A stretch of 64,000 bases of DNA, taken from positions 29,163-93,162 of IMG/VR virus record IMGVR_UViG_3300044712_000557. One strand, 5' to 3'. How positions within the stretch are numbered: the stretch's first letter is position 1; the number at the start of each line of letters is the position of its first letter. Below the pieces are notes generated by a model that did not search any database, was not told where the DNA came from, and saw only the letters and a program-made list of their open reading frames with translations. Shown one piece after another: positions 1 to 64,000 of the stretch. The translations under genes were made by a program, and so were the position numbers. The stretch comes from a virus.

Positions 1-1
1 T

Positions 2-208
2 CTCTTGCCGTCCATCGTGCTGCGCCATGATGGAGGCATCAATCCCAAGACGGGGAAGCCTGCCGTGCGATGGCTTGACGACATGCTGGCGCGCAGGATG
101 GAAGTTAGCCATGCCATGGTGCAGGCACTCTACGACAACCTTCCTGACGACCTGAAGGAGTCCGAGAAGGAGATCGTTCCTCTCATGGGGGTGAAACTGA
201 ATGTCTGA
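2..208 (+). CDS. 3' end of an unknown gene (5' truncated by window)
   Basis: The open frame runs in from the window edge and ends at TGA 206-208, overlapping the helicase start by 8 bases. The visible 68 residues are charged and helical-looking, with no motif I recognise. The overlap with the helicase places it in the replication operon, so a primase or helicase-loader role is possible but is only inferred from position. Confidence 0.6.
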   Translation, partial: LLPSIVLRHDGGINPKTGKPAVRWLDDMLARRMEVSHAMVQALYDNLPDDLKESEKEIVPLMGVKLNV

Positions 209-1550
209 AGAGGTTGTAGACCTAGATAACCCAGAGGTTCTCTTGATCGCCGGGGCCTTGATGAAGCCAGCCCTGGCGATCGAGGCGGCTCGCTACGTGA
301 CCCATGATGACTTCCAGGACCATCGTATCGGTCAGATCTGGGGGATCATCATCAAGATGGTCAACGACGGGCTCAAAGAAGACGAGATCGATATCGTAGG
401 CATTGCACATCGGTATAGTACGAACCCGAATGAGCAGCGGAATATCCGCATGCTCTGCTCTGCGATCACCGATGGGATGCCTCGTGCGACGTCCCTCGTC
501 CTGCTGGCCCAGCGAGTGCGACGTCGCGCTACGATGCGATTGGCGATGGGCGAGATCCGCAAGATCGCCGTCGAGCTTCAGTCGCAGATCACTTCCAACG
601 ATGGCGACATGCCAGACCTGGACCTGAGGCTGTCTGGGCTCTCGGTGGCCGTCCATACACGATCTGACCTAACCAAGAAGCGCACGCAGTACAAGGATCT
701 GGGCTCAGAGGTCAGTCGGTACTTCGACGGGCTCATCAGCGGGGATAAGGGACTCTACGTGCCCACGGGGCTCCCAACCCTGGACCGATACCTTGGTGGA
801 GGATTGCGCCCTGGGCAACTCCACGTCGTCCTAGGGGGCACGGGATCGGGCAAGACGGCCTTTACCTCGCAGCTATGCGATCGGGCCTCTCTGGCGGGCA
901 AGCGTGCCCTTATGTTCTCGATGGAAGTCGACCCCCTGGACGTCTACATCCGCGACGTGGAACGGGTAGCTGGGGTGAGCCGCTGGGATCTTAGGTCGAG
1001 GGTCCAGGCGGAACGTGAGGCGGCCCAGATGGCCCTCATGGAAGCCCAGAATATCATCCTCAACCAGCCTCGTGGGAAGACCGTATACGGGGAGCCGATG
1101 TCCCTGGAAGGGATCCGGCAGGCGGTCCTAACGGAGCGTGTCAGGGGCGGCAAGGTAGACATGATCGGTGTCGACCATGCCCAGGTAACTTTGCCTTCCG
1201 AGGGCGAGCTTCGTACGATGCCGCGCTATCTTCAGGTGAAGAGTACCGCTGAAGGCCTGCGCGCACTGGCTCGCCAGCTAGGCATCGCAGTCGTCTTGAC
1301 CGCTCAGTTGAATCCGCCACCGAAGGGTGAAGAGCCCACGATGGCGATGGTGCGCGAGTCCAAGGACATCAACAACGCCGCTGAAGTTGTCATGCTCATT
1401 TTCCATAAGAAGGAAGAGGAGCCGATGACAGGGCAGATGTTCATCTCAGAGTCCTGGCTCATCCTTGAGAAGGTGCGCGCTGGCCGCGAGGGGCGCATCG
1501 CTCTTAAGTATGACGGCAAGTGCTTCAGGTTTACGGAGGCTACGTTGTGA
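201..1550 (+). CDS. dnaB: DnaB-like replicative DNA helicase
   Basis: The 449-residue protein should unwind DNA at the phage fork as a RecA-fold hexamer. An N-terminal helical DnaB domain (about residues 8-100) is followed by the helicase core. The Walker A motif GGTGSGKT is at 212-219, a Walker B-like VDMIGVDHAQ lies near 320-330, then VLTAQLNPP and a sensor region RESKDINNAAEVV. The C-terminal KVRAGREG carries the likely arginine finger. Length is normal for DnaB. The start at 201 overlaps the upstream gene, and the stop overlaps the next GTG start (GTGA), which indicates translational coupling. Confidence 0.93.
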   Translation: MSEEVVDLDNPEVLLIAGALMKPALAIEAARYVTHDDFQDHRIGQIWGIIIKMVNDGLKEDEIDIVGIAHRYSTNPNEQRNIRMLCSAITDGMPRATSLVLLAQRVRRRATMRLAMGEIRKIAVELQSQITSNDGDMPDLDLRLSGLSVAVHTRSDLTKKRTQYKDLGSEVSRYFDGLISGDKGLYVPTGLPTLDRYLGGGLRPGQLHVVLGGTGSGKTAFTSQLCDRASLAGKRALMFSMEVDPLDVYIRDVERVAGVSRWDLRSRVQAEREAAQMALMEAQNIILNQPRGKTVYGEPMSLEGIRQAVLTERVRGGKVDMIGVDHAQVTLPSEGELRTMPRYLQVKSTAEGLRALARQLGIAVVLTAQLNPPPKGEEPTMAMVRESKDINNAAEVVMLIFHKKEEEPMTGQMFISESWLILEKVRAGREGRIALKYDGKCFRFTEATL

Positions 1551-2068
1551 GCATCGAAGAGAAGTTCGCCGAGGTCGTATCGGAAGGTGTAGGCCCTAGT
1601 GGAATCATCTGGCGCGATGAGGTTCGTCGCGTTGGCGATCTGCTCGAATGGCCCGACAACCCGCGTAGGATCACCGATGAGCAGGCAAAGCATCTGGCTA
1701 AGAGCATCGTCCTCTTCGGCTACGCGGATCCGATCCTCATCAACACCGACAACATGATCGTTGGTGGCCACATGCGGCTTCGCGTGATGCGTGTTGCGGG
1801 CATGGTGCATGACAACACCAAGATCGCGGTGCGAGTTCCTAGTAGGCCACTTGACCCAGAGGAATTCGAAGAGCTGGCGATCCGCCTCAACAAGAACGTG
1901 GGCACCTGGGATTTCGAGAAGCTCTCTATGAGCTTTGACCAGACCAACCTGCGCAATTGGGGCTTCAGCCCGATGGAGTTTGGTATGCAGAGTCAAGATC
2001 TGAAGCCCACCAAGCTCAAGCCTGCCCAACAGAAGACATGCCCTGAATGTGGAGCGATTCTTCCATGA
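1547..2068 (+). CDS. ParB/sulfiredoxin-fold domain protein
   Basis: The GTG at 1547 overlaps the helicase TGA, so I chose it over an earlier in-frame start at 1520. The 173-residue protein has a ParB-type N domain: NPRRITDEQ, then KSIVLFGYADPILIN and the signature VGGHMRLRVM. Such domains bind or nick DNA, or act as NTPases, and phages often place them beside methylases or replication genes. No HTH follows. The C-terminus ends in CPECGAIL, half of a zinc ribbon. It is probably a DNA-transaction accessory factor; the exact role is unknown. Confidence 0.8.
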   Translation: MSIEEKFAEVVSEGVGPSGIIWRDEVRRVGDLLEWPDNPRRITDEQAKHLAKSIVLFGYADPILINTDNMIVGGHMRLRVMRVAGMVHDNTKIAVRVPSRPLDPEEFEELAIRLNKNVGTWDFEKLSMSFDQTNLRNWGFSPMEFGMQSQDLKPTKLKPAQQKTCPECGAILP

Positions 2069-2925
2069 CGCTAGAAGAGATGGCCATAGCACAGCTAGGT
2101 AGTACAATCCGTCGCTTACTTGTCAATCTCTCTCATGCCGAGGCGAAGACGGAGCAGGCACAGCAGCGGGTGGCAGAGCTGGAGCACCAGCTAGCGACCC
2201 ATCCGCAGCACGAAGCCTGCCCGAAGTGCTGGCTACGGCTACAGTCAGTACAGAAGCGCGCGGAGGCTGCGGAGGATCAAGTTCGCAAACTGTCCAAAGA
2301 GCGGGACAATCTGCTCGATCGTCTATTGGATGAGCAAACTCGAAATGAAGTGGAGCCTTCCGTTAGTGACTGTGGGCATGATTACAGTTGTGGGTTCTGT
2401 CGCGCAAGGCGCACTAGATTGGAGGCTGCGGAGCAGCGAGTGCGTAACGCCGATCAATCGGCGTCACATGCGCTAGCAGTGTCGGAGAAAGCGATAGGGC
2501 GCGCGGAGGCTGCGGAGGCTGAGGTGGAGCGGCTCAAGCGCCTGCTCGCGGAAGGGCACGAGCTGATGGCCGATCTGCACTCCACTCTGGCACAGACGCG
2601 GGCCGACCGAGAGGTGTACTTCAAGGCTGGGCAAGAGGCACAGCGTGACGTAGAGCAGGCACTGGCCGAGGTGGAGCGGCTCAAAGCCGAAGTCGGCATA
2701 GGCGCAGGCGTGAAGACGGCAGCCGAAGTGAAGGCACTGGAGCGCATCGCCAGTCTGGAGGCAGCGCTGGACAGGATCAACACCGAGGTTGAACTTCAGC
2801 TTCGCACTGCAACCGGCAAGGATGGCATGACTCACTACTTCCAAGGCGACGTTGCCGAGGTTGTGAAGCGCATCACCCAAGTTGTGCGCGAGGAGCGCAA
2901 GAAGGCGGGGGTGGGCCGTGGCTGA
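2065..2925 (+). CDS. long coiled-coil protein with two Cys clusters
   Basis: The ATG at 2065 overlaps the upstream TGA (ATGA), which fixes the start. The 286 residues are mostly heptad-rich coiled coil with repeated E-x-x-x-L-K-R and AEAAEAEVERL patterns. Two cysteine clusters interrupt the coil: CPKC near residue 52, and C-x-x-x-x-x-x-C-x-x-C near 110. They could bind zinc. I recognise no family. A structural or scaffolding role in the replication operon is the most that can be said. Confidence 0.75.
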   Translation: MTLEEMAIAQLGSTIRRLLVNLSHAEAKTEQAQQRVAELEHQLATHPQHEACPKCWLRLQSVQKRAEAAEDQVRKLSKERDNLLDRLLDEQTRNEVEPSVSDCGHDYSCGFCRARRTRLEAAEQRVRNADQSASHALAVSEKAIGRAEAAEAEVERLKRLLAEGHELMADLHSTLAQTRADREVYFKAGQEAQRDVEQALAEVERLKAEVGIGAGVKTAAEVKALERIASLEAALDRINTEVELQLRTATGKDGMTHYFQGDVAEVVKRITQVVREERKKAGVGRG

Positions 2926-3097
2926 CGCTAAGCCAACATTGGTCGAGATCGACATTCGGCTGGAAACTCTCCAGCGAATCGCTGAGAGGCTCACGACAGG
3001 AAACGTCGCCCACGACGGGGCCGAACTCGCCGCCGCGATCCGAGCACTTCGCCGACGAATCGGAACGCGGGCGTTCAAGGAGGCCGATCGTGGCTGA
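2918..3097 (+). CDS. small helical protein, unknown function
   Basis: The GTG at 2918 overlaps the preceding gene by 8 bases, and the stop overlaps the next gene by 8 bases. The 59 residues form two amphipathic helices ending in AAIRALRRRIGTRAF. No motif is recognised. The tight overlaps on both sides are the main support for it being real. Confidence 0.65.
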   Translation: MADAKPTLVEIDIRLETLQRIAERLTTGNVAHDGAELAAAIRALRRRIGTRAFKEADRG

Positions 3098-3473
3098 GCC
3101 CAGCGTGTGCCCTCGCTTCGTAGTCCCGTGGGATGAGCAGCAGGGATTCAACCCAACCCGTGACGGAGATGTGTCCTGCGATGCTTGCGGTAGGCCACAC
3201 AGCGAGCACAAGGTGAAGACTCCCAAGCCAACCGCGCGCAATCTGGAGATGGCAGCGGAGTGGTATCTCGACACCATCCAGACCGTCTCGTCTTTGGCTG
3301 AAGTGATTGCCGTGGCCCGCGATGAGGTCCGCGCCGAGGAGCGGAAGCGGGCAGTGAGGATCATTCAACACGTGTTCGCTCGTGCGAAGAGAAACGAAAT
3401 TATGCTCAGCCCCCCCGTAATTGGACGCGCGATTGGGGAGATCCTGCGCCGCCTGCGGGAGGAGGGGGCGTGA
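3090..3473 (+). CDS. small protein with zinc-knuckle-like motif
   Basis: The GTG at 3090 follows an AAGGAGG-like ribosome site. The 127-residue protein has CDACGRPHSEH near residue 30, a possible C-x-x-C...H-x-x-H zinc site, followed by a helical region rich in Arg and Glu. It is embedded in an operon with 4-8 base overlaps at both ends. The family is not recognised. Confidence 0.7.
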   Translation: MAEPSVCPRFVVPWDEQQGFNPTRDGDVSCDACGRPHSEHKVKTPKPTARNLEMAAEWYLDTIQTVSSLAEVIAVARDEVRAEERKRAVRIIQHVFARAKRNEIMLSPPVIGRAIGEILRRLREEGA

Positions 3474-3643
3474 GTCTCTGGCGAACATGGGTAGCTCCAG
3501 ATGATGGCTTGGTCACCTTCTGGAGCTACCGACGTCTTCCCGATGGAAGCTTTAAGGCTGATTTTGAGCTACAGCTCCCTTATGAGGAAGTGCTGGATCA
3601 GAATGGAAACACCCTTTCCGAGGTAGAGGTTGACGATGAGTGA
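3470..3643 (+). CDS. 57-residue protein, unknown function
   Basis: The GTG at 3470 overlaps the TGA of the upstream gene (GTGA), and the TGA at 3641-3643 overlaps the next start. It has an aromatic-rich beta-type N-terminus (SLWRTWVAP, VTFWSYRRL) and an acidic tail. It fills an otherwise empty gap in the operon in frame, which supports it being a gene. The function is unknown. Confidence 0.65.
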   Translation: MSLWRTWVAPDDGLVTFWSYRRLPDGSFKADFELQLPYEEVLDQNGNTLSEVEVDDE

Positions 3644-3833
3644 GGCACTGGTCAAGAGGATCGAACAGCTAGAGGAGGCCTTGCGCTACATCAGGGACGG
3701 CTGGGACCACGACGAAGATTGTCATAGGTACTCCACTGCGTGCTTCATTTGCGTAGCCGATGAAGCTCTCAAGCCTGTGGTACTCTACGATACCAACCCA
3801 TTTACGGGGCATCCTGAATGTGTGAAGCAGTAG
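3636..3833 (+). CDS. 65-residue protein with Cys/His cluster
   Basis: The ATG at 3636 is preferred over an upstream TTG. The protein starts with a short coiled coil (MSEALVKRIEQLEEAL), followed by HDEDCHRYSTACFICVADEAL, where two histidines and three cysteines could hold a metal ion. It overlaps genes on both sides. The C-terminal FTGHPECVKQ is unusual. The family is not recognised. Confidence 0.65.
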   Translation: MSEALVKRIEQLEEALRYIRDGWDHDEDCHRYSTACFICVADEALKPVVLYDTNPFTGHPECVKQ

Positions 3834-4114
3834 ATACTACCGATAGCCGCTACCCTGGTTGGTACTGCTGTCGAGACAACACGTTCAACGGCGCTCGCGC
3901 CAAGGCATGCCGCGTCTGTAAGCATGCGAGGGACAACAAAGAGACTCCAGTGGTCATCCCACGTCCTCCGCGTAGGAAGAAGAGGATCGTGAGTGAAGCC
4001 ACGCCAGTGCAGCAAGTGCAGAAAGCCAAGCCTGTGGCGCAAGGTAAAGCCCGAAGGGTCAAACCGAAACAGATTCGAATGCGTAGAGTGCGGAAGTCCA
4101 ACAAGGCCGATTAA
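3818..4114 (+). CDS. basic protein with degenerate RanBP2-like zinc finger
   Basis: The N-terminus holds a W-x-C-C...N-x6-C-x2-C pattern (WYCCRDNTFNGARAKACRVC), close to the RanBP2-type finger W-x-C-x2-C-x3-N-x6-C-x2-C, but with the second cysteine moved. The rest (about residues 45-98) is very rich in Lys and Arg. Its last 122 bases overlap the HNH-like gene in another frame, which is more than elsewhere in this operon. It may therefore be shorter or not expressed. If real, it is likely a nucleic-acid-binding protein. Confidence 0.5.
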   Translation: MCEAVDTTDSRYPGWYCCRDNTFNGARAKACRVCKHARDNKETPVVIPRPPRRKKRIVSEATPVQQVQKAKPVAQGKARRVKPKQIRMRRVRKSNKAD

Positions 4115-4517
4115 GGGGCTGCGCAAGAAGTCGTACATGCCGCCTGGGCTGTACGGCTATCGGCAGAAGGTGAAGGTGGCGAATGATCTTTGGCGACATC
4201 TCATCTACGCCAAGGCGAATGATGGTCGGTGCGCAGTCTGTGGAACCCAAAAAGGTCTACAGGCCATGCACCTATTCCCGAAGGGTCGCTATCCCCATTT
4301 ACGTTTCGAGCTGGACAATGGCGCTCCCGGTTGTCCAGGCTGCCACCGACGTCTCACTAACGATCACGAAGCCCATCGTGACTTTTGCATAAGGTATCTG
4401 GGCGCAGAGAAGTATGAGGCCCTCAGGCTCATGTCGATCTCGCGCGGGAAGGTAGATGTGGCGCTAGTGATTCTGCGTCTTCAGAAGTTGACCGATGAAA
4501 ACAAGCATAGCGGCTAA
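3993..4517 (+). CDS. HNH/NinG-like zinc endonuclease
   Basis: The GTG at 3993 begins a 174-residue protein. An N-terminal four-cysteine zinc finger (CSKC near 6-9 and CVEC near 31-34) is followed by a basic stretch. An HNH-type core follows: CAVC, AMHLFPKGRYPH, then CPGCHRRL. The arrangement resembles lambda NinG recombination proteins, which act on junction or recombination DNA. The expected central Asp/Asn-His pair is partly present (MH, DN), so activity is likely but not certain. The next gene overlaps by 23 bases. Confidence 0.7.
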   Translation: MKPRQCSKCRKPSLWRKVKPEGSNRNRFECVECGSPTRPIKGLRKKSYMPPGLYGYRQKVKVANDLWRHLIYAKANDGRCAVCGTQKGLQAMHLFPKGRYPHLRFELDNGAPGCPGCHRRLTNDHEAHRDFCIRYLGAEKYEALRLMSISRGKVDVALVILRLQKLTDENKHSG

Positions 4518-5064
4518 GCTATGGCAGCGCCCGCAGCCCACTGAAACGAAATTCGTTGATTGCTACGTATCGAGGCCAGCGCCGCTCATCATCAAGAAGA
4601 CTAGTGATCTCTGGAGCAATCCTAAGGTCTTAGTGGACAGCGAGATCAATCCGTACGACAAGGATCTCCTTCACTTCAAGCTGAACTATGTACTAGAGGA
4701 AACGAAGTACCAAGAGGAGATTGCCGTCTACTCAGAAGTCTCTCGCGAAGAGGCTGAGGCTGTACAGAAAGTCGTCCAGGACGAGATAGCCAAGATAGAG
4801 CGGAAGGCGGAAGAGCAGCAACAGGCGAAAATCGCCAGTCAAATGGCCGCCTTCGGCGCAGCCCAGCTTCAGAAGATGCAGGAGCAGCTAGTCGTTAAGT
4901 CGACGCAGGCGCAGCCATTCTTCGATTACTATGGAACTACGCATGGGTATCTACCCAAGCATACTGCAGTAGCTACTGCCCCTAAGATCGAGCCGCCCGT
5001 TGAGCCGAAGCCCGCATTCGAAGTGCCAGAAGAACCTAAGAGGTGGATGAAGAAAGATGGATGA
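4495..5064 (+). CDS. unknown protein with central coiled coil
   Basis: The 189-residue protein has a mixed N-terminal domain (about 1-80), a Glu/Gln/Lys-rich coiled coil near 80-130, and a proline-rich tail (PPVEPKPAFEVPEEPK). It starts inside the end of the HNH-like gene, and its end overlaps the next small gene by 8 bases. The function is not recognised. Confidence 0.7.
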   Translation: MKTSIAAKLWQRPQPTETKFVDCYVSRPAPLIIKKTSDLWSNPKVLVDSEINPYDKDLLHFKLNYVLEETKYQEEIAVYSEVSREEAEAVQKVVQDEIAKIERKAEEQQQAKIASQMAAFGAAQLQKMQEQLVVKSTQAQPFFDYYGTTHGYLPKHTAVATAPKIEPPVEPKPAFEVPEEPKRWMKKDG

Positions 5065-5242
5065 AATGGAACGCTGGAAGGCGTACAAGACTTTCGTGGC
5101 CGAGTTGTATGACGCCCTGGAAGATGGAGAGTGGGGAATGATCGCCTGGGACGATGAGGACAAGGGTGACTTTCAGGAGGCGATCCGTACGGCTTGGGCG
5201 CGAACATTCCCGGTGGCAAATCCTAACACCAGGGAACCTTGA
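5057..5242 (+). CDS. small acidic protein, last gene before the tRNA array
   Basis: The ATG at 5057 overlaps the upstream stop by 8 bases. The 61 residues are acidic and tryptophan-rich (YDALEDGEWGMIAWDDEDKG). No family is recognised. It closes the replication operon; the tRNA array begins 31 bases later with no clear terminator, so both may share a transcript. Confidence 0.65.
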   Translation: MDEMERWKAYKTFVAELYDALEDGEWGMIAWDDEDKGDFQEAIRTAWARTFPVANPNTREP

Positions 5243-5273
5243 CCCGTAGTGTAATCTGCTAGTTAAGGACGTT

Positions 5274-5345
5274 GGGAGTGGGTGCTGAGCACGGGGCAGC
5301 CTCCAAAGCTGAACCGGCAGGGTTCGATTCCTTGCACTCCCGCCA
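5274..5345 (+). tRNA. tRNA-Trp (CCA)
   Basis: The acceptor stem GGGAGTG pairs with CACTCCC; the loop CTCCAAA gives anticodon CCA with T33. The 3' CCA is encoded (G73). The first anticodon-stem pair is mismatched. It is the first tRNA of the array. Confidence 0.85.
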
Positions 5346-5454
5346 TCCTGCTCGTGCCGAGAAGGGCATGAGAGCCAGTTGGAGGATGTAGCTGGCACGG
5401 CGCGCACTGATCGCCGGGATGTCTTTGACAACGCGGATCGTAAGTAACTACTGA
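5346..5454 (+). other. structured spacer, no gene seen
   Basis: The spacer contains a CGTGCC/GGCACG stem enclosing a CCAG/CTGG hairpin. It has no tRNA T-loop, no CCA and no open frame. It may be a processing element or a decayed tRNA. Confidence 0.3.
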
Positions 5455-5528
5455 GCGGCAGTGGTGTAGCGATAGCACGCGATTCTGCCAAGTTCGCAGT
5501 GCGGGTTTAACTCCCGCCTGCCGCTCCA
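5455..5528 (+). tRNA. tRNA-Gly (GCC)
   Basis: The acceptor GCGGCAG pairs with CTGCCGC; the loop CTGCCAA gives GCC. CCA is encoded (T73). The T loop is TTTAACT rather than TTCRANY, and the anticodon stem has one T-T mismatch. Confidence 0.8.
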
Positions 5529-5537
5529 AATTCGTAT

Positions 5538-5628
5538 GGGGGGTTAGCCTCAATCTGGTAAGGCACCCGGCTGTAACCCGGCGGTTGGTCACCATGCCAT
5601 CGTGGTTCAAATCCACGACTCCCCACCA
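5538..5628 (+). tRNA. tRNA-Tyr (GTA), class II
   Basis: GGGGGGT pairs with ACTCCCC with one G-T pair; the loop CTGTAAC gives GTA. A long variable arm lies between the anticodon and T arms, as expected for bacterial tRNA-Tyr. The T loop is TTCAAAT; A73 and CCA are encoded. Confidence 0.9.
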
Positions 5629-5634
5629 TTCAGC

Positions 5635-5708
5635 GCGTCCTTGGTGTAGCACTAACACGCTATCCTTCCAAGTTAGAGTCGAGGGTGGGACTCCCTCAGG
5701 ACGCTCCA
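5635..5708 (+). tRNA. tRNA-Gly (TCC)
   Basis: GCGTCCT pairs with AGGACGC; the loop CTTCCAA gives TCC. T73 and CCA are encoded. The anticodon stem has one T-T mismatch. Confidence 0.8.
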
Positions 5709-5747
5709 TCACAGCTAGGGCAAGAACGCGCCTAGCTAGCCGTGCCC

Positions 5748-5776
5748 CCGTGGTCCAGACTGGCCAGGGGGTTCGT
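5748..5776 (+). pseudogene. possible tRNA 5' remnant
   Basis: GCCCCCG followed by TGGTCCAGACTGG resembles an acceptor strand plus D arm, but no anticodon or T arm follows. The same bases form a CCCCC/GGGGG hairpin. It is either a decayed tRNA or a processing hairpin. Confidence 0.25.
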
Positions 5777-5778
5777 TC

Positions 5779-5852
5779 GCCGCCCTAGTTCAATAGCAGA
5801 ATGGATCCTTGGTAAGGATCTGACATCGGAGCGTAACCGATGGGCGGCTCCA
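5779..5852 (+). tRNA. tRNA-Thr (GGT)
   Basis: GCCGCCC pairs with GGGCGGC. GATCC-TTGGTAA-GGATC gives anticodon GGT with a perfect stem. CCA is encoded. Confidence 0.85.
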
Positions 5853-5853
5853 T

Positions 5854-5928
5854 CCCTCACAGGTGTTATGGCAGCATTCCAGGCTCTTAACCTGCGCGGT
5901 CAGAGTTCAAATCTCTGGTGGGGGACCA
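5854..5928 (+). tRNA. tRNA-Lys (CTT)
   Basis: CCCTCAC pairs with GTGGGGG; the loop CTCTTAA gives CTT. The T arm is CAGAG-TTCAAAT-CTCTG. A73 and CCA are encoded. Confidence 0.88.
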
Positions 5929-5933
5929 AATTC

Positions 5934-6011
5934 GCGAGTGTGACGGTAACTGGCAAACCTAGCAGGTCGAGAGCCTGCTGTTTGTGGGTTCAACTCCCAC
6001 CGCTCGCACCA
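5934..6011 (+). tRNA. tRNA, probable Leu (GAG), class I, C33
   Basis: GCGAGTG pairs with CGCTCGC. The arm GCAGG-TCGAGAG-CCTGC puts GAG at 34-36 but C, not T, at 33. The variable loop is only TGTTT. A73 and CCA are encoded. A shifted reading would give CGA (Ser), but the stem then fails. This is the first of five consecutive leucine-anticodon tRNAs lacking the class II arm. Confidence 0.7.
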
Positions 6012-6012
6012 T

Positions 6013-6088
6013 GCCAGCGTACTCCAACAGCAGAGAGACGCGACTCAGACTCGCGACAGTGGTGGTGCGAATCCACTCGCTGGCACCA
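6013..6088 (+). tRNA. tRNA-Leu (CAG), class I
   Basis: GCCAGCG pairs with CGCTGGC. CGCGA-CTCAGAC-TCGCG gives CAG. The variable loop is ACAGT (5 bases) and the T loop is TGCGAAT. A73 and CCA are present. The long variable arm normal for bacterial tRNA-Leu is missing. Confidence 0.75.
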
Positions 6089-6089
6089 T

Positions 6090-6165
6090 GGCGCACTATC
6101 CCAACGGCAGAGGAACGGGTCTTAGAAGCCCGCAAGTCTGGGTTCAAATCCCAGGTGCGCCACCA
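6090..6165 (+). tRNA. tRNA-Leu (TAG), class I
   Basis: GGCGCAC pairs with GTGCGCC. The loop CTTAGAA gives TAG, which reads CUA. The variable loop is CAAGT and the T loop is TTCAAAT. A73 and CCA are encoded. It begins one base after the previous tRNA. Confidence 0.8.
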
Positions 6166-6200
6166 ACCTGACGTGCTTTGCGCCTATGACTCGTGATCCT

Positions 6201-6257
6201 TGAGGGGAGGGACACGACGAGGATGCGCTCCTTAAGCAAGAGTGAAACATTCCCTCA
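6201..6257 (+). other. tRNA-sized hairpin without tRNA arms
   Basis: TGAGGGG pairs with TTCCCTCA over 7 bp around about 42 bases that lack a T loop and CCA. It sits between Leu (TAG) and Leu (TAA). It is a degenerate tRNA or a processing hairpin. Confidence 0.35.
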
Positions 6258-6258
6258 T

Positions 6259-6334
6259 CGGCACGTAGCCCAACGGCAGAGGCAGCAGCCTTAAAACCTG
6301 CTCAGTGAGAGTTCGAATCTCTCGGTGCCGACCA
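6259..6334 (+). tRNA. tRNA-Leu (TAA), class I
   Basis: CGGCACG pairs with GGTGCCG with a mismatch at the last pair. The loop CTTAAAA gives TAA; the anticodon stem has one C-C mismatch. The variable loop is TCAGT. The T arm GAGAG-TTCGAAT-CTCTC is perfect. A73 and CCA are encoded. Confidence 0.75.
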
Positions 6335-6335
6335 T

Positions 6336-6413
6336 CGCCGACTGATGTAACTTGGCAAACATCCTCGTCTCAAAAACGAGGTCTTCTGGGTTCAACTCCC
6401 AGGTCGGCGACCA
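6336..6413 (+). tRNA. tRNA-Leu (CAA), class I
   Basis: CGCCGAC pairs with GTCGGCG. CTCGT-CTCAAAA-ACGAG gives CAA. The variable loop is GTCTT. A73 and CCA are encoded. It is the fifth leucine-anticodon tRNA with a short variable loop. Confidence 0.8.
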
Positions 6414-6430
6414 TCTTGATTCTTCATGAA

Positions 6431-6509
6431 GGGGTACGAGAGAGCTTGGCGTTCTCTCTGCGTTGTCAGCGCAGGTAATCGGTGGGTTCAAATCCCACGT
6501 ACCCCGCCA
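6431..6509 (+). tRNA. tRNA-Asp (GTC)
   Basis: GGGGTAC pairs with GTACCCC. CTGCG-TTGTCAG-CGCAG gives GTC. G73 and CCA are encoded; the D arm is long (AGAGAG/CTCTCT). Confidence 0.88.
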
Positions 6510-6526
6510 TGAGTAATCAAGAAGCA

Positions 6527-6553
6527 GGGGCAGGAGTGGGTTCGAATCCCACC
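6527..6553 (+). pseudogene. isolated tRNA T-arm remnant
   Basis: GTGGG-TTCGAAT-CCCAC is a perfect T arm with nothing matching an acceptor or anticodon arm around it. It looks like the 3' half of a broken tRNA. Confidence 0.5.
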
Positions 6554-6559
6554 ATGAAT

Positions 6560-6642
6560 GCGGGAGCGTTCGTGTGGTGTATAGGAAGCACGTCCCCTTA
6601 AAAGCATAAGCGGGTGGAGCGGTTCGACTCCGCACTGTCGCA
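6560..6642 (+). pseudogene. degenerate tRNA, Leu (TAA)-like
   Basis: GCGGGAG pairs with CTGTCGC with one G-G mismatch. A T arm (GCGG-TTCGACT-CCGC) and a CTTAAAA loop are visible, but the anticodon stem does not close. The CCA is absent (A73 is followed by GTG). It is probably decayed. Confidence 0.4.
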
Positions 6643-6878
6643 GTGTCCTAGGAATCACACAGAGTGGTCATGCCCACGCGAAAGGCGCTCTGACGTGACA
6701 GCTTAGTGTAACGGTAGCACACCCGCACATACCAAAGCACACACGAATGATCTTCCGATGCGTGCGCTCTACGGCTCTGCAGGGCCGGCGATACGAAGAT
6801 CATATTAGCCCCGTGGTACGAGCGCTGTGGAGCGCCTGTGGCCACAGCAGCGCAAACGGCCACGGGGTATTACAATTC
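6643..6878 (+). other. spacer with a tRNA 5'-half remnant
   Basis: Bases about 6695-6735 (GCTTAGTGTAACGGTAGC plus flanks) look like a tRNA D arm leading toward an anticodon arm, but no matching 3' half follows. I see no open frame of note in the rest. Confidence 0.3.
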
Positions 6879-6952
6879 GGGCGACGAGTAGGACGGGAAT
6901 ACGGCTGGTTTGCACCCAGCAAGACAGGGTTCGACTCCCTGGTTGTCCACCA
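6879..6952 (+). tRNA. tRNA-Ala (TGC)
   Basis: GGGCGAC pairs with GTTGTCC through two G-T pairs. GCTGG-TTTGCAC-CCAGC gives TGC. The T arm is CAGGG-TTCGACT-CCCTG. A73 and CCA are encoded. The usual Ala G3-T70 pair is present. Confidence 0.88.
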
Positions 6953-7125
6953 AATACTGCCAGCGGTGATGCTGGTTGTGGGGATGCCGGCTATCCCACG
7001 GCGACTTCTTTGCGTGAGTGGAGCAATAGTAGTCGCAGATTAGTCCGGCCAGCGTGAAACGCAAGGTCACTCCTTAGTGACAGGGGGATCCGGCAATGCC
7101 TGAGGCATCCAGTACTCCCCCATTT
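6953..7125 (+). other. spacer with hairpins
   Basis: GGGGGA...CTCCCCC closes an inner ATGCC-TGA-GGCAT hairpin at about 7083-7121, just before tRNA-Glu. No gene is seen; it may be a processing signal. Confidence 0.3.
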
Positions 7126-7202
7126 GGCCTCGTCTTCTAACTGGTCGAGGATACTGCCCTCTCAAGGCGGCGATACCGGTTCGATCCCGGTCGAGGCTAC
7201 CA
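7126..7202 (+). tRNA. tRNA-Glu (CTC)
   Basis: GGCCTCG pairs with CGAGGCT (G1-T72). CTGCC-CTCTCAA-GGCGG gives CTC. The T arm is ACCGG-TTCGATC-CCGGT; CCA is encoded. Confidence 0.85.
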
Positions 7203-7217
7203 TCCGATAGGAGACGA

Positions 7218-7568
7218 ATGTCGTACGATCATAAGTTGTACATGAGAGAGTGGTACAAGAAGAACAAGAAGAAGCACGTTGGGTACGTTTCTTCTTCCAA
7301 GTCTTCTGTATGCCTCTACATCGACAACGCAAAGAGGTGCCCATGTTCCGACTGCGGGAAGACTTACCCCACTTATGTGATGCAGTTTGATCACGTCCGT
7401 GGTCGTAAGTTGGTAGCTCTCTCAAGAGCTGCCCAAAGCGGGCTTGGGATGCAAAGAGTCAAAGACGAGATAGCAAAATGCGAGGTTGTGTGCGCGAATT
7501 GCCACGCCGAGCGAACTCATCAAAGGTTGTTGTTGCGGGGTAGGGCAGTCCCTACACAAGTCTCATAA
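7218..7568 (+). CDS. small HNH endonuclease inside tRNA array
   Basis: The 116-residue protein follows a GGAG ribosome site 6-9 bases before ATG 7218. It has a basic N-terminus, a CSDCG zinc half-site, YVMQFDHVRGRK (the His-containing core of the motif) and a closing CANCHAERTHQR. This C-x-x-C...DHVRG...C-x-x-CH layout is typical of small phage HNH nucleases, which nick or cut DNA with one metal ion. It shares the PTYVM-x-FDHVRG core with the second HNH gene at 7930, so the two are related insertions between tRNAs, possibly homing-type. Confidence 0.85.
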   Translation: MSYDHKLYMREWYKKNKKKHVGYVSSSKSSVCLYIDNAKRCPCSDCGKTYPTYVMQFDHVRGRKLVALSRAAQSGLGMQRVKDEIAKCEVVCANCHAERTHQRLLLRGRAVPTQVS

Positions 7569-7607
7569 ACTTGATGGCGAGCGTGCAACTCGCTCCTCCG
7601 CTCCCAT

Positions 7608-7682
7608 GGTTCTCTAGTGAAATGGCCATCACGACAGGCTTACACCCTGTTATTCAGAGTTCGAATCTCTGGGGAACCACCA
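7608..7682 (+). tRNA. tRNA-Val (TAC)
   Basis: GGTTCTC pairs with GGGAACC. ACAGG-CTTACAC-CCTGT gives TAC. T loop TTCGAAT; A73 and CCA are encoded. Confidence 0.9.
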
Positions 7683-7683
7683 T

Positions 7684-7757
7684 GGCAGTCCAAGATGGAG
7701 TTTCAGGCGCGCTCATAACGCGTATCTGGGCAGGTTCGAATCCTGCGGCTGCCACCA
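7684..7757 (+). tRNA. tRNA-Met (CAT), elongator or Ile2
   Basis: GGCAGTC pairs with GGCTGCC. GCGCG-CTCATAA-CGCGT gives CAT. The 1-72 pair is G-C, so it is not an initiator. It could be Met, or an Ile tRNA modified to read AUA. A73 and CCA are encoded. Confidence 0.87.
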
Positions 7758-7768
7758 TCTACGGTTAG

Positions 7769-7840
7769 AAGTAGGCCCACTCAAATGAGAGCGACCCAGC
7801 GGAATTGCTAACCGCTCATCGGTTGCGTGTGGGTCTACTT
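7769..7840 (+). other. tRNA-like hairpin with GCT loop and no T arm
   Basis: AAGTAGGCCCAC pairs with GTGGGTCTACTT over 12 bp (one G-T). Inside is an AGCGG/CCGCT stem with a loop containing TTGCTAA, which matches a Ser (GCT) anticodon loop. There is no T loop and no CCA. Flanking CTACGG (7759-7764) and CCGTAG (7845-7850) extend the stem into the start of tRNA-His. It is either a decayed tRNA-Ser or a distinct structured RNA. Confidence 0.5.
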
Positions 7841-7916
7841 GTGGCCGTAGTGTTAACGGTAAGCACGGGGAGTTGTGGCCTCCCTAGTCGCAGTTCAAAT
7901 CTGCGCGGTCACCCCA
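7841..7916 (+). tRNA. tRNA-His (GTG)
   Basis: GTGGCCG pairs with CGGTCAC. GGGAG-TTGTGGC-CTCCC gives GTG. T arm CGCAG-TTCAAAT-CTGCG. C73 and CCA are encoded. The base before position 1 is T, so the usual G-1 is not encoded there. Confidence 0.88.
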
Positions 7917-7929
7917 ATTGAGGAGAGAG

Positions 7930-8217
7930 ATGCCAAGCAGGGGAGCGAAGCGTACTGGGCAGTTCAAGGCGAGGTATAAGCTACGCTACGAATTGATCAA
8001 CAGGCTAAAGGACAAGCCATGCGCTGAGTGTGGAAGTACGTTCCCGACATACGTGATGGAGTTTGATCATGTACGTGGCGAGAAGAAGTGCAACGTGCCA
8101 AAGTTGTGGCATTGCAGCGAGGCGGTCTTTCTAGAGGAAGTATCGAAGTGCGACGTGGTGTGTTCCAATTGCCACAAGATTCGCACGAGGACAAGAGTTC
8201 ACGGGGATGTAGGGTAG
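7930..8217 (+). CDS. small HNH endonuclease overlapping tRNA-Pro
   Basis: The start ATG 7930 follows GAGGAGAG. The 95-residue protein has CAECG, YVMEFDHVRGEKK and CSNCHKIRTRTR, the same HNH layout as the gene at 7218. Its last four codons and stop lie inside the 5' acceptor strand of tRNA-Pro (8203), a 15-base overlap. So the reading frame ends inside a functional RNA, which would fit an element whose border is set by the tRNA. Confidence 0.85.
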   Translation: MPSRGAKRTGQFKARYKLRYELINRLKDKPCAECGSTFPTYVMEFDHVRGEKKCNVPKLWHCSEAVFLEEVSKCDVVCSNCHKIRTRTRVHGDVG

Positions 8218-8278
8218 TGGATTGCCCGCGTGGTTTGGGACCACGAAAGCGCAGGTTCGAGTCCTGTCATCCCCACCA
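8203..8278 (+). tRNA. tRNA-Pro (TGG)
   Basis: GGGGATG pairs with CATCCCC. CGTGG-TTTGGGA-CCACG gives TGG. T arm GCAGG-TTCGAGT-CCTGT; A73 and CCA are encoded. Its first 15 bases also encode the end of the upstream HNH protein. Confidence 0.9.
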
Positions 8279-8344
8279 TTCGGGCGAGTAGCTGCGCCCT
8301 GCGAAGATTGACGCAGAACCTACGACGTAGGGGCTACACAGAAC

Positions 8345-8423
8345 GGGGATATAGAGAAGCCTGCATTTTCTCACTCGCTTCGGAGGCGAACAAGCGCTGG
8401 TTGAAATCCAGCTATCCCCACCA
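8345..8423 (+). tRNA. tRNA-Pro (CGG)
   Basis: GGGGATA pairs with TATCCCC. The loop TTCGGAG gives CGG on a TCGC/GCGA stem. The T loop is TTGAAAT. A73 and CCA are encoded. Confidence 0.82.
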
Positions 8424-8650
8424 TCTCATGAGGCGGCTCGCCCAAGGAGCCGTACGCCCGATGCGAGTGAGCAGAAGGCTGAAGGTGCGACGGCATCGCT
8501 TGGGCACAGAATGTAGCGCGGGCAGTAAGCTAGACCATGGGGACGCTAAGCGCCCCTGGGTCAAGTGCTCCTCAATCCTTCCTGGCCTACGTGCTCACAC
8601 ACGTAGTGGATCGGAGCCTGGGCTGCCCCCACTTGAATTCATAGACTTAT
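8424..8650 (+). other. highly structured spacer, possible ncRNA
   Basis: Several stems are visible: GGCTC/GAGCC near 8434-8451, a GGGGaCGC-TAA-GCGCCCC hairpin near 8539-8557, CTACGTG-CTCACA-CACGTAG near 8587-8606, and GGGCAG/CTGCCC closing the whole of about 8519-8628. No T loop, CCA or credible open frame is present. It is a candidate structured RNA, or two decayed tRNAs. Confidence 0.4.
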
Positions 8651-8726
8651 TGGGGCTTAGCATAATGGCAGTGCGGTAGGCTCTGACCCTACGCCAATAG
8701 AGGTTCGACTCCTCTAGCCCCAGCCA
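8651..8726 (+). tRNA. tRNA-Gln (CTG)
   Basis: TGGGGCT pairs with AGCCCCA. GTAGG-CTCTGAC-CCTAC gives CTG. T arm AGAGG-TTCGACT-CCTCT; G73 and CCA are encoded. Confidence 0.92.
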
Positions 8727-8734
8727 ACTTCCGT

Positions 8735-8811
8735 TCCTCAGTGGTGTAACTGGTAAGACCCCCGACTGTTAATCGGTGAGATTGTAGGTTCGAATCCTAC
8801 CTGAGGAGCCA
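8735..8811 (+). tRNA. tRNA-Asn (GTT)
   Basis: TCCTCAG pairs with CTGAGGA. CCGA-CTGTTAA-TCGG gives GTT. T arm GTAGG-TTCGAAT-CCTAC; G73 and CCA are encoded. Confidence 0.92.
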
Positions 8812-8812
8812 T

Positions 8813-8887
8813 CCCTCGCAAGTGTTACGGCAGCATAGCGGGCTTTTAACCCGACAGGTCAGAGTTCGAATCTCTGGCGAGGGACCA
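8813..8887 (+). tRNA. tRNA-Lys (TTT)
   Basis: CCCTCGC pairs with GCGAGGG. CGGG-CTTTTAA-CCCG gives TTT. A73 and CCA are encoded. It closely resembles the Lys (CTT) copy at 5854, so one likely arose by duplication. Confidence 0.92.
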
Positions 8888-8894
8888 TTTCTAC

Positions 8895-8968
8895 GGGCTC
8901 TTAGTGAAACAGCATAACGCCTGCCTGATTAGCGGGAGTTCGCGGTGCGAATCCGTGAGAGCCTACCA
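8895..8968 (+). tRNA. tRNA-Ile (GAT)
   Basis: GGGCTCT pairs with AGAGCCT. CCTGC-CTGATTA-GCGGG gives GAT. T loop TGCGAAT. A73 and CCA are encoded. Confidence 0.85.
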
Positions 8969-8974
8969 CTTCGT

Positions 8975-9050
8975 GCCGGTAAGGTGTCGAAGGAGACGCG
9001 CTCGCCTCGTAAGCGAGAGATGGCGGGTTCGATCCCCGTAACCGGCTCCA
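8975..9050 (+). tRNA. tRNA-Thr (CGT)
   Basis: GCCGGTA pairs with AACCGGC apart from an A-A mismatch at the last pair. CTCGC-CTCGTAA-GCGAG gives CGT. T arm GCGGG-TTCGATC-CCCGT; T73 and CCA are encoded. Confidence 0.85.
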
Positions 9051-9054
9051 TCTC

Positions 9055-9206
9055 GGTGAGGGGCTGTGTTCGGCGTCTCGACAGTAAGAGACATGTGGTG
9101 CGGACACACCTGAGTTGCCCAGAGCGGATAAACACCGCCATGTATGGTAGCTTGGCACAGCGTAAAACGAAGGCGTCACTGCACGCCAACCTCACCTTTT
9201 CTTTTT
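9055..9206 (+). ncRNA. candidate structured RNA ending in a T-rich tract
   Basis: GGTGAGG (9055-9061) pairs with CCTCACC (9190-9196), and TTTTCTTTTT follows directly. Inside are a GTCTC/GAGAC hairpin (9075-9092) and a GGTG/CACC hairpin (9097-9110). No open frame or tRNA features. The closed multi-hairpin form with a T tract suggests a small RNA, or a terminator within the array. Confidence 0.4.
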
Positions 9207-9238
9207 CGAGTCACGATCCGCAGACTCAAAGACCTTAA

Positions 9239-9314
9239 GCCGACTTAGCAATGACAGTTCATGCGCCCGCCTGAAGAGCGGGATATGTTGGGGCGGCACC
9301 AACAGTCGGCACCA
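9239..9314 (+). tRNA. tRNA-Phe (GAA) with atypical D and T loops
   Basis: GCCGACT pairs with AGTCGGC and CCCGC-CTGAAGA-GCGGG gives GAA; A73 and CCA are encoded. The T stem GTTGG/CCAAC holds the loop GGCGGCA instead of TTCRANY. The D loop ATGACAGTTCA lacks the usual GG but contains TTC. All stems are perfect, so simple decay is unlikely. Confidence 0.8.
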
Positions 9315-9320
9315 TTCTAC

Positions 9321-9397
9321 GGGCCTTGGCCCAGCATATTCTGGGATGATCGATCTCAACGCAGATACCTCTCGGTGACAATTCTGCGGGTCCACCA
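9321..9397 (+). pseudogene. tRNA-like sequence with CCA, anticodon arm not resolved
   Basis: The 77 bases end in CCA and have a GGGCC/GGTCC acceptor-type stem, a CCCAG-CATATT-CTGGG arm and a CGCAGA/TCTGCG arm with a 17-base loop. I cannot place an anticodon arm or a T loop. It is probably a rearranged tRNA. Confidence 0.4.
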
Positions 9398-9676
9398 GTT
9401 CGCCATGTGGGATCGCGAAAGGGTGGCGGAAAACCCGGAACCGCCAGCAAGAGTAACCTTAGGCGCGTGAAAGCTTCATGCTCGATATGGATGGCTGGGG
9501 CCAATGATAGGTTGCGACGACGGCTTACTTCTAGTGCCCCACATGGCACATCTCTATGGGACAGAAGACTCGCTGTTGTGTTCGTAAGCGTCAAGGATGG
9601 TACCGTCCTGAGCTACTACGGCACGATGGAGATCAGAAGACATCGTGGGGTAGGACCACACTGTCCCTCAATTCTT
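9398..9676 (+). other. spacer with H-type pseudoknot, no gene seen
   Basis: Bases 9421-9445 read GGGT-GGCGG-AAA-ACCC-GGAA-CCGCC, in which GGGT pairs with ACCC and GGCGG with CCGCC, an H-type pseudoknot. A GTGCC/GGCAC hairpin lies near 9534-9549. The rest shows no tRNA or credible frame. Confidence 0.4.
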
Positions 9677-9747
9677 GCCGGTCGAGCTAGGCTCAGAGCG
9701 GTCCTGTAAACCGCCCTTGCTCGGTGCGATACCGAGGACCGGCTCCA
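9677..9747 (+). tRNA. tRNA-Thr (TGT) with minimal D arm
   Basis: GCCGGTC pairs with GACCGGC. GCGGT-CCTGTAA-ACCGC gives TGT with C at 33. The D arm is reduced to GAGC-TAG-GCTC, a three-base loop. The T arm is CTCGG-TGCGATA-CCGAG. T73 and CCA are encoded. Total length is only 71. Stems are intact, so it may be functional. Confidence 0.65.
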
Positions 9748-9751
9748 CTTC

Positions 9752-9826
9752 GGGGTCATACGCCAACGGCTAAGCGGACTGCCTTTCAAGCAGTTGATGA
9801 GGGTTCAATTCCCTCTGACCCTACCA
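9752..9826 (+). tRNA. tRNA-Glu (TTC)
   Basis: GGGGTCA pairs with TGACCCT. ACTGC-CTTTCAA-GCAGT gives TTC. T arm GAGGG-TTCAATT-CCCTC; A73 and CCA are encoded. Confidence 0.9.
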
Positions 9827-9831
9827 TCTAT

Positions 9832-9902
9832 GCCGGGAAGAGCAACGCTGGACGGCACGGCTACCGCAATGGTCGGCTGCATAGGATCCAGCCCCGGCAC
9901 CA
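9832..9902 (+). pseudogene. tRNA-like sequence with CCA, interior degenerate
   Basis: GCCGGGA can pair with CCCCGGC and CCA follows, and a GGCTG/CAGCC arm is near the 3' end. The T loop motif and a clean anticodon arm are absent. Confidence 0.4.
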
Positions 9903-9907
9903 TCTGT

Positions 9908-9984
9908 CCTCCCGTAGCCCTAAGGATAGGGCACCAGCCCCCGAAGCTGGAGCTTAGTGGGTTCGATTCCCACCGGGAGTACCA
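9908..9984 (+). tRNA. tRNA-Arg (CCG), C33
   Basis: CCTCCCG pairs with CGGGAGT apart from the first pair. CCAGC-CCCCGAA-GCTGG gives CCG with C rather than T at 33. T arm GTGGG-TTCGATT-CCCAC; A73 and CCA are encoded. Confidence 0.8.
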
Positions 9985-9999
9985 TCCAAAGGAGTCGCA

Positions 10000-10035
10000 A
10001 TGAGCAACGGAGGAACGTCATGCTTATGTAGCTAA
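10000..10035 (+). CDS. 11-residue leader-like peptide
   Basis: ATG 10000 follows AAAGGAG. The peptide is MSNGGTSCLCS and stops at TAA 10033-10035, inside the loop of a GTAGC/GCTAC hairpin (10028-10044) whose loop holds the ribosome site of the next gene. Translation of the leader could therefore open that site. This is inferred from geometry only. Confidence 0.4.
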   Translation: MSNGGTSCLCS

Positions 10036-10040
10036 GGAGG
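10034..10040 (+). promoter_or_regulatory. ribosome binding site in hairpin loop
   Basis: AAGGAGG, a near-perfect site, begins in the loop of the hairpin GTAGC-TAAGGAG-GCTAC, its last G being the first base of the 3' strand. It lies 10 bases before ATG 10051. Confidence 0.5.
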
Positions 10041-10050
10041 CTACCCAAGC

Positions 10051-10221
10051 ATGGCTGCTTCGAACGATCGTTCCGCGAAGGACAAGCAGATGGCTGCGCG
10101 TCTGAAGGCTGAAGGTGATGACCGGCACATCGGCCGCTGCTGCATCTGCTACCGTATCATCTCCAACGGCGCTGCGTGCGAGAACCACTACGGTGCTCAC
10201 GCGCGTGGTGCTAGCGACTAA
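10051..10221 (+). CDS. 56-residue zinc-finger-like protein
   Basis: A strong AAGGAGG precedes ATG 10051. The protein is basic at the N-terminus (AASNDRSAKDKQMAARLK) and then has CCICYRIISNGAACENHYGAH. The C-x-x-C...C-x-x-H pattern should bind one zinc. Codons are notably GC-rich compared with its tRNA surroundings. It resembles small phage proteins of unknown role; nucleic-acid binding is likely. It is flanked by Arg tRNA genes. Confidence 0.75.
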   Translation: MAASNDRSAKDKQMAARLKAEGDDRHIGRCCICYRIISNGAACENHYGAHARGASD

Positions 10222-10235
10222 GCAGTATAGCTGCG

Positions 10236-10273
10236 GGCGACAGCTAAGTGGGGCTCATGCCGCCACATCGCCC
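10236..10273 (+). other. stable hairpin before Arg tRNA pair
   Basis: GGGCGA pairs with TCGCCC around an inner GTGG/CCAC stem and a GGC-TCAT-GCC tip. No T tract follows. It is probably a processing or termination structure after the zinc protein gene. Confidence 0.35.
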
Positions 10274-10277
10274 TCAT

Positions 10278-10354
10278 GGCCCATTCGTTCAACTGGATGA
10301 GGATACCGGGCTACGAACCCGGAGATTGCAGTTCGAATCTGCAGTGGGCCACCA
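10278..10354 (+). tRNA. tRNA-Arg (ACG)
   Basis: GGCCCAT pairs with GTGGGCC. CCGGG-CTACGAA-CCCGG gives ACG, usually edited to inosine. T arm TGCAG-TTCGAAT-CTGCA; A73 and CCA are encoded. Confidence 0.92.
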
Positions 10355-10358
10355 TCTT

Positions 10359-10433
10359 GGCGCTATAGCTCAACGGACAGAGCGCGAGTTTCCTAAACTC
10401 AAGGTCCGAGTTCGACTCTCGGTAGCGCCTCCA
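10359..10433 (+). tRNA. tRNA-Arg (CCT)
   Basis: GGCGCTA pairs with TAGCGCC. GAGT-TTCCTAA-ACTC gives CCT. T arm CCGAG-TTCGACT-CTCGG; T73 and CCA are encoded. Confidence 0.9.
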
Positions 10434-10445
10434 ACCTAGGAGCAT

Positions 10446-10631
10446 ATGGAACACCCAAGTGGATTCCCAATGAGTTCTTCGTTCTCCGTTGCTGTCAGAG
10501 TGCAAGATGACAATGGAGTCACCATCAAGCAAGAGCAGTTCTCGCTGACTGGCTACTTCAAGGACTCCTCCGAGATGTTAGCTAAAGCAGTCGAGTGGAC
10601 GGACAAACAGAAGAGAGAAGCTAGAGAGTAA
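10446..10631 (+). CDS. 61-residue protein, unknown function
   Basis: ATG 10446 follows AGGAG. The protein looks like a small beta-type domain (FSVAVRVQDDNG, SLTGYFKD) followed by a helix (SSEMLAKAVEWTDKQKREARE). An internal ATG at 10470 is a possible later start. Its TAA overlaps the ATG of the next gene (TAATG), which indicates coupling. Confidence 0.65.
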   Translation: MEHPSGFPMSSSFSVAVRVQDDNGVTIKQEQFSLTGYFKDSSEMLAKAVEWTDKQKREARE

Positions 10632-11176
10632 TGGACTCAGAGACAAAGGCCGGGTTGAGCGTGATCCTTGGAACCTTCCTCGCAGTCATCCTGCTGTCGT
10701 GGGTGGTCCAGGGAAACGACTGCTGGATGTTCAAGATCTTCGCACCGAAGTACGAGCAGCAGGAGATTCTTCTAAAGGAGGCAGCCGCCCAGACCGGGAT
10801 GCCTGCTATTGCAAACTTCCGAGAGCGCAAGCTTCTCAAGGACATCATCGAGCTTCGTGACCAGAACGGGCTCGTGACCTATACGTACGTTTGGAACGAG
10901 TTCAATGGAAAGATGGTATTCTTCTGCGATAGCATCGGGTATGGAATCCCGTACGCTACGCAGTACACTTCCCCGGAGAAGATGGTCGGATACAACAGTG
11001 CGCCGGCCGTGGTTCCCCAGGCAGATCCCAACGGGCTCTTCTCCCCGGCATCAGCCGAGGGCACCTGGGTCATGTGTAAGAACCCCAACGGAAAGGAAGT
11101 GCGCCCTGTTTACGTAGAACCGCGCATCATCGTCTCCCCGTTCCCACTGACGAAACAGCCAGCGGAGCAGAACTAG
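10631..11176 (+). CDS. membrane-anchored protein, unknown function
   Basis: The 181-residue protein has one N-terminal membrane helix (about residues 8-27, GLSVILGTFLAVILLSWVVQ) and a soluble domain of about 150 residues. The latter contains LVTYTYVWNEFNGKM, IGYGIPYATQYTSPEK and a late WVMCKNPNGKE. The topology and segments recall a hypothetical protein common in phages of enteric hosts, but I assign no function. It starts within the stop of the upstream gene. Confidence 0.7.
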   Translation: MDSETKAGLSVILGTFLAVILLSWVVQGNDCWMFKIFAPKYEQQEILLKEAAAQTGMPAIANFRERKLLKDIIELRDQNGLVTYTYVWNEFNGKMVFFCDSIGYGIPYATQYTSPEKMVGYNSAPAVVPQADPNGLFSPASAEGTWVMCKNPNGKEVRPVYVEPRIIVSPFPLTKQPAEQN

Positions 11177-11197
11177 AATCAACAGGGTCTGTTGATT
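11177..11197 (+). terminator. hairpin after membrane-protein gene
   Basis: AATCAACA-GGGTC-TGTTGATT is a perfect 8-bp stem starting directly after the stop. No T run follows, so termination would be weak or factor-dependent; a processing role is also possible. Confidence 0.4.
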
Positions 11198-11260
11198 CAC
11201 AGCGAGTGTCGAGAAATCAACCGGTCGTGCGCTGTGACCGTACTCGCGACAGCGCGCCAT

Positions 11261-11338
11261 GGCCCCTTGGTGTAACCCGGACAAGCATACTTGGCTTCTA
11301 ACCTTGAGGCGACAGTTCGAATCTGTCAGGGGCCTCCA
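11261..11338 (+). tRNA. tRNA-Arg (TCT)
   Basis: GGCCCCT pairs with AGGGGCC. The loop CTTCTAA gives TCT, but the anticodon stem CTTGG/CCTTG has two T-T mismatches. T arm GACAG-TTCGAAT-CTGTC; T73 and CCA are encoded. Confidence 0.75.
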
Positions 11339-11344
11339 TCTTTC

Positions 11345-11438
11345 AGTGGCGTAGTGTATGGCAGCACGGGGGGACTTATAAACCCTATAGCGCCAGATTA
11401 GCGCACCGGATTGGGTTCGATTCCCAACGCCACTACCA
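11345..11438 (+). tRNA. tRNA with anticodon TAT (Ile) and a long variable arm
   Basis: AGTGGCG pairs with CGCCACT. GGGGA-CTTATAA-ACCCT gives TAT with one A-A mismatch. A variable arm with GCGC-CAGATTA-GCGC makes it class II, which is not expected for Ile. T arm TTGGG-TTCGATT-CCCAA; A73 and CCA are encoded. It may derive from a Leu, Ser or Tyr tRNA by anticodon change. Confidence 0.7.
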
Positions 11439-11439
11439 T

Positions 11440-11530
11440 GGAAGGGATGATCGAGTTGGCAGATCACCTACCTGCTAAGTAGGACAGCCCTCATAAGGCT
11501 GCGAGAGTTCGATTCTCTCCCCTTCCGCCA
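11440..11530 (+). tRNA. tRNA-Ser (GCT), class II
   Basis: GGAAGGG pairs with CCCTTCC. CCTAC-CTGCTAA-GTAGG gives GCT. The variable arm AGCC/GGCT is present. T arm GAGAG-TTCGATT-CTCTC; G73 and CCA are encoded, as expected for serine. Confidence 0.92.
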
Positions 11531-11543
11531 CCTTAGTGAGACT

Positions 11544-11906
11544 ATGGAAAAACCAAGGCGTCTTCTGTTTTCGGTCACGGCGAAGGACTTAGATATCCAG
11601 ACCTTCTGTACGGGTGGCAATGGAGGCCAGCACAGGAACGCCAAGCAGAATGGCGTACGACTCATCCATCGGGCCTCAGGAGCCCGCGCAGAGCATCGGG
11701 ACGGACGGGACCAGGGGAAGAACCGCAGGGAGGCCTTCCTGAAGCTCCTAGAGACTCCAGAGTGGAAGGCGTGGTCGAAGATGGAAGTCTCCAGAAGGCT
11801 AGGACTGATCACTGCGGCTGAGAATGCTGTAGAGGAAGCCATGGCAGCTCCCAACCTACGTATCGAGGTTAAGGGAGACGACGGCACATGGCACGAGATT
11901 GAATAA
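11544..11906 (+). CDS. GGQ-domain release-factor-like protein
   Basis: The 120-residue protein carries the peptidyl-tRNA hydrolysis motif GGQ at residues 27-29 (CTGGNGGQHRN), followed by the usual RF domain 3 pattern (GVRLIHRASGARAEHRD, then KNRREAFLKLL). It lacks the codon-recognition domain of RF1/RF2, so it is shorter than a release factor and nearer to the rescue factor ArfB. It should act in the ribosomal peptidyl-transferase centre and free stalled chains. ATG 11544 lies 13 bases after tRNA-Ser, and the stop is one base before the next tRNA. Confidence 0.85.
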   Translation: MEKPRRLLFSVTAKDLDIQTFCTGGNGGQHRNAKQNGVRLIHRASGARAEHRDGRDQGKNRREAFLKLLETPEWKAWSKMEVSRRLGLITAAENAVEEAMAAPNLRIEVKGDDGTWHEIE

Positions 11907-11907
11907 C

Positions 11908-11981
11908 GGTAGGCATGCTTAGGGACATAGCCGAGATTCGAACCTTTGGCTAGCTGGGTTCGAATCCCAGGCCTACCGCCA
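11908..11981 (+). tRNA. tRNA with ambiguous anticodon (CGA-Ser or TCG-Arg)
   Basis: GGTAGGC pairs with GCCTACC and the T arm CTGGG-TTCGAAT-CCCAG is perfect; G73 and CCA are encoded. The anticodon arm CCGAG...TTTGG has G-T pairs and a 9-base loop ATTCGAACC. Its centre is CGA after T33. The variable loop is short. The GATTCGAACC segment is an exact complement of the T-loop region, so the RNA could misfold. Confidence 0.6.
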
Positions 11982-11996
11982 TCTTAAGGAGAAACG

Positions 11997-12212
11997 ATGT
12001 GTTGCTGTAGATGTAGCCGTGCGCACGACGAGGCTATTGCCGACATGGTTCTGGCGGAAGCTATCCTGACGGAGCATGCCTTTCGGGCTATGCACCCAAA
12101 CCTCCACCCAGCCGTTGAGGAAAGGATGATTAGGCTGGGCAGCCTTATCTCTCCTGGCCTCAATGAGTCGATGCTGGCCTATCTTACCAAGCTGTGGAGA
12201 CTAGCTAAGTGA
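11997..12212 (+). CDS. 71-residue protein with Cys-rich N-terminus
   Basis: AAGGAG precedes ATG 11997. The protein opens with CCCRCSRAHDE and continues as a helical domain (IADMVLAEAILTEHAF, then GLNESMLAYLTKLWRL). No family is recognised. Its TGA overlaps the next GTG start. Confidence 0.65.
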   Translation: MCCCRCSRAHDEAIADMVLAEAILTEHAFRAMHPNLHPAVEERMIRLGSLISPGLNESMLAYLTKLWRLAK

Positions 12213-12493
12213 AAGACTTCCTAGGAAAAGAGATCACGGTCGGATGCCTGATCGCGTATCCGGCGCGCATGAGTTCTTCAGTCTGGATGAACGTCGCGCG
12301 AGTCGTTGGATTTAGCACACGCAAGGATACCTGGGCTAGGAAGAACGTTCCATCTCTCAAGCTGAAGCGCGTGTCTAGCACAGACAGCTACTTCAAGCCT
12401 GGGACCACCACAGAGATCTACGCCCTCGACAACGTACTCGTGCTTGAGGAGGCAGATGTCCCGAAGCAAGAAGAGGCCGTACACCAAGAGTAA
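12209..12493 (+). CDS. 94-residue beta-type protein, unknown function
   Basis: GTG 12209 overlaps the upstream TGA (GTGA). KDFLGKEITVGCLIAYPAR and VARVVGF give a small beta-barrel-like pattern seen in many phage hypotheticals. An acidic tail follows. Its 3' end overlaps the next gene by 38 bases. Confidence 0.65.
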   Translation: MKDFLGKEITVGCLIAYPARMSSSVWMNVARVVGFSTRKDTWARKNVPSLKLKRVSSTDSYFKPGTTTEIYALDNVLVLEEADVPKQEEAVHQE

Positions 12494-12704
12494 GCGCTTC
12501 GACGCGACATGTCGTAGCCATGGCGGTTGCCCGTACTGCCAGGGGAATCGAAAGCATTCGACCAATCGTAGGAGCTATCCATTGCGGGCAGAGGTAGCCG
12601 AAGGCGTTTGGTCATTTGAGGAGTGGCAAGCTAGTGAAGAAGGGTGCAACCGAGATTGTTGTCGTACTCGACCGTTCGGGGTCGATGCAGAGCACGAAGA
12701 CTGA
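12456..12704 (+). CDS. 82-residue basic Cys-rich protein
   Basis: GAGGAGG lies 4 bases before ATG 12456, a strong site that favours this start. The protein is basic (SRSKKRPYTKSKR), has CRSHGGCPYC near residue 20 and a second cysteine group (CNRDCC) near 65. It could bind zinc. It overlaps both neighbours in other frames, by 38 and 71 bases, so its exact end is uncertain. Confidence 0.5.
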   Translation: MSRSKKRPYTKSKRFDATCRSHGGCPYCQGNRKHSTNRRSYPLRAEVAEGVWSFEEWQASEEGCNRDCCRTRPFGVDAEHED

Positions 12705-13335
12705 CGCAGAGGGCGGCCTGAAGGCATTCGTGGAGAAGCAGCGAGAACTTCCCGGCGAGTGCGTGCTGACCCTGTATCGATTTGACGATACGATCGAGCG
12801 CGTCTTTGAGGAGAAGCCTCTGGTACGAGTCGAGCCATACGACCTCCAGTTGGTCCCTAGGGGTTCTACGGCCCTCCTAGACGCCATGGATCGAGCCATC
12901 GATGAGGTGGGATCGCGTCTCGCTCGTCGTGCCGACTATGATCGTCCAGAGTTCATCTACTTCGTGACGATCACAGATGGCTACGAGAACGCCTCCAGGA
13001 AGGCCTCTCCCGCCAGCGTCTTCGATAAGGTTACGCATCAGCGTGACAAGTACGGCTGGCAGTTCGTCTTCATCGGTGCCAACCAGGACGCTATCGCCAC
13101 GGCTTCGAAGCTGGGTATCGGGGCGCAGTACTCCCTTACATATCGTGATAGCTCCATGGGTACCAAGAGTGCTTACAACAGCATGAGCGACGGCATCCTG
13201 CGTTCTCGCCAGCTTGGCGGGCAGGCTGTGTGCTTTACCGCTCAGGAGCGCACGGAGGCCATGGCCAGCGATGACGACATCAAGGCTCTTAAGACGACCT
13301 TCGGAACATCGAGTGTGACAACTCCAAGAAAGTAA
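12634..13335 (+). CDS. von Willebrand factor A domain protein
   Basis: GTG 12634 has GAGGAG 10 bases upstream, so I prefer it to the TTG at 12616. The 233-residue protein is a single vWA domain. It has the MIDAS metal site DRSGSM near residue 14, a following Thr in the GSTAL segment near 75, and the Asp in TITDGYENAS near 110. Such domains bind partner proteins through a divalent metal. It has no signal peptide, so it acts in the cytoplasm. It is followed 4 bases later by the RNase H-like gene. Confidence 0.85.
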   Translation: MKKGATEIVVVLDRSGSMQSTKTDAEGGLKAFVEKQRELPGECVLTLYRFDDTIERVFEEKPLVRVEPYDLQLVPRGSTALLDAMDRAIDEVGSRLARRADYDRPEFIYFVTITDGYENASRKASPASVFDKVTHQRDKYGWQFVFIGANQDAIATASKLGIGAQYSLTYRDSSMGTKSAYNSMSDGILRSRQLGGQAVCFTAQERTEAMASDDDIKALKTTFGTSSVTTPRK

Positions 13336-13339
13336 CGTG

Positions 13340-13858
13340 ATGGCCTCAAAATGGAAGACTCTCAGCGGGGAGAACATCGCTGACATCGTGCAGTTCCTGA
13401 AGGACTCTAACCGCCATGGTCAGATCCTTCACGTTGGTACAGACTCGCTGCAGACTGGAAGGTACACGCAGTTTGTGACTGTCGTGGTCCTGCTGAACCC
13501 CAGGCGTGATGGGGTGGGATCTGGCGGCAGGGTCTTTTATCAGAGAGACATCGTTCCCCGCATCAACTCACTACGCGAGCGGCTTACTAAGGAAGTTTGG
13601 AAGTCGCTCGACCTTGCCATGCAACTGCCTGAGTTTGACTTGACTGTGCATATCGATGCCAACCCATCGGAGAAGCATATGTCCAGCAAGTACCTGCAGG
13701 AGCTGGTTGGGATGGTCGTAGGGCAAGGGTTCAAGGCGCTGTGGAAGCCAGATAGCTGGGCCGCAACGCATGCCGCCGACCACGTCGTACGAATCAAAGG
13801 GAGACTGCCGAGCACTGGTGCTCAACTGGGCTTGAACCCCAGGGTAGCCACTGGCTAG
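13340..13858 (+). CDS. RNase H-like protein (DUF458/YkuK family)
   Basis: The 172-residue protein has ILHVGTDSLQTGRYTQFVTVVVL near residues 29-50, the start of the RNase H-like fold of the YkuK/DUF458 family, with a conserved Asp. HIDANPSEKHMSSKY and a final ADHVVR complete the core. It may act on RNA or RNA-DNA hybrids, but activity is not known. The last 18 codons lie inside tRNA-Ser (TGA), so the C-terminus is encoded by tRNA sequence. ATG 13340 is preferred over GTG 13337. Confidence 0.75.
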   Translation: MASKWKTLSGENIADIVQFLKDSNRHGQILHVGTDSLQTGRYTQFVTVVVLLNPRRDGVGSGGRVFYQRDIVPRINSLRERLTKEVWKSLDLAMQLPEFDLTVHIDANPSEKHMSSKYLQELVGMVVGQGFKALWKPDSWAATHAADHVVRIKGRLPSTGAQLGLNPRVATG

Positions 13859-13884
13859 GGGTTCGATCCCTCCAGTCTCCGCCA
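13800..13884 (+). tRNA. tRNA-Ser (TGA), class II
   Basis: GGAGACT pairs with AGTCTCC. CTGGG-CTTGAAC-CCCAG gives TGA. The variable arm AGCC/GGCT is present. G73 and CCA are encoded. It overlaps the upstream protein gene by 59 bases. Confidence 0.9.
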
Positions 13885-13891
13885 CTCTAAG

Positions 13892-13942
13892 AGCGCCACA
13901 AACTATCTGGTTCCAATGGGGTCTACGTTGTGGCCCGGCGCT
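13892..13942 (+). other. stem-loop after tRNA-Ser
   Basis: AGCGCC pairs with GGCGCT and ACAA with TTGT, with a five-base bulge on one side and a 26-base loop. It has no tRNA features and is possibly a processing or regulatory element. Confidence 0.35.
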
Positions 13943-13983
13943 GAACCCTGCAATCCCCTCTAAGCGGGGAATAATGTCCGCAT

Positions 13984-14020
13984 CCCCCTGGGAAGCTTAG
14001 CTCTGCAGGGGGCTTTCCTT
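13984..14020 (+). terminator. terminator-like hairpin before SLOG gene
   Basis: CCCCCTG (13984-13990) pairs with CAGGGGG (14006-14012), followed by CTTTCCTT. It separates the vWA/RNase H-like block from the SLOG-like gene. Confidence 0.55.
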
Positions 14021-14031
14021 ACTGAGGCGTA

Positions 14032-14460
14032 ATGCTTGTTGGAATAGTCGGCGTCGAAGCAGCAAAGCTGGACGCCCCAACCAAAGAGAGAGCGCTGATC
14101 AGGCTAGAGCAGATCATCTCTAGCCCACATACATCTCTCGTCGTGAGCGGGCATTGCCATCTAGGGGGGATTGACATACTCGCCGAGGAGACAGCAGCAA
14201 GGCTAGGCAAGCCTTTCCTGATCTTCCCTCCCAAGAACTTGCAGTGGTCCACTGGCTACATGCCTCGCAATCTACAGATCGTCAAGTTCAGCGATGTCGT
14301 CATCTGCCTAACGGTCAAGGAGCTTCCTGAAGGCTACGACGGGATGCGCTTCGACCTCTGCTACCATTGCGGGACTAAGGAGCATATCAAGAGCGGGGGA
14401 TGCTGGACCGTCAAGCAGGCAATCAAGGCAGGAAAGAAGGGACGCGTAGAGGTCATATGA
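14032..14460 (+). CDS. SLOG-like Rossmann protein
   Basis: The 142-residue protein opens with the strand LVGIVGVEAA and then has VVSGHCHLGGIDILAEETAARLG, matching the SGG-x-x-G-x-D nucleotide-binding pattern of the SLOG/DprA/LOG superfamily. FLIFPPKNLQW, GYMPRNLQIVKFSDVVI and a late cysteine group (CYHCG, then C) follow. Family members bind nucleotides or nucleotide-derived signals. No effector domain is fused. Its TGA overlaps the next ATG. Confidence 0.7.
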   Translation: MLVGIVGVEAAKLDAPTKERALIRLEQIISSPHTSLVVSGHCHLGGIDILAEETAARLGKPFLIFPPKNLQWSTGYMPRNLQIVKFSDVVICLTVKELPEGYDGMRFDLCYHCGTKEHIKSGGCWTVKQAIKAGKKGRVEVI

Positions 14461-14780
14461 GCGATGACTTGGATTACGAACAGTTAGACCCTGGGATCAT
14501 AGGACTCGTAGCTCTCCTGCGCGCCCATGGGTTCGAAACGACTGACTCTGGCGATGGAGTGAGCAAGAAGGCCAAGGGGATCGATGATGCATTGCCCTAC
14601 CCTCACGTCTTCTGCGTGGTCGACCCAGATAGACTCGTCATCGAGGCTAAGAGAGCTTGGCACACGTTGAACGTCTATCCAGAGTACGAAGATCTCTCTA
14701 TCGAGGCTAGCTACAGCCCCGATGACAACGCTGCGATTCTTGCCATCTATGGCAACGTCGTCTCTGGTGGGAGCTTGTAG
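14457..14780 (+). CDS. 107-residue protein, unknown function, overlaps tRNA
   Basis: ATG 14457 overlaps the SLOG gene stop (ATGA). The protein has ELDPGIIGLVALLRAHGFETTDSGDG, a pattern seen in small phage proteins, then VFCVVDPDRLVIEAKRAW. The function is unknown; coupling suggests it works with the SLOG-like protein. The last four codons and stop lie inside tRNA-Ser (GGA). Confidence 0.7.
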   Translation: MSDDLDYEQLDPGIIGLVALLRAHGFETTDSGDGVSKKAKGIDDALPYPHVFCVVDPDRLVIEAKRAWHTLNVYPEYEDLSIEASYSPDDNAAILAIYGNVVSGGSL

Positions 14781-14837
14781 GACAGAGGCGGGCTTGGAAA
14801 GCTCGCCGTTCGGGTTCGACTCCCGATCCCACCGCCA
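14766..14837 (+). tRNA. tRNA-Ser (GGA), short variable loop
   Basis: GGTGGGA pairs with TCCCACC. GCGGGC-TTGGAAA-GCTCGC gives GGA. T arm TCGGG-TTCGACT-CCCGA; G73 and CCA are encoded. The class II arm and a normal D arm are missing (72 bases total), so it is atypical for serine. It overlaps the upstream gene by 15 bases. Confidence 0.7.
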
Positions 14838-14840
14838 CTC

Positions 14841-14869
14841 TCGTGGCCATGATAGTTATCGTGGCCATG
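14841..14869 (+). repeat. short direct repeat
   Basis: TCGTGGCCATG occurs twice, at 14841 and at 14859, in the spacer between tRNA-Ser and tRNA-Cys. No function is apparent. Confidence 0.4.
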
Positions 14870-14904
14870 TTCGAAGTTACTGAACGATCCGCGAAGTTGA
14901 ACAT

Positions 14905-14981
14905 GTGGATGTCGCCAAGAGGCTCAAGGCGCTAGGCTGCAACCCTAGTATTCGGTGGTTCAAATCCACTCATCCACTCCA
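14905..14981 (+). tRNA. tRNA-Cys (GCA)
   Basis: GTGGATG pairs with CATCCAC. CTAGG-CTGCAAC-CCTAG gives GCA. T arm GGTGG-TTCAAAT-CCACT; T73 (normally U73 for Cys) and CCA are encoded. Confidence 0.92.
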
Positions 14982-14982
14982 C

Positions 14983-15057
14983 AGGGCCTTGGCCGAGAGG
15001 ACTAGGCAGCGGGCTTTGACCCCGCTAAGACAGGTTCGATTCCTGTAGGCCCTGCCA
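14983..15057 (+). tRNA. tRNA-Gln (TTG)
   Basis: AGGGCCT pairs with AGGCCCT. GCGGG-CTTTGAC-CCCGC gives TTG. T arm ACAGG-TTCGATT-CCTGT; G73 and CCA are encoded. Last tRNA of the array. Confidence 0.92.
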
Positions 15058-15080
15058 ACCTCCCAGAAAGAAGGCTATAC

Positions 15081-15251
15081 GTGTCTGCTGTGTCTGGCCC
15101 CGTTGATATGAGGATGCGTCTCTCTGAGCTAGAGAATGAATGGATGGACCGCGATACGATCTCGCTGGGGTTCCTGGCGAGGGCGCTGTTCCTGATAGCC
15201 GCGATCCTCATCTTGATCCTAGAGTCTATGCAGGAGAAGCAGTATGTGTGA
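15081..15251 (+). CDS. 56-residue single-pass membrane protein
   Basis: GTG 15081 follows an AAGAAGG site. A charged N-terminus with a short helix is followed by one membrane segment (about residues 30-47, GFLARALFLIAAILILIL) and a short charged tail. The size would suit a small membrane accessory protein. Its TGA overlaps the next ATG. Confidence 0.6.
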   Translation: MSAVSGPVDMRMRLSELENEWMDRDTISLGFLARALFLIAAILILILESMQEKQYV

Positions 15252-15597
15252 AGACTGCGTCGAAGCCGATGCGGAGCGTGATCGACTGGAGTTAGAGCGT
15301 CAGCTAGTCGACCTTCTTGAGAAGTACGAAGCTGCCAACAGCAAGCTTGAATCTGCCGAGTCTAGAGCTTCTACCCTGGAGGCTGCCCTGCGAGGCGTAC
15401 ACGGGGTCGTACTTGACGATGGCTATGAGGTCAATGTAGCCGACCTAAAGGGACGCCTAGACGAGATCGCCGATCTCCATCAGCCGTTAGAGCTTCACGG
15501 GGAGATCCTCGTAGACAACTGTGGTCGGTCGAAGTGTGGGGGGTGCCTAGGAGTTTGGCCCTGCGCGACTGATAGTCTTCTCCACCGAGAGCCTTAA
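15244..15597 (+). CDS. coiled-coil protein with terminal Cys clusters
   Basis: The 117-residue protein has CEDC at the N-terminus, a coiled coil (about 10-60, with LEKYEAANSKLESAES), and CGRSKCGGC plus a further Cys near the C-terminus. The layout resembles the coiled-coil gene at 2065. The function is unknown. It is the last plus-strand gene; the minus-strand late genes converge on it. Confidence 0.65.
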   Translation: MCEDCVEADAERDRLELERQLVDLLEKYEAANSKLESAESRASTLEAALRGVHGVVLDDGYEVNVADLKGRLDEIADLHQPLELHGEILVDNCGRSKCGGCLGVWPCATDSLLHREP

Positions 15598-15633
15598 TCC
15601 GCACCTCGCCCCCTCCTTTTCGTAGATCGATCA

Positions 15634-15654
15634 GGCCCGCATGATATGTGGGCC
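15634..15654 (+). terminator. hairpin in convergent intergenic region
   Basis: GGCCCGCA-TGATA-TGTGGGCC forms a 7-8 bp stem just downstream of the last plus-strand gene. No strong T run follows; it probably acts with the next hairpin. Confidence 0.45.
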
Positions 15655-15750
15655 TCATTCGATAGGCGAAATCGTCTACGATACACATCCAATATCGGAG
15701 TGTACATCCTCAGCGAGGCGCATTAGCGGAGAACTCTTGCTAAGCGGCAA

Positions 15751-15783
15751 GGGGCGGGAAGAGGGATCCTCCCGCCCCTTTTT
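15751..15783 (+). terminator. strong rho-independent terminator
   Basis: GGGGCGGGA (15751-15759) pairs with TCCCGCCCC (15770-15778), followed by TTTTT. It ends the plus-strand tRNA/accessory transcript; the same stem may slow minus-strand transcription. Confidence 0.85.
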
Positions 15784-15784
15784 A

Positions 15785-16018
15785 CTATCGTCGTGGACCG
15801 TTGACGATAATAGGCCCCGGTCGATGCTGGGTCTTGTCGAATGGAGATTCCTTGGGGGCATAGATTCCACCACCGCCCATCGGATTCCCATCCCTGTCCA
15901 GTAGAATCTCAGTACCCCCAGGCAACGTAACCTTGCTGCCCCTGATGGCGTCCAAGACCTTCCTGATTGGGCCGCTCTTGATGAACGCGCGCAGGATGTC
16001 GCCTAGTGGGAATCCCAT
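15785..16018 (-). CDS. 77-residue protein, end of late operon
   Basis: It starts GFPLGDILRAFIKSGPIRKVLDAIRG, an amphipathic helical segment, followed by a short beta hairpin (TLPGGTEILLDRDGNPMGGGG). No family is recognised. It is the last gene of the minus-strand late region, next to the tiny lysine-rich genes. Confidence 0.6.
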   Translation of the reverse strand: MGFPLGDILRAFIKSGPIRKVLDAIRGSKVTLPGGTEILLDRDGNPMGGGGIYAPKESPFDKTQHRPGPIIVNGPRR

Positions 16019-16019
16019 C

Positions 16020-16064
16020 TCAGCAGCCCTTGCCCTTCTTGCCCTTGCCCTTACTCTTCTTCAT
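16020..16064 (-). CDS. 14-residue lysine/glycine microprotein
   Basis: MKKSKGKGKKGKGC starts at 16064 with GAGG 6 bases upstream, and its stop is directly before the next gene. The KG repeats match the style of the 35-residue gene at 16278. It is very short, so confidence is limited. Confidence 0.35.
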   Translation of the reverse strand: MKKSKGKGKKGKGC

Positions 16065-16072
16065 CTCGCACC

Positions 16073-16267
16073 TCACCACTTCTCGATAGCCTTGAGAAGC
16101 TTCTTCTTACGCTTCTCTTTCTTGATGACCTTCTCGTCATCCTGCTCCTCATCGAGGAGCCCCATGTCGCCCGTCACTTTGGCGACCTTCTTCTTGGGCA
16201 TTGAGCTGGCCTTACCGGCTAGCTCCCCTTCCGGCCCGAAGATCTCCTCTGCTAGACTCTTTACCAT
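16073..16267 (-). CDS. 64-residue protein with basic C-terminal helix
   Basis: The N-terminus is acidic and glycine-containing (EEIFGPEGELAGKASSMPKKK), followed by an acidic stretch and a strongly basic helix (KKEKRKKKLLKAIEKW). It could bind DNA or membranes. No family is recognised. Confidence 0.6.
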   Translation of the reverse strand: MVKSLAEEIFGPEGELAGKASSMPKKKVAKVTGDMGLLDEEQDDEKVIKKEKRKKKLLKAIEKW

Positions 16268-16277
16268 GTTCTAGTCC

Positions 16278-16385
16278 TCAGCACTTGCAGGACGACTTGC
16301 CACAAGAGCAGGAACGAGTCTGCCCGCCCGACTTACTGCCGCCCTTGCTTGCTGCTGCCTTGACCTTCGATGCGCCCTTGCCCAT
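16278..16385 (-). CDS. 35-residue Lys/Gly/Cys microprotein
   Basis: ATG 16385 has GGAG 6-7 bases upstream. The peptide is MGKGASKVKAAASKGG followed by a serine/glycine stretch and a Cys-rich tail (SCSCGKSSCKC). Four cysteines in 11 residues could bind metal or crosslink. It sits between the lytic transglycosylase and the 64-residue gene with normal spacing. Confidence 0.55.
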   Translation of the reverse strand: MGKGASKVKAAASKGGSKSGGQTRSCSCGKSSCKC

Positions 16386-16396
16386 TTTCGTCTCCT

Positions 16397-16999
16397 CTAC
16401 TGGTTAAACCGAAACGCCGAAAGCATCCTTCTGATGCTGGCATCATCGTACTGCGGTGCGACTGCCGAAGTCTGCGTAGCTGGAACCAATGGTGTCTCTT
16501 CGCGCATTAGGCCCTGGAGCATCTTCGCAATGCGGTCTTGATGGGCCGCATCTGGTACGGAGAACTCAGGGCTTAGCTCGTCAGCAAACGGCTGCCCAGG
16601 CGCAGTCACATCAGCAATTGTACCACCCACCGTGTTGACGTAGCCCTGAGCGCTAGGAGCCACTCCCCCAGCCCTGCGTGTCTTTCCAGGGCCGGCGTTG
16701 TAGGCAGACACAGCCTGCCTAGGATCCTTGAAGCTGTGTAGCATCTTGGCGATGTATCCCCCAGCCGCGTCGATAGCCTTGTCGGGATCCAGCATGTCAC
16801 GATGCGCGTAGCCCATCTCCTTAGCGGCTGCAGGATGCACCTGGAAGAGCCCCAGGGCCTTCCCCTGGTCACCAACGACACTAGGATCCCCCTGGCTCTC
16901 TCTCATGGCGATTGCGTACAGCAGAGACGCGGGAATGCCCAGGGGCTTCGCAGCCCTGCGGGCCATCTCTACGAGTTGATTCTGAGGGATCTCAGGCAT
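16397..16999 (-). CDS. soluble lytic transglycosylase
   Basis: The 200-residue protein has an SLT domain (GH23). Catalytic Glu is in MRESQGDP near residue 34, followed by GKALGLFQVHP near 47-57 and SAYNAGPGKT near 99-108. It cleaves peptidoglycan between MurNAc and GlcNAc with anhydro-sugar formation. There is no signal peptide. Its position beside the ejection proteins suggests it is carried in the virion to open a local hole in the wall during DNA entry. The C-terminal 70 residues are of unknown role. Confidence 0.88.
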   Translation of the reverse strand: MPEIPQNQLVEMARRAAKPLGIPASLLYAIAMRESQGDPSVVGDQGKALGLFQVHPAAAKEMGYAHRDMLDPDKAIDAAGGYIAKMLHSFKDPRQAVSAYNAGPGKTRRAGGVAPSAQGYVNTVGGTIADVTAPGQPFADELSPEFSVPDAAHQDRIAKMLQGLMREETPLVPATQTSAVAPQYDDASIRRMLSAFRFNQ

Positions 17000-17002
17000 T
17001 AC

Positions 17003-17230
17003 TTACGCTCCAAAGAGGTCGGCCGCGAAGCTGTCACGTCCAACGGCCTTCGCCTTCTTCTTGCCCTTCTTCTTCGCCTTCTTCTTGTCGCTCTTCCCGG
17101 TGACCGGTGCGCTCTTGTGCTTGCTGTTGTAGATAGCAGCGGCCTTCGACTGAGCAGCATCGTACTCTGGAGAATCGACTGGCGCTCCCTGTGCGAACTT
17201 GTTCCTCATCGCCTCGTATGCCTTTGGCAT
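17003..17230 (-). CDS. 75-residue protein with poly-lysine stretch
   Basis: I chose ATG 17230, behind GGAGG, over the longer frame from 17275. The first half (PKAYEAMRNKFAQG, SPEYDAAQSKAAAIYNSKH) is a motif common in phage structural small proteins. The second half is a run of lysines (KKKAKKKGKKKAKA), likely DNA- or membrane-binding. Confidence 0.65.
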   Translation of the reverse strand: MPKAYEAMRNKFAQGAPVDSPEYDAAQSKAAAIYNSKHKSAPVTGKSDKKKAKKKGKKKAKAVGRDSFAADLFGA

Positions 17231-17240
17231 CTCCGTCCTC

Positions 17241-17507
17241 CTACAAAGTGAACTTGTGCTCTCCACCATGAGCACGATTTAGGTGGCAGTAGTACTCCGA
17301 ATAGTGAGCGTTCTGGTCAGGGTTCTTCGCATCGCACTTGGCCAGAGACTCGTAGAGAGCCTTATCCTCTGCCTCTCTACGCTTGCGATCCTTGCGATCT
17401 TCCAGATACCACTTAGGAAGGTAGTACGGAAGCCCGATGGTGAGCGCGAATAGGGCCTTCCCCCACTGTTTCTTGGTTGGCGGACGGAACGTATCTAGAG
17501 ATCCCAT
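17241..17507 (-). CDS. 88-residue protein, possible membrane segment
   Basis: A short hydrophobic stretch (WGKALFALTIGLPYYLPKWYL, residues 15-35) is followed by a charged helix and a C-terminal region with two Cys and several His (CDAKNPDQNAHYSEYYCHLN). No family is recognised. It lies in the ejection-protein block. Confidence 0.6.
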   Translation of the reverse strand: MGSLDTFRPPTKKQWGKALFALTIGLPYYLPKWYLEDRKDRKRREAEDKALYESLAKCDAKNPDQNAHYSEYYCHLNRAHGGEHKFTL

Positions 17508-17885
17508 TTAGCCCTTCTTCCCTACTCTGTCCATTATAATCTTAGCTCTAGAGCTAGGTGCCTGGACTGTCTTTCCAGAGGCATCTTTACGCCAGCCTAG
17601 GCCAAAATTCCCATCTTTCCCATTGGAATACGCCTTCTTCAGCTCGTCTGGAGAGAATTGAGCAGCGGTAGGATCTACCTTCGATCCATCTGGCTTCTCT
17701 AGCCACCAATGGGTCATGTCGCGTCCCTTGGAATCCTTCCCTAGGTTCGCCACCTTTGGCTTCAGAGTGCGCCCTGTGAGCCACCACGTCGCTTCAGCGG
17801 CTGCGTAGCAGTGCCCGGCGGTTGAATGGTCATCCGGCGTGCGTAGACTCCTCCACTGAGGATTCAAGAGATCCGGGGTGAGCAC
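17508..17885 (-). CDS. possible transglutaminase/cysteine-peptidase-like protein
   Basis: GTG 17885 is the only plausible start because a stop lies 13 codons upstream. The 125-residue protein has HCYAAAEATWWLTG (Cys near residue 26), DMTHWWLEKPDG (His near 59) and KVDPTAAQF (Asp near 72). The order Cys-His-Asp with these contexts resembles small papain-like or transglutaminase-like folds. Activity is an inference. It is adjacent to the giant polyvalent protein and may travel in the virion. Confidence 0.6.
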   Translation of the reverse strand: MLTPDLLNPQWRSLRTPDDHSTAGHCYAAAEATWWLTGRTLKPKVANLGKDSKGRDMTHWWLEKPDGSKVDPTAAQFSPDELKKAYSNGKDGNFGLGWRKDASGKTVQAPSSRAKIIMDRVGKKG

Positions 17886-17908
17886 CGACTCGACCTTCTT
17901 CGCTACGG

Positions 17909-20900
17909 CTACTTCGCTTTTGGGCCGCTACCGCTTCCCTTCGGCTTCCCCAGAGCCGTACGGCTGTAGTACTTGCTCTGAGTCTCGAAGGCACCGCGAG
18001 GACGATTCGGATACGACGGCCTGTTGCGCGACACGACGGCCGTAGATACGCTACTGAGCCCGGTCTTGACGCCCGGTTCTACGGTATGGCCTGGGAAGAG
18101 AGCCTTCAGCTCGTCTACGAGTTCTCCAGGCTGATAGAACTTCTGGAACGTCCTCGTATCCTTCGCGCCATCCTTAGGTGGCGGTCCCATGAGGACGCCA
18201 TCAAAGATTGGCTCGCCGCCCATGTTCTTTTCTGCGCGCACAGCAACGTACATCTTGTCCTTCGCGCGGCCCATCGCCTCGATCCACATCGAGTGGCGCA
18301 TGTTTGGCGGGATCACGTTACCAACGAAGGTGTTCGTTACGATGTCGGCCATGCCTTCTGGCTTCGTTGGGCTGTGAGTAGGATCGTAGCCCTTCACGTT
18401 TGCCGCGCCCGCCTCCTCGTAGTGCTTGAGGTCGGCTCCCTTGCCGGATCCCCAGTCGAATACGGTCTTGCCCTTGATGGCCTCGCCGATAGCTTTCGCA
18501 TGCGACGAAGATCCAGAACGAGCCATAGCCGTACGGCCAGCGTTCGCTACAACCTGCTCCTCAGTGTACTTGCGAGGGTTCCATTCCTTGCTGTATGGCA
18601 CCGGGCGACCGTACTGCTTTGGAAGCTCAGATAGGGAAGCCTGAGAAGGAGCCTTGCGCAGTGGGATCGTCTTCTTGTCAGGCTCAGCTACGCCGAGAGA
18701 CTTCGCAGCCGCCTTGCGCATCTGAGTGAGCGTGTCCTCAGAGAATGGAGACTTGTCGGGCGCTGCCTCTGGGGCATTGCCGGCCATGAAATCTCTGACG
18801 ACATTCTTATCGGCCTGATTGGAGTCGTGCCCACCCTTATACTCAGCCATCATCTTGTTGATGTACGGCATATCGAACTTGAATTGGATCTTCTGCTGCT
18901 TAATGAACTTCCCATTCTTGTCCCAGATGCGTCGGTCGGTCAGCAGCTTCTCATAGCCGGGCCAGTTGCGCATACGTTCGAACGGGGGCTTGACGCCACG
19001 CTGCTTACATAGCGCATCCAGCTTCTTTAAGTCGCCCTGCCACTCATCGATGAAGATCTCGACTGGAGCGGTGTCGATACGCTCCTGGCGATCCTTGGCA
19101 TCCAGCTTGTCCCACGCCTCCTTGAGCAGGCGACTCTCAGCGTAGGCCTGTGGGTTCTTGGCTCCCTTCGCTGTTCCCTCGGCGATCTTAGCCGCCATCG
19201 TCTTCGCGTCGATCTTCGGGAGATGCTGCTCGCTGAACTGGTCAAAGGCAACCTTCTCAGGGTCGAGGCCGACCTTCTCGCCAGTCTTAGCGCTCCTCCA
19301 GTTCTGCTCTTCAGAGTAGTCCTTCCAGTTCTCCATGCGGTTGACTAGCTGGTGCTCCCTGCTAAGGCCAGAATCGTGATACGGAATGACGTAGTCGATA
19401 TCCTTTGAGGCCAGTAGCGCCTTGATATGCTTATCACTGATCCCGATTGCCTCGACGCCGACATTGTCGTACTTGTCACGCAGTTCATATGCACGCTTCA
19501 TGTTGCGGATGGACTCGCGCTTATTAAATCTGAGCGAGCCGTCCGGGTTGAAGCCGTCACCCTCGGGGATGACGCTGCAATTGATCATCTCGTTCGTGTC
19601 CTTCATGGACTCGACGTACTCGATCTCCTTGGTGTAAGCCTGACCCTTGAGGCCACGCAGAGCCTTGTCCATTACGGCCTGCATCTTGTCGAGTAGATGC
19701 GGAACCTCAAAGTCAGACCAAGAGTTGGAGCGAGCGCCAGAGTAGCGGTTCATCTTGTCGATCTGACTCTGCTTCATGCTGAGATACTCGCCCTTGTACT
19801 CAGCTCGTCCGATAGGCACCTTGGCGTTCAGGCCAGCAAATGCAGCAGACAGAACAGCGTACTGCTCTGGGTCATCTACGAACATCTTGTTGCGGCCTTC
19901 CTGCGTCAGGGCTAGCTTAGCGTTCTCTGCCGTAAGTTGTGCGATCTGGCCCTTGCCCTTGCCAGTCTTAATCTCGTAGCCCTCAATGGCCTTATTGATC
20001 GCCGTGTCCATCTTGATGCGACGGGACTCGACGTAGCAAGGTCCGCAGTTAACTTCGTGGCCCTTGTCCTCAAGCATGCGTCGGATCTTCAAGATGTCAT
20101 CTGCCTCAAGCATCTTGCCGCGCGCCTTCTGGATGGCGTCAACAGTGTCCGACAGCTTATAGCGGCGACGGCACATCGTCGTGTAGTCCTCGCTCACCGG
20201 GTAACGAGGATCGCCATTCTTCTTGATGCCAGTGGCACCGTTGAGTGCGACGAAATCGAGCCGATCAGGATCGGCATTGACTGCAGCCGCAACGCTACGG
20301 AGGTCAGCCTCAAATGACTGCATCTGCTTTTCCGTAAAGGCCTTGACCTTCTTATTGGCCTTGCGAGCAGCATACATCGTTTCGTTCACGGTACGAGTGG
20401 AGTACTTAGCGGGCGCTACCGCCCCTCGCGTCATGACCACGCCATTCTTCTGGACCACGCCCTCGCCCTTAGATCCAGCGTTGAACAGCGGCTCATCAGC
20501 GGGAGACTGCTTGCCCATACGAGGCTTCAAGTCCGTCTTCTGAGTCTCCAGAAGCCCCTTCTGCCCAGAGCGCGGCTGCGCAATGTTGCCAGCTCGTTCT
20601 AGCATCGACCCAGTAGAGCTGCGTAGAGGCTTCGGGCCTACGCTAGCCTTCGGTTCGATTCCATAGGCCTCGTATCCCTTCGCCTTCATGCCCGCATTCG
20701 AAGCTTCGCGCTCGAATGCCTTGCCAGTGCTCATGCTCTCAAAGATGGACTCTGGATCTGGATGAACTGCGCGCAGAGCTGTCGTGAAGAAGTCACTGAC
20801 CTTCTTGAAGTACTTGCCAATCACGCCCTGTGGCTGCCACTGTGGGTTGGCCTGACGGCGGTTGAAGTACTCACGATAAGCGTCAGAGATAACTTCGTCT

Positions 20901-23900
20901 ACGCCACGGTTGGCTGCCTCTGCAATCGGGCCATACTTCTTCTGTAGAACTGCACGCTCCTTCGGTGTTGCGAAGTGATCCAAGAAGACGTGGCCAAATT
21001 CGTGAGGGATCGAACCCTTGCGAACGACTTCGATGATTGCTTCCTTGTCGAGGACAGTCTTGAGCCCCTCTGCGACCATCTTGCCAGCGCGCACGCCTTC
21101 GATCGCCCCTGGGGAGTACTCTCCAGCAAGAGTACTTGGGTCGACCTCGATGCGATCCTTCGGGATGATGCGGATGTTTCCGCCTGGAGTCTCAATGACG
21201 AGCGACCCGTCCGTCTCATCGACGTAGGCGCTCTTCTTGAAGTTGTCAGGCAGGCTTCTGATGATCTGCGTCGGAGTTACGAGCGGACGACGAGACTCTA
21301 CGAGGTCGGAGAGCGCGTGCTCCTTAACGTTGAGTTCAAACTGACCGTTCTCTAGCCAGCGTCCCTCTCCACGAGCAGCTAGGCGATCACGCATCGCGAT
21401 AGCAGCCTTGGTGACGATACCTTCCGACACGCCGACCTTGTTAGAGCTTGGGAAGATGATCTTGTCGGCACCGTTGGCCTCGGCGAATTCACGTACGGCC
21501 TGGATCATCGCTGCGGAGTTCTCTCCCTCGCCCTTGTCTAGGTGCCACATCTCCACCTTTCCCTTGCGCAGGCGAACGGACACGGACTCTCCGTCCGGGC
21601 CATGGAGTTTGGACTTTCCTAGGTTGCCCTCCTCGACTCCGAATCCCCCAGGCAGGTAAGGTAGTTTGTCGCTATCTACGAGGTAACTCTTCGCAGTATC
21701 GCCAGCCTTACGAAGAGCCTGTTTGATGCCGCCCATAACCTTGGTAGCGGGTTCTGCCCTGAACGGCCCCTCGACTTTTGGGGGCATCCTCAGCTCAGGC
21801 TTCTCCTTCGTCTTCTGGTAGTCCTCGGCCAGGGAGTACTGCTTGCCCCCTCCTTCGACAAATTCCTTCTTAACCGATGGCCTTACTCTGCTTGGGGTTC
21901 CATCGGAGTCGATCGAGGTGATCATGGATCCGTCTGGGTGGACATATCCAATACGGTTGCCATGAATATCTTTAGCGTCTGGGTTGGGCGCAGTCTCACG
22001 GGCCAGCTTAGCGGCTGCTGCGAAGTCACGCTTGTTCACCAGGGCCTTGATCTGGTCTACCTGTTCTGGGGTGCGTGCGGTCCTAGGAGCCGTCTTTGCT
22101 TCAGGCGCAGTCTCCGGGGCCACCTCGGCCACTGGAGTAGCTTCTGGGGCCGCCTGGGCCTCCACGGGGGCCTTCTTCGGAGTCTTCTTGCCTGTCTTTT
22201 CGGCCCGAACCTTATCGTAGGCAGCCTCAGCTTGTTCACGAGTCGTCTCAATACCCTCGCGAGCCTGGGTAGCCTGGATGGTCGAGGACATCATGTCCTT
22301 GCGCTGCCCCTCGTCGGCCAGAATCTTCTTGACGTTTACCCTCTTGCTCTTCTTGGTCGGAGCCGGCGCTGGAGCTTCAGGTGGGGCTGGTGGCGGATCA
22401 GGAGCAGGCGGCTCGGAAGCCTTCCGCTCGATTACCGCGTCTACGGCCTTGATGTCTGCCTGGAGATTGGCTGCGTCAACCGGATGCTCTTCGGTCTTAG
22501 CGGCAGCCTCTAGTTGATCACGAAGGCGCGCGAGAGCCGGTAGATCGAGGGCGTCGAGGCCCTTGCTTTGAGTCTCGGCGAATTTCCCTTCGATCCCCGT
22601 TGGTCCCGTTGGCTGCTCGGCCTTCGGCTCGACCAGAGCCTTCCCCTTCTGCTCACGATAACGCTTCAGAGAGTCCTGAAGGAGAGGCTCAAAGGTGGCC
22701 TGATCAACGTGCCTCTTGATGAGTCGTGCGCGGATTGCCCCTGCGTTCCCCTGGCTCTCTGCCACGAGGGCATCCATGGCGGCCTGAGGAGACGTAGACA
22801 TTCCAGATCCAGCGATAGCGCCAGCCGTCGCGTTCTGCTTCGCGTTCTCACGCTCGGCAACGATAGCCTTAACGGCACGATCACGCGCGATAGCTCGCAT
22901 GATCTTAGAACCAGCCTCGTCCTGTGGGATTGGAACGTCCTCTACGACTCCAGTATCCTTGTTCTTCTTTCTCTGGGTAAGCTTACCAGTCCTCCACTCC
23001 TCAACGGTACGGTCGTACTCTGGGTGGAAGTCCTGCTCATTACGACCGATCCCGAGATCCTTCGCACGCTGCTCGCCCTTCGACACTTCAGGCTCAGGCA
23101 CACCAGCTTCCTTCATCGTCTTCGTAACATCAGCTAGAGGCGTGTGAGGAGTCTGCTGGAACGGATCGGCTGCGGCAACTTCGGCGGCATTGCGCTCAGG
23201 AGCACCAGGGACTACACGCGGAGACTCGCCACGTACTTCAGGCGCAAGCATGCCAAGAAGCTGTGCCTGCTCTTCTGGCGTGAACCCTCCTAATCCTCCA
23301 CGCTCAGTCTTGCTCTGCCATGGATCTGGAGCCATCAACTGAGACTGCTGCTCAGGTGTTAGCTGGATAGGCGGCTCAGAGTAAGGAGCCTGCAGTGGCT
23401 CGCCCCACTTGATCCCCTTCGCAGCTTCAGCGTTCGCGATGTTGTCTGCGATGCCTAGGTCTTCTCTTTGGCGAGCCTTGGCCATCTGAGTCTCGTAGGC
23501 CTTCATCGCAGGCTCTAGGGCCTCAGATGGATCCATGCCGTATGCCTTCGCATAGGCCTTTACCATCTTCTCTAGGCCAGGGTTCTGCTCGTACTTGTCG
23601 AGTAGGTCTAGCTCTGCTTGGGCCTTCTGCTCAGCAATCTGAGCCTTACGCTGCTTGAGAGTCTCCACTGCAGACGGAGGCGGTGCCTGGTCGGCCTGTT
23701 GCGTTGCTGCTAGCCCTTCGTTGAGGGGCGCTTCCATCGCAGCCTGATCGAACTCAGTCGCAGGACGACCAGCAAATGGATCGAGGCCAGCCCTTGCAGC
23801 GAGAAGCTGCTCTGGGCTACCAGCCATAGCTCCAGTGATGCTCTTTGGATCGACGCCCTGTGTTGCGGCTAGCTGCTCAACAATGAAGCCAACGTCTGGG

Positions 23901-25483
23901 CTTGCGTTGATCTGCTTCCAGTTCGCAGGGTCTAGGCTGTCGCGCCCCTGAAACAGCTCTGCGTCGGTAGCCATCCCCGGTCGTCCACTTTCCGGCGGGA
24001 GATAGCCCTCATTGACTGGAGCTTTACTCCCACTTACGGCTCTGGCTAGCTTGGCCCCTAGTCTTTCTCCAGCCGCACCCATGCGCTTTCGAATTGCATA
24101 TCCTAGCGCTAGTCCCATGTATGGGCTACCCGTCAGTGCGGTTCCGGTCGCAGCTCCCCCAGCATAGCCCGCCACCTCGCCGGCCATCTTTCCAGCCTTA
24201 GGCAGGAAGGACGAGGCTTCCGATGTGGCCTGCGCAGATACAGGCTTTTCACCAACCGTCTCTACCCTCATCCCCGTTAGATTTGGATCCGGCGTACCTT
24301 CTGTGGCTACTGGCTTGTTGGACTTGTAAGCCTCTAGGGCCTTCGATACTACGTCCTTTGCACCATTAACTACGTCGCCCTGTGGCCCTACTCCCTCAGC
24401 TAGATGCTTACCAGAGTGAAGGGCGAAATATGCATCGGTGCCGGACCCCACGATGGCAGGCAGCGCCTTCTTCAGGTCGCCCTCAGCCAATGCCTCGCCA
24501 GCCTGTCCTCCCTGCTCGGCAGCTCCCATTGCCATAGTTGGAGTGAAGTAGCCAGAGATCGCCTTATTGGCAGCAGAAGCCGTCTTACCCGATGCTACGC
24601 GACCCTTTAGAAATGCTTTTGTCCTAGGATCAGCGGCAGAGAAAATCTCAGACAGAGGGCCGGCAGTAGAGGCTTCAGTCTTCTTGATTCCCTCTAGAGT
24701 CTTGGCAGCATTTGCTCCCCTAGCCGCCTCAGCACCAGAGAATCCCATAGCCAACATCGTGGGATCTCCACCGGCCATGGCTACGCCAAGATCAAAAGGC
24801 TTAGACGCAGCCTGCTCAAAAGAATTCATCCATGGATTCTGCTCGGCGATAGACTCCTGCACCTCAGTAGGAGATCCAGCCTCTGACTGAGGATCGAGGG
24901 CATGCACGTTTAGCCCGATGGAAGCGCGCAATCCACGGTTGACAGCCTCTGGGAGGCTCTTCGGAGCATCAGTCCTAGCCCATTCGTTCAAGCGAGTTTG
25001 AGCGCCACCACGACCAAGCTGATAGATAGGACTACCGTTGGGATCAAGACGAGTTCCAGTAACGGCCTCCATGAGGCCTCGGCGTTCTCCAGCCACCGGC
25101 TTGATATTTCTCCCGCCGGTCTGAATGGAATCGAGCACCCTGCCAAGTACGTCCGCAGGGATACCCATCGTGTCGCCTACAGCTCCGACTGTGGTGCCAG
25201 ACGCAGCCCTTACCGCATCGAGAGTTGGACTACCAGTTGATGGAGCAGGCTCAGATGTACTAGGAGCGTTCAGCCACGGAGAATTCTTGACCCCAGACGC
25301 AGCATCTCCAAGTTGGGCCATCATTCTCGTCCCAAGGCCAACTTCAGACTTTTGCTTCATGGCGTCTTGGAATTTGGCCATGGCGATCGGCTGAGTCTGA
25401 ATGGACTTCTCTAGGTCATCATCGTCCCAAGAATCAAACTCGCCTGGGAATACTTCCCTGATCTGCTTTGCTAGGATGCCCAT
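17909..25483 (-). CDS. giant polyvalent virion protein (zincin plus methyltransferase)
   Basis: The 2524-residue protein has several regions. About 1-420 is helical. Near 437-475 is a small-residue hydrophobic segment (YAGGAATGTALTGSPYMGLA) that could insert in a membrane. About 480-1200 is coiled-coil and low-complexity linker rich in Pro, Ala and Glu. At 1494-1498 is HEFGH, a zincin metallopeptidase motif, followed by EVISDAYREYF. About 1700-2250 is a conserved-looking domain with NCGPC at 1812-1816. At 2342-2349 is FDWGSGKG, motif I of a class I SAM methyltransferase, then KGYDPTHSP and VTNTFVGNVIP. Such polyvalent proteins are thought to be injected with phage DNA to protect it. Substrates are unknown. 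Confidence 0.8.
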   Translation of the reverse strand: MGILAKQIREVFPGEFDSWDDDDLEKSIQTQPIAMAKFQDAMKQKSEVGLGTRMMAQLGDAASGVKNSPWLNAPSTSEPAPSTGSPTLDAVRAASGTTVGAVGDTMGIPADVLGRVLDSIQTGGRNIKPVAGERRGLMEAVTGTRLDPNGSPIYQLGRGGAQTRLNEWARTDAPKSLPEAVNRGLRASIGLNVHALDPQSEAGSPTEVQESIAEQNPWMNSFEQAASKPFDLGVAMAGGDPTMLAMGFSGAEAARGANAAKTLEGIKKTEASTAGPLSEIFSAADPRTKAFLKGRVASGKTASAANKAISGYFTPTMAMGAAEQGGQAGEALAEGDLKKALPAIVGSGTDAYFALHSGKHLAEGVGPQGDVVNGAKDVVSKALEAYKSNKPVATEGTPDPNLTGMRVETVGEKPVSAQATSEASSFLPKAGKMAGEVAGYAGGAATGTALTGSPYMGLALGYAIRKRMGAAGERLGAKLARAVSGSKAPVNEGYLPPESGRPGMATDAELFQGRDSLDPANWKQINASPDVGFIVEQLAATQGVDPKSITGAMAGSPEQLLAARAGLDPFAGRPATEFDQAAMEAPLNEGLAATQQADQAPPPSAVETLKQRKAQIAEQKAQAELDLLDKYEQNPGLEKMVKAYAKAYGMDPSEALEPAMKAYETQMAKARQREDLGIADNIANAEAAKGIKWGEPLQAPYSEPPIQLTPEQQSQLMAPDPWQSKTERGGLGGFTPEEQAQLLGMLAPEVRGESPRVVPGAPERNAAEVAAADPFQQTPHTPLADVTKTMKEAGVPEPEVSKGEQRAKDLGIGRNEQDFHPEYDRTVEEWRTGKLTQRKKNKDTGVVEDVPIPQDEAGSKIMRAIARDRAVKAIVAERENAKQNATAGAIAGSGMSTSPQAAMDALVAESQGNAGAIRARLIKRHVDQATFEPLLQDSLKRYREQKGKALVEPKAEQPTGPTGIEGKFAETQSKGLDALDLPALARLRDQLEAAAKTEEHPVDAANLQADIKAVDAVIERKASEPPAPDPPPAPPEAPAPAPTKKSKRVNVKKILADEGQRKDMMSSTIQATQAREGIETTREQAEAAYDKVRAEKTGKKTPKKAPVEAQAAPEATPVAEVAPETAPEAKTAPRTARTPEQVDQIKALVNKRDFAAAAKLARETAPNPDAKDIHGNRIGYVHPDGSMITSIDSDGTPSRVRPSVKKEFVEGGGKQYSLAEDYQKTKEKPELRMPPKVEGPFRAEPATKVMGGIKQALRKAGDTAKSYLVDSDKLPYLPGGFGVEEGNLGKSKLHGPDGESVSVRLRKGKVEMWHLDKGEGENSAAMIQAVREFAEANGADKIIFPSSNKVGVSEGIVTKAAIAMRDRLAARGEGRWLENGQFELNVKEHALSDLVESRRPLVTPTQIIRSLPDNFKKSAYVDETDGSLVIETPGGNIRIIPKDRIEVDPSTLAGEYSPGAIEGVRAGKMVAEGLKTVLDKEAIIEVVRKGSIPHEFGHVFLDHFATPKERAVLQKKYGPIAEAANRGVDEVISDAYREYFNRRQANPQWQPQGVIGKYFKKVSDFFTTALRAVHPDPESIFESMSTGKAFEREASNAGMKAKGYEAYGIEPKASVGPKPLRSSTGSMLERAGNIAQPRSGQKGLLETQKTDLKPRMGKQSPADEPLFNAGSKGEGVVQKNGVVMTRGAVAPAKYSTRTVNETMYAARKANKKVKAFTEKQMQSFEADLRSVAAAVNADPDRLDFVALNGATGIKKNGDPRYPVSEDYTTMCRRRYKLSDTVDAIQKARGKMLEADDILKIRRMLEDKGHEVNCGPCYVESRRIKMDTAINKAIEGYEIKTGKGKGQIAQLTAENAKLALTQEGRNKMFVDDPEQYAVLSAAFAGLNAKVPIGRAEYKGEYLSMKQSQIDKMNRYSGARSNSWSDFEVPHLLDKMQAVMDKALRGLKGQAYTKEIEYVESMKDTNEMINCSVIPEGDGFNPDGSLRFNKRESIRNMKRAYELRDKYDNVGVEAIGISDKHIKALLASKDIDYVIPYHDSGLSREHQLVNRMENWKDYSEEQNWRSAKTGEKVGLDPEKVAFDQFSEQHLPKIDAKTMAAKIAEGTAKGAKNPQAYAESRLLKEAWDKLDAKDRQERIDTAPVEIFIDEWQGDLKKLDALCKQRGVKPPFERMRNWPGYEKLLTDRRIWDKNGKFIKQQKIQFKFDMPYINKMMAEYKGGHDSNQADKNVVRDFMAGNAPEAAPDKSPFSEDTLTQMRKAAAKSLGVAEPDKKTIPLRKAPSQASLSELPKQYGRPVPYSKEWNPRKYTEEQVVANAGRTAMARSGSSSHAKAIGEAIKGKTVFDWGSGKGADLKHYEEAGAANVKGYDPTHSPTKPEGMADIVTNTFVGNVIPPNMRHSMWIEAMGRAKDKMYVAVRAEKNMGGEPIFDGVLMGPPPKDGAKDTRTFQKFYQPGELVDELKALFPGHTVEPGVKTGLSSVSTAVVSRNRPSYPNRPRGAFETQSKYYSRTALGKPKGSGSGPKAK

Positions 25484-26961
25484 TACTTGCGTCCCCCAAC
25501 ACTGACTACCCCAAGAGAGTTCTTACCTTGCAGTGATTCCTTGCCCATCTTCAGCTTCCACCCAGCACTGTCGTGGTTATAGTTCCAGTTGCCACCAAAC
25601 ATCGGCGTGTCTTGAACCGATGGCACACCAAAGGCGCTCTTCCACACCTCTTCTTGGGCGTCTGCTCGCTGCTCGATAGCGGCCTTGAAGCTGTCAATGA
25701 TAGCTTGACGCTCTGCTGGTGCAGTAGTCGTATCCCTTAGAATGGCGAATGCCCTATTGTCCTCGTTTGTAGGCGCTCCACCCTTCAATGTCGCAATGTA
25801 CTCATTGATGACCGTGTTGGCCAAAGCCTCATAGGCACGCAGTGGACCCTTCTTGCCGGCACGGGTGAATCTCTGATCTAGCGAGTTGATAGTCTGCCAG
25901 TCGCTGTTGGCCAAATGCTTATTGATCTCATCGGATGCGGACTGCAATTCGTCCAAGTGCCCCGCGAACTGGTTGATTCTTGTGATCTGTCCACCACGGC
26001 TGCTCTGGGAGCCCTTAACGACGTCCTTGCGCAGGGCCTCCCTTTCTCCCACAACCTGCATATTAAGCTTGGGGTTATACTTCCAAGCCATCTGCTGTAG
26101 AAGGTTTACGTTGGTTCCAGCCCTCGGCCGAATGCCACGACCCTCAGTGAAGGCCACAACCATGTCGCGATACTGCTGAGGGATCGTACTCGGATCGCCC
26201 GGAACGATACTATCCAGCATGGCATTATCGGCGGCATCCTTCTCGGCCTTAATGTCTGATGGAGACTTCTTGTTCATCATTGCGCTGAGTCGAGCATTGG
26301 CCATACGCTCCTGAGACGCGAGGCGCTCATCGGCCTGGAGGTCGGCCATGTGCTGTCGATATAGACCCATGATCGTAGCTGGAACCACATCTTCGTAGTG
26401 GCCCAGGCCTAGCTTGTCCAAGGACGCTGTCAGCTCAGGAGTAGCAACTACTACCTGCCCGCTATCGATGCGTTCACGCTTCTTCTGAGCCTCAGCCTGC
26501 TGTCCTCCCCAGTCGGCAATCCCCGTCGACTTTCCAAACTGCTTCGTGCGAACGAGCTTCTTCTTAGTGATGGTTCCGGCCGGAATTTCCTTTCCAGTCG
26601 TGGGATCTAATCCCGGAGGCCCGGCCAGCTCTTCCGTGTAGTCCTGGGTGAACTCCGGGATTTTCATCGCCTCTTCTACAGGCAGAACCCTGGCGTTCTC
26701 TTCGAACTGCTTCGCCAGCATCGCATCCGTCTTGTCCTGACGGTCTTCCTTCATCCATTGATGCTGCTGAGCCTGCTGAGCCATCATCTCTGCGCGGATC
26801 TTGTTCTCCTGCGCCTGCTCAGCTTCGAACTTCTTCTGCTTCTGGTATTCCTGATAGTAGCCGAGAACCTGCCCTAGGCCCCTGTTGATGGCATCACCAG
26901 CAACCGACCAAGTGCTTCCGTAGTTTGGAGCGCGGCCCGCTTCAATTACATTCGTCGGCAT
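25483..26961 (-). CDS. ejection-type internal virion protein
   Basis: The 492-residue protein begins MPTNVIEAGRAPNYGSTW and then has a long Gln/Glu/Lys coiled coil (about 35-90, with YYQEYQKQKKFEAEQAQ). The rest is helical and soluble. Its stop overlaps the start of the giant protein. The size, helical content and position between tail and polyvalent protein match podovirus internal or ejection proteins that leave the virion with DNA. No enzymatic motif is seen. Confidence 0.65.
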   Translation of the reverse strand: MPTNVIEAGRAPNYGSTWSVAGDAINRGLGQVLGYYQEYQKQKKFEAEQAQENKIRAEMMAQQAQQHQWMKEDRQDKTDAMLAKQFEENARVLPVEEAMKIPEFTQDYTEELAGPPGLDPTTGKEIPAGTITKKKLVRTKQFGKSTGIADWGGQQAEAQKKRERIDSGQVVVATPELTASLDKLGLGHYEDVVPATIMGLYRQHMADLQADERLASQERMANARLSAMMNKKSPSDIKAEKDAADNAMLDSIVPGDPSTIPQQYRDMVVAFTEGRGIRPRAGTNVNLLQQMAWKYNPKLNMQVVGEREALRKDVVKGSQSSRGGQITRINQFAGHLDELQSASDEINKHLANSDWQTINSLDQRFTRAGKKGPLRAYEALANTVINEYIATLKGGAPTNEDNRAFAILRDTTTAPAERQAIIDSFKAAIEQRADAQEEVWKSAFGVPSVQDTPMFGGNWNYNHDSAGWKLKMGKESLQGKNSLGVVSVGGRK

Positions 26962-26970
26962 AGCTACCTC

Positions 26971-27378
26971 TTACTGTCCACCATACTGGAATGTCTTGAA
27001 GGCCCCAGAGGCCTGAGGGAATAGCTGCGGGAAGCGCTGAGCAAAGACGCTAGAAAGGCCCTTCCCCATCATCATTCCGCGCTGCATTACTGGTGCTGGT
27101 GCCGAAGCCGTTACGGCGTCCATCGTAGCCTGTGGGTCACCTAGGATCCCAATAGGCATGGCCTGGGTATCTACCCCAAGATTACTCATGGGGTCGATAG
27201 GCGCAGGAGCCACTACTGGAGGAGGAGCGGCTGCCCTCTTAGCAGCATCGGCCGCACTCTTCGCAGCGAACGCCTGCCCCAGAAGGGCTCCTAGCCCCTG
27301 CAGGCCCGATCCCATGGCTCCCCAGGTACTTCCAGCGGTCGTAGATGGAGCTTGGCTTCCGATGATGTTCGTAGGCAT
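26971..27378 (-). CDS. internal virion protein-like, shares N-terminus with neighbour
   Basis: The 135-residue protein starts MPTNIIGSQAPSTTAGSTWGAMG. The MPTN-[VI]-I and GSTW motifs match the N-terminus of the 492-residue protein, so both may carry the same virion-incorporation signal. A small-residue GLGALLGQAF segment and an Ala/Pro linker follow. Its start overlaps the end of the upstream gene. Confidence 0.6.
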   Translation of the reverse strand: MPTNIIGSQAPSTTAGSTWGAMGSGLQGLGALLGQAFAAKSAADAAKRAAAPPPVVAPAPIDPMSNLGVDTQAMPIGILGDPQATMDAVTASAPAPVMQRGMMMGKGLSSVFAQRFPQLFPQASGAFKTFQYGGQ

Positions 27379-28097
27379 TAGACCACCACTTCCTTGTTAA
27401 CCGGGCTACCAGCGCGAAGGGCAGCCAGCATCGTTCCGTAGTCTGGCCCGCCGGTCGTGGTGCCGCCGCCCCTGGAGTTCTGGGTCTGCTTTGTATTCGT
27501 ACGCTGATACAGATTCTTCAGTACGCTCGTTAGGTCGCCGAATGCCTGTCTACGATTATCCTGAGACTTCTGCCCAATCGCATTGTTGTTAGCCAGCCTC
27601 TGCGCGTTGAGAGCCTGGGTGGCCCCAACCTTCATCATGCTGGGGTTGACTCCCATTCGAGCCGCCTGATTGTTGATCGTGCGATTAACGTTCTGACCCT
27701 GTGATGCTAGATCTCGCTCTGCGGCAGCCTTCTGCTCGGCTAGAAGGTTGTTCACCTCAAAAGGAGCATTGCGAGCAGCCGTCAGGACATCCCCGGCCGC
27801 AGCATTCCCCTCAGGACCAAAGTCCATCGACTGCGTAGAGTCGGAGTTGGAGTTCTGCCAGCTAGAGTTGGTCGTTGTCTGTGGTCCAGAAGCTCCTGCC
27901 ATAATGCTGCTCAGGGAACCAGTGATCTGGTCCTGATAGGCTTTATTGGTAGCGTAGTTCTCATCAACTACGGCCTGGATAGCAGCCTTCCTGGCCGCAT
28001 CCGCCTTCTCCTGGGCTGACATTGCCTTGTGCTGTCCGATGGCGTTCATCCCCATTCCAACGAGGCTTACTGCGGCTGGAACTGCGACTGCTGGCAT
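27378..28097 (-). CDS. ejection-type protein with hydrophobic N-terminus
   Basis: The 239-residue protein has a hydrophobic, glycine-rich start (AVAVPAAVSLVGMGMNAIG, residues 3-21). It continues as Ala/Gln/Asn-rich helices (SAQEKADAARKAAIQ, EQKAAAERDLASQGQ). The composition is typical of small podovirus ejection proteins that form the DNA conduit in the cell envelope. No motif of an enzyme is seen. Confidence 0.6.
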   Translation of the reverse strand: MPAVAVPAAVSLVGMGMNAIGQHKAMSAQEKADAARKAAIQAVVDENYATNKAYQDQITGSLSSIMAGASGPQTTTNSSWQNSNSDSTQSMDFGPEGNAAAGDVLTAARNAPFEVNNLLAEQKAAAERDLASQGQNVNRTINNQAARMGVNPSMMKVGATQALNAQRLANNNAIGQKSQDNRRQAFGDLTSVLKNLYQRTNTKQTQNSRGGGTTTGGPDYGTMLAALRAGSPVNKEVVV

Positions 28098-28100
28098 GTG

Positions 28101-28475
28101 TTACTCCTTTGAGGCGTCCCAATAATAAAGGGTACCATCGACCTTCTTGCCACCGAACCAGTGGGCAAACTTCTTTAGAACGGGAGTGGAATCAAGCACT
28201 ACCGTGTATACGCAGGCGATGTTGGAGGCCTTAATCATGGCCTTCATGTGCTCTGCCATCCTTCTCAAGATGGTCATAGACTTACGGTAGTCTTCTCTGA
28301 CCCAGAAGGGCTCAATGTGGACCATGGCAAACATCGTCCAGGTGGCTACGACCTCTCCCTGCTCATTGAATGCAGCCAGGATTCTGGAGTTCCCCGCCTC
28401 ATATACGTCAGACCCAGGCACTTCTCTAGGAGCTAAGTGGAACTCGTCCGGCTCAAGTTCTCGATAGGTGATCAT
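28101..28475 (-). CDS. GNAT-fold acetyltransferase-like protein
   Basis: The 124-residue protein has the GNAT order: an N-terminal strand, SRILAAFNEQGEVVATWTM, HIEPFWVREDYRKSMTILRRMAEHMKAM (the strand-turn-helix where acetyl-CoA binds) and CVYTVVLDSTPVLKKF. The usual Q/R-x-x-G-x-G/A is not clear, so catalysis is unsure. Similar GNAT-like proteins occur beside tail or internal-core genes of podoviruses. Confidence 0.65.
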   Translation of the reverse strand: MITYRELEPDEFHLAPREVPGSDVYEAGNSRILAAFNEQGEVVATWTMFAMVHIEPFWVREDYRKSMTILRRMAEHMKAMIKASNIACVYTVVLDSTPVLKKFAHWFGGKKVDGTLYYWDASKE

Positions 28476-31172
28476 CTAGAATGTCTTCCAGTCTCGACGG
28501 ATCCAATCCATGGTCCAATGGGCAACAGTAGTAGCTCCATATTGGTCTAGCTGCAGATTGAAGTGATGCACCGTCATGGTCTTAGTGTATGTCCCTACCT
28601 GGAACCATACTTCTCCGTCCAACGACCCCCACACCGACCAGACAGACCCAGTCCTCTGAAGATGGATATATGAGACATGCAGCGCTGCTACGGCCTGACT
28701 GGATCGATTGTATGTCCAGCTACTGCTATCCTTCGTTGCCAGTCTGAACCCCCATCCTCCATAGTACTGAGCGTATGCCATAACGGCATCGCTTTCATCG
28801 CTGTCATAGGCTATCAACCTAACGTTCTGATAGCTAGTAAATGGAGTGATGCCAAACTTCCACGTCAGAGAAAAGTCTCCAGCGGGGGCGTACGCCTGGG
28901 AGATTTCCCACGTAGCGTTTCCGGGCAGCTTCAGCGTAATCCTAGACGATGGAGAATTATAGGCAATCACCGGAGATCCAGTGTTGATCGTAACGCTCCA
29001 TTTGGCGTCTAGGCTGCTACCCGTAAACTCGTCATCCTGGGTATTAGGAGATCCAGGAGGAGTGTCGGGACTCCACAAGCTAGACCCTCCAGATGCGGCC
29101 ACCGTAACGTTTACTCGGTCGTTGCCCGCGTCATCGGCCACCGTTAGCGTTACGTTAGATCCCTCTACTAGGTTTACATTCTTTCGGGTACCTACAAGTG
29201 ATCCGGCCTTAGAGACTTGGATCTTCTGCGCATCGGCCAACAACCCCGAAAGCCCCGTTACTCCGATTTCGTCTGCCCCACCATCCTGATGAGACGAGGC
29301 GTGTGATGCAGGAGTTCCTGCCGCCGCTGGCTTCCAAGTAGACGTAGCTGACTCGTATGCCAGCACATTAGTGTTGGCTGCGCCAGCAGTATCAACGTCA
29401 GTCAGATCGTTTAGAGCGCTAGCTCCACCGCCGCCACCAGTGCTCCATACCACGCCACCAGCTCCATTGGGGGCCAGCCTCTTACTTGTGTCCGTCTCGG
29501 AGGCACTCATCGCCGTGATAGGGTGAGCCGGGAAGTCGCTTCGCCCACTAAGAGAATTGTGAACTGTTGCGCTCCCAGACTGAGTTATCTGAATCCCCTT
29601 GGCGTGGATGAGGGTCACTGCCACGATCCGCGACTTATGCGTTCCTGCATATGTAGATTTACAGTGAAGCGTCAACTTCGCAATCGGCACTACCTCTTCG
29701 AATGGCAACGTGCCCCAGGATAGAGTTAGGTAGTCCTCCCCCTGAGCTGACGCCAATGTTGCATGGGTAGCTTGTCCTGGAATCCACGCGAACTGTTTGG
29801 CAGCAACGTTGCATGGATGCGCCGCCAGGAACACGTTCATATAGTTCCCGCTGGATAGCCCGTCCATCTCCGTGAGCTGCCAAGCTCCACCAGTTAGCTG
29901 GTTCCACTTCGGGTATGTTGTCCCGCTGATGAACGGGAAGGTTGGAGTGTCATCCCAGACCCATTCTCCCGTGGCTCCAGTACGGTACATGACATGGTAT
30001 GGACCGCCATCAGATACGGCAGACAGGGTTCTAACTACGTCCTCGTCGGCGATGATTGCCGAAGCTACAGCGGGCGTAATCGCCGCATCGGAGTCAGTAT
30101 CCAGCGTGTACCCAGTGATTGCTGCTCCTGAGATTAACTCCGTCCCCTCAGTGAAGTGGTGAGTATAATGCTCCCAGATATCCCTCTCGGCACCATGGGC
30201 TTCGAAGTAGGAGATCCCATCAGAGAGCGTATTGGAATAATAGACCGCAGCTACTGGAATAACCGTGCGGTCCAAGATGGACCATGGGGTGGCCACGGCA
30301 CTTACGGACAATACTCCGCTTGCATTGTAGTAGAAGTAGTACATGCCCGTAGATGTGCCATGCCCAGTCCCAGCGGTTTCTGTGGTCTTGACATACTTCA
30401 CGCCATCAATCCAGATGGTGAAGTTCGCACCGGTTGGAGTAACCGTGATCTTGCGAGTAGTCTTGTCGTAAGAGATCGTTACCAGGGCCGATCCATCGGT
30501 AGCCCTCTTGAATCCATGCTTCCTCTGGTAAAGATCGTGGTCATCATCGCCTAATCCCGTTAGGGCCAATCCATGATCCAGAGTGCCGCAGTTCGCAGCA
30601 TTCTGGTGCGTGTGATCTGGCACCTCAGAAGCTAGCCCCCCAGACGCCTCTTCTTTTAGGTATTGAGTATGGTCATCATCCAGGAGTCCGGCGATATCAC
30701 TGCCGTGATCGATCTGCCTAGGCTCGCCATAGTTGGAGCTGGCATTCCAGAATACAACATCCTTATCAACAAGAGTCTCTCTATTGATATTGGAAAGCTC
30801 ATACATGGACGGCAGTACAGTGATGTTTACTGCAACATCAAAAATACCGCCACCATGCCCGTACGATACGGTGCCGATCATCACCTGTGGCGTGGGGGCT
30901 ACCGGACGAGTATTGGTTAGCACCCCACCAAGCTTGGCCCAGAGAGTGTCTCCTACGGCCCATGTGTCTCCGCTGGTCTGCGTCATAGACCTAAGTAGGC
31001 CCTTGCGCAATACCCATACCTTTTGCCCAACTGTAGAGTCGGACATCGTAACGCCGGCAATTTTGTGGCCGTTGGATAGCCCTGGCTTTTCTGCTGCGCC
31101 TGACCATACCTGGATAGTGGGAGTAGCCCCTCCCGATCCGCCATGCTGGACGACAGTTCCCCTTAGGATCAC
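28476..31172 (-). CDS. tail fibre / receptor-binding protein with lectin-like C-terminus
   Basis: The 898-residue protein is beta-rich throughout. Segments such as DHTQYLKEE and DDDHDLYQRKHG are typical fibre-shaft or trimerisation repeats. ALNDLTDVDT near residue 600 is a common fibre linker. The last 200 residues (from DDEFTGSSLDAKWS to HWTMDWIRRDWK) look like a concanavalin A/DUF1349-like jelly roll that would bind sugar. It likely recognises the host surface. It lies next to two shorter fibre-associated genes. Confidence 0.75.
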   Translation of the reverse strand: MILRGTVVQHGGSGGATPTIQVWSGAAEKPGLSNGHKIAGVTMSDSTVGQKVWVLRKGLLRSMTQTSGDTWAVGDTLWAKLGGVLTNTRPVAPTPQVMIGTVSYGHGGGIFDVAVNITVLPSMYELSNINRETLVDKDVVFWNASSNYGEPRQIDHGSDIAGLLDDDHTQYLKEEASGGLASEVPDHTHQNAANCGTLDHGLALTGLGDDDHDLYQRKHGFKRATDGSALVTISYDKTTRKITVTPTGANFTIWIDGVKYVKTTETAGTGHGTSTGMYYFYYNASGVLSVSAVATPWSILDRTVIPVAAVYYSNTLSDGISYFEAHGAERDIWEHYTHHFTEGTELISGAAITGYTLDTDSDAAITPAVASAIIADEDVVRTLSAVSDGGPYHVMYRTGATGEWVWDDTPTFPFISGTTYPKWNQLTGGAWQLTEMDGLSSGNYMNVFLAAHPCNVAAKQFAWIPGQATHATLASAQGEDYLTLSWGTLPFEEVVPIAKLTLHCKSTYAGTHKSRIVAVTLIHAKGIQITQSGSATVHNSLSGRSDFPAHPITAMSASETDTSKRLAPNGAGGVVWSTGGGGGASALNDLTDVDTAGAANTNVLAYESATSTWKPAAAGTPASHASSHQDGGADEIGVTGLSGLLADAQKIQVSKAGSLVGTRKNVNLVEGSNVTLTVADDAGNDRVNVTVAASGGSSLWSPDTPPGSPNTQDDEFTGSSLDAKWSVTINTGSPVIAYNSPSSRITLKLPGNATWEISQAYAPAGDFSLTWKFGITPFTSYQNVRLIAYDSDESDAVMAYAQYYGGWGFRLATKDSSSWTYNRSSQAVAALHVSYIHLQRTGSVWSVWGSLDGEVWFQVGTYTKTMTVHHFNLQLDQYGATTVAHWTMDWIRRDWKTF

Positions 31173-31892
31173 TTACGGCCTCCATCCGGCAAAGATATAC
31201 TCTGGCGTTCCAGCGCCCACTCTTCCTTGCCAACGATAATTAGTTCCACCATTTGGAGATGTTCCAAGCGCGGTATACCTAGCGGATGTTCCTATATTCA
31301 GAGCTGTGACGCCGCTGAAGTATGGAACCCCGGAGACATCGTATGGGTTTACGGTCTGGTTGCTGAAGACATGATCGGGCCAGTTGCTCTGAGTGATTCC
31401 GAAGGCCGTGTATAGCGGGATAGAGTAGCTGGGGAAACTGTTAGCATCAACTCCATGGATAACCGTGCCGCCAGCAAGAATAAAATCCCTCACGGAATTA
31501 TTTCCAGTTGTAATGTAGTCTGGGCCTGGGGCAATCTCTAGGTAATTAAGGCCGTTATAGATGAATACGTCATGAGTGCTCACAGATAGCGGCGTTGTTT
31601 TATTGCTAGCATTCCTATCCGTGATGGTATGACCCTGCGAGGCTAGCCAAGCCTTAAAGGTTGGGTCAATGCTCACATCGAACAAGATACGCTTAGCACC
31701 AGCCCCGGCCATTGCGGTAATGACATTCGTAGTAAGCGCCTGTATCGATGCTGCCTGCGCCTCATAGGATTCTGATCCTGGAGGCCAGTGTGTCCAGAAA
31801 AGATTGTCCCCAATTCCGAATAGGCCACCGGGCTGCTCGGAGTTCTGAGCTAAGAACGCCTCCCAACCTAGGGCCAACTTAACGTCTGTCAT
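31173..31892 (-). CDS. fibre-associated protein with GATase1/ThuA-like fold
   Basis: The 239-residue protein alternates strands and helices: AKRILFDVS, FKAWLASQGHTITD, HDVFIYNGLNYL, VRDFILAGGTVIHGVD. This resembles ThuA-like or class I amidotransferase-like domains, without a clear nucleophile cysteine. The C-terminal part is beta-rich and ends with EYIFAGWRP. It is sandwiched between fibre genes, so a carbohydrate-linked or structural role is likely. Confidence 0.5.
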   Translation of the reverse strand: MTDVKLALGWEAFLAQNSEQPGGLFGIGDNLFWTHWPPGSESYEAQAASIQALTTNVITAMAGAGAKRILFDVSIDPTFKAWLASQGHTITDRNASNKTTPLSVSTHDVFIYNGLNYLEIAPGPDYITTGNNSVRDFILAGGTVIHGVDANSFPSYSIPLYTAFGITQSNWPDHVFSNQTVNPYDVSGVPYFSGVTALNIGTSARYTALGTSPNGGTNYRWQGRVGAGTPEYIFAGWRP

Positions 31893-31893
31893 G

Positions 31894-32754
31894 CTATACC
31901 CCGCTTGCCACGTAGGCTACCAACGTGCCCTCTAAAGTGTCCCAGGACATTAGGCCTTCGCCCGCAGCATAATCAACCCCAGCCTCAACAGCGGAATTCC
32001 ATTCTACCCTAGATGGGTTGTCGATTACTGACTTCGTAGGCTCAGTATTGAACTGCACTCTTTCTAGCCCGTCGACTCTGGCTTCATCGTTCACATCATC
32101 CCCGGCCATATGGATAGCACGCGGATTATCAATGCGTCCTTCCCCTGTGCCAGAGACAGACATGTCGATGTGCTTAACGCCTGTTATCTCTCCATCTCCG
32201 GTCATGTAAATGGTACGAGCCTGATCGATGATGGCGTGTCCGACTCCACCAGTAAAGACTAGATCCTTAACGTCTCCGATAGCATTGCCGCCCATATCGA
32301 GGTCGCCCAGCATGTCCTGGGCTCCAGACCTAGCGAGCTTCTCGCTATCCAGCTCTTCAATGGCAGCCTTAACATTGACAGCAGATACATATCCAGACCC
32401 AACATGCGTAATCTGGTCAGATGGGTGCGTGTGTGGTCCTGGGGTGCCTCCAGAGGCCACCGACCAGCTACCATCCTCCCTGAGGAACTTCGTGGTCCCA
32501 GGGGTGACTCCGGGGTCGGGAACGTAGCCATGCATGTGGGCAGGGCCACTGCCACGGAAGACGTCATTGGGGTCTAGGTAGGTGGGAGTCTTGCCAAGGC
32601 GCACTACGGCCCCCTGAAGCTCCTCTACGGCCTTCGGAGAGGGCATGGCGGCCTTGGCGTCGGCCAGGGCCTTCTTTAGCTCCCGGATTTCGTCATTCAA
32701 CTCCCGGATTGAAACCTTGACGTCCAGCGATGCTTCCTGTGGAACGCGTGCCAT
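31894..32754 (-). CDS. tail fibre-type protein
   Basis: The 286-residue protein has an N-terminal coiled coil (IRELNDEIRELKKALADAK, residues 16-34), a GWS-type fibre motif (TKFLREDGSWSVASGG), then HTHPSDQITHVGSGYVSAVNVKAAIEELDSEK, a standard phage fibre linker. The C-terminal 150 residues are beta-helical repeats. It probably attaches or connects the fibre. The start overlaps the stop of the upstream tail protein. Confidence 0.7.
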   Translation of the reverse strand: MARVPQEASLDVKVSIRELNDEIRELKKALADAKAAMPSPKAVEELQGAVVRLGKTPTYLDPNDVFRGSGPAHMHGYVPDPGVTPGTTKFLREDGSWSVASGGTPGPHTHPSDQITHVGSGYVSAVNVKAAIEELDSEKLARSGAQDMLGDLDMGGNAIGDVKDLVFTGGVGHAIIDQARTIYMTGDGEITGVKHIDMSVSGTGEGRIDNPRAIHMAGDDVNDEARVDGLERVQFNTEPTKSVIDNPSRVEWNSAVEAGVDYAAGEGLMSWDTLEGTLVAYVASGV

Positions 32755-35700
32755 TACTGATCACTCCTCTGGTCCGTATCTCCTACGCTTAGCTCGGTCC
32801 AGTTGCCGGTAGACTGGTGGCGAACGCGAACCATGTATGTCTCAAATCCATGGAAGCCTTCAGAGCTGGCGTAGGAAGTACGCAACTTGACGGCCAGCCT
32901 GCGGCCCTTCGTGTCCCTTGGCAAGATGACCGTGTAGACGTCTCTAACATCTGGGTCGACCACAACAGTTTCGGTGCAGTGGAGATGGCCGTTCTTATAG
33001 ATGTCCAGATACAAATTATGCAAGCTCTGGATCTCCAACTCTACCTGATTGATCCAGGCCAAGTCGCCACCGTTGGGTGGGATGATATTACCAAGGTCCA
33101 TCGAGTACACATGCTGAGGACGGGCATTGTAGGTAACCCCGAAGCCATGGAACGACAATGCGCTCATGGCCCCAAAGATCTCTACCTGCACCCTCATAAA
33201 TGGACCCAAGTCCAGGATGTCTGCCCTCCAGATGCCCTCTCGCATCATCGAGTACGAGAGTGTTTTGTTAGGAGCAGCAGGGAACTCGGTCGCATCGGTG
33301 TACAGATTAACGGTTCCTACGGACCCTCCAGTCTTACCGTGAATCTGAAGGTCGGCAGGATCCTTTCGAGTCAACGGAGAATCGCCTTCGATATACGGAG
33401 ATAGCATCTCAATGTAGATGTCGCTCCCACTATCAAGCTCTCCGTCCTCAATCTTGATCACGTTTCCTTCGTAGCTGCCGGCGATCAGGCCCCCATCGTA
33501 TTCGCGATGAAGCGACATGATGGTGTTTACCCCATACGTGAAGCGGCACCATTCGTCTCCGTAGAACTTCCACAGGGACGTAGATGCAGTTTCGAATACC
33601 GACTCCTTAGCGTACGGGGAACTGCAGTATAGGAATAGCTTGCTCCCAGGGGTAGCTGTCAGCGTCAGAATGCCAGAGCTGGTATCGATCGTGGCAACCA
33701 CGGAAGGGTGCGCTGAGGCAACCTGATAGTCTCCAGCAACTCCTCCCGTGCCATTGATAGCGTGCATCATGTTGGTCCACGAGATGTCAGCGTCGTTACC
33801 GATCAGCACTTCTCCGTTGGCATTCACCTCGTTTGTTACGAAGCGATACGTACGGCTGTCGATGATGACCTTGTCGCCATTTCTAGGGTTCGTCGTCTCA
33901 TAGCTGATCGTAGCGATAGGGTTGGAACCCTCAGGGGCCAGCATATAAAGGTTGTGGTCGTCCATCTCATAACGGAATCGACCGTTCTTGGTATCTAGCG
34001 CCGATACTCCATAGCGATCGTAACCCTTCCAGAGCATACTGGTTCCAGCGAACGGTACCGGCTCTCCGCTAGCTCCCGTGAATACCATGGGTCCGTCTGC
34101 GGCACGGTAGTACACGCTATTCCCGTCTACGGTCACAGAGCTGTCTACGGGCGGGTTAGCCACACTGAGAGGATCTGGGTAGAGATCGGCCAAGAGATTG
34201 TCTTCTAGCACGTCTCCACTGCCGGCAATGCGTACGATGTCCTTGCTCATGCCAACGAAGATGCCAGAGGACGTCTTGACGCACCACTTTGGCTCACCAT
34301 ACATGCGCAGATCGATCGTCTGATAGAGGCTAAAGCTGGACGGAGAACGCTGCGAGGATGGGTAAAGCCACCCCTCCTTCGTAAGGGCGAAGATCCTCTT
34401 GTTCCATGGCCCCGCCACAGAGATGATGTTGTCTGGAGGCCCTACGGACCCAGCTTCGTACACCTCATTCTCGATGAGCGCCTCAAGCTCGCTCTTGTAG
34501 ATCTTGGCCACCAGATCTGGCGTCTCATCCGACTCATTGGTCGTCTCTGAAAACGCATACGAAGACAGTCTTGCCCACTCGCCTGGGTCATCTAGAAGAT
34601 TTGGTTCTGAGATGTCATCGATCGTCATCCCGCCGCCAGGAGAAGCTGGTAGAATCGCCACGCGATAGTAGGTGTCTAGCCATCCGCCATATAGGTAGAC
34701 CCATACCTGATTGACCTGGGAGTCCTTCAGGTTCATCGTTGCGGCCGGGACAGTGAACTGCAGCGTCTGCTGCTGGAGTACGATCGACTTAGAGATCGGG
34801 GACATCGGGGACAGCTCTGTGTAGACCTCCGCGCCACCTCGATCCATGAACTTGCGAGCGAATCGGTATCCTACCTGGAATGACCCAGTCAGAGCCCTAT
34901 TGCCTCCACCGGTCCAGATGGCATCGTCAAGGTAGATCTTCTCTGTAGCGCCTGGGATGCATGTGTAGACCACCTTGAACCCACGAATAGTCTTCCAGTC
35001 ACGTCCAGGCGTTCCCCCAACACGATTGAACTGACCGCGAGTCACAGTTAGGTGGCCCCAGGCTGGAGATGCTGCCGAAGTATCGGCCCTCTCCCTGGAG
35101 CGCGATCCGGCGAACCTGCCAAGCGCACGTAGCACCTTCCCCGCGTCCGAAGGGCTCTTTACGCGCGTGATGTCCTGAGGCGTCAGCACCGATAGCAGCT
35201 TCGTATTCGAGATCCCATAGGCGGCAGCCGCATTTGACGCCGCATCCTTGATGTCTACCGTGCCGGTATTCCTAATGTTGAAGTCGAAGTAGTAGTAGTC
35301 GTCCAGGAATGGGTCAGCACCGGTCGACATACCAAACATGATGGTGACCTTGTCGACCTTGCGCGGCTCTTCTAGGTGGACTCGAATGTCGAAGAGGTCC
35401 GTCTGACCTCCGATATTCCCCAGGAAGTTGAGGAAGTCTTCATTAGTCGTCCACTTCTTCTGGACCGCAGCGCGGCCAGAGCCTGGGTCTGGAGTAAGCT
35501 CCATGGCACCATTAGGAACCGATCCATCGTAGTTGTCACGGTAGATGCCAGTCCCCTCTTTGACTTCTACGGCCGGACTCTCCGTGCTACTGAAGTCGCA
35601 GGCCGCAAAAGTGATGGCGTCAATAGCGCTGAGGATAGGAGCTGACGCTGGAGCCGCTATGCCCCAGTTATTGAGCGTCTCGCCGTCCCACTTCTTCTTG

Positions 35701-36038
35701 TCGGTTCCACGCGCCATGAAGCACTGATACGAATCGTCGGCAAACATCATGTCGCCAGTTCCGTCGAAGCCGACCATCTGACGTTCGCCGTTGATGTACA
35801 GGCTGTCGCCAGCGCCCGCGATCCTGTACATATTCCCCTGCAGTTCTGCCGTATAGAGGGAATGCACAGGACCATCGAGGCCAGAGTAGAGCGCAGAGCT
35901 TCCCCTGCGCATCCTACGAGCACCAATCTCGTCAGGGATGGTGTTGTCGGCCCTTAGGAGCACTCCATCAGGGCCGTTCACCTCGTCTGCGTCAGGTACC
36001 CACTTCCATGAAGAAGATCGCTTCCAGATGTTCGCCAT
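32754..36038 (-). CDS. large tail protein, nozzle-like
   Basis: The 1094-residue beta-rich protein starts WKRSSSWKWVPDADEVNGPDG and contains propeller-like strands (GNMYRIAGAGDSLYINGE, MMFADDSYQCFMARGTDKKKWDG). Size and position after the adaptors suit a podovirus tail nozzle (T7 gp12-type role) or stabilisation protein. Near residue 760 it carries one copy of the DADxxxxNxxxAINGTGG module found in four tandem copies in the neighbouring 1153-residue protein. Confidence 0.65.
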   Translation of the reverse strand: MANIWKRSSSWKWVPDADEVNGPDGVLLRADNTIPDEIGARRMRRGSSALYSGLDGPVHSLYTAELQGNMYRIAGAGDSLYINGERQMVGFDGTGDMMFADDSYQCFMARGTDKKKWDGETLNNWGIAAPASAPILSAIDAITFAACDFSSTESPAVEVKEGTGIYRDNYDGSVPNGAMELTPDPGSGRAAVQKKWTTNEDFLNFLGNIGGQTDLFDIRVHLEEPRKVDKVTIMFGMSTGADPFLDDYYYFDFNIRNTGTVDIKDAASNAAAAYGISNTKLLSVLTPQDITRVKSPSDAGKVLRALGRFAGSRSRERADTSAASPAWGHLTVTRGQFNRVGGTPGRDWKTIRGFKVVYTCIPGATEKIYLDDAIWTGGGNRALTGSFQVGYRFARKFMDRGGAEVYTELSPMSPISKSIVLQQQTLQFTVPAATMNLKDSQVNQVWVYLYGGWLDTYYRVAILPASPGGGMTIDDISEPNLLDDPGEWARLSSYAFSETTNESDETPDLVAKIYKSELEALIENEVYEAGSVGPPDNIISVAGPWNKRIFALTKEGWLYPSSQRSPSSFSLYQTIDLRMYGEPKWCVKTSSGIFVGMSKDIVRIAGSGDVLEDNLLADLYPDPLSVANPPVDSSVTVDGNSVYYRAADGPMVFTGASGEPVPFAGTSMLWKGYDRYGVSALDTKNGRFRYEMDDHNLYMLAPEGSNPIATISYETTNPRNGDKVIIDSRTYRFVTNEVNANGEVLIGNDADISWTNMMHAINGTGGVAGDYQVASAHPSVVATIDTSSGILTLTATPGSKLFLYCSSPYAKESVFETASTSLWKFYGDEWCRFTYGVNTIMSLHREYDGGLIAGSYEGNVIKIEDGELDSGSDIYIEMLSPYIEGDSPLTRKDPADLQIHGKTGGSVGTVNLYTDATEFPAAPNKTLSYSMMREGIWRADILDLGPFMRVQVEIFGAMSALSFHGFGVTYNARPQHVYSMDLGNIIPPNGGDLAWINQVELEIQSLHNLYLDIYKNGHLHCTETVVVDPDVRDVYTVILPRDTKGRRLAVKLRTSYASSEGFHGFETYMVRVRHQSTGNWTELSVGDTDQRSDQ

Positions 36039-36048
36039 CTAGGCCCCC

Positions 36049-39000
36049 TTATACGTTGGCGAGAGCTTCGACGGTCTGAGTCACTCCATCGTCAGAGACT
36101 GCTCGGTCGAAGATCGCGTTGCCGGCAGAGTCGTACCACGTCTGAGCAGACGCTGTCTGGTCGATCTTGTTCGCGAAGCGCTGGAAGACAAGCTGCAGCA
36201 TCTCTCCATACCCAGCCGTTGGTCCAGGAACTGACGCCAGCTCAGCGGCAGGAGACAGATTCCATGGACGAGCACCCGCGCCCAGAGCGTAGATGGTCGT
36301 GTTGTTTGGGATTGTGCTCCATGAGGAGTCTACCGTGGCCTCGCGCTGGCCTCCATTGTAAGAAACCACCACGCGGGCCTGCCCTGCCCCATCTCCATCC
36401 AGGGTCACTACGACGCATCCGTTGTAGTAGTTGTCCGTAGGAGACGCATTGGAGTCAAGCTTGATCTTCACCCCACTCGGAGAAGACTGAGTCTGGGCGT
36501 ATCCAACACGCAGCCACATGGACGAGAGCACGGCATTGATGTCGTTTCCGTTGCCGGTACTGGTAGCGATGATTCCGTCTCCGTCACCGTTGCCGATGGC
36601 CGTGATGGCGTCAGCATTCGTTGGACCCTGCGAAGCGTCGATGTCCAGCTCGCTTAGGCGCATAGCAGTACGAACCTGTATGTGCTGATCCCTGAAGGAT
36701 GCACCAGAAGCGTCATGGATTACTAGGTCCAGCATCTCGCACTGCATTTCTGCTGCGCTTAGCGTTAGCTTATACAAGTAGGTTGAAACCTGCGTCGGAG
36801 CGTTATCTGACGTGCTGTCATAAACTCCGTCCTTGTAGATCAAGCAGTCAGCCTGTACAGGGGCCGTACTCGTGTAGAACAAGTCAGACGACGAGCCAGA
36901 TGGAGCCCTCAGCGTGAAGGTAATGGTCTTGGCTACGCCATACTGGCCGTCGAATTGAAGTGTCTGCATGAGATCCTCTTCTAGAGATGCCGCTAGCGGC
37001 TCAGTTGCGGTAGTGAAAGTCTTGTCACTACCATAAAGGGTACCACCGCCATTTGCCGTATATACGGCCTTGGCCTTGAAGAAATACGTCCTCTTGAGAG
37101 CTAGCCCAGAGACTACAGCAGAGAATGGAGTAGTCCCGTCGTTCGCATAGTTGACAGGAGTAGTTTCATTGGACCACGGAGCAGAAGTCTCTGTGGTTAG
37201 GGTGAACGTGGCCTCATCTGTCGAGAACGTCAGTGTTGGGTTCGTGTTGGTCGGGACTACTAGAGTGACGTAGTTGTCGATTGCGCTGATAGCTGCCGTC
37301 ACGTATGGATGAGCTGCGGCTGCTACGTAGTTGATTCCCTCAACCCCACCATCCTTATTGATGGCGTACTTGAGATTCAACATCGTGGCATCAGCGTTCG
37401 TGCCAATCAGTACTTGATATCCACCACCAGGAAGATCGGTTCCTCCACTCATAACTGTCGTAGTCACGGCGGCGCTGGTGTCGGATAGGTCGATCGAGTT
37501 TCCGGCAGCTCCACTGCTTAGGGCAGTGATGCTAACGGTGTTTGGACCAGAGTTGTGGACCGCTGACACCCAACTGTTCGCCCCTCCACCCCATGGGAGG
37601 TAATCGTTGCCAACTCCTGGCGTTCCACCGCTATTGTTGATGGCCCTGGTTAGGTTCAGGAACGTAGCGTCGGCGTCGGCTCCAATGAGAACGTCTCCGG
37701 CCACCTCAACCTGATCTCCGCCGCTTGGGTCGGTAATCGTGAAGCTAGACTCGTCAGACGTGAAGTCAGCGTTTCCGTAATGCCCAGCAGCCAGGGTCGT
37801 GAATGTGATCCAATCACTGCCTGCGCTATGAGTCGCAGAGAAGAGAGGATGAGCAGCAGGACCAGCTCCGAAGTTGTAGGCAATGTAATCGTTACCCACC
37901 CCAGAGGTACCACCAGAGTTGTTGATGGCACGCGACAGATTCAACATCGTAGCGTCCGCATTTGCCCCGATAAGGACATCTCCCGCGTCCTCTACCTGCG
38001 ATCCTCCAGTTGGGCTAGTAGGAGTGATCGACGCATCAGTCGTGGATATGGTGATGTTGCCTACCGACCCCACTGATAGAACGGTTAGATTGATCTCGTC
38101 GGCCCCGGCATCCTGTGCTGCAGACACGAGCGGATGAGCCGCGTTGTTCCAGGAGATGTAGTCTCCACCCGCTCCCTCTGTCCCACCGCTCTTGTTTATA
38201 GCGTGAGCTAGATTGAGCATGGTTGCGTCTGCATTTCCAGCCCTCTTGACGTCTCCAGCCTGAGCCACTGTAGATACGAACGTATATACAGCATCTGGAT
38301 TGGGCCCGCCAACCGGGATCGTAACCGTCTTTGTGATGGCTGGGTTAGTTCCGTTGATGTAGGCCAACTTACCGCCGGATGCGGCCACTTCATTCTTGAA
38401 CTTGTAGATCCCAGGAACTCCGCCAGCGGTTGGCAACGTGACAATCTTGCCGTGGGTAGGCTGTGTTCCATTCACGTAGGCGATCTTGCCGCCAGTCGAT
38501 ACCACCTCATTGACAAAGGTGTACGTAGATCCCTCGATCACGATAGTGTCGAGCGGAGAAGGTTGTCCACTGTAGGCGAACTGGCCAGTAGCAGTACTGT
38601 TAGTCAGGAACGTGTACGTGATCGCACCAATCGTCAACACCTTGCCGTTGGTTACGTTCACACCATTGTTGTAGTCTACCCTGCGGTACGCTTGGCTATT
38701 CCACAGGAATGACACATCTACTCCACTAGGGAGAGAGTTGGCATCGATGGTTCCATTTAGGACAGCCGATACGTGCGATACGGAAGAAGCATCCTCAGAA
38801 GTAACTGTCGGCGTAGCAGCCAGCGTAGAAGCCGACACGGTAGAAGACGAGGCGTTCGCTGTCGGCAGATAACCATAGGTGATGCCTCCGTACGACACGT
38901 AGGTACCCTGCCCGGCCCAAAGGTTGTTCGATACCGTACGCGACACGTAGATATAGAACTGGTACGAAGTACCGTAGTCTAGGCCAGTGATCGTCTGCGA

Positions 39001-39510
39001 GATTGCCTGCCATCCAGATCCGCTATATGGCCCGTAGGTGCCATGTAGCGTCCAAGAGACATCGGTCGTCTTCTTGTAGTAGAGGTATGCGGTGCCGGTT
39101 GACTCAGTAGTGTTGGGCTTCCACTGCCCATAGAACGCCACCGAAGTTCCATCGACCACTGTGGCCTGCACGTTCTGGAATTCGACAGCCATGGCCACAG
39201 ACTTGAAAGCCTGCATGCTCGTAACTTCCCAGACTCCGTCGCGACGGATGGCTACCCTATGGGATAGAGAGATGTCGGAGGGGATTGCAATGTCGCAGTA
39301 GAAGGTACCGTTGTCGTTGATGGACACACCAACGGTACCCTCAGGTCCATTGCTATTGGTGTACGGGATACCACCCTGTAGCAACTGAACCTGCAGCTTG
39401 ATATACGTATCCGGGGTTTCACTATACCAAGCTCCATGGTATCGGCATACCTCATTGGTACCCGAGATGTATGGATCTGGCTGGCCCCTGCCGTCTCTCT
39501 GAATGCCCAT
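36049..39510 (-). CDS. large repetitive tail/fibre protein
   Basis: The 1153-residue protein has fibronectin III-like segments (for example VEFQNVQATVVDGTSVAFYGQW near 110, and LKRTYFFKAKAVYTANGG near 840). About residues 415-770 hold four tandem modules of about 85 residues, each with NADATMLNL, AIN, a GG turn and a TxxAxGxxGN strand. Before them are shorter VTIGxxxYTFV repeats. It is probably a side fibre or tail appendage. Tandem repeats may vary in number between strains. Confidence 0.65.
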   Translation of the reverse strand: MGIQRDGRGQPDPYISGTNEVCRYHGAWYSETPDTYIKLQVQLLQGGIPYTNSNGPEGTVGVSINDNGTFYCDIAIPSDISLSHRVAIRRDGVWEVTSMQAFKSVAMAVEFQNVQATVVDGTSVAFYGQWKPNTTESTGTAYLYYKKTTDVSWTLHGTYGPYSGSGWQAISQTITGLDYGTSYQFYIYVSRTVSNNLWAGQGTYVSYGGITYGYLPTANASSSTVSASTLAATPTVTSEDASSVSHVSAVLNGTIDANSLPSGVDVSFLWNSQAYRRVDYNNGVNVTNGKVLTIGAITYTFLTNSTATGQFAYSGQPSPLDTIVIEGSTYTFVNEVVSTGGKIAYVNGTQPTHGKIVTLPTAGGVPGIYKFKNEVAASGGKLAYINGTNPAITKTVTIPVGGPNPDAVYTFVSTVAQAGDVKRAGNADATMLNLAHAINKSGGTEGAGGDYISWNNAAHPLVSAAQDAGADEINLTVLSVGSVGNITISTTDASITPTSPTGGSQVEDAGDVLIGANADATMLNLSRAINNSGGTSGVGNDYIAYNFGAGPAAHPLFSATHSAGSDWITFTTLAAGHYGNADFTSDESSFTITDPSGGDQVEVAGDVLIGADADATFLNLTRAINNSGGTPGVGNDYLPWGGGANSWVSAVHNSGPNTVSITALSSGAAGNSIDLSDTSAAVTTTVMSGGTDLPGGGYQVLIGTNADATMLNLKYAINKDGGVEGINYVAAAAHPYVTAAISAIDNYVTLVVPTNTNPTLTFSTDEATFTLTTETSAPWSNETTPVNYANDGTTPFSAVVSGLALKRTYFFKAKAVYTANGGGTLYGSDKTFTTATEPLAASLEEDLMQTLQFDGQYGVAKTITFTLRAPSGSSSDLFYTSTAPVQADCLIYKDGVYDSTSDNAPTQVSTYLYKLTLSAAEMQCEMLDLVIHDASGASFRDQHIQVRTAMRLSELDIDASQGPTNADAITAIGNGDGDGIIATSTGNGNDINAVLSSMWLRVGYAQTQSSPSGVKIKLDSNASPTDNYYNGCVVVTLDGDGAGQARVVVSYNGGQREATVDSSWSTIPNNTTIYALGAGARPWNLSPAAELASVPGPTAGYGEMLQLVFQRFANKIDQTASAQTWYDSAGNAIFDRAVSDDGVTQTVEALANV
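37200..38262 (-). repeat. four tandem about-85-residue protein modules
   Basis: Within the 1153-residue tail protein, the motif A-D-A-T-[MF]-L-N-L-x-x-A-I-N-x-[SD]-G-G recurs four times at about 240-270 base intervals. DNA identity is imperfect, which suggests old duplications. Confidence 0.75.
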
Positions 39511-39519
39511 TACTACTCC

Positions 39520-39930
39520 TTACGCAGGCGTTGCGGTACGGTGGTGGAACACTACTACCGAGAGGGTTCCCGAAGCTACTGTCACAGATACTCCTGTCAG
39601 GTTCGCAAGAACAACGGTCACCTCATTGGCTTGCGATACGTGAGCAGACAGGAGAAGGGCACCTGTCCCAATCGAAGTCAGGTCGGCCATCACCTTGTCT
39701 CCCAAGGCCGCCCCAGGGGCAGCAATGGTCGTAGAGGCAACGCTACCAGAGGCAATCGTTCCAGGAGCCCAAGTGGCCGCAGGGGCCTCTCCTGCGGGGC
39801 CTGCGATAGAGAAACTGGAGATGGAGATCTGGTGGCCGTTGAGTACCCCCCCGCTGGGGTGCGTCTTCGTGGTCGCGTTGACCCCATATTCCAGATCTTC
39901 GGCCATAGCCGTCTCGATGATTACTGCCAT
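39520..39930 (-). CDS. 136-residue beta-rich virion protein
   Basis: ATG 39930 is preferred to an adjacent GTG. The sequence is Ala/Gly/Val/Thr-rich (IASGSVASTTIAAPGAALG, EVTVVLANLTGVSVTVASGTL), like an immunoglobulin-type or decoration module. It lies between the adaptor genes and the tail proteins. I recognise no specific family. Confidence 0.55.
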   Translation of the reverse strand: MAVIIETAMAEDLEYGVNATTKTHPSGGVLNGHQISISSFSIAGPAGEAPAATWAPGTIASGSVASTTIAAPGAALGDKVMADLTSIGTGALLLSAHVSQANEVTVVLANLTGVSVTVASGTLSVVVFHHRTATPA

Positions 39931-39932
39931 CA

Positions 39933-40973
39933 CTACCCCCTAAAAGGCCTGGAGTACCCGTAGTCAGCCGGGAAATGCTGCAGGTACCCATCTAGCTGCG
40001 TAGAGCGCTTCGACCCCATGGCGATCGTTCTCGCCCTCATCGTAGATCTCACGCGATTCTTAATTAGCTCCACCCCAGAGAAGAACCTCATCTGGAAGTG
40101 GTCTGCTAGCTTTTTGTTCTCGCCCTGCCCAGGCGTTGAATAGGCTCTATACATCGCCCACCACTCAACGTACTTCACGGCACGATCTGGAAGTTCAAAT
40201 GGATGCGTGTCTAGATCTCGTCCCAGCCTAAACAACTCAACGCGGGTTGCATTTTCGTCTGGTACGATCCTGCGAATGAACCCATATTGGTTGCCACTGA
40301 AGTGACGCGGAACCACACGCGCGAAACCATACGATCCAATGACGGGCTCATCCTCCATGTCGTAAGAGGTAAGCTGACGTATGCCTCCGACGGTTCCATA
40401 GATCTCCTCGCTAGGCACAATGGCCGCCGGCACATTGACTAGGCGAATGTTCTGCCATCCGTCCTGGTCCATCTGATACGAGAAGGTTCCTCCCGGAAGC
40501 GTCTGGTAATGGGAGCGAGTCTGACGATGGTACTTCTCGCTTTCAGGCTCTAGCCTTAGCCAGTTGTGCGTAACCCTGTCCACTGCCACGTAGCCATCTG
40601 GCAAGCGGCCCAAAGTGCGCGGTGTAGCCGTGTAGCCATCAGCGCTGCTGTTCATGTACTCCGCATCGGTTGGGCGAGTGTGATTGGCGACGATGGCCGT
40701 ACCGTCTACGAACTCTGCCTCAGAGTCGCGAGTTATCGTGAATCGAGATAGGATCGGCGTATCCATGAAGTCGCGTTCGAAAGGCTTGGTATAGTTGCCA
40801 GTCAGCGGACGCGGATCGTACATCTCCATGTCAAAGAGACACTGCGCCTCTCGACACAGGCGATCGTAGCCGTCCTGCAGGAAGTGGCCTAGTTGCTCGC
40901 GGCTCCAGACCTCTTCGTCTTCGTCGTCTAGTCGCCTTTGTAGGCGTGCGACAGCCTCTACCTTGGTGATCAT
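39933..40973 (-). CDS. tail/head-completion protein
   Basis: The 346-residue protein begins ITKVEAVARLQRRLDDED and SREQLGHFLQDGYDRLCREAQ, a helical pattern resembling head-tail adaptors and the N-terminal helices of the 220-residue gene just upstream. The remainder is mixed alpha/beta with ELPDRAVKYVEWWAMYRAYS near 270-290 and KNRVRSTMRARTIAMG at the end. A role in joining portal and tail is inferred from this similarity and from position. Confidence 0.6.
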   Translation of the reverse strand: MITKVEAVARLQRRLDDEDEEVWSREQLGHFLQDGYDRLCREAQCLFDMEMYDPRPLTGNYTKPFERDFMDTPILSRFTITRDSEAEFVDGTAIVANHTRPTDAEYMNSSADGYTATPRTLGRLPDGYVAVDRVTHNWLRLEPESEKYHRQTRSHYQTLPGGTFSYQMDQDGWQNIRLVNVPAAIVPSEEIYGTVGGIRQLTSYDMEDEPVIGSYGFARVVPRHFSGNQYGFIRRIVPDENATRVELFRLGRDLDTHPFELPDRAVKYVEWWAMYRAYSTPGQGENKKLADHFQMRFFSGVELIKNRVRSTMRARTIAMGSKRSTQLDGYLQHFPADYGYSRPFRG

Positions 40974-40974
40974 C

Positions 40975-41637
40975 CTAGCGCCTCAGTCCCATCTTGGGAG
41001 TCCTATCCCTACGCATCCTGTTCTCACCAACGTCCTTCAGTAGCGGCACCTGGGCCTGAAAGCGCTTGTAGTACTCCAGGCTCTTGTCGATCTCTTTACG
41101 CTCACCTAGGAGTTCGTACATCATGTAGTTCTCGATGGCTTCATGGAAGTCGGACGGAAGATCTGGAGAAGACGAGAGCCCCGTCACTAATCCGCCATGA
41201 GCAGCTACGTGAGGCATGAGGGCAGAGAAGTAGACCTTCAGTGGGCTGCAATCGTCGCCGGCCACCGGATAGGCCCCGAGATACCAAAGGCCACGCATGA
41301 ACCACCAGCGAGTCTGGTCGCTACGAGTCTCCCAGTGACGACCAACGGTGTCGTCTAGCTCTCTAACGGTGATGGGATCGAGCCACTTCTGAGAGTTTGG
41401 ATTCCATACTGAGGTGATCCTAAGCGCCGATGGCGGGAGAGCCCCGCGAAGATCGGTGTAGACTGCCCACTTGCGCCGCTTGACGTAAACGTTGTTCTCA
41501 TAGATCTCAGTGGCTTCACTGATCTCATCGAGAGCATCGTTGTACGCGCGCACGTAATCGTCAACCGTGAAGAACTTCTCGTCGGGGTCTTCAAGGTTGA
41601 TCTTGACGCGAGCGATCGTCTGAGCGGCTGTGGACAT
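40975..41637 (-). CDS. head-tail adaptor-like protein
   Basis: The 220-residue protein has TIARVKINLEDPDEKFFTVDDYVRAYNDALDEIS, the helical start seen in podovirus adaptor or connector proteins, and an acidic-aromatic C-terminal helix (LPSDFHEAIENYMMYELLGERKEID). It should form the ring under the portal. It overlaps the upstream gene by one base and precedes the 346-residue gene by one base. Confidence 0.65.
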   Translation of the reverse strand: MSTAAQTIARVKINLEDPDEKFFTVDDYVRAYNDALDEISEATEIYENNVYVKRRKWAVYTDLRGALPPSALRITSVWNPNSQKWLDPITVRELDDTVGRHWETRSDQTRWWFMRGLWYLGAYPVAGDDCSPLKVYFSALMPHVAAHGGLVTGLSSSPDLPSDFHEAIENYMMYELLGERKEIDKSLEYYKRFQAQVPLLKDVGENRMRRDRTPKMGLRR

Positions 41638-41978
41638 TACTGGCCGCCCGCGAGAGCCCTATTCCTTGCCGCAAGCTGCTCAGGGGTCGGCTGAGCAGCC
41701 CGAGGAGCGCCCTGGGCTAGCGACTGAGTCGACGGTAGGAACCATCGCTTGATCATGTCAAGAATGCCGCCACTCTGGGCTGGGGCCGGGGCTGGAACAG
41801 GAGTGGGAACCGGAGTAGGAGATGGAACAGGCATTGGAGCCATCTGGCCTTGGGATGCCAGCTCCCTCAACGCAGCCTGCGTCTCCGGTGAAAGCCCAGA
41901 TAGCGTGCTATCAGAAACACCAGGAACACCCTGAGGCCTTGCGGCCTGCCCAAGCAGCATATTCGTTAGTCCACCCAT
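41637..41978 (-). CDS. proline-rich linker protein
   Basis: The 113-residue protein has a helical N-terminus (GGLTNMLLGQAA, ETQAALRELASQ), a Pro/Val/Ala repeat (PVPSPTPVPTPVPAPAPAQ, residues 50-68) and a short helical C-terminus. It is translationally coupled on both sides. It is probably a minor virion or assembly protein. Confidence 0.55.
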   Translation of the reverse strand: MGGLTNMLLGQAARPQGVPGVSDSTLSGLSPETQAALRELASQGQMAPMPVPSPTPVPTPVPAPAPAQSGGILDMIKRWFLPSTQSLAQGAPRAAQPTPEQLAARNRALAGGQ

Positions 41979-42076
41979 TACTTCTTCTCCTTTTTGGGCA
42001 TCGCCTTAACCACGATCGTGGCGGCAGCCGCCTTCTCTGCTCTATCGCGCTCTCTGCGCGCCTTACTTCTTGGCAC
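41978..42076 (-). CDS. 32-residue basic protein
   Basis: GTG 42076 overlaps the upstream stop, and TAA 41978-41980 overlaps the next ATG by one base (TAATG). The peptide is very basic (PRSKARRERDRAEKAA, then KAMPKKEKK). The exact fit between the two genes supports it; the function is unknown. Confidence 0.5.
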   Translation of the reverse strand: MPRSKARRERDRAEKAAAATIVVKAMPKKEKK

Positions 42077-42611
42077 GTACGCTTCTCCCCTGGCGGCTCA
42101 TCCTATCAAAGGCGTCAGCCAGCTTGCTTAACTCTCCGTTTGGCATCTTGTTCTCTACGGCCTCGACACGCTCAGACAATGACTTCTGGCCATTGATCAA
42201 CCCAGCGTGAGCTAACTCGTTACCCATCTTCATGTCCGAGAAGAGCTTTACCAGCTCGTCAATTTTGGCCCAGGTCGTTGTCTCTTCTTTGTGGACATGA
42301 TCCGCCAGAGATACTTCTACTCGCGTGATTGCGGCGTGAATCTCTGACGTCTCCTTGGCCCCCACAGCAACATGCGTGTCGTACCTTTTTAGCTCACTCT
42401 CTATCGTAGAGAGCCTCGCATCCTGGCTGGCGTTTTCCTTGTCAACCTGAGAGAACTTCTCGTTGATGCGCTTCTCCATGAGCCCTAGGAGAACCTTAAT
42501 GACCGCCACGAGGGTGGCGAACATTGCAGCTCCGATGGCCGCCATCACATATGGATGGCCAGCCATGTCGGTGGCAAGATCAGCAGCTATGACTGGTTGT
42601 AGCAGAAGCAT
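42063..42611 (-). CDS. membrane-anchored coiled-coil protein, possible lysis role
   Basis: The 182-residue protein has an N-terminal hydrophobic region with a membrane helix (about 22-44, YVMAAIGAAMFATLVAVIKVLLG), then a long coiled coil (EKFSQVDKENASQDARLSTIES and onward) and a basic tail. This layout fits an inner-membrane spanin-like or holin-associated protein. It is next to two other membrane proteins and the lysozyme. It starts one base inside the upstream gene. Confidence 0.6.
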   Translation of the reverse strand: MLLLQPVIAADLATDMAGHPYVMAAIGAAMFATLVAVIKVLLGLMEKRINEKFSQVDKENASQDARLSTIESELKRYDTHVAVGAKETSEIHAAITRVEVSLADHVHKEETTTWAKIDELVKLFSDMKMGNELAHAGLINGQKSLSERVEAVENKMPNGELSKLADAFDRMSRQGRSVRAKK

Positions 42612-42823
42612 TAGCGGGCCTCACTCTGCTGCTTTTCCACCGCATGCTTCATCTCGATATCCTTCAAGCGCTGGTCGAGCGCACGGATATCGGACTCTTG
42701 CCTAGCATTGATGTCCAGCACTACAAGCTGCCGAGCGCCCAAAAAGGCAACTGCGGCCGACAGGAATGCGATGAAGAACCAGATGACTGCGTCAGATGAG
42801 ACTTTTCTATCATTGCCGTTCAT
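42611..42823 (-). CDS. small membrane protein, lysis cassette
   Basis: The 70-residue protein has one membrane helix (about 12-34, AVIWFFIAFLSAAVAFLGARQL) followed by a short coiled coil (QESDIRALDQRLKDIEMKH). The size and topology match small inner-membrane spanins or pinholins. Which of the three membrane proteins here is the holin cannot be decided from sequence. Confidence 0.6.
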   Translation of the reverse strand: MNGNDRKVSSDAVIWFFIAFLSAAVAFLGARQLVVLDINARQESDIRALDQRLKDIEMKHAVEKQQSEAR

Positions 42824-42846
42824 GTCGGCCTCCAGAACTAAGGGTA

Positions 42847-43308
42847 CTATGGCTTAATCTGCTTGGCCGGATCTACTAGGACACTATCCTTCGGCAAGGA
42901 TAGGCGACCCATCTCGGCCTTTAGGTAGCCCTCGGTGGAGAGCAGCCCAGACATCGAAGACCCCGCCATGCGCTGCTGCTGAGCCTTGATGAGCTTGCCA
43001 ACCAATCCCAAAATGGCAACAGCACCAAGGACAGCCTTGGTCATAGCCTCGCCGGTCCACTCCCCCGGAGGAAGCCAGCCGATGGTGGTAAGCACGGACG
43101 CCAGAAACTGACCGGTGTGCCCATTGTGATAGGCATCGTAAACGCCACACGAGAAGATACCAAGGACGGCGATAACAAGCTTCCAGCCATCCAGAGCCCT
43201 CAAAACCTTACCCATACCACTCTCACTTTTCTTGCCCCGGAGATCTTCTACTTTGCCACGCAGCCATCGGAGCGCTAGCGCGCGGACAACCTTATCCTTG
43301 AGCCCCAT
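42847..43308 (-). CDS. putative holin with two membrane segments
   Basis: ATG 43308 overlaps the upstream TAA (TAATG) and is preferred to the start at 43317. The 153-residue protein has a basic N-terminus, a first hydrophobic segment (LVIAVLGIFSCGVYDAY, about 44-60), a short hydrophilic stretch, and a second one (MTKAVLGAVAILGLVGKLI, about 89-107). The arrangement suits a class II holin that releases the lysozyme encoded upstream at 44363-44779. Confidence 0.6.
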   Translation of the reverse strand: MGLKDKVVRALALRWLRGKVEDLRGKKSESGMGKVLRALDGWKLVIAVLGIFSCGVYDAYHNGHTGQFLASVLTTIGWLPPGEWTGEAMTKAVLGAVAILGLVGKLIKAQQQRMAGSSMSGLLSTEGYLKAEMGRLSLPKDSVLVDPAKQIKP

Positions 43309-44366
43309 TAGAACCACTCAGAGCAAACCACAGGCTCCAACGTGGAGCACAACCTGCAGCCACCACTGCCCGCGAACTGCATCGGATTACCAGTTGGCAT
43401 AGAGCATGAGGCACCATTACGAGACTCTACTCTTGTCGTGCCATACAGATAGCGTTCCCTGCATTCTCTGTCAGCATTAGCCTCTGGCCCTAACTCGCAA
43501 TTCAAGTCTCGCTTCCCAAAGACTGCCTCGCAGAAGTCTGGCTGTCCCTGGACCTTCGGCGTGCAGTCCTTGATATCTGCCGCCGCCCCTCCCCATGGCT
43601 TACACGTTAGGAACCAATGCGGGGACTGGTCAACTTCATAGACTCGCAATGGCATTGGAGGCTTGCACTCAGTAGAGGCCACGGGAGCCCTCCATACCGA
43701 CTCGGTCTTGATGGGAGACTGAATTCTGAACCCGCCATACTCTACTAGATGATAGGCCTCGACTTCGTCTCCATTCCTAACCCCAAGCTTGTCCCCGCGC
43801 TCTCCATCATTACGAATCTGGCCGCCGCAGATTGACCTACGGGCTAGAACCTCTCCCAGCCCATCATATAGCGCATCAACGGCTGCCGGCGTGTGCGTAG
43901 AAAGGCGATTCCCGTCCTCCTCAAATGCCTCTGGGTGTTCGCTGCGGTAAACATCCAGAGCCCACTGCACCCTCCATGACATGACTCCGGTGGTCGCAGA
44001 TGGGATCCAGCCCGCTTGGTCGGGTAGACAAAGTACTGGAGGTGGCGGCTTAGGAAGGCATACGGCTCCGGTAGATTCCTGCTTGCACCCATATGGGCAA
44101 GCCAGCTCATCGCAAGTCGTCGGGCACTTGCCATCGATTGGAGGCAGGCCATCCGCGCAAGTAGTCTGCGGCATCGTAGTGGTTGTCGTAGTCGTTGTGG
44201 TACACGTCTTCTCTGCCTCAGCCTTGGCCTGCTTACACTCCGTAGAGTCTACTCCCATGGCCGCGCAGGCGGCTGCGGCTGCGGATTGCATCTTCTCGCA
44301 GTCATTGCAGCCTTTTGCCCCCATAAACAAGACGCCAAGCAAAATGAACGACAGCAGCTTCTTCAT
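43308..44366 (-). CDS. Cys-rich phage lipoprotein with poly-Thr tract
   Basis: ATG 44366 starts a lipoprotein signal (KKLLSFILLGVLFMGAKGC, lipidated Cys at residue 20), so the longer frame from 44429 is rejected. The mature 333 residues contain a run of nine Thr near 70, more than 20 cysteines and a central domain with HTPAAVDALYDGLGEVL and EVEAYHLVEYGGFRIQ. It should be anchored in the outer or inner membrane. It could act in lysis or in blocking superinfection. No family is recognised. Confidence 0.7.
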   Translation of the reverse strand: MKKLLSFILLGVLFMGAKGCNDCEKMQSAAAAACAAMGVDSTECKQAKAEAEKTCTTTTTTTTTMPQTTCADGLPPIDGKCPTTCDELACPYGCKQESTGAVCLPKPPPPVLCLPDQAGWIPSATTGVMSWRVQWALDVYRSEHPEAFEEDGNRLSTHTPAAVDALYDGLGEVLARRSICGGQIRNDGERGDKLGVRNGDEVEAYHLVEYGGFRIQSPIKTESVWRAPVASTECKPPMPLRVYEVDQSPHWFLTCKPWGGAAADIKDCTPKVQGQPDFCEAVFGKRDLNCELGPEANADRECRERYLYGTTRVESRNGASCSMPTGNPMQFAGSGGCRLCSTLEPVVCSEWF

Positions 44367-44779
44367 AGCACTCCACTCTCTATGGCCTTGGCCATCCTCT
44401 CGGCCCTTCCTGGGGTCTGCTGCGCCCATAGGGAGCCTCGAATCCCCTGAGCCGCCTTGGCGTAATCTCCAGCGCGTAGGGCAGCTAGAGTGTTCTTGAA
44501 CTTCAGTACGCCATCTACACCCATCTGGAAGGCCATGGCCAGTACAACCGTCTGCCTTACTTGGTCAATCCCAGATATCCATGGCAGCTCCTTCTCTAGC
44601 TCCTGTCGCTTGGCCTTGATATCGTCGCGCAGAATGGAAAGAGCTTGCTCCTTAGTGATCCCTCCACCCTTGCGCTTATCGATCAGCTTTCCATAGCCAA
44701 TCGTCCAGTACCCATACTGATCCTGGTAGGCACTGGGCTCAAAGCCCTCTTCTCTCTTGAGTAGATCTTCAATGTCCAT
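44363..44779 (-). CDS. T4-type lysozyme endolysin (GH24)
   Basis: With the start at 44779 the catalytic residues fall at Glu11, Asp20 and Thr26, the same numbers as T4 lysozyme (KREEGF, SAYQDQYGYWTIGYG). The 138-residue protein hydrolyses the MurNAc-GlcNAc bond of peptidoglycan at the end of infection. No signal or anchor is present, so it needs a holin. Helices such as TVVLAMAFQMGVDGVLKFKNTL match the C-lobe. The alternative start at 44800 would add seven residues. Confidence 0.92.
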   Translation of the reverse strand: MDIEDLLKREEGFEPSAYQDQYGYWTIGYGKLIDKRKGGGITKEQALSILRDDIKAKRQELEKELPWISGIDQVRQTVVLAMAFQMGVDGVLKFKNTLAALRAGDYAKAAQGIRGSLWAQQTPGRAERMAKAIESGVL

Positions 44780-44786
44780 ACTTCTC

Positions 44787-45020
44787 TTAGGATAGCCCAC
44801 TGAAGCTCACCTTCTTGGCGTATGGAACCTGATCTACGAGCCATACCTTTTCGAAGACCTTTCCCTCGTCATCCCCGCGAGGAACGATCTCGCGCTTCTG
44901 GTCGGGGTGATCATCAACATTGAAGCGTACAAGATCAAAAGGCAGACGCCTATACGTGCCGTCTGCCTCTCTCAGGAAGATCGCCGTGTACCGATTCCCT
45001 GACTGTTCGTAGTTGCTCAC
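44787..45020 (-). CDS. 77-residue protein, unknown function
   Basis: A small beta-type protein (RYTAIFLREADGTYRRLPF, EGKVFEKVWLVDQVPYAK). It lies between the lysozyme and the CxxC protein and overlaps the latter by 4 bases. No family is recognised. Confidence 0.6.
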   Translation of the reverse strand: MSNYEQSGNRYTAIFLREADGTYRRLPFDLVRFNVDDHPDQKREIVPRGDDEGKVFEKVWLVDQVPYAKKVSFSGLS

Positions 45021-45364
45021 TGCGTCACCTTGTTAGACGCTAGTAGCAACGATAGGTCGTAGATCCTCCAGTGGCCTCTAACCTGTGCCCATGGGGCAAT
45101 GACTCGCGCCATGATCACCTTGAAGGCGTACATGGCTACTCTCGGGTAGAACCACTGCCACCACTGAGGACGCGTCGGCGCGTAACGCAGGCTGGTGCAA
45201 TGAATGAAGAATGGCTCATCTTCACTACGCTTCGACATCTCAGCCATGCGTTCGCGCTCATACTGCTGCGTAAAGAGATATCCGCACTTATAGCAGTAGT
45301 AGAAGTCGTGTCGCTGAAGACTGGGATCCAGCCTATAGAACTCAAGAACCTTACTTTGATGCAT
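45017..45364 (-). CDS. 115-residue protein with CYKC zinc half-site
   Basis: FYYCYKCGYLF near residue 22 and a later FFIHCTSLRY could form a zinc site. A hydrophobic aromatic region (PQWWQWFYPRVAMYAFKVIMARVIAPW, quoted in part) suggests membrane contact. It follows the glycosyltransferase gene and overlaps it by 14 bases, so it may act with the glycan cassette. Confidence 0.55.
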   Translation of the reverse strand: MHQSKVLEFYRLDPSLQRHDFYYCYKCGYLFTQQYERERMAEMSKRSEDEPFFIHCTSLRYAPTRPQWWQWFYPRVAMYAFKVIMARVIAPWAQVRGHWRIYDLSLLLASNKVTQ

Positions 45365-46082
45365 TCACAAAACCCCACTTATGGAATACGTCATTCGCCC
45401 CAAGCTGTACCTGTGGGGCCTTTCTCTTGTCTGGATAGATCACCTCTACGTCTCCAAGGTGACCAACGATAGCCGATGTGTTGACGTAAAGCTGAAACTC
45501 TGGATGTCCCAGTAGCATGACCTGACGACAGAACGATAAATCCTCTCCGTATCCAGCACTGCTCCTGTCGTCTGGAAACCACCCGCGATCTGGATCGAAG
45601 TTCTTGCTATTGGCTACGGCCTCGATCAGGCGCCTACTCGTGTAGACAAAGCCAAATCCACATCCGTCGCATGGAGCATACGAATTGGCCGGGTACGTTG
45701 CCGAAGCTCGGAAGCTCTGCCTATTGTTGCTCCACGAATAGAAGCAAGCATCGTATGGCCAGTTGCGCTGGTGGTAAACACCGGTCACAAACTCGCTATT
45801 GAAGTCTTCGACCGACTTCAGGAGAGTAGGCATGTCATGGATTGTCTGTCGGATGTCAGAATCGACCCACATGATTCCGTTGGCCTTGCTCTCCAGGAGA
45901 AACTGAGCAGAGCTGTTTCTGGCATCACTGTAGTTGGAGCGATCGGTTGACGCGTCCCCCATGAATACTACGCCACACGTAGCAGCGGCCATTATGCCCA
46001 CGCGAAGCTCCTGGGCACACCTTGGGTCTACTGGACCATAGGTTGGTACCGCCGTAATCAACTTCATCTCCTCCATCTTCAT
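45351..46082 (-). CDS. GT-A-fold glycosyltransferase-like protein
   Basis: The 243-residue protein starts LITAVPTYGPVDPR, has GIMWVDSDIRQT (the D-x-D metal/sugar-nucleotide site) near residue 70, FVTGVYHQRNWPYDACFY, CDGCGFGFVYTSRRLIEAV and GYGEDLSFCRQV, the acceptor-side ED-x-x-FC motif. This is the order of family 2-like enzymes. It should transfer a sugar from a nucleotide donor to a glycan. It overlaps the pyruvyltransferase gene by 4 bases (ATGA), so the three cassette genes form one operon. Confidence 0.8.
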   Translation of the reverse strand: MKMEEMKLITAVPTYGPVDPRCAQELRVGIMAAATCGVVFMGDASTDRSNYSDARNSSAQFLLESKANGIMWVDSDIRQTIHDMPTLLKSVEDFNSEFVTGVYHQRNWPYDACFYSWSNNRQSFRASATYPANSYAPCDGCGFGFVYTSRRLIEAVANSKNFDPDRGWFPDDRSSAGYGEDLSFCRQVMLLGHPEFQLYVNTSAIVGHLGDVEVIYPDKRKAPQVQLGANDVFHKWGFVNASK

Positions 46083-46828
46083 GACCGTAACCTCTGTCGC
46101 AAGATTTCAAGTTGCTCAACTGTCCTATTGAGCAAGCTCTGATTGGCAAATGGGTGACTCAAGATCCCAGGCTTTTGTGCAATCTCAGCCATAGACTGGA
46201 TCTCAACGAAGCTTGGTTGGTACTGCCTTCCTATGCTTTCGCACCAATCGAGCCACTTGAATAAATGTCCGTGCTGAGCATATACGGGAACCCAGGGAGT
46301 TCGAAAGGCATCGGCCACTACTGCTCCATGTAGCGCTTCCGTTAGCACCTTGGAGGCACATAGGATCTCATCAAGAATCTTACGAACTGGCCAGCGAGGA
46401 TCTACGAGCTTGATGCCTGCCTCACGCATCTTGTGCGGCAAATCTATGTCAGCCTCTATGGTCGTCCAATGAGGAATGAAGATCACGTTTGGCTCACAGC
46501 TAATCGTCTTCGTCAACGGCAGGGTCTGAACCAAGATACCAGGGTCAGTAATCCACGGGACTCCCCCAAGGAGGCCGGACGAGTGAGGCCCGCGAACGAA
46601 CATGACCTCTACACCGTCCATCTTCGGGATCTCACCGTACCCAACCCCAGATCCGAAGACGATTAGCGGCCTCTCTTCCGGTAGGGGCTCCTTGAGCAGC
46701 GTCCCAATCCCGAATAGCAACCCTGGGCGCTCGCTAAAATAGCGAGACAGCCCCAACTCTTGCCAGAGATAGAGGTTCAGCTCATCTCCAAAATTGGTTG
46801 AAGCGCCACGATAGATAAACGGTTTCAT
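46079..46828 (-). CDS. polysaccharide pyruvyltransferase-like protein
   Basis: The 249-residue protein has the family hallmarks: STNFGDELNLYLW near residue 10, VFGSGVGYGEIP, FVRGPHSSGLLGG, WITDPGILV, NVIFIPHWTT, KLVDPRWPVRKILDEI and LTEALHGAVVADAF. Enzymes of this CsaB/WcaK-type family add a ketal pyruvate to a sugar. Here it would act on a glycan made by its two neighbours. It overlaps both by 4 bases. This enzyme is rare in phages. Confidence 0.85.
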   Translation of the reverse strand: MKPFIYRGASTNFGDELNLYLWQELGLSRYFSERPGLLFGIGTLLKEPLPEERPLIVFGSGVGYGEIPKMDGVEVMFVRGPHSSGLLGGVPWITDPGILVQTLPLTKTISCEPNVIFIPHWTTIEADIDLPHKMREAGIKLVDPRWPVRKILDEILCASKVLTEALHGAVVADAFRTPWVPVYAQHGHLFKWLDWCESIGRQYQPSFVEIQSMAEIAQKPGILSHPFANQSLLNRTVEQLEILRQRLRS

Positions 46829-47514
46829 GCGATTCCAAAGGGCAAGGTCGCGCCCCCGTTAAGGTGAAGGAAGATCGGCCACGACTTCGTCACCGTGTTG
46901 TATAGCCTGCGCTTCTTAATTACGACCTCATTCGTCCCTATCCCGATGTGGATCTGATTCAGCTCGCACTTGGTATCGATCCTAAGACCAAGCTCGGACG
47001 GCCCGTCTAGGAAAAGGCGAGTCCAGAAGCGCTCTGGAACCTCCCCGGTTGGCTCGGATACCAGGGCCGAGTCGCCCTTGATTGGGAACCTCTCCATCCC
47101 CCACTCGATCGCCTTGGCGATATCCTTCCCTAGGCCCGCGAGGGGGCTATTATTGATGTACTGCCAAGGAGAGGCCTCAGGGCCTCTTTTGGCGAAGTAG
47201 TCGGCCCTGCGGTCGTCCGGCCAGCAGTTCTTCGCTCCTGCGAGCGTTACGTGGCCCACAAGGGCATCCTTGGCGTGTTGCTGAAGCTCCTTTTTGGTCC
47301 CCAGGAGCACCTGATCCCAGGAGTCAATTACGAGCAGCAACCTGTCAGGGAAAAGCAGCCCAGCCTCTCTGGTGGCGATCAATTGTGAAAGCCATGAGAA
47401 AGACTTCAGCGGCATGTCGAAGCGCTCAATTCCGGCTTCTTTGAGCTGGTGTTCTAGGTAGGTCTGATAGCCAGCTTTGTGGCTATAGATAAGCACCACA
47501 AGGGGATCGATCAT
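46825..47514 (-). CDS. PLOD/GT25-like glycosyltransferase
   Basis: The 229-residue protein has LLLVIDSWDQVLLGTKKEL (the D-x-x-D site) near residue 60, HVTLAGAKNCWPDDRRADYF near 88-107, and PWQYINNSPLAGLGKDIAKAIEWG near 118. This pattern matches procollagen-type galactosyl- or glucosyltransferases and phage relatives. It probably uses a UDP-sugar. It is the first gene of the glycan operon, just after a terminator and a TATAAT box. Confidence 0.7.
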   Translation of the reverse strand: MIDPLVVLIYSHKAGYQTYLEHQLKEAGIERFDMPLKSFSWLSQLIATREAGLLFPDRLLLVIDSWDQVLLGTKKELQQHAKDALVGHVTLAGAKNCWPDDRRADYFAKRGPEASPWQYINNSPLAGLGKDIAKAIEWGMERFPIKGDSALVSEPTGEVPERFWTRLFLDGPSELGLRIDTKCELNQIHIGIGTNEVVIKKRRLYNTVTKSWPIFLHLNGGATLPFGIA

Positions 47515-47522
47515 AGGGGTCC

Positions 47523-47528
47523 ATTATA
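47523..47528 (-). promoter_or_regulatory. candidate -10 box for glycan operon
   Basis: The minus strand reads a perfect TATAAT 8 bases before ATG 47514, directly after the capsid-operon terminator. A -35 box is weak. If used, the transcript would be nearly leaderless. Confidence 0.4.
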
Positions 47529-47537
47529 GCGCACCCC

Positions 47538-47577
47538 AAAAATGAAAAGCCCCGAGAGGCAATGCCTCCCAGGGCTT
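47538..47577 (-). terminator. terminator of the capsid operon
   Basis: On the minus strand AAGCCC pairs with GGGCTT around a GAGGC-ATT-GCCTC hairpin, followed by TTTCATTTTT. It lies 27 bases past the decoration-protein stop. Confidence 0.85.
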
Positions 47578-47604
47578 AAGTGCTCGTTTACAGAGCACGG
47601 ATTC

Positions 47605-48033
47605 CTATAGGGCGCGGATGAAGACCTTCTTCGCTGCAGACGCCGGGGTCGTACCCGTTGCGAATGCCTCTGCCGCGTAGACGAATCCGCTCACTCCACC
47701 GGTTCCGTCTGCCGCACGGGCCAGATACTTGCCGGTCGAGGTGATCAGAACGTCTCCTGCTACGATTGCGGTGTTAGTCGTGTTGGTTACCTTCGCGTAG
47801 CTGTTGTATCCACCAACCTGTACCTTGCCGTACTGGCTGTCTGCGATAGCCTCGGCGACAATTCCCTTGAACAGGCTGAGGGTATTTGCCGCAGGAGCAG
47901 TAACGCGTACGCCATCCGGGGTCGCAGTGTCCCACGAAACCGAGTCGCCCGCTGCGAGGGCTCCACCGGAAACGTTGCGGACTACGGAGAAGAGAGAGTC
48001 GTCGTCTTCACGCTGGAATGCGCTGAAAATCAT
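47605..48033 (-). CDS. capsid decoration/stabilisation protein
   Basis: The 142-residue protein is glycine- and threonine-rich with beta strands (SLFSVVRNVSGGALAAGDSV, FKGIVAEAIADSQYGKVQVGG). This matches the DUF2190-like or lambda gpD-like decoration proteins that bind the capsid outside. Position right after the major capsid gene supports it. A terminator follows. Confidence 0.8.
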   Translation of the reverse strand: MIFSAFQREDDDSLFSVVRNVSGGALAAGDSVSWDTATPDGVRVTAPAANTLSLFKGIVAEAIADSQYGKVQVGGYNSYAKVTNTTNTAIVAGDVLITSTGKYLARAADGTGGVSGFVYAAEAFATGTTPASAAKKVFIRAL

Positions 48034-48091
48034 GGTATGTCTCCTTGCTAAGACTCAGTCGCCCTATGCGGCCTATCTCAGCGTCAGTCAG

Positions 48092-48124
48092 CAGGGGGGC
48101 TCAGCACTATTGCCTACCCCCCTG
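48092..48124 (-). terminator. hairpin between capsid and decoration genes
   Basis: CAGGGGGG pairs with CCCCCCTG with a 17-base loop. No T run follows on the minus strand, so it probably attenuates or marks mRNA processing to set the capsid-to-decoration ratio. Confidence 0.5.
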
Positions 48125-48130
48125 ATTCGA

Positions 48131-49195
48131 TTACGAGGTCACGTCGTTCTTGAATCCACCCAGAACGCCGTGCTTGTCGCGGCGGCTCATCCAGTGGCAA
48201 CCGTACCACTGAATGATCGAGGACTCGCCGGCTCCGTTAGGAGCACGCACGAACTCGCCAGGGGTGAAGTCCGCACCGCTGTACACGGTTACTCCCATGT
48301 ACTTGGTGTTTGCCGCGAACAGCGTCGAGTACAGACCATCACTGATGGTCGTGCTGCCAGCCTTCACGTCAGGAACGAACTGGTCGAAGACGAGCGGGCT
48401 GCCGTTCAGGCGGATAGCCTTCCACGGGAAGCCAACCTCTTCGTAGTCCACAAAGCGGAGTAGTGCGCGAAGAGCAGCCGAGATCTGCTCGTAGCCCTTA
48501 AGGTCAGCTACGAAGAGGTCGGGGCCTGGGCCTGCGCTCTGGGAGCACAGATTGATGAGGTGGTCGATCTCCTTGAGGATGCCCGCAAAGGTCGTTGCCG
48601 CGCCAGTGATCGTCTGGTTCTTCCACCACGTATTGACCGCTGGGTCGATGCTTCCAACCGAACCGGTCGACGGAGCGTACTTGATCATGAGAGGGATCGG
48701 CTCGATGAAGGTGCTGCCGTTCACTGCGCTGGTACGAGCGGTCGTAATGGAAGCGCCGTCAGTTGCGCCCTGTCCCTGCATCAGCCAGCGGCCGAAGCGG
48801 TCCTCAAGACCAGACATAGCCTGCTCAGTCTTGCTCTTGAGTAGGTCGAGAGCCGCGCCCTTGTTCTGTGCGCGCTCGAAATCTCCGATGGTCACGCTGG
48901 ATGCCATACGAGCCCAGTCGAAGAACGCAGGAGTCTGACCGTCAGTCGGCGTGATGTCGACCTGTCCAACACCGTTTGCGCCGAAGGTGTCGACCGGGGC
49001 GAATTCATACATGAGAGGAACGCGGTAGCGATCCCCAAGCTGCGAAACCGTCTTCCAGTTTCCGCTCTTCTTGTACTTGAAGTAGAACGGATTCGCGGTC
49101 GTGATCTGGTTCTGGATCACTGGGCGAATCTTGTCCAGTAGGGCCGTGAGGCGCGCGTTGTACGTGCGGCTCGTTGTGACCGGAACTCCAGCCAT
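48131..49195 (-). CDS. major capsid protein (HK97 fold expected)
   Basis: ATG 49195 has GGAGAC 8 bases upstream; the longer frame from TTG 49210 is rejected. The 354-residue protein has an N-terminal arm, FDWARMASSVTIGDFERAQN, a central LKEIDHLINLC, PDLFVADLKGYEQISAALRALLRFV, and a late YSGADFTPGEFVRAPN. This matches podovirus-type HK97-fold capsid proteins. Its own promoter and a structured leader precede it. Confidence 0.88.
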   Translation of the reverse strand: MAGVPVTTSRTYNARLTALLDKIRPVIQNQITTANPFYFKYKKSGNWKTVSQLGDRYRVPLMYEFAPVDTFGANGVGQVDITPTDGQTPAFFDWARMASSVTIGDFERAQNKGAALDLLKSKTEQAMSGLEDRFGRWLMQGQGATDGASITTARTSAVNGSTFIEPIPLMIKYAPSTGSVGSIDPAVNTWWKNQTITGAATTFAGILKEIDHLINLCSQSAGPGPDLFVADLKGYEQISAALRALLRFVDYEEVGFPWKAIRLNGSPLVFDQFVPDVKAGSTTISDGLYSTLFAANTKYMGVTVYSGADFTPGEFVRAPNGAGESSIIQWYGCHWMSRRDKHGVLGGFKNDVTS

Positions 49196-49463
49196 AGTTT
49201 TCGTCTCCAAGATGGACTTTCGTCCATCAATTAAGTAGTTGCTACAGGTATCAGTGAGCCATCTGCCTTGGGCTTCCTGTGGCAGCCAATGCAGAGGAAG
49301 GCTATGCGCCTTATTGGCCTCGCTGCGTGTCGTCCTGCGAGCTGGCTACTTGGCTGTGTCCGTCTGACTGTATTGTGGGCAGTGTCTTTGTGTCGCCCTA
49401 TCAGCCAGCTACTGTGTCGCCTTCGCTGTCGCGGGACCGTGCATCACGAACCCGTAACTACAG

Positions 49464-49492
49464 AGTACTACACGAACATATAGAGATGTCAA
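49464..49492 (-). promoter_or_regulatory. candidate sigma70 promoter for capsid operon
   Basis: On the minus strand TTGACA (49492-49487) is a perfect -35. After a 17-base spacer lies AGTACT (49469-49464), a weak -10. It sits just after the scaffold terminator. Confidence 0.5.
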
Positions 49493-49502
49493 GCTTCTCA
49501 CT

Positions 49503-49534
49503 CAAAATGAAAAAGGCCACCCGCTAGGGTGGCC
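49503..49534 (-). terminator. rho-independent terminator after scaffold gene
   Basis: On the minus strand GGCCACC-CTAGC-GGGTGGCC (7-8 bp) is followed by TTTTTCATTTTG. Confidence 0.88.
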
Positions 49535-49553
49535 CATTGAAAGGGAGAACTAC

Positions 49554-50591
49554 TTAGCGCTCGTTCTCCATTTCCTCCATGGCGATGTCTAGGGCCTCGC
49601 TGATGTTCTTAGCCTCAGCAACACGCGAAACCTTCTTGACTGATCCACCACGGCCGGAAACGCCCGTAGGCTCCCTGTCACGACGGTTGGCCTCGATCTT
49701 GGTTACTAATTTCTTAGTAGCAGTCGTAGCCGCGCCACGAGACGCAGCGCGAGCCCTACGAGCCATCACCACGTCATAGAGCGTGTCTAGATACTCACTA
49801 GGAGTCAGCTCGCCAGGAACGATCTTCCCCGACTGGCCAAGAGCTACGATCTCCCTCTCGACCTCAGGGGTAAGATCCTTGTGGCGAGCCTTGAACTGAG
49901 CCTCCTCGTTAGCCATCCTTGCCGCTTCCGCCTGCGAGGTTACCTGACCCAGTGTCTGTTCAAGGGGTGCTACGCGAGGGCCAATACGTGCCTCGGCCCA
50001 CTTGTCGAAGACTGCACGAACCTTCGGCCCAATCTGCGGGCCAAAGAGGGCTTCAAGCTCTACGCCTGGGTCAGAGGCTGCCGGGGCTGCGGCAGGGGCG
50101 GCTGGAGTTGCAGCGGCGGGCACTACGGTCAGCCCAACAGACTTGGCGATAGCCTCAGCTACGCCCTTGGGGTCACGACGATAGGCAATGCCAAGCTGTA
50201 CGAGCTGGTTATGCTCCTGAGTCTTCGCGGAATAGCCGCGCATGAGAGACTTGCGCAGCTTATTGAGGGCCGGATCAGCCTTGATGGCCTCGATCTCTTC
50301 TGCCGTTAGTGTGTCGAATACGTCAGGCTCTGCGTCGGCCTTCTGACCATCCGTCTTTTCGGCGTCAGGATCATCGCCTACGACATCTCCAGTATGATCA
50401 CGCTCCTGCTCGCCATCTTCGGACTCGGCTTCTTCCTCTTCGGGCTCTTCAGCTTCGTCTTCGTCCAGCAGTGTCCCTTCGGACTCCTCGGAAGACTCCT
50501 CTTGCGTCTCTTCCACGTCCTCAGTGAGATCTACGTCGTCTTCCGATACAGAGTTGATCGCATCGGCAATCGTCTTCGGCGTCTCTACCAC
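49554..50591 (-). CDS. capsid scaffolding protein
   Basis: The 345-residue protein has a very acidic N-terminus (residues 15-90, EDVEETQEESSEESEG and similar), a central helical region (FDTLTAEEIEAIKADPALN), an Ala/Pro linker near 155-170, and helical, basic C-terminal segments. This is the classic profile of podovirus scaffolds, which guide capsid assembly and then leave. The basic C-terminus probably binds the capsid protein. It lies directly upstream of the capsid gene. Confidence 0.85.
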   Translation of the reverse strand: MVETPKTIADAINSVSEDDVDLTEDVEETQEESSEESEGTLLDEDEAEEPEEEEAESEDGEQERDHTGDVVGDDPDAEKTDGQKADAEPDVFDTLTAEEIEAIKADPALNKLRKSLMRGYSAKTQEHNQLVQLGIAYRRDPKGVAEAIAKSVGLTVVPAAATPAAPAAAPAASDPGVELEALFGPQIGPKVRAVFDKWAEARIGPRVAPLEQTLGQVTSQAEAARMANEEAQFKARHKDLTPEVEREIVALGQSGKIVPGELTPSEYLDTLYDVVMARRARAASRGAATTATKKLVTKIEANRRDREPTGVSGRGGSVKKVSRVAEAKNISEALDIAMEEMENER

Positions 50592-50600
50592 AAGGCCTCC

Positions 50601-51659
50601 TTAAAAGTAGCTCGGCTTCTTGCGTGCCGGGCTACCGAACTGATTAGTCATCATACCAGCAAGGGGTGTGACGCCTGCTGGATTTGCGTATCCGAAATTG
50701 CGCTTAGTAGCTGGGCCTCCGACATGCGCGCCCCCAGAGCGAGAGGCAACATTTCCAGCCGTCACGCCACCAACCTGAGTAGGGGCACCAGCGGAAGGGT
50801 CTACGGCTGCGGCAGGGGCCGGGGCTGCGGCCACCGGCTCAGCATTCTTCTGGCTAGCGTCAAATCCTCCAAAGGTGTCCTTGTTTTGACCCCACCATAG
50901 TCCACCACCACTTAGGGACTGAGCCTGACGATCACTCTTCGTGGCGTCCAGATTAGCCCCAGCTCCACCTGGGCGCATATCGTTCCCTAGAGCGAAGATG
51001 TTGTTCTGATAGGTGCTTGGATCTTGCCCCGTGTTGAACTGCCCAATCAGCATGTCCTGTAGGGGATTGCCAGTCATAGTCAACTGGTTGCCATTCGTTA
51101 CTGGCTTAGCTGGATCGGCCTGACCCTGCCCTTCGGTTCCACCACTATTCGGACCCTTGGGTAGGTTCTCCTCCCCAGGTCCATTGGGAACACACTTGCC
51201 GGGAGTGCCTACGACATGCATCCCATCAGGGCAGTCGTCTGGCTTCTCGGCACACTGGCCATTCCTGCCCTTGTACGGGAAGTCTGGCGGGCAGCCCGGC
51301 ATACGATCCTTCTCCCAGGCGCGGTACTGGTTGACGGCGTTCTCTGCGCTCTGGCCCAGGGGGCCACCGTCACCCCAGATCGTTCCTTTGTCTCCACCCT
51401 GCGCCTGCCAGTCATGCTGCACGCCATACAAGGCATTACGCACGATTCCTGCCGCCTTGGATGGCTCCTCGCCATCAGCGATAAGGCGGTTGTACTCCTG
51501 CGTGGCCTTAGGGTCAGTAAAGGGAGAAGACTGCTGCGGTTGAGGAGCAGGCGCTCCACCACCAGACTGAGGAGACTGCTGCTGATCGACCATCCAGTTA
51601 GCGTATGATCCCCCTGGACGTCCTTGCGCCTTCCATTCCTCGTAACTGTCAACAGCCAT
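50601..51659 (-). CDS. Gly/Gln-rich virion-associated protein with Cys module
   Basis: The 352-residue protein begins VDSYEEWKAQGRPGGSYANWM. Near residues 125-165 is a six-cysteine module (CPPDFPYKG, CAEK, CPDGMHVV, CVPNG), like a small disulphide- or sugar-binding domain. The rest is low complexity (Gly, Pro, Gln, Asn). It lies between the scaffold and the zincin-like gene. The function is unknown; a minor virion component is likely. Confidence 0.55.
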   Translation of the reverse strand: MAVDSYEEWKAQGRPGGSYANWMVDQQQSPQSGGGAPAPQPQQSSPFTDPKATQEYNRLIADGEEPSKAAGIVRNALYGVQHDWQAQGGDKGTIWGDGGPLGQSAENAVNQYRAWEKDRMPGCPPDFPYKGRNGQCAEKPDDCPDGMHVVGTPGKCVPNGPGEENLPKGPNSGGTEGQGQADPAKPVTNGNQLTMTGNPLQDMLIGQFNTGQDPSTYQNNIFALGNDMRPGGAGANLDATKSDRQAQSLSGGGLWWGQNKDTFGGFDASQKNAEPVAAAPAPAAAVDPSAGAPTQVGGVTAGNVASRSGGAHVGGPATKRNFGYANPAGVTPLAGMMTNQFGSPARKKPSYF

Positions 51660-51662
51660 GGG

Positions 51663-51959
51663 CTACTCCTCTTCGCCTTCAATGATGGCGTTACCTAGCA
51701 ACTTTAACCAGCGAGCCTTTTCTTTCCATCCCATCTTCTTCATTCTAACCTTGGTGTAATCGCGAACCATCTGCTCTGTCCAGTCTGGATGGTTTACGTG
51801 AGTGACCTCGTGAATAAGGGTGTCTAGGATAGCGCTGCTCCTTGGATCCAGCCTGACCGTACGGCCACTTGCTGTTCCGTGTAGATACCCACCAGATTCC
51901 CTAACAGCCTTGTCTCTCAGAAAAAGGGGCGCGAAGATGATACGAATAGCTGGCTTCAA
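51663..51959 (-). CDS. small zincin metallopeptidase-like protein
   Basis: The 98-residue protein has LDTLIHEVTHVNHPDWTEQ, an H-E-x-x-H-x-x-H zinc site near residues 50-57, as in SprT-like and other minimal zincins. It might process virion proteins or act as a host-directed protease. It has no signal peptide. It lies between secreted proteins and the structural genes. Confidence 0.7.
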   Translation of the reverse strand: MKPAIRIIFAPLFLRDKAVRESGGYLHGTASGRTVRLDPRSSAILDTLIHEVTHVNHPDWTEQMVRDYTKVRMKKMGWKEKARWLKLLGNAIIEGEEE

Positions 51960-51969
51960 TCATAAGCTC

Positions 51970-52446
51970 CTACTGTGCTACCTCTGACCATGCGTGGCTA
52001 AATGATTCTGCCTGAGGCCCGTATCCGATAGCCCGCTCGTAGATCTTGTTGGTATGCTTCATCCTGTACAAGACGGCATAACCCCTTCCTCCTGGACCAT
52101 CATAGCTGGTGACAGCCATACACACAGGAGCCTGAGCCCCTAAAGTGATCCCTCTATCGGCGAAGCGATGATTTCCCTGGGCAACACCACACTGGTCTTT
52201 TCTCCCGGCATCAGCTTGAGCGTTGTTGCACGAGTTTGGGTTGGCGGTATTGTTACATGGAGTGTCACACGACCAAGCCGTGGCGCAGTCCTCGCCTGCA
52301 GCAAGGCATGAGGCCATTGCTGTATCGATAGCGGACTGCTTGGTCGCCACCCAAGCATCAGCCTCTCCCTGAGCGGCCACTAACGTCAAAGCCAATAGTG
52401 GAGGCGCCAGAAGTAGCGACACTAACAGCAGTAATGCCTTCTTCAT
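51970..52446 (-). CDS. secreted Cys-rich protein
   Basis: ATG 52446 overlaps the LamG gene stop (ATGA) and begins a signal peptide (KKALLLLVSLLLAPPLLALTLVAA). The mature part of about 130 residues has six or more cysteines (CLAAGEDCATAWSCDTPCNN) and ends RAIGYGPQAESFSHAWSE. The frame upstream of this start is rejected. It is exported; the function is unknown. Translational coupling suggests it works with the LamG protein. Confidence 0.65.
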   Translation of the reverse strand: MKKALLLLVSLLLAPPLLALTLVAAQGEADAWVATKQSAIDTAMASCLAAGEDCATAWSCDTPCNNTANPNSCNNAQADAGRKDQCGVAQGNHRFADRGITLGAQAPVCMAVTSYDGPGGRGYAVLYRMKHTNKIYERAIGYGPQAESFSHAWSEVAQ

Positions 52447-55058
52447 CTCACCACCACCTTCTGCGAAGGGAAAAGGTACGAAGGCACGTAGACCCCAGTC
52501 TTCAACCAGATCGAGTACTGTTTGGATTCGAGGCTCTTGTCGGCCCACTGGCGCTGTGGGGTGAACAGGTCGGCGAGCGCGGTGTAGGGCCAGGGCATCC
52601 CTGCGCCTGCGTTGTAGAGGGCGGTGCGCTCGTTGGCTGTGAGGAGACGGGACCACACCGCAATCGAGTCGATGTTCGCGTTGACTCCAGCAAAGATCGG
52701 GCTGCTATAGAACTTGGCACCAACAGACGTATCCCGAACGTCCACCACGGCAGAGTCGGTTCCTGCCACATTGTTTACTGTGATAGACGCCTTACGGGAA
52801 GCTGTGCTGTATCTTCCGCACGTGAGGTACCAAGTGTTCGCTGATGTCCCAGTCTTGACCGCATTCTGTAGCGCCGAGCTATCACCAACAAACATGGACT
52901 GAGTACCGTCAACTCCATAGATGGCGAACACGGTACTTGCTGTCCATGTCGCGTACAGGGAGATGACTGGTGTGTGATAGACACCGGACACCGTTGGAGA
53001 CAGCGACCACCCGCACGCCTCAACGTCCGCCAGCTCAAATCCCAGGCTCCCCGCAGACACGAATGAGGTTGGCCCAGTGGTGGAGATAACGGCAGACAAC
53101 CCCATACCGTTCTCGACCAGCCCTGCCGTTCTGCCCGGTGCGTTGACCGCAGTGAGGTCGCAGGCAGAAGACGAGGTCACGTTGACCTTATTCGTCCATG
53201 TGGGGTAGGTGGTGCCGTTGACCTTCACTTCAATGGGGTTTGGAGAAGTCCCATCGTTGATCGAGGTGTCCACTACGTAGGGTGACGCCGAGGCCGTAGC
53301 TGCGCTCGTGTAGAAGACGGAGCCGTTCTTGAGGTAGGTGACAGTCCCATCCGAGGCCACATTGATCTTGAAGACATCTCCTGCCGCATAGACATTCCCA
53401 TCGGAACCGGTTCCGAACTTCGGCAAGTTGCTCTCGTACACGATGAAGTTCTTTCCGACACTATTGGGCTCGAAGTAGATCCCGTATTCGATCTCAGCGA
53501 CACCCTGATCCGAGTCCACGTCGTTCAAGCCATAAACGCTGTAGTGCCCAGTGTCGGCAGGAAGATAGAACTCCACGTATTGCCCACGGGAAACGGTTTG
53601 CGCGGAAGATGCACCCGCGTTATACGCTGCCCCCCCAATTGACTTCGCGAGCACCTGATCCGCGTAGCACGCACTCCGCGAATCCACAGCCCTCGTCCCG
53701 CTCTCCTCCCCCATGTCCCAGCACGCAGTCGGCGTGGGAAGGCCAGAGGATGCGACAGCGGCGCAGCTCATGCCCTTGCCGGAGTTGTAGAGGGTGGTGA
53801 TCTGATCAGCAGAAAGTCCTTGAGGGAACAGCATCCCCGTACTCACGATGTTGTCGCCGGGAATTGTTAGGCCGTCTGTAGTTGTTCCAAATGCAATGCC
53901 CGTAGCCTTGTCAGGCTTTGCCGAGCACACAGAGCCCGTCTCTGCCCCTCCGTTGCTGCTGACATATAGAGTGCCCCCCGCTCCACCGACCGCTGGGTTG
54001 TATCTCATCGTAAGCATGTAGCGCCCACCGGCCACCATCCCCGTCACGGCCGAAATCGAGCACTTAGGCGTTCCGCCTCCTGTGTGTGCTCGTCCATACA
54101 CTTGTGCCGCGTCCCGGTAGAAATCCCATCCACCCACGGCGCCTGTCTTCCCGGTAGCAATGAACTTCGTCCCTGCCGCAACAGATGGGGGGGAGTACCA
54201 GTACGCGACCGTGAAGGGAGAAGTGAAATCCACCTTCAATGGTTCGGCGCTTGTGTTGACGACATACTTCGGTCCGGCAGCCTCCGTCAGTAACGCATAG
54301 CTCCCCGCCCCGCCACCGACACCGGGGGAATTGACCGCTGTCAGGTCGCACGCGCTCGCCTGCGAGACGTTGACGAGGTTGGTCCACGTCGGCGAGGGCG
54401 CGAGTCCGGCGGTGCCGTTGATCGCCGCCACAAGCGACTGCCCCGCGTTGGAGTTGAGCGACATGTCCACCACGTAGCGCGCCCCAGCCGCAACGGTGAC
54501 CGCGCTCGTATAGCGCAGCGTCCCGTTCTGCGTGTATGTCACGGCCCCGTTCGCGTCGATCGAGATGCGCAGTCGATCGTTGACCGCAGATGTCAGATCG
54601 CCGCCCTTCTGGACACCCAGCTCGAAAGTACGCAGCGCAACGCCGCCAACAAGCGGGGAGTACCAACCGAAGTTGACCGTCGTGTAGTTTTGATCGGAGT
54701 CCGTCAGGGACAGCCCCATCAGGCGCTCGCCAGTGAGCGACGTCGGGATGAGGAACTCGACGTAATCCCCGCGACCCACAGTCTCGACACTGGAGGCACC
54801 GGCGGCCCACGAACCACCTCCAGTACGATTGAAGAACGTCACCGCCTTGCAACTCCCCGCCGTTACGTACCTCGTTCCGCTCAGCTCGTTCAGGGACCAG
54901 TTGGCAACGAGGCCATCTTGCAACGATGGATAGCCATAGCGAATCCTATTCTCACTCGTTCCAATCCTAGATGGAGCTGTGCTAGTAGGTCCATAGCTCC
55001 TGATCTGAGGCAAGAATAGAATCGGAAGAAGCATCAATGCAAAAGCGTAACGTCGCAT
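52443..55058 (-). CDS. secreted LamG-type protein with duplicated modules
   Basis: The 871-residue protein has a signal peptide (RRYAFALMLLPILFLPQIRS) and concanavalin-like LamG domains (for example LVANWSLNELSGTR, and FTVAYWYSPPSVAAGTKF). A module with SSVETVGRGDYVEFLIP, TYTQNGTLRYTSAV, WTNLVNVSQASACDLTAVN recurs as SSAQTVSRGQYVEFYLP, TYLKNGSVFYTSAA, WTNKVNVTSSSACDLTAVN. It should bind carbohydrate outside the cytoplasm. A stretch of about 53600-54850 is clearly more GC-rich than its surroundings, which suggests mosaic origin. Confidence 0.7.
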   Translation of the reverse strand: MRRYAFALMLLPILFLPQIRSYGPTSTAPSRIGTSENRIRYGYPSLQDGLVANWSLNELSGTRYVTAGSCKAVTFFNRTGGGSWAAGASSVETVGRGDYVEFLIPTSLTGERLMGLSLTDSDQNYTTVNFGWYSPLVGGVALRTFELGVQKGGDLTSAVNDRLRISIDANGAVTYTQNGTLRYTSAVTVAAGARYVVDMSLNSNAGQSLVAAINGTAGLAPSPTWTNLVNVSQASACDLTAVNSPGVGGGAGSYALLTEAAGPKYVVNTSAEPLKVDFTSPFTVAYWYSPPSVAAGTKFIATGKTGAVGGWDFYRDAAQVYGRAHTGGGTPKCSISAVTGMVAGGRYMLTMRYNPAVGGAGGTLYVSSNGGAETGSVCSAKPDKATGIAFGTTTDGLTIPGDNIVSTGMLFPQGLSADQITTLYNSGKGMSCAAVASSGLPTPTACWDMGEESGTRAVDSRSACYADQVLAKSIGGAAYNAGASSAQTVSRGQYVEFYLPADTGHYSVYGLNDVDSDQGVAEIEYGIYFEPNSVGKNFIVYESNLPKFGTGSDGNVYAAGDVFKINVASDGTVTYLKNGSVFYTSAATASASPYVVDTSINDGTSPNPIEVKVNGTTYPTWTNKVNVTSSSACDLTAVNAPGRTAGLVENGMGLSAVISTTGPTSFVSAGSLGFELADVEACGWSLSPTVSGVYHTPVISLYATWTASTVFAIYGVDGTQSMFVGDSSALQNAVKTGTSANTWYLTCGRYSTASRKASITVNNVAGTDSAVVDVRDTSVGAKFYSSPIFAGVNANIDSIAVWSRLLTANERTALYNAGAGMPWPYTALADLFTPQRQWADKSLESKQYSIWLKTGVYVPSYLFPSQKVVVR

Positions 55059-55456
55059 TATTCACCCCTGATCGCGTGTACTGTGTTCGATGTTGCTACG
55101 GACATCTGTACTCCAAAGGCGATATATCTGAGCACGGTCGCCATTGTATGAAGTCCGTGGCGACGAAGCTCATACTCGATGATTGCTATTGTGCTGGCCA
55201 TGCCTAACTTTAGGGCCACCCGCGCTTCAGAATCCCATCCTCCAGGATTGCCCTCATAGCACGTTGGGCACCACTTGATAGCAGCGGACGTCGAAAGTAA
55301 ATCGGCGCTGATTCCAATTCCTAAGAAGGTCAAGTCAAGAGCAATGCCGTCAGCTACTTTCTTGATCTCAGCGTGCTCTGCCTCATGCTTAGCGATCCAG
55401 TCCGTTGGTGGAGGAGGGCCAGCAAGAGTAGCCGCCAAAAGCAGTACAGCTAGCAT
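55058..55456 (-). CDS. membrane/exported protein, unknown function
   Basis: The 132-residue protein has a short hydrophobic start (LAVLLLAATLAGPPPP), then a helical region KHEAEHAEIKKVADGIALDLTFLG, a CPTC motif near 63 and a second hydrophobic region (ALKLGMASTIAIIEYELRRH). ATG 55456 overlaps the upstream stop. No family is recognised. Confidence 0.6.
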   Translation of the reverse strand: MLAVLLLAATLAGPPPPTDWIAKHEAEHAEIKKVADGIALDLTFLGIGISADLLSTSAAIKWCPTCYEGNPGGWDSEARVALKLGMASTIAIIEYELRRHGLHTMATVLRYIAFGVQMSVATSNTVHAIRGE

Positions 55457-55836
55457 TAGCTAATTCCGCCCCAAGCACGAACAGCAGCCGTGCTAGACGC
55501 AGAGCGAACGGTCATCCCGATGAACTCTAGTCCACCACGAGAACTATCGCGAACGAAATACTCCCCAGGCTTCAGCTCTAGCCCGCCAGTGCTTTCCGTC
55601 GCCGGAATAGCTTCTCCAGCCTTGTACCACTTCACGTAAACAGACACGAGTCCGTCATTCTTTACCCACGTAGACGTGCATCGAATGGTAAACGTGATTG
55701 CGGTTCCATCCGTATCTGCGGTGACAGAGTGATTACTGTCATCCATCGCCTCCACTACGGTCGGAGCCATCACTGGCGAGGCCAGGAAGGTTGCGGTCAT
55801 CGCCAATACGACTAGGATCATCCAGAGCTTACGCAT
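55456..55836 (-). CDS. secreted beta-sandwich-like protein
   Basis: ATG 55836 is preferred because GGAGG lies 6 bases before it. The 126-residue protein has a signal peptide (RKLWMILVVLAMTATFLASPVMA) and a beta-rich mature part (AITFTIRCTSTWVKNDGLVSVYV, then GGLELKPGEYFVRD). It is exported. Its role is unknown. Confidence 0.65.
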   Translation of the reverse strand: MRKLWMILVVLAMTATFLASPVMAPTVVEAMDDSNHSVTADTDGTAITFTIRCTSTWVKNDGLVSVYVKWYKAGEAIPATESTGGLELKPGEYFVRDSSRGGLEFIGMTVRSASSTAAVRAWGGIS

Positions 55837-56044
55837 CTTCATCCTCCACTTCCCCAAGGGTATCATCGAGATTTTCAGCCCCGATTCCTAGTAATGCCAG
55901 CATTTCAAACAGCTCTTCCTCTGTCATGTGCAACCGGCGCATGATTGGAGAATGCGAAGAGTCTGTTGTGCGAACCGTGATGTCTAGCCCTCCATCCTTA
56001 CTGGAAAACCCAAACCCACGTACGAAGAATCCAATCTCACTCAT
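55829..56044 (-). CDS. 71-residue acidic protein, unknown function
   Basis: Small protein with a beta-type N-terminus (IGFFVRGFGFSSKDGGLDITV) and an acidic helical C-terminus (MTEEELFEMLALLG). It lies in the portal-downstream operon, overlapping the next gene by 8 bases. Confidence 0.6.
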   Translation of the reverse strand: MSEIGFFVRGFGFSSKDGGLDITVRTTDSSHSPIMRRLHMTEEELFEMLALLGIGAENLDDTLGEVEDEDA

Positions 56045-56052
56045 GTCTTCAC

Positions 56053-56376
56053 CTAGATAAAGTACAGCTTCTCCCCACGTCTTTCGAACTTCTGCGAACC
56101 AAACTGTACTTCCTTCTCGCGCATGAGGGATCGACGTTCACTGCGACTGCCGATGAAGACCCCGCGCATGCCTAGTTCGTTAGTAGACGTGCAGCGTGGG
56201 TCTTGGCGATCTAGTAGTTGTACATCAACGTAGGGCTCAAATGGATCATCGAAGCCCCTGGGCTTCCCGTGATCTTCTGGGCGTCCCTTGCAGAATGGGA
56301 AGTCACCCTCAAAGTAGTCAGATCCGCACTTCTCGCAGTGAATCGTCTTGTCGTCCTTGTAGTACTGCTCTTCCAT
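56053..56376 (-). CDS. zinc-ribbon protein next to portal
   Basis: The 107-residue protein has HCEKCGSDYFEGDFPFCKG near residues 13-31 (three Cys plus His), a FmdB-type or rubredoxin-like zinc site common beside phage portal genes. The C-terminus is RGVFIGSRSERRSLMREK. The function is unknown. Confidence 0.65.
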   Translation of the reverse strand: MEEQYYKDDKTIHCEKCGSDYFEGDFPFCKGRPEDHGKPRGFDDPFEPYVDVQLLDRQDPRCTSTNELGMRGVFIGSRSERRSLMREKEVQFGSQKFERRGEKLYFI

Positions 56377-56381
56377 ATTCC

Positions 56382-58661
56382 TTATCCCTGTGCGTTTGGT
56401 TGAGGCCCACCAGATCCAGCGTCAGCCGGTGCGCCTCCCTGTGGAGCAGGCTGCTGCGGAGCGCTGCCCTGCTTATTTGGATTACCACCTCCAGGCATTG
56501 GAGCTACTCCGGGTGCCGGCGGTGCTCCCATTGCTGCGGCCTGCGCTTCAGCCTGAGCCTTTGCCTGCAAGGCCATGAAGATGTTCTGCTGATCGTTCGC
56601 CTGTCTGATCCCCATGTAGTTCAGGACGTTCTTGAGTAGCGGCGGGGCCATCGAAAGCAGCATGCCAATCGGAGATGCTGCCAGCATATTGAGAGCCTGC
56701 AGCAGCTTATTCCCATACTGTTCTTCAGTTACAGGAGAAAGAGACTCTACGTCAACTACGATCTCCCACTGCATCCCGTCGTCAGCTTCCTTAAGCTGTT
56801 GCGGGGTGACTTCTTGATACTGCTGCACCGATGGGTTGAAAGATGGCTGCGGAGGCTGTGGCAATCCAGGAGGAGCCTGCGGTTGCTGATCTGGCATTCC
56901 CTGCCCGCCAGGATTCTGAGGAGCTACCCCAGGCGGAACACCAGGGACCGTCAGTGGCTCGTGAGGCGGGAACTGCCCCTCAACTGCCATACTGTTGGCC
57001 GTCATCAGTTTCTTATACTGATCGGCCATCTTCATGATGTTCTCGCTCTCAAGTCCGAAGTTTGGGCCGGTCGGATCTGAGTTGACGATCACCCACTGCG
57101 GGAGCGTCATCTTTTCGAGAGCACACTTGATTAGGTTGCCGCAGACGGTACCTAGGAACTCAGCAAATTCCTGCTGCTCATAGGAGTCTCGCACATCTCC
57201 AGACTGACCCATGGCCTGTACTTCGGTTGCCGTTGGCTTTCCACCGGCCCCGCGAGTCAGTCTGTCTACCGGAGATGACGCTGCCTGCTCGGCGAATCCA
57301 GCGTCAGAAAGGGCCAGCGTACGGATGACCGCATCCGATACCTGTGGCATCTGAACGGGAGTGATCGCCTGCATGTTGTTGTTATCTACGGCGATCATCG
57401 TGAAGAACTCGTCATTCTCCAGCTTCTCTAGCTCATCGGCCGGGAAGGCGCTCTTATCGTACGTGAAGCGTGGGCGCGTTCCCTTGCGTACGATGCGAAG
57501 CCACTCTCGCGAGTCGTTGAACTCATCCTGCTCTGTGAGCTGTCCGAAGATTGGAGGGATCGGATACCACTCTCCAGGCATGACCTCAAAGCGCATCGTA
57601 CTGATCGGCAGGTAGTAATACGAGGTCTGCTTCAAGATCATGTCATGCCCTTCGGCGATGACGTAGCGGATCTTCTCACGCTGGTCCCAGATCTTCCAGA
57701 CGCGAACCATGTCTGCTGGAACGTCCTGGGTTTTGTCGGTCTGGCCAACAGGTGCCAGATCCCTATCGAAACCGCCGTCAGCCTGCTTAGCGCTAGCCTT
57801 GAGGTCTTCCGTGTTGTCGAAGGACTCGCAGCGCTTGACGTCTTCTACGTACATCCATTCCCAATATCCAAGCCAGTCCTGCGATTCAGTGGCCGACTTA
57901 TCATTGCTGGCTACATAGAACTGCCTTGCCGGAATGTGCTTGACGTAGAACGTTTCCGCCTTAGGAACCTCGTCAACCTTCGATAGCTCCTGGGAGATGA
58001 CATCGTCCTCCTCGACAGCAGGAAGCTCTCCCATCTCCTCAAGGTCGTCCTTGACGTCCTCGTTCTCAACCAGCTTTGGCTTCTGTTTGAATGGGTTCTC
58101 TACCCAGTCAGCTTCATACCCAACTTCAACGACACCGAAGGCCCAGTGGGCCTCCTTGAGTGCCAGCATGATCTCTGGCTTGAAGCGCGTCTTAGGCTGA
58201 CGGACGATCGTGTTAATCGTGTCCTGCAGAAGCTCGCATCGCTCTGAGATGGTCGATCCTACAGAGTCCCCGCGCCCTCGCGCGGGGCGCACTCTGACGT
58301 ATGGGAAGTAGTAGAAGATTGATGGCAGTCTAGTCTTTAGAGCAGCGAGTATCTTGTTGATCTGATACTTGCGCTCTCCCTGAGCGTCAAGCTCATCTCC
58401 CTCGGGTCGCTGGAATCCACGAACGTAATCGTGAGATCTATCAACCTCATAGTCCTGCTCCCACTTCTCCTTAAACTTCTTGGCCTTGGCGATGCGCTTA
58501 AAGAGGAGACGTACTTTGTCTTCCTGCTTGCGCTTTTCCTTGGCCTCATCTACTTCCTCTGTAGGAGCAGAGGCTAGGGATCCAAGTAACTGCGCTATCG
58601 GATCTCCTGGAGGCGTTAACAGCTCTGGCGGCGGCTCGATGAATCCAATTTCGTTGCTCAT
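56382..58661 (-). CDS. portal protein (podovirus type)
   Basis: The 759-residue protein has features of P22-like portals: KRKQEDKVRLLFKRIAKAKKFKEKWEQDYE near 43-72 (quoted in part), KYQINKILAALKTRLPSIFYYFPYVRVRPARG, QFYVASNDKSATESQDWLGYWEW, and DEFNDSREWLRIVRKGTRPRF. A Pro/Gln/Gly-rich tail follows. It forms the dodecameric ring through which DNA enters and leaves. It follows the large terminase by 15 bases. Length and order support the call strongly. Confidence 0.9.
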   Translation of the reverse strand: MSNEIGFIEPPPELLTPPGDPIAQLLGSLASAPTEEVDEAKEKRKQEDKVRLLFKRIAKAKKFKEKWEQDYEVDRSHDYVRGFQRPEGDELDAQGERKYQINKILAALKTRLPSIFYYFPYVRVRPARGRGDSVGSTISERCELLQDTINTIVRQPKTRFKPEIMLALKEAHWAFGVVEVGYEADWVENPFKQKPKLVENEDVKDDLEEMGELPAVEEDDVISQELSKVDEVPKAETFYVKHIPARQFYVASNDKSATESQDWLGYWEWMYVEDVKRCESFDNTEDLKASAKQADGGFDRDLAPVGQTDKTQDVPADMVRVWKIWDQREKIRYVIAEGHDMILKQTSYYYLPISTMRFEVMPGEWYPIPPIFGQLTEQDEFNDSREWLRIVRKGTRPRFTYDKSAFPADELEKLENDEFFTMIAVDNNNMQAITPVQMPQVSDAVIRTLALSDAGFAEQAASSPVDRLTRGAGGKPTATEVQAMGQSGDVRDSYEQQEFAEFLGTVCGNLIKCALEKMTLPQWVIVNSDPTGPNFGLESENIMKMADQYKKLMTANSMAVEGQFPPHEPLTVPGVPPGVAPQNPGGQGMPDQQPQAPPGLPQPPQPSFNPSVQQYQEVTPQQLKEADDGMQWEIVVDVESLSPVTEEQYGNKLLQALNMLAASPIGMLLSMAPPLLKNVLNYMGIRQANDQQNIFMALQAKAQAEAQAAAMGAPPAPGVAPMPGGGNPNKQGSAPQQPAPQGGAPADAGSGGPQPNAQG

Positions 58662-58676
58662 AGTTCTACTTTACCA

Positions 58677-60332
58677 TCAGTATCCGCCGCCCCTTGAGCG
58701 CCATTTGCTCTGCTCAACACGCCCCTTGGGTGGCTTTTGGGAGTGGTCAATTGGTGGCAATGTAACGATGACTCTGCCACCTCCAACTGCCTTCGCTGTT
58801 AGGATACGCTGCTCCACCGGAGCGCTCGCAGGGATCGGATGAGAGTTGACGACGTATCGCACGCAGTCGAGGGCGTGGTCTGGGATGGAAGGGTCACGCT
58901 CGTCGCTGTAAATGGGCTTGCCATCATTCTCGCCCACTTGGAGTCGCTTTGCTGATCTGATCTCTCGGATAGCGTGGTCGATACCATGTGGATGATCTTC
59001 GCTCTTCTTGATGAAGTAGATATGAGGAGCACCTATTTCTCCAGTGATGGGATGCTTGTGGAGCCCATCAATTCTGAGATACTGCGACAAGCGCTGGCGA
59101 GATAGGGCTTCGTTCTTGTCTGCTGGCGTCCAATAGATCGCCGTGTCTTCCTGGATGATCTTGCGGTCAGTGTACTCATCTGCCACAGACCAGCGCTGCT
59201 GCCTGCGCGTGAAGCCAGAGATGTTGCGCGTCTTGTCGAAGATCGAGGCGTCAGCAAGGTTGATACGGAAGGTCAATGGACGAGAGAGCGTAGTGATCGC
59301 TCTTCGATGGTCAGAGACGTTGAACTCTTTTCCATCCTCCGTCATGCCCGGCTGATAGTACTCCTGCCAGAAGAAGAGGTTGTGGGACTGGTCAACGCCG
59401 TACCAGAGGCAGCACGTAGGAGCAGAGTCTCCGTGGTCGAGAACGCGTCCGAGCATGCACGAGTTTTCGATGAACGATACCAGCTCTGGAGAGTACTCAA
59501 GAAGAGACATCTCATCCAGGCGATAGAGGTGGCCCTTGGAGCGAACCCATTCACCGCGAACGAAGCGACGAACGTAGTCTTCGTCCTGCTGGAGCAGGAT
59601 GTTGACGTTCTGCTCCCCGGCGAACTTGTTCTGAGTAGTCGGCATGAGCAACTGACGATAGCCATGCTTCGACCACTTCTCTTGCCACGCCTTTGACTCT
59701 GGGCAGAAGCGCTGCCATAGCCAATGAAGCTCAGGATCGCCGTCTTCTGTTGGGTTGGCGGTCAGGATGATGTCGATAGGCGGCACCGGCTGGCCGGACT
59801 TATTACGCCACGGCCATTCTCCATCGTAGGAGTTGAGCACCCACTTTGGTACCCGCGCCCCCTTCCATCGGCCAAGACGACCCAGGAGAACTGTGAAGGT
59901 TCTCTCTTGCATCTGCTCAGCCTGATCGAGGATAGCAGCGTTGATTTCAAGACCCTTCAAGAGGGTTGCGCTATTCGGGCTGTCAAGGTGGTGGAAGATG
60001 AACGACGATCCGTTGTCTAGCGTAACCTCGGTAGCCGAAGACTGCTTTACCCGCTTTGGATCGATCCACTGGTCGAACGATGGCCTCGTGGTCAGAGACA
60101 AATCCTTAAAGGTCTTACGAAGGACTGCCACCTTATAGCCAGGGAAGTTGTCGCAAAGTGCCAGGGCTCTTAGGATCGCCGCAGACGTCTTGCCTGAGTT
60201 GAACCCACCCATCAGCAGTAGGGGGCTGCCGGGAGGGGCTTCTACGGCCTCCTGCTGATGCGCAGAGGCCCAATCGAACGTCCTTGGGCCATCTGGTTCC
60301 GGCTCGATCAGCTTTGGCTGTTGGTTATCCAT
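58677..60332 (-). CDS. terL: terminase large subunit
   Basis: The 551-residue protein has the Walker A MGGFNSGKTS at residues 41-50, VAVLRKTFKDLSLTTRPSF, NAAILDQAEQMQERTF (Walker B plus catalytic Glu region) near 132-145, and ILTANPTEDGDPELHW (coupling motif). The nuclease domain shows YGVDQSHNLFFWQEYY, ADASIFDKTRNISG and DHALDCVRYVVNS with the expected acidic residues. It pumps DNA into the capsid and cuts concatemers. It overlaps the upstream 72-residue gene by 8 bases. Confidence 0.93.
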   Translation of the reverse strand: MDNQQPKLIEPEPDGPRTFDWASAHQQEAVEAPPGSPLLLMGGFNSGKTSAAILRALALCDNFPGYKVAVLRKTFKDLSLTTRPSFDQWIDPKRVKQSSATEVTLDNGSSFIFHHLDSPNSATLLKGLEINAAILDQAEQMQERTFTVLLGRLGRWKGARVPKWVLNSYDGEWPWRNKSGQPVPPIDIILTANPTEDGDPELHWLWQRFCPESKAWQEKWSKHGYRQLLMPTTQNKFAGEQNVNILLQQDEDYVRRFVRGEWVRSKGHLYRLDEMSLLEYSPELVSFIENSCMLGRVLDHGDSAPTCCLWYGVDQSHNLFFWQEYYQPGMTEDGKEFNVSDHRRAITTLSRPLTFRINLADASIFDKTRNISGFTRRQQRWSVADEYTDRKIIQEDTAIYWTPADKNEALSRQRLSQYLRIDGLHKHPITGEIGAPHIYFIKKSEDHPHGIDHAIREIRSAKRLQVGENDGKPIYSDERDPSIPDHALDCVRYVVNSHPIPASAPVEQRILTAKAVGGGRVIVTLPPIDHSQKPPKGRVEQSKWRSRGGGY

Positions 60333-60543
60333 CTACATCCTCACCGTTAATCTTGGCGACGATGTCTGACACGCTATCTGCCACAGCGACCGAAGGCCCA
60401 CCGTCAACCAAGATCAAGCTGCGACCAAGAACTGGCGTCCTAACGCCAGAATCCATCGTGTACGCTTGATTCACAAAAACGATCTTGTCGGGGTTCACCC
60501 AGAAGTCGATCCCCTCGTCCGTTACGAGCTTAATCAGCTTCAC
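60325..60543 (-). CDS. 72-residue protein between TerS and TerL
   Basis: Small protein with a beta pattern (LIKLVTDEGIDFWVNPDKIVFVNQAY) overlapping both terminase genes by 8-14 bases. It is possibly a terminase accessory factor; the family is not recognised. Confidence 0.6.
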   Translation of the reverse strand: MKLIKLVTDEGIDFWVNPDKIVFVNQAYTMDSGVRTPVLGRSLILVDGGPSVAVADSVSDIVAKINGEDVDG

Positions 60544-61030
60544 TGTCTGCTACCTCTGCAATTTCGGCATCAATAACTGGATCGCCCTCAGAGATCTCCA
60601 GTGGAATGACGGGAGCTTCTAGGCGATTCTGCCAAGGAAAACGAGTACCGGCGGGGAAGACAACAAGCGGCTGTGCGGGAGCAACATACCCCTCAACCTG
60701 GAGTTCCTTGTAGCGATTCGAAAGACGGACAGCAGAGTTGAACGCAAGCTTGACACCCTCTAGCTGACGGTCCCTGTCTTCCGTGTCGGCGATCATCTCC
60801 CCAAGTACAACAGCCGCATTGTTGGCCAGCCCCATCACGCGTGCCTCAAAGATCTGCCGCATTCTCTCCTGGGCAAGACGCAGCTCTTCTCGGAATGTTG
60901 GATCCTTAAGCCAGTCACGAATCGTGTTGGCCTTCGTCCCAACGGTAGCTGCTACCTGATCCTGAGTCTGGCCGCCCACCAAGAGCGACAGGGCGGCTAC
61001 TTGCTTAGCGGACAGATTCTTCTTGGCCAT
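60530..61030 (-). CDS. terS: terminase small subunit-like protein
   Basis: The 166-residue protein has an N-terminal helix-turn-helix (LSAKQVAALSLLVGGQTQDQVAATVGTKANTIRDWL, quoted in part) and a central helical region (RLAQERMRQIFEARVMGLANNAAV) typical of small terminases, which recognise the packaging site. The acidic C-terminus (SEGDPVIDAEIAEVADSEAD) may contact TerL. It lies upstream of terL with one small gene between. Confidence 0.8.
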   Translation of the reverse strand: MAKKNLSAKQVAALSLLVGGQTQDQVAATVGTKANTIRDWLKDPTFREELRLAQERMRQIFEARVMGLANNAAVVLGEMIADTEDRDRQLEGVKLAFNSAVRLSNRYKELQVEGYVAPAQPLVVFPAGTRFPWQNRLEAPVIPLEISEGDPVIDAEIAEVADSEAD

Positions 61031-61033
61031 GAG

Positions 61034-61993
61034 TTACTCCGTATCTTCACCCATGTGGGCTACTGTAGCCTCATTCCATTTTTCGAAGGGAAGCTCAGCC
61101 ACGTCGAAGCCTGCTGCTGCACGATGCCCACCGCCACCGAAGGACTTGGCAACCTCAGAGCAATCGAAGTCGCAGCCCTCGCGTACGCGTAGTGAGAACT
61201 GCCATCGACCATCACCACGACGGAAGTACCCAGCGGCGAATGGCGCGTCGGGATACTGCTGCGCGAGAGTATTGACATGATCGCTGCAGTTCATGTATGG
61301 AGTGTTGATCGTAGGCACAGCATTGCCAGCGATCAATTCCACGCGGGCCTGCTCGCATACCTTCTTCCCGAAGGTGTCGATGTAGGACTGGATTGCAGCA
61401 CCATTTTTGGCTACCGCTTCTGGACCAAGCGCCAAGATCGCATCCCAGGACTCAAAAGTCATCGGCTGAGCTGATACGTAGGCCGAGACGAGCTTAGAAT
61501 CCTTCAGCTTCCAATTCCATAGGTCGCGGTCTTCGACGTAATCAACTAGCCATAGCCCGCGCTTTCCCTGGAACCTTGGCTCTCGTACTCCGTTCTTCTG
61601 GCCCCACTCGCGTTCCATCTCATCGAAGAGGATTCCGCTTCCGCTTCGCATCATGTCGAAGACCACACGGTCCCCGTCACGCTGCAGACGATGCTTCTCG
61701 CGCAGCTCAGGAAGGATCCCATCCAATGCGGCCTGGGCCGTCTTGTGGTGATCCATGATTATCGTACGCGCGGAAGGCTTGATCACCTTCTCGATCATTA
61801 CCTCACGCGGATACGTGAAGTCAACAAGCCAGACTTCTTTCCCCTTGCAGTCTGGAGGATCCTGGCCGTAGGTGGCCGGATGGTAAACGACCGGGGCATC
61901 ATTCAGCCCCGGCCTTTGAAACTTGCTAAACACCCACGCTGCCGTGTGACCGTCGAAGCAGTTGCCGTGGTAGATGAAGATCTTCTCTCTCAT
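61034..61993 (-). CDS. DHH-family phosphoesterase
   Basis: The 319-residue protein has IYHGNCFDGHTAAW near 8-20, EVWLVDFTYPREV near 52-64, TIIMDHHKTAQAAL near 75-88 (the DHH motif) and the DHHA1 signature SFGGGGHRAAAGFD near 287-300. Such enzymes cut short RNA oligonucleotides, cyclic dinucleotides or pAp using two metal ions. It could recycle nucleotides or remove signalling molecules such as cyclic oligonucleotides made by host defence. The substrate cannot be read from the sequence. Confidence 0.85.
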   Translation of the reverse strand: MREKIFIYHGNCFDGHTAAWVFSKFQRPGLNDAPVVYHPATYGQDPPDCKGKEVWLVDFTYPREVMIEKVIKPSARTIIMDHHKTAQAALDGILPELREKHRLQRDGDRVVFDMMRSGSGILFDEMEREWGQKNGVREPRFQGKRGLWLVDYVEDRDLWNWKLKDSKLVSAYVSAQPMTFESWDAILALGPEAVAKNGAAIQSYIDTFGKKVCEQARVELIAGNAVPTINTPYMNCSDHVNTLAQQYPDAPFAAGYFRRGDGRWQFSLRVREGCDFDCSEVAKSFGGGGHRAAAGFDVAELPFEKWNEATVAHMGEDTE

Positions 61994-62175
61994 TGAATCT
62001 CCTTGCAGTGACAGTTTTTAGGTGGGCGCTCAGTTAGCCACTGCTTGAGCGCCTCATACCCGCGCCGGTAAAGGCTATATCGGCATGGCAGGCAGAAGAA
62101 ATGATCACACTTACTACAATACACCACTTCCTCATTGCCAGAGCAGATACAGCACGTCTTTACCGATTGCCCCAT
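61990..62175 (-). CDS. 61-residue zinc finger protein
   Basis: The pattern CCICSGNEEVVYCSKCDHFFCLPC has six cysteines and one His in 24 residues, similar to B-box or FYVE-type cross-brace fingers. The C-terminus has two more Cys/His (NCHCKE). It overlaps the DHH gene by 4 bases and the DUF5664 gene by 16 bases. It is likely a protein- or nucleic-acid-binding adaptor. Confidence 0.65.
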   Translation of the reverse strand: MGQSVKTCCICSGNEEVVYCSKCDHFFCLPCRYSLYRRGYEALKQWLTERPPKNCHCKEIQ

Positions 62176-62816
62176 CCCTCTCCTTTGAGGCCCATCTCAG
62201 ACTGATTAGTGAGCGCGCCGTTGCCCTCCCACTTCTCAAAGGCCTTGTCCACCTCTCGCTCAAGGTCAGGGTCGATCCCGTAGACCTTTGCCAACTCGGC
62301 CTTACGCTTCGCCTGGGCTTGCAGTGTGAAATACTGCGTGTGCTCATCCTCTGCAAGTCCAGCAAGCTCGCGATGGGCATCCTTTACGCCTTGCCTCTGC
62401 ATATCAACCATGGCCCATTCCATTGCCTCATTGATACTAGAAGCAAATCGTGGCCTATCTAGCTCGTCAGCCTTCATCGTCTCCAGGATGAACCCCTGGA
62501 TATTGAAGAGCAGGGCACAGGCGATCTCGACAGGGTCAGTCACATTTGGATCGAAGCGCGGCTTGAACCCAGTGGTCACAAGCCAGAAGTCGAAGAAGTG
62601 GCGCGTGATGGATTCGAGGTAAACCCTGATCGGGATCCCCTTCTGCCAGTTGTCCGCAGACCTAATCGTGCCGTCCGACTGGAAACGATGCTTGTGCATG
62701 TACTCGCTGAAACGATGCATCACCAGGGGCGAGATAAAGCCAAAGGGCTCCAGCTTGTTCGCGCTCGTATCCCGCGTTGCTCCCGTTTCAAACTTACGCA
62801 CAATGCCGTTGTCCAT
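62160..62816 (-). CDS. DUF5664 (MazZ-like) dATP/dGTP diphosphohydrolase N-domain protein
   Basis: The 218-residue protein starts VRKFETGATRDTSANKLEP, then SPLVMHRFSEYMHKHR, SADNWQKGIPIRVYLESITRHFFDFW, matching the DUF5664 domain annotated as dATP/dGTP diphosphohydrolase N-terminal. This family includes MazZ proteins of phages with 2-aminoadenine genomes, but it also occurs in phages without PurZ. It would adjust the dNTP pool. ATG 62816 abuts the stop of the upstream gene. Confidence 0.8.
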   Translation of the reverse strand: MDNGIVRKFETGATRDTSANKLEPFGFISPLVMHRFSEYMHKHRFQSDGTIRSADNWQKGIPIRVYLESITRHFFDFWLVTTGFKPRFDPNVTDPVEIACALLFNIQGFILETMKADELDRPRFASSINEAMEWAMVDMQRQGVKDAHRELAGLAEDEHTQYFTLQAQAKRKAELAKVYGIDPDLEREVDKAFEKWEGNGALTNQSEMGLKGEGWGNR

Positions 62817-62984
62817 TTACGCGATCTCCTTAACAACCACCTTGGGCTTCAAGATTTCCGTGTCCCTCTGGCAGATCTCTTTCCAGTTTGTCTTCTCTTC
62901 CTTTAGCTTCGGCACGAAATCGTCAGTCATCTCCACGCGATAGGTAATCGTCGCCTGGAACGTCTTGTACTTTAACGCTGTCAT
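62817..62984 (-). CDS. 55-residue protein, unknown function
   Basis: ATG 62984 has GGAG 8-9 bases upstream. The protein has TALKYKTFQATITYRVEM and KTNWKEICQRDTEILKPKVVV. Its TAA is directly followed by the DUF5664 ATG. It overlaps the upstream zinc-ribbon gene by 62 bases in another frame, more than usual. Confidence 0.55.
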   Translation of the reverse strand: MTALKYKTFQATITYRVEMTDDFVPKLKEEKTNWKEICQRDTEILKPKVVVKEIA

Positions 62985-63174
62985 CAATCAACTCCAGCGG
63001 CTTTGGCTTGGGCCATCGAACCGCGATCTTTCGGAAGCAGCTATTGCAGTAGTACTTTCCGTTGTGCCCCAAGACATACAGATGGTCGAGATCGAAGTCT
63101 CCGCAAACGTCACACCCGCGACAGGGAGGGAGACTTTCTTTGGTCGGACTATCTGACTGCTTCTTCTTGGCCAT
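62923..63174 (-). CDS. zinc-ribbon protein, 83 residues
   Basis: CRGCDVCGDF near residue 18 and YYCNSCFRKIA near 41 form a four-cysteine zinc ribbon. The N-terminus is basic (AKKKQSDSPTK) and the C-terminus acidic. It is likely a DNA- or RNA-binding or protein-adaptor factor. It lies between the two small genes downstream of ssb. Confidence 0.65.
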   Translation of the reverse strand: MAKKKQSDSPTKESLPPCRGCDVCGDFDLDHLYVLGHNGKYYCNSCFRKIAVRWPKPKPLELIDDSVKVQDVPGDDYLSRGDD

Positions 63175-63184
63175 ATCGAAGAAT

Positions 63185-63210
63185 GGCGGGCCACATCTCT
63201 GCAGCCCGCC
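63185..63210 (-). terminator. hairpin between small zinc genes
   Basis: GGCGGGC pairs with GCCCGCC across a 12-base loop. No T run follows on the minus strand. It may be a weak terminator or processing site 13 bases past a stop. Confidence 0.4.
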
Positions 63211-63223
63211 ATATGGTTACCCT

Positions 63224-63382
63224 CTACTCGTCAGGAAGTCCGTCATGATCTTCCGGCTGATGCCTTCCAGCAGGGAAGGCGACGTGGTCATCGCAGATGA
63301 AGCTCCTGCATCCGAAGCACCACTCTGCGATCTGACCACATAGCCGGCACGAAACGTCATCGTCGTCCCTGAACTTGCCCAT
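63224..63382 (-). CDS. 52-residue zinc-binding protein
   Basis: ATG 63382 begins just before the end of ssb. CRLCGQIAEWCFGCRSFICDDH has five cysteines and a His, another small zinc module. The C-terminus is acidic. The function is unknown. Confidence 0.6.
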   Translation of the reverse strand: MGKFRDDDDVSCRLCGQIAEWCFGCRSFICDDHVAFPAGRHQPEDHDGLPDE

Positions 63383-63384
63383 GG

Positions 63385-63810
63385 CTAGAACGGGATGTCG
63401 TCGTCCAGTGCGCCGCCAACCTCGACCGGCCCCGTGCTCGTCTCGACCGTCGTACGCTGGGCCTCGCGACGAGATCCGCCGCCCTTGCCCTTCCCGCCAA
63501 GCATGATCACGTTGCCGCCGAAGCCGACCTTGACCCTAGGAGTGTTCCTCTTGTTGCCATCCTTGTCGGTCCACTCTTCGTAGACCATCTGGCCCTCGAC
63601 GTAAAGCTGCGAGCCCTTCTCGATGTAGGGCTGGATGGCCGTAGCCAACTTCCCAAAGACGCTGATCCTGTGCCACTGCGTCGTTTCGCGCTCCTTGTAC
63701 GTCTCCGATGTGGCCAGGGAGAAGCTCAGGATGTCTCCTCCGTTGGTCGACCTCAGCTCAGGCTCGCTACCGACATTACCAATCAGCGTGATCTTGTTGA
63801 GAGACTTCAT
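63385..63810 (-). CDS. ssb: single-stranded DNA-binding protein
   Basis: The 141-residue protein is a bacterial-type SSB: NKITLIGNVGSEPELRST, ILSFSLATSETYKERE, WHRISVFGKLA, GSQLYVEGQMVYEEW give the OB fold (about 1-105), and the tail ends in DDDIPF, the acidic tip that recruits partner proteins. It coats ssDNA at the phage fork. ATG 63810 abuts the stop of the upstream partial gene. Confidence 0.93.
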   Translation of the reverse strand: MKSLNKITLIGNVGSEPELRSTNGGDILSFSLATSETYKERETTQWHRISVFGKLATAIQPYIEKGSQLYVEGQMVYEEWTDKDGNKRNTPRVKVGFGGNVIMLGGKGKGGGSRREAQRTTVETSTGPVEVGGALDDDIPF

Positions 63811-64000
63811 TTACACTACCTCTTTCTTCAGAACCCAGTGATAGGTCTGACAATCGCCTACCGAGCCGTACTCGCTGTGTTCAATCGTCCACCAGCACGG
63901 CTCGACTTTATTGCGGTAGTCAGACAACGCCTGACCACCTAGTTTGTTGTAGAACTCACGGGTGAGATACAGAAACGTTGCGTCATTGATGATGCGCTTT
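63811..64000 (-). CDS. 3' end of an unknown gene (5' truncated by window)
   Basis: The open frame enters from the right edge and ends at TAA 63811-63813, directly before ssb. The visible 63 residues include DATFLYLTREFYNKLGG and EPCWWTIEHSEYGS. No family is recognised; it should be replication- or recombination-related by position. Confidence 0.65.
   Translation of the reverse strand, partial: KRIINDATFLYLTREFYNKLGGQALSDYRNKVEPCWWTIEHSEYGSVGDCQTYHWVLKKEVV

Follow-up and report, generated by a model that had tools for sequence, protein, structure and literature searches.

The locus and its operon

The stretch of DNA analysed here (the window, 64,000 nt) is part of a virus record of 93,162 bases. 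We have studied its gene for a protein of 2524 amino acids, which we call P0001. The long reading frame reported by the sequence-only reading is real: it starts with ATG and lies on the minus strand, which that reading had left unstated, while the plus-strand reading of the same positions is stop-rich. The motif positions that it gave in the protein (HEFGH at 1494, CGPC at 1813 and FDWGSGKG at 2342) are exact. All features are collected in Table 1.

Within the late (virion) operon, P0001 is the last of the large genes. Terminase, portal, major head protein and SU10-type adaptor genes precede it on the same strand, and the large proteins encoded between the adaptor gene and P0001 have no family hits. 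The start codon of P0001 overlaps the stop codon of the 492-aa gene (TAATG junction), as in translationally coupled operons. The product of this upstream gene has no family match; its place makes it a possible ejection protein. Close to the other end of P0001 we find an SLT transglycosylase gene. In podovirus-like gene orders the ejection proteins are usually found at the end of the virion operon, so that P0001 occupies the position of an ejection protein.

Other features of the region can be mentioned. The 125-aa protein encoded directly after P0001 has no Pfam match, it shows a HCYAAAEA...HWW...D pattern and resembles a small cysteine-peptidase-type fold. A 1153-aa protein with repeated ADATMLNLxxAINxSGG units (36049-39510, minus strand) is probably a tail protein, as judged by eye. 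Upstream of the terminase there is a DHH phosphoesterase (61034-61993, minus strand; phrog_4771, E 5.9e-65). The window also has 34 tRNA genes at 5455-15057; they are all encoded on the plus strand, whereas the late operon is on the minus strand.

The closest relative of P0001 is found in contig L040. It has the same zincin, three-cysteine domain and methyltransferase, with 42-54% identity, and also an ART-PolyVal match just past the three-cysteine domain. Both proteins share an N-terminal motif at the same place (57% identity over 28 residues), which is possibly a virion or ejection signal. Two upstream genes are also common to the window and the L040 contig. One codes for a small virion-type protein of 239 aa, 36.5% identical over 241 residues to a counterpart which adjoins the giant gene. 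The other one (28101-28475, minus strand) codes for a GNAT-like protein of 124 aa without Pfam match, which has 59% identity to a protein encoded near the giant gene of L040.

Table 1. Features of P0001 and of its operon in the window
Feature	Position	Strand	Evidence
Terminase	58677-60332	-	before P0001 on same strand
Portal	56382-58661	-	before P0001 on same strand
Major head protein	48131-49210	-	before P0001 on same strand
SU10-type adaptor	39933-40973	-	before P0001 on same strand
Small virion-type protein, 239 aa	27378..28097	-	shared with L040 contig
492-aa gene, upstream of P0001	25483..26961	-	ORF position, overlap
P0001, 2524-aa polyvalent protein	17909..25483	-	ORF, start/stop overlap with upstream gene
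N-terminal motif, residues 1-32, LAKQIREVFPGEFDSWDDDDLEKSI	25388..25483	-	shared with L040
Zincin metallopeptidase region, residues ~1434-1545	20849..21184	-	alignment of 56 relatives
HEFGH zinc-binding/catalytic motif, 1494-1498	20990..21004	-	motif, alignment
E1530, probable third zinc ligand	20894..20896	-	Glu in 53/56
Divergent radical-SAM domain (very probable), residues ~1728-2200	18884..20302	-	alignments, AlphaFold pLDDT 93.9, profile link via compact relatives
C1771, first proposed cluster ligand, just past beta1	20171..20173	-	76/76
CGPC 1813-1816, second and third proposed cluster ligands	20036..20047	-	Cys 76/76; aligns with compact CxYC
SDFE 1923-1926, end of beta2, place of radical-SAM GGE	19706..19717	-	S1923 and D1924 77/77, E1926 68/77
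YTK 1950-1952, beta3	19628..19636	-	Y1950 76/77, T1951 and K1952 77/77
N-x-S 1968-1970, beta4	19574..19582	-	N1968 and S1970 76/77
IPYH 2033-2036, beta6	19376..19387	-	P2034 77/77, H2036 76/77
SAM-dependent methyltransferase, residues 2317-2455	18119..18535	-	TIGR04096, E 9.7e-13
FDWGSGKG SAM-binding loop, 2342-2349	18437..18460	-	inside TIGR04096 match
125-aa gene directly after P0001	17508-17885	-	ORF
SLT transglycosylase, downstream in P0001 operon	16397..16999	-	PF01464, E 1.8e-21

A polyvalent protein with a zincin and a methyltransferase

The zincin proposed from the HEFGH motif is borne out by the alignment: H1494, E1495 and H1498 are followed by E1530 as probable third ligand, and a Glu is found at its position in 53 of 56 relatives, which had been chosen by HExxH only. 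The zincin goes together with the three-cysteine domain. Of the 71 relatives in which 400 or more residues precede this domain, 64 have HExxH on its N-terminal side and 11 on its C-terminal side, although the number of residues searched was similar (111,041 vs 106,099). The commonest distance from HExxH to the domain is about 200 residues.

The methyltransferase is also confirmed, by a match to TIGR04096, a Dnd-associated putative methyltransferase. The match has 47.7 bits, below the curated cut-off of 150, and covers model positions 6-142 of 478; thus P0001 appears to have the related SAM-binding half and is not filed as a member of this family. Pfam gives only a weak Methyltransf_23 match in this region (E 0.056). 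The conservation is good in L040, with 54% identity over residues 2305-2498. The target would most plausibly be DNA, and no dnd genes were identified in the examined parts of the virus record.

In 13 full giant relatives Pfam finds ART-PolyVal (8 proteins), RadC (3), LPD23, MuF_C, LPD38, LPD14, LPD3, PBECR2 and DNA methylase domains. By these domains the giant relatives qualify as polyvalent proteins as defined by Iyer et al. 2017 (PMC5512222), the class to which the sequence-only reading had assigned P0001 itself. P0001 resembles the phage-type proteins described there: it is very long and multidomain, belongs to a virion gene cluster and combines a zincin with a methyltransferase in one polypeptide. 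It differs by its radical-SAM-type domain, which is matched by no Pfam LPD model. Zincins have been proposed to process the polyvalent polypeptides, with a role that varies: P1 DdrB is processed before packaging, whereas N4 vRNAP enters the particle unprocessed (Iyer et al. 2017, PMC5512222). We also considered a functional link with RadC, suggested by a RadC gene beside one stand-alone homologue, and dropped it: a regular expression finds the RadC motif in 1 of 77 giants.

A widespread family with three cysteines

The domain between zincin and methyltransferase does not appear in standard searches. With tblastn we found nothing relevant for the whole P0001 or for residues 1690-2320 among 50,697 phage records, nor for residues 1690-2320 among plasmids. 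Pfam, PHROG and PDB sequence searches with P0001 or with the domain gave nothing relevant for the three-cysteine domain, no Pfam family matches it, LPD models included, and a short-peptide search with the full P0001 found nothing. The relatives came from two other approaches. One was a DNA-level pattern for CGxCYVExRR, for which shuffled versions of the window give an expectation of 0.00; it matched 31 IMG/VR contigs, and all encode homologues of residues ~1700-2240, most of them as part of very long open frames. The other, a profile-based scan, yielded 98 relatives from viruses (80 were retained) and 7 from bacterial genomes; the bacterial ones are MAG contigs without exception, and the titles of several refer to ruminant forestomach samples. 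In two bacterial phyla, searched with 296 and 398 genomes, we found only the known MAG relatives plus two short stand-alone ones, which makes the family look essentially restricted to mobile elements. With over 100 relatives in IMG/VR, nearly all in giant proteins, this is a well-defined and widespread domain. The invariant residues in so many viral contigs, together with the null expectation for the pattern, show that the reading frame is not due to chance.

Conservation was counted in 77 non-redundant sequences, for the cysteines in 76. P0001 has just five cysteines in 2524 residues. C1771, C1813 and C1816 are found in 76 of 76 sequences, and a fourth one, C2159, in 71 of the 76. Other invariant positions are D1766, G1916, R1918, S1921, S1923, D1924, D1932, T1951, K1952 and P2034, while N1968, S1970 and H2036 have one exception each (76/77). 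A part of the family is already contained in an unannotated PHROG: phrog_22978, which has no function assigned, is matched by 4 of 13 giants (best E 4.5e-242). A subgroup of four contigs (L231, L233, L235 and L237) reads CxKRSCxxGxCLYCY; its frames have ~790-1010 residues, lack HExxH and carry the domain close to their C-terminal end.

Predicted fold

AlphaFold, run with 74 sequences of the family, gives a confident model of the domain (pLDDT 93.9, pTM 0.89). The core has six strands alternating with helices and is followed by a helical subdomain. The conserved elements appear in the order Cys1 after beta1, CGPC in the next loop region, SDFE at the end of beta2, YTK in beta3, NxS in beta4 and IPYH in beta6. 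In the model this is the order of a radical-SAM enzyme, and the succession of strands and helices corresponds to a predicted partial (beta/alpha)6 barrel.

Although the core is predicted with confidence, no PDB chain reaches E<=1e-3 in Foldseek. TIM barrels make up most of the weak hits, the top ones being eight-stranded; the best include aldolases and the zinc-type barrel BKACE. Three radical-SAM enzymes (CysS, viperin and PflAE) are among the top 50 hits, and the target-normalised TM-score of PflAE (3cb8) ranks among the better ones (0.34, 7.2 A over 197 columns). We take the fold search as compatible with radical SAM, not as decisive. The sole significant structural match is BFVD A0A6J7VNV5, from an uncultured Caudovirales phage (E 1.4e-18 over 508 columns); it is annotated as uncharacterized and no function is given.

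Compact relatives and the link to radical SAM

Two stand-alone compact relatives are found in genomes (L202 with 242 aa, and L203/L206), with further ones in viral contigs. They read SLDxSTxCPKxxxGxPCxYCYV...GGLRxFSFGDY...GLKLKAITK...INVSVDxL. Their cysteine motif is C-X8/9-C-X-Y-C, compared with C-X41-C-X2-C in the window family. Moorella phage MTATph1 has one of them, WPA89565.1, with CX8CX2C and the same downstream motifs as the domain; unlike P0001 it has only 231 aa, no zincin and no methyltransferase, and it carries an extra C-terminal cysteine cluster. Its gene (L204:3980-4675, OR602862) is annotated as hypothetical protein and lies near an integrase and a DNA polymerase gene. In the Bacillota genome homologue L206:1501-2127 (minus strand) a TAG upstream of the conserved part breaks a longer tblastn match.

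These proteins connect the window family with radical SAM. All hhalign values given here come from profiles which we have built ourselves, not from a database-wide search. Compact relatives and window family align at 99.85% (P 1.5e-30), with the three cysteines superposed. Against a profile of 42 MoaA/SPASM sequences, 16 sequences with a short spacer reach 92.7% in an alignment that extends from the cysteine motif through beta5. A set of 25 compact and bridging sequences reaches 93.6%, in this case with the cysteine motif outside the alignment. Both matches have P values of 2e-7 to 4e-7. Controls with one side reversed give 0.5-12%, and the compact family matches BKACE, an unrelated TIM-barrel family, at 1-2%. 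On the same 42-sequence profile the known radical-SAM subfamilies score 97.7-99.8% and the compact relatives about 93%, which points to the three-cysteine family as a distant member of the superfamily.

The direct comparison of the window family with the radical-SAM profile is weak (9-16%). It is also weak with small radical-SAM profiles and with glycyl-radical activases, where the best local alignment is one beta/alpha unit off register, and these comparisons do not enter our argument. A likeness of IPYHxSG to the activase motif LPYHxxG, seen by eye, is not significant.

The compact and bridging sequences retain traces of how the motif may have changed. A Tyr precedes Cys3 in all 25 of them, in the place of the aromatic of the canonical CX3CX(aromatic)C; nine combine this Tyr with a spacer of 41-56 residues, and the aromatic is absent from window-type members. 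The path would lead from a short spacer through an insertion to the loss of the aromatic. The P0001 strand with N-x-S is aligned to the one that carries SxD in compact relatives and MoaA-type enzymes. The split C-Xn-C-X2-C motif explains why motif and family searches miss these proteins.

The likeness to MoaA/SPASM-like radical-SAM enzymes (PF04055, PF13186) consists of three conserved cysteines placed after beta1, a set of six beta/alpha units, a profile match of about 93% and, in the compact relatives, the SxD strand. The differences are the spacing (C-X41-C-X2-C instead of CX3CX2C), SDFE in place of GGE, a similarity below Pfam detection and the PDB fold result. GGE is common in the superfamily and not universal, so we have not taken it as defining. 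PF04055 detects no canonical radical-SAM gene in the virus record, whereas it finds such genes in 14 of 14 control genomes. By homology through the compact relatives, the three-cysteine domain is very probably a divergent radical-SAM domain in which the cluster motif has been split. The sequence-only reading had left residues 1700-2250 unassigned, as a possible new enzyme: an enzyme-like domain new to Pfam is indeed present, but it can be assigned. That the domain has active radical chemistry is a weaker claim, though we hold it for more likely than not.

Proposed function and alternatives

We consider it reasonably probable that P0001 is a polyvalent protein of the virion or ejection module, from which the zincin frees a divergent radical-SAM enzyme and a Dnd-type methyltransferase. 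Judging by the position of its gene, P0001 would be made late and built into the particle; delivery with the virion is reasonably likely. The zincin would cut the chain in the particle or after entry, releasing the C-terminal enzymes. C1771, C1813 and C1816 would hold a [4Fe-4S] cluster at the mouth of the partial barrel, SAM would be cleaved at this cluster, and the radical would modify a host or phage macromolecule. The methyltransferase would be the second enzyme set free, acting most plausibly on DNA. Both would work early in infection on macromolecules of the host or the phage. Moorella thermoacetica is a strict anaerobe; Moorella and the forestomach MAGs fit an oxygen-sensitive cluster, but such contexts are few. 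Any link of P0001 to defences, which the sequence-only reading had raised, would come only from the general polyvalent proposal (PMC5512222) and the name of TIGR04096.

The domain might descend from radical SAM and have lost its radical chemistry: the cysteines would then bind a structural cluster or zinc, or form a CxxC redox dithiol, and the barrel could carry out another reaction, for which the invariant Lys 1952 and His 2036 are available. The loss of GGE, of the canonical spacing and, in window-type members, of the aromatic before Cys3 goes in this direction, as do the aldolases and BKACE among the best weak fold hits. We find this rather unlikely, since the three cysteines and the strand-end residues are kept throughout, as one conserved active site would be, the core has six strands and not eight, and the compact relatives keep CxYC and the SxD strand. 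An unrelated TIM-barrel or other fold with a three-cysteine zinc site, similar to radical SAM by convergence, is quite improbable. It would agree with the lack of a significant PDB match and with the eight-stranded barrels at the top of the weak hits, but against it stands a profile link of 93%, compared with at most 12% with one side reversed and 1-2% for BKACE; in the larger compact set this link holds without the cysteine motif in the alignment.

Another alternative concerns the role of the whole protein. P0001 might serve only in virion assembly or genome ejection, its enzyme domains being processed off or acting in the particle, with no host effector. Its place at the end of the structural operon and the varying zincin roles of P1 DdrB and N4 vRNAP (Iyer et al. 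2017, PMC5512222) would allow it. The enzymatic cargo of the relatives (ART, methylases, the nuclease-like PBECR2) fits effectors better than assembly factors, and we judge this alternative unlikely.

Significance

In the open-access literature searched, we found no earlier description of a polyvalent or virion protein with radical SAM; the main text of PMC5512222 does not mention radical, cysteine, iron or Fe-S. The analysis proposes a likely chemistry for a large domain family that has no name, is absent from Pfam and occurs in about 100 giant proteins of uncultivated phages. It also provides a motif series, CX8CX2C -> CX41-56CXYC -> C-X41-CGxC, and with the 231-aa Moorella phage homologue a tractable protein for a direct test of the assignment. 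In its widest form the proposal is tentative, with less than an even chance in our estimate: a widespread class of phages would package and inject an active split-motif radical-SAM enzyme, released by a neighbouring zincin from a giant polyvalent protein. The enzyme would modify a target in the host or the entering phage DNA as soon as infection begins, and the hosts would probably be anaerobes for the most part. If this is true, radical chemistry would join the activities proposed for polyvalent proteins.
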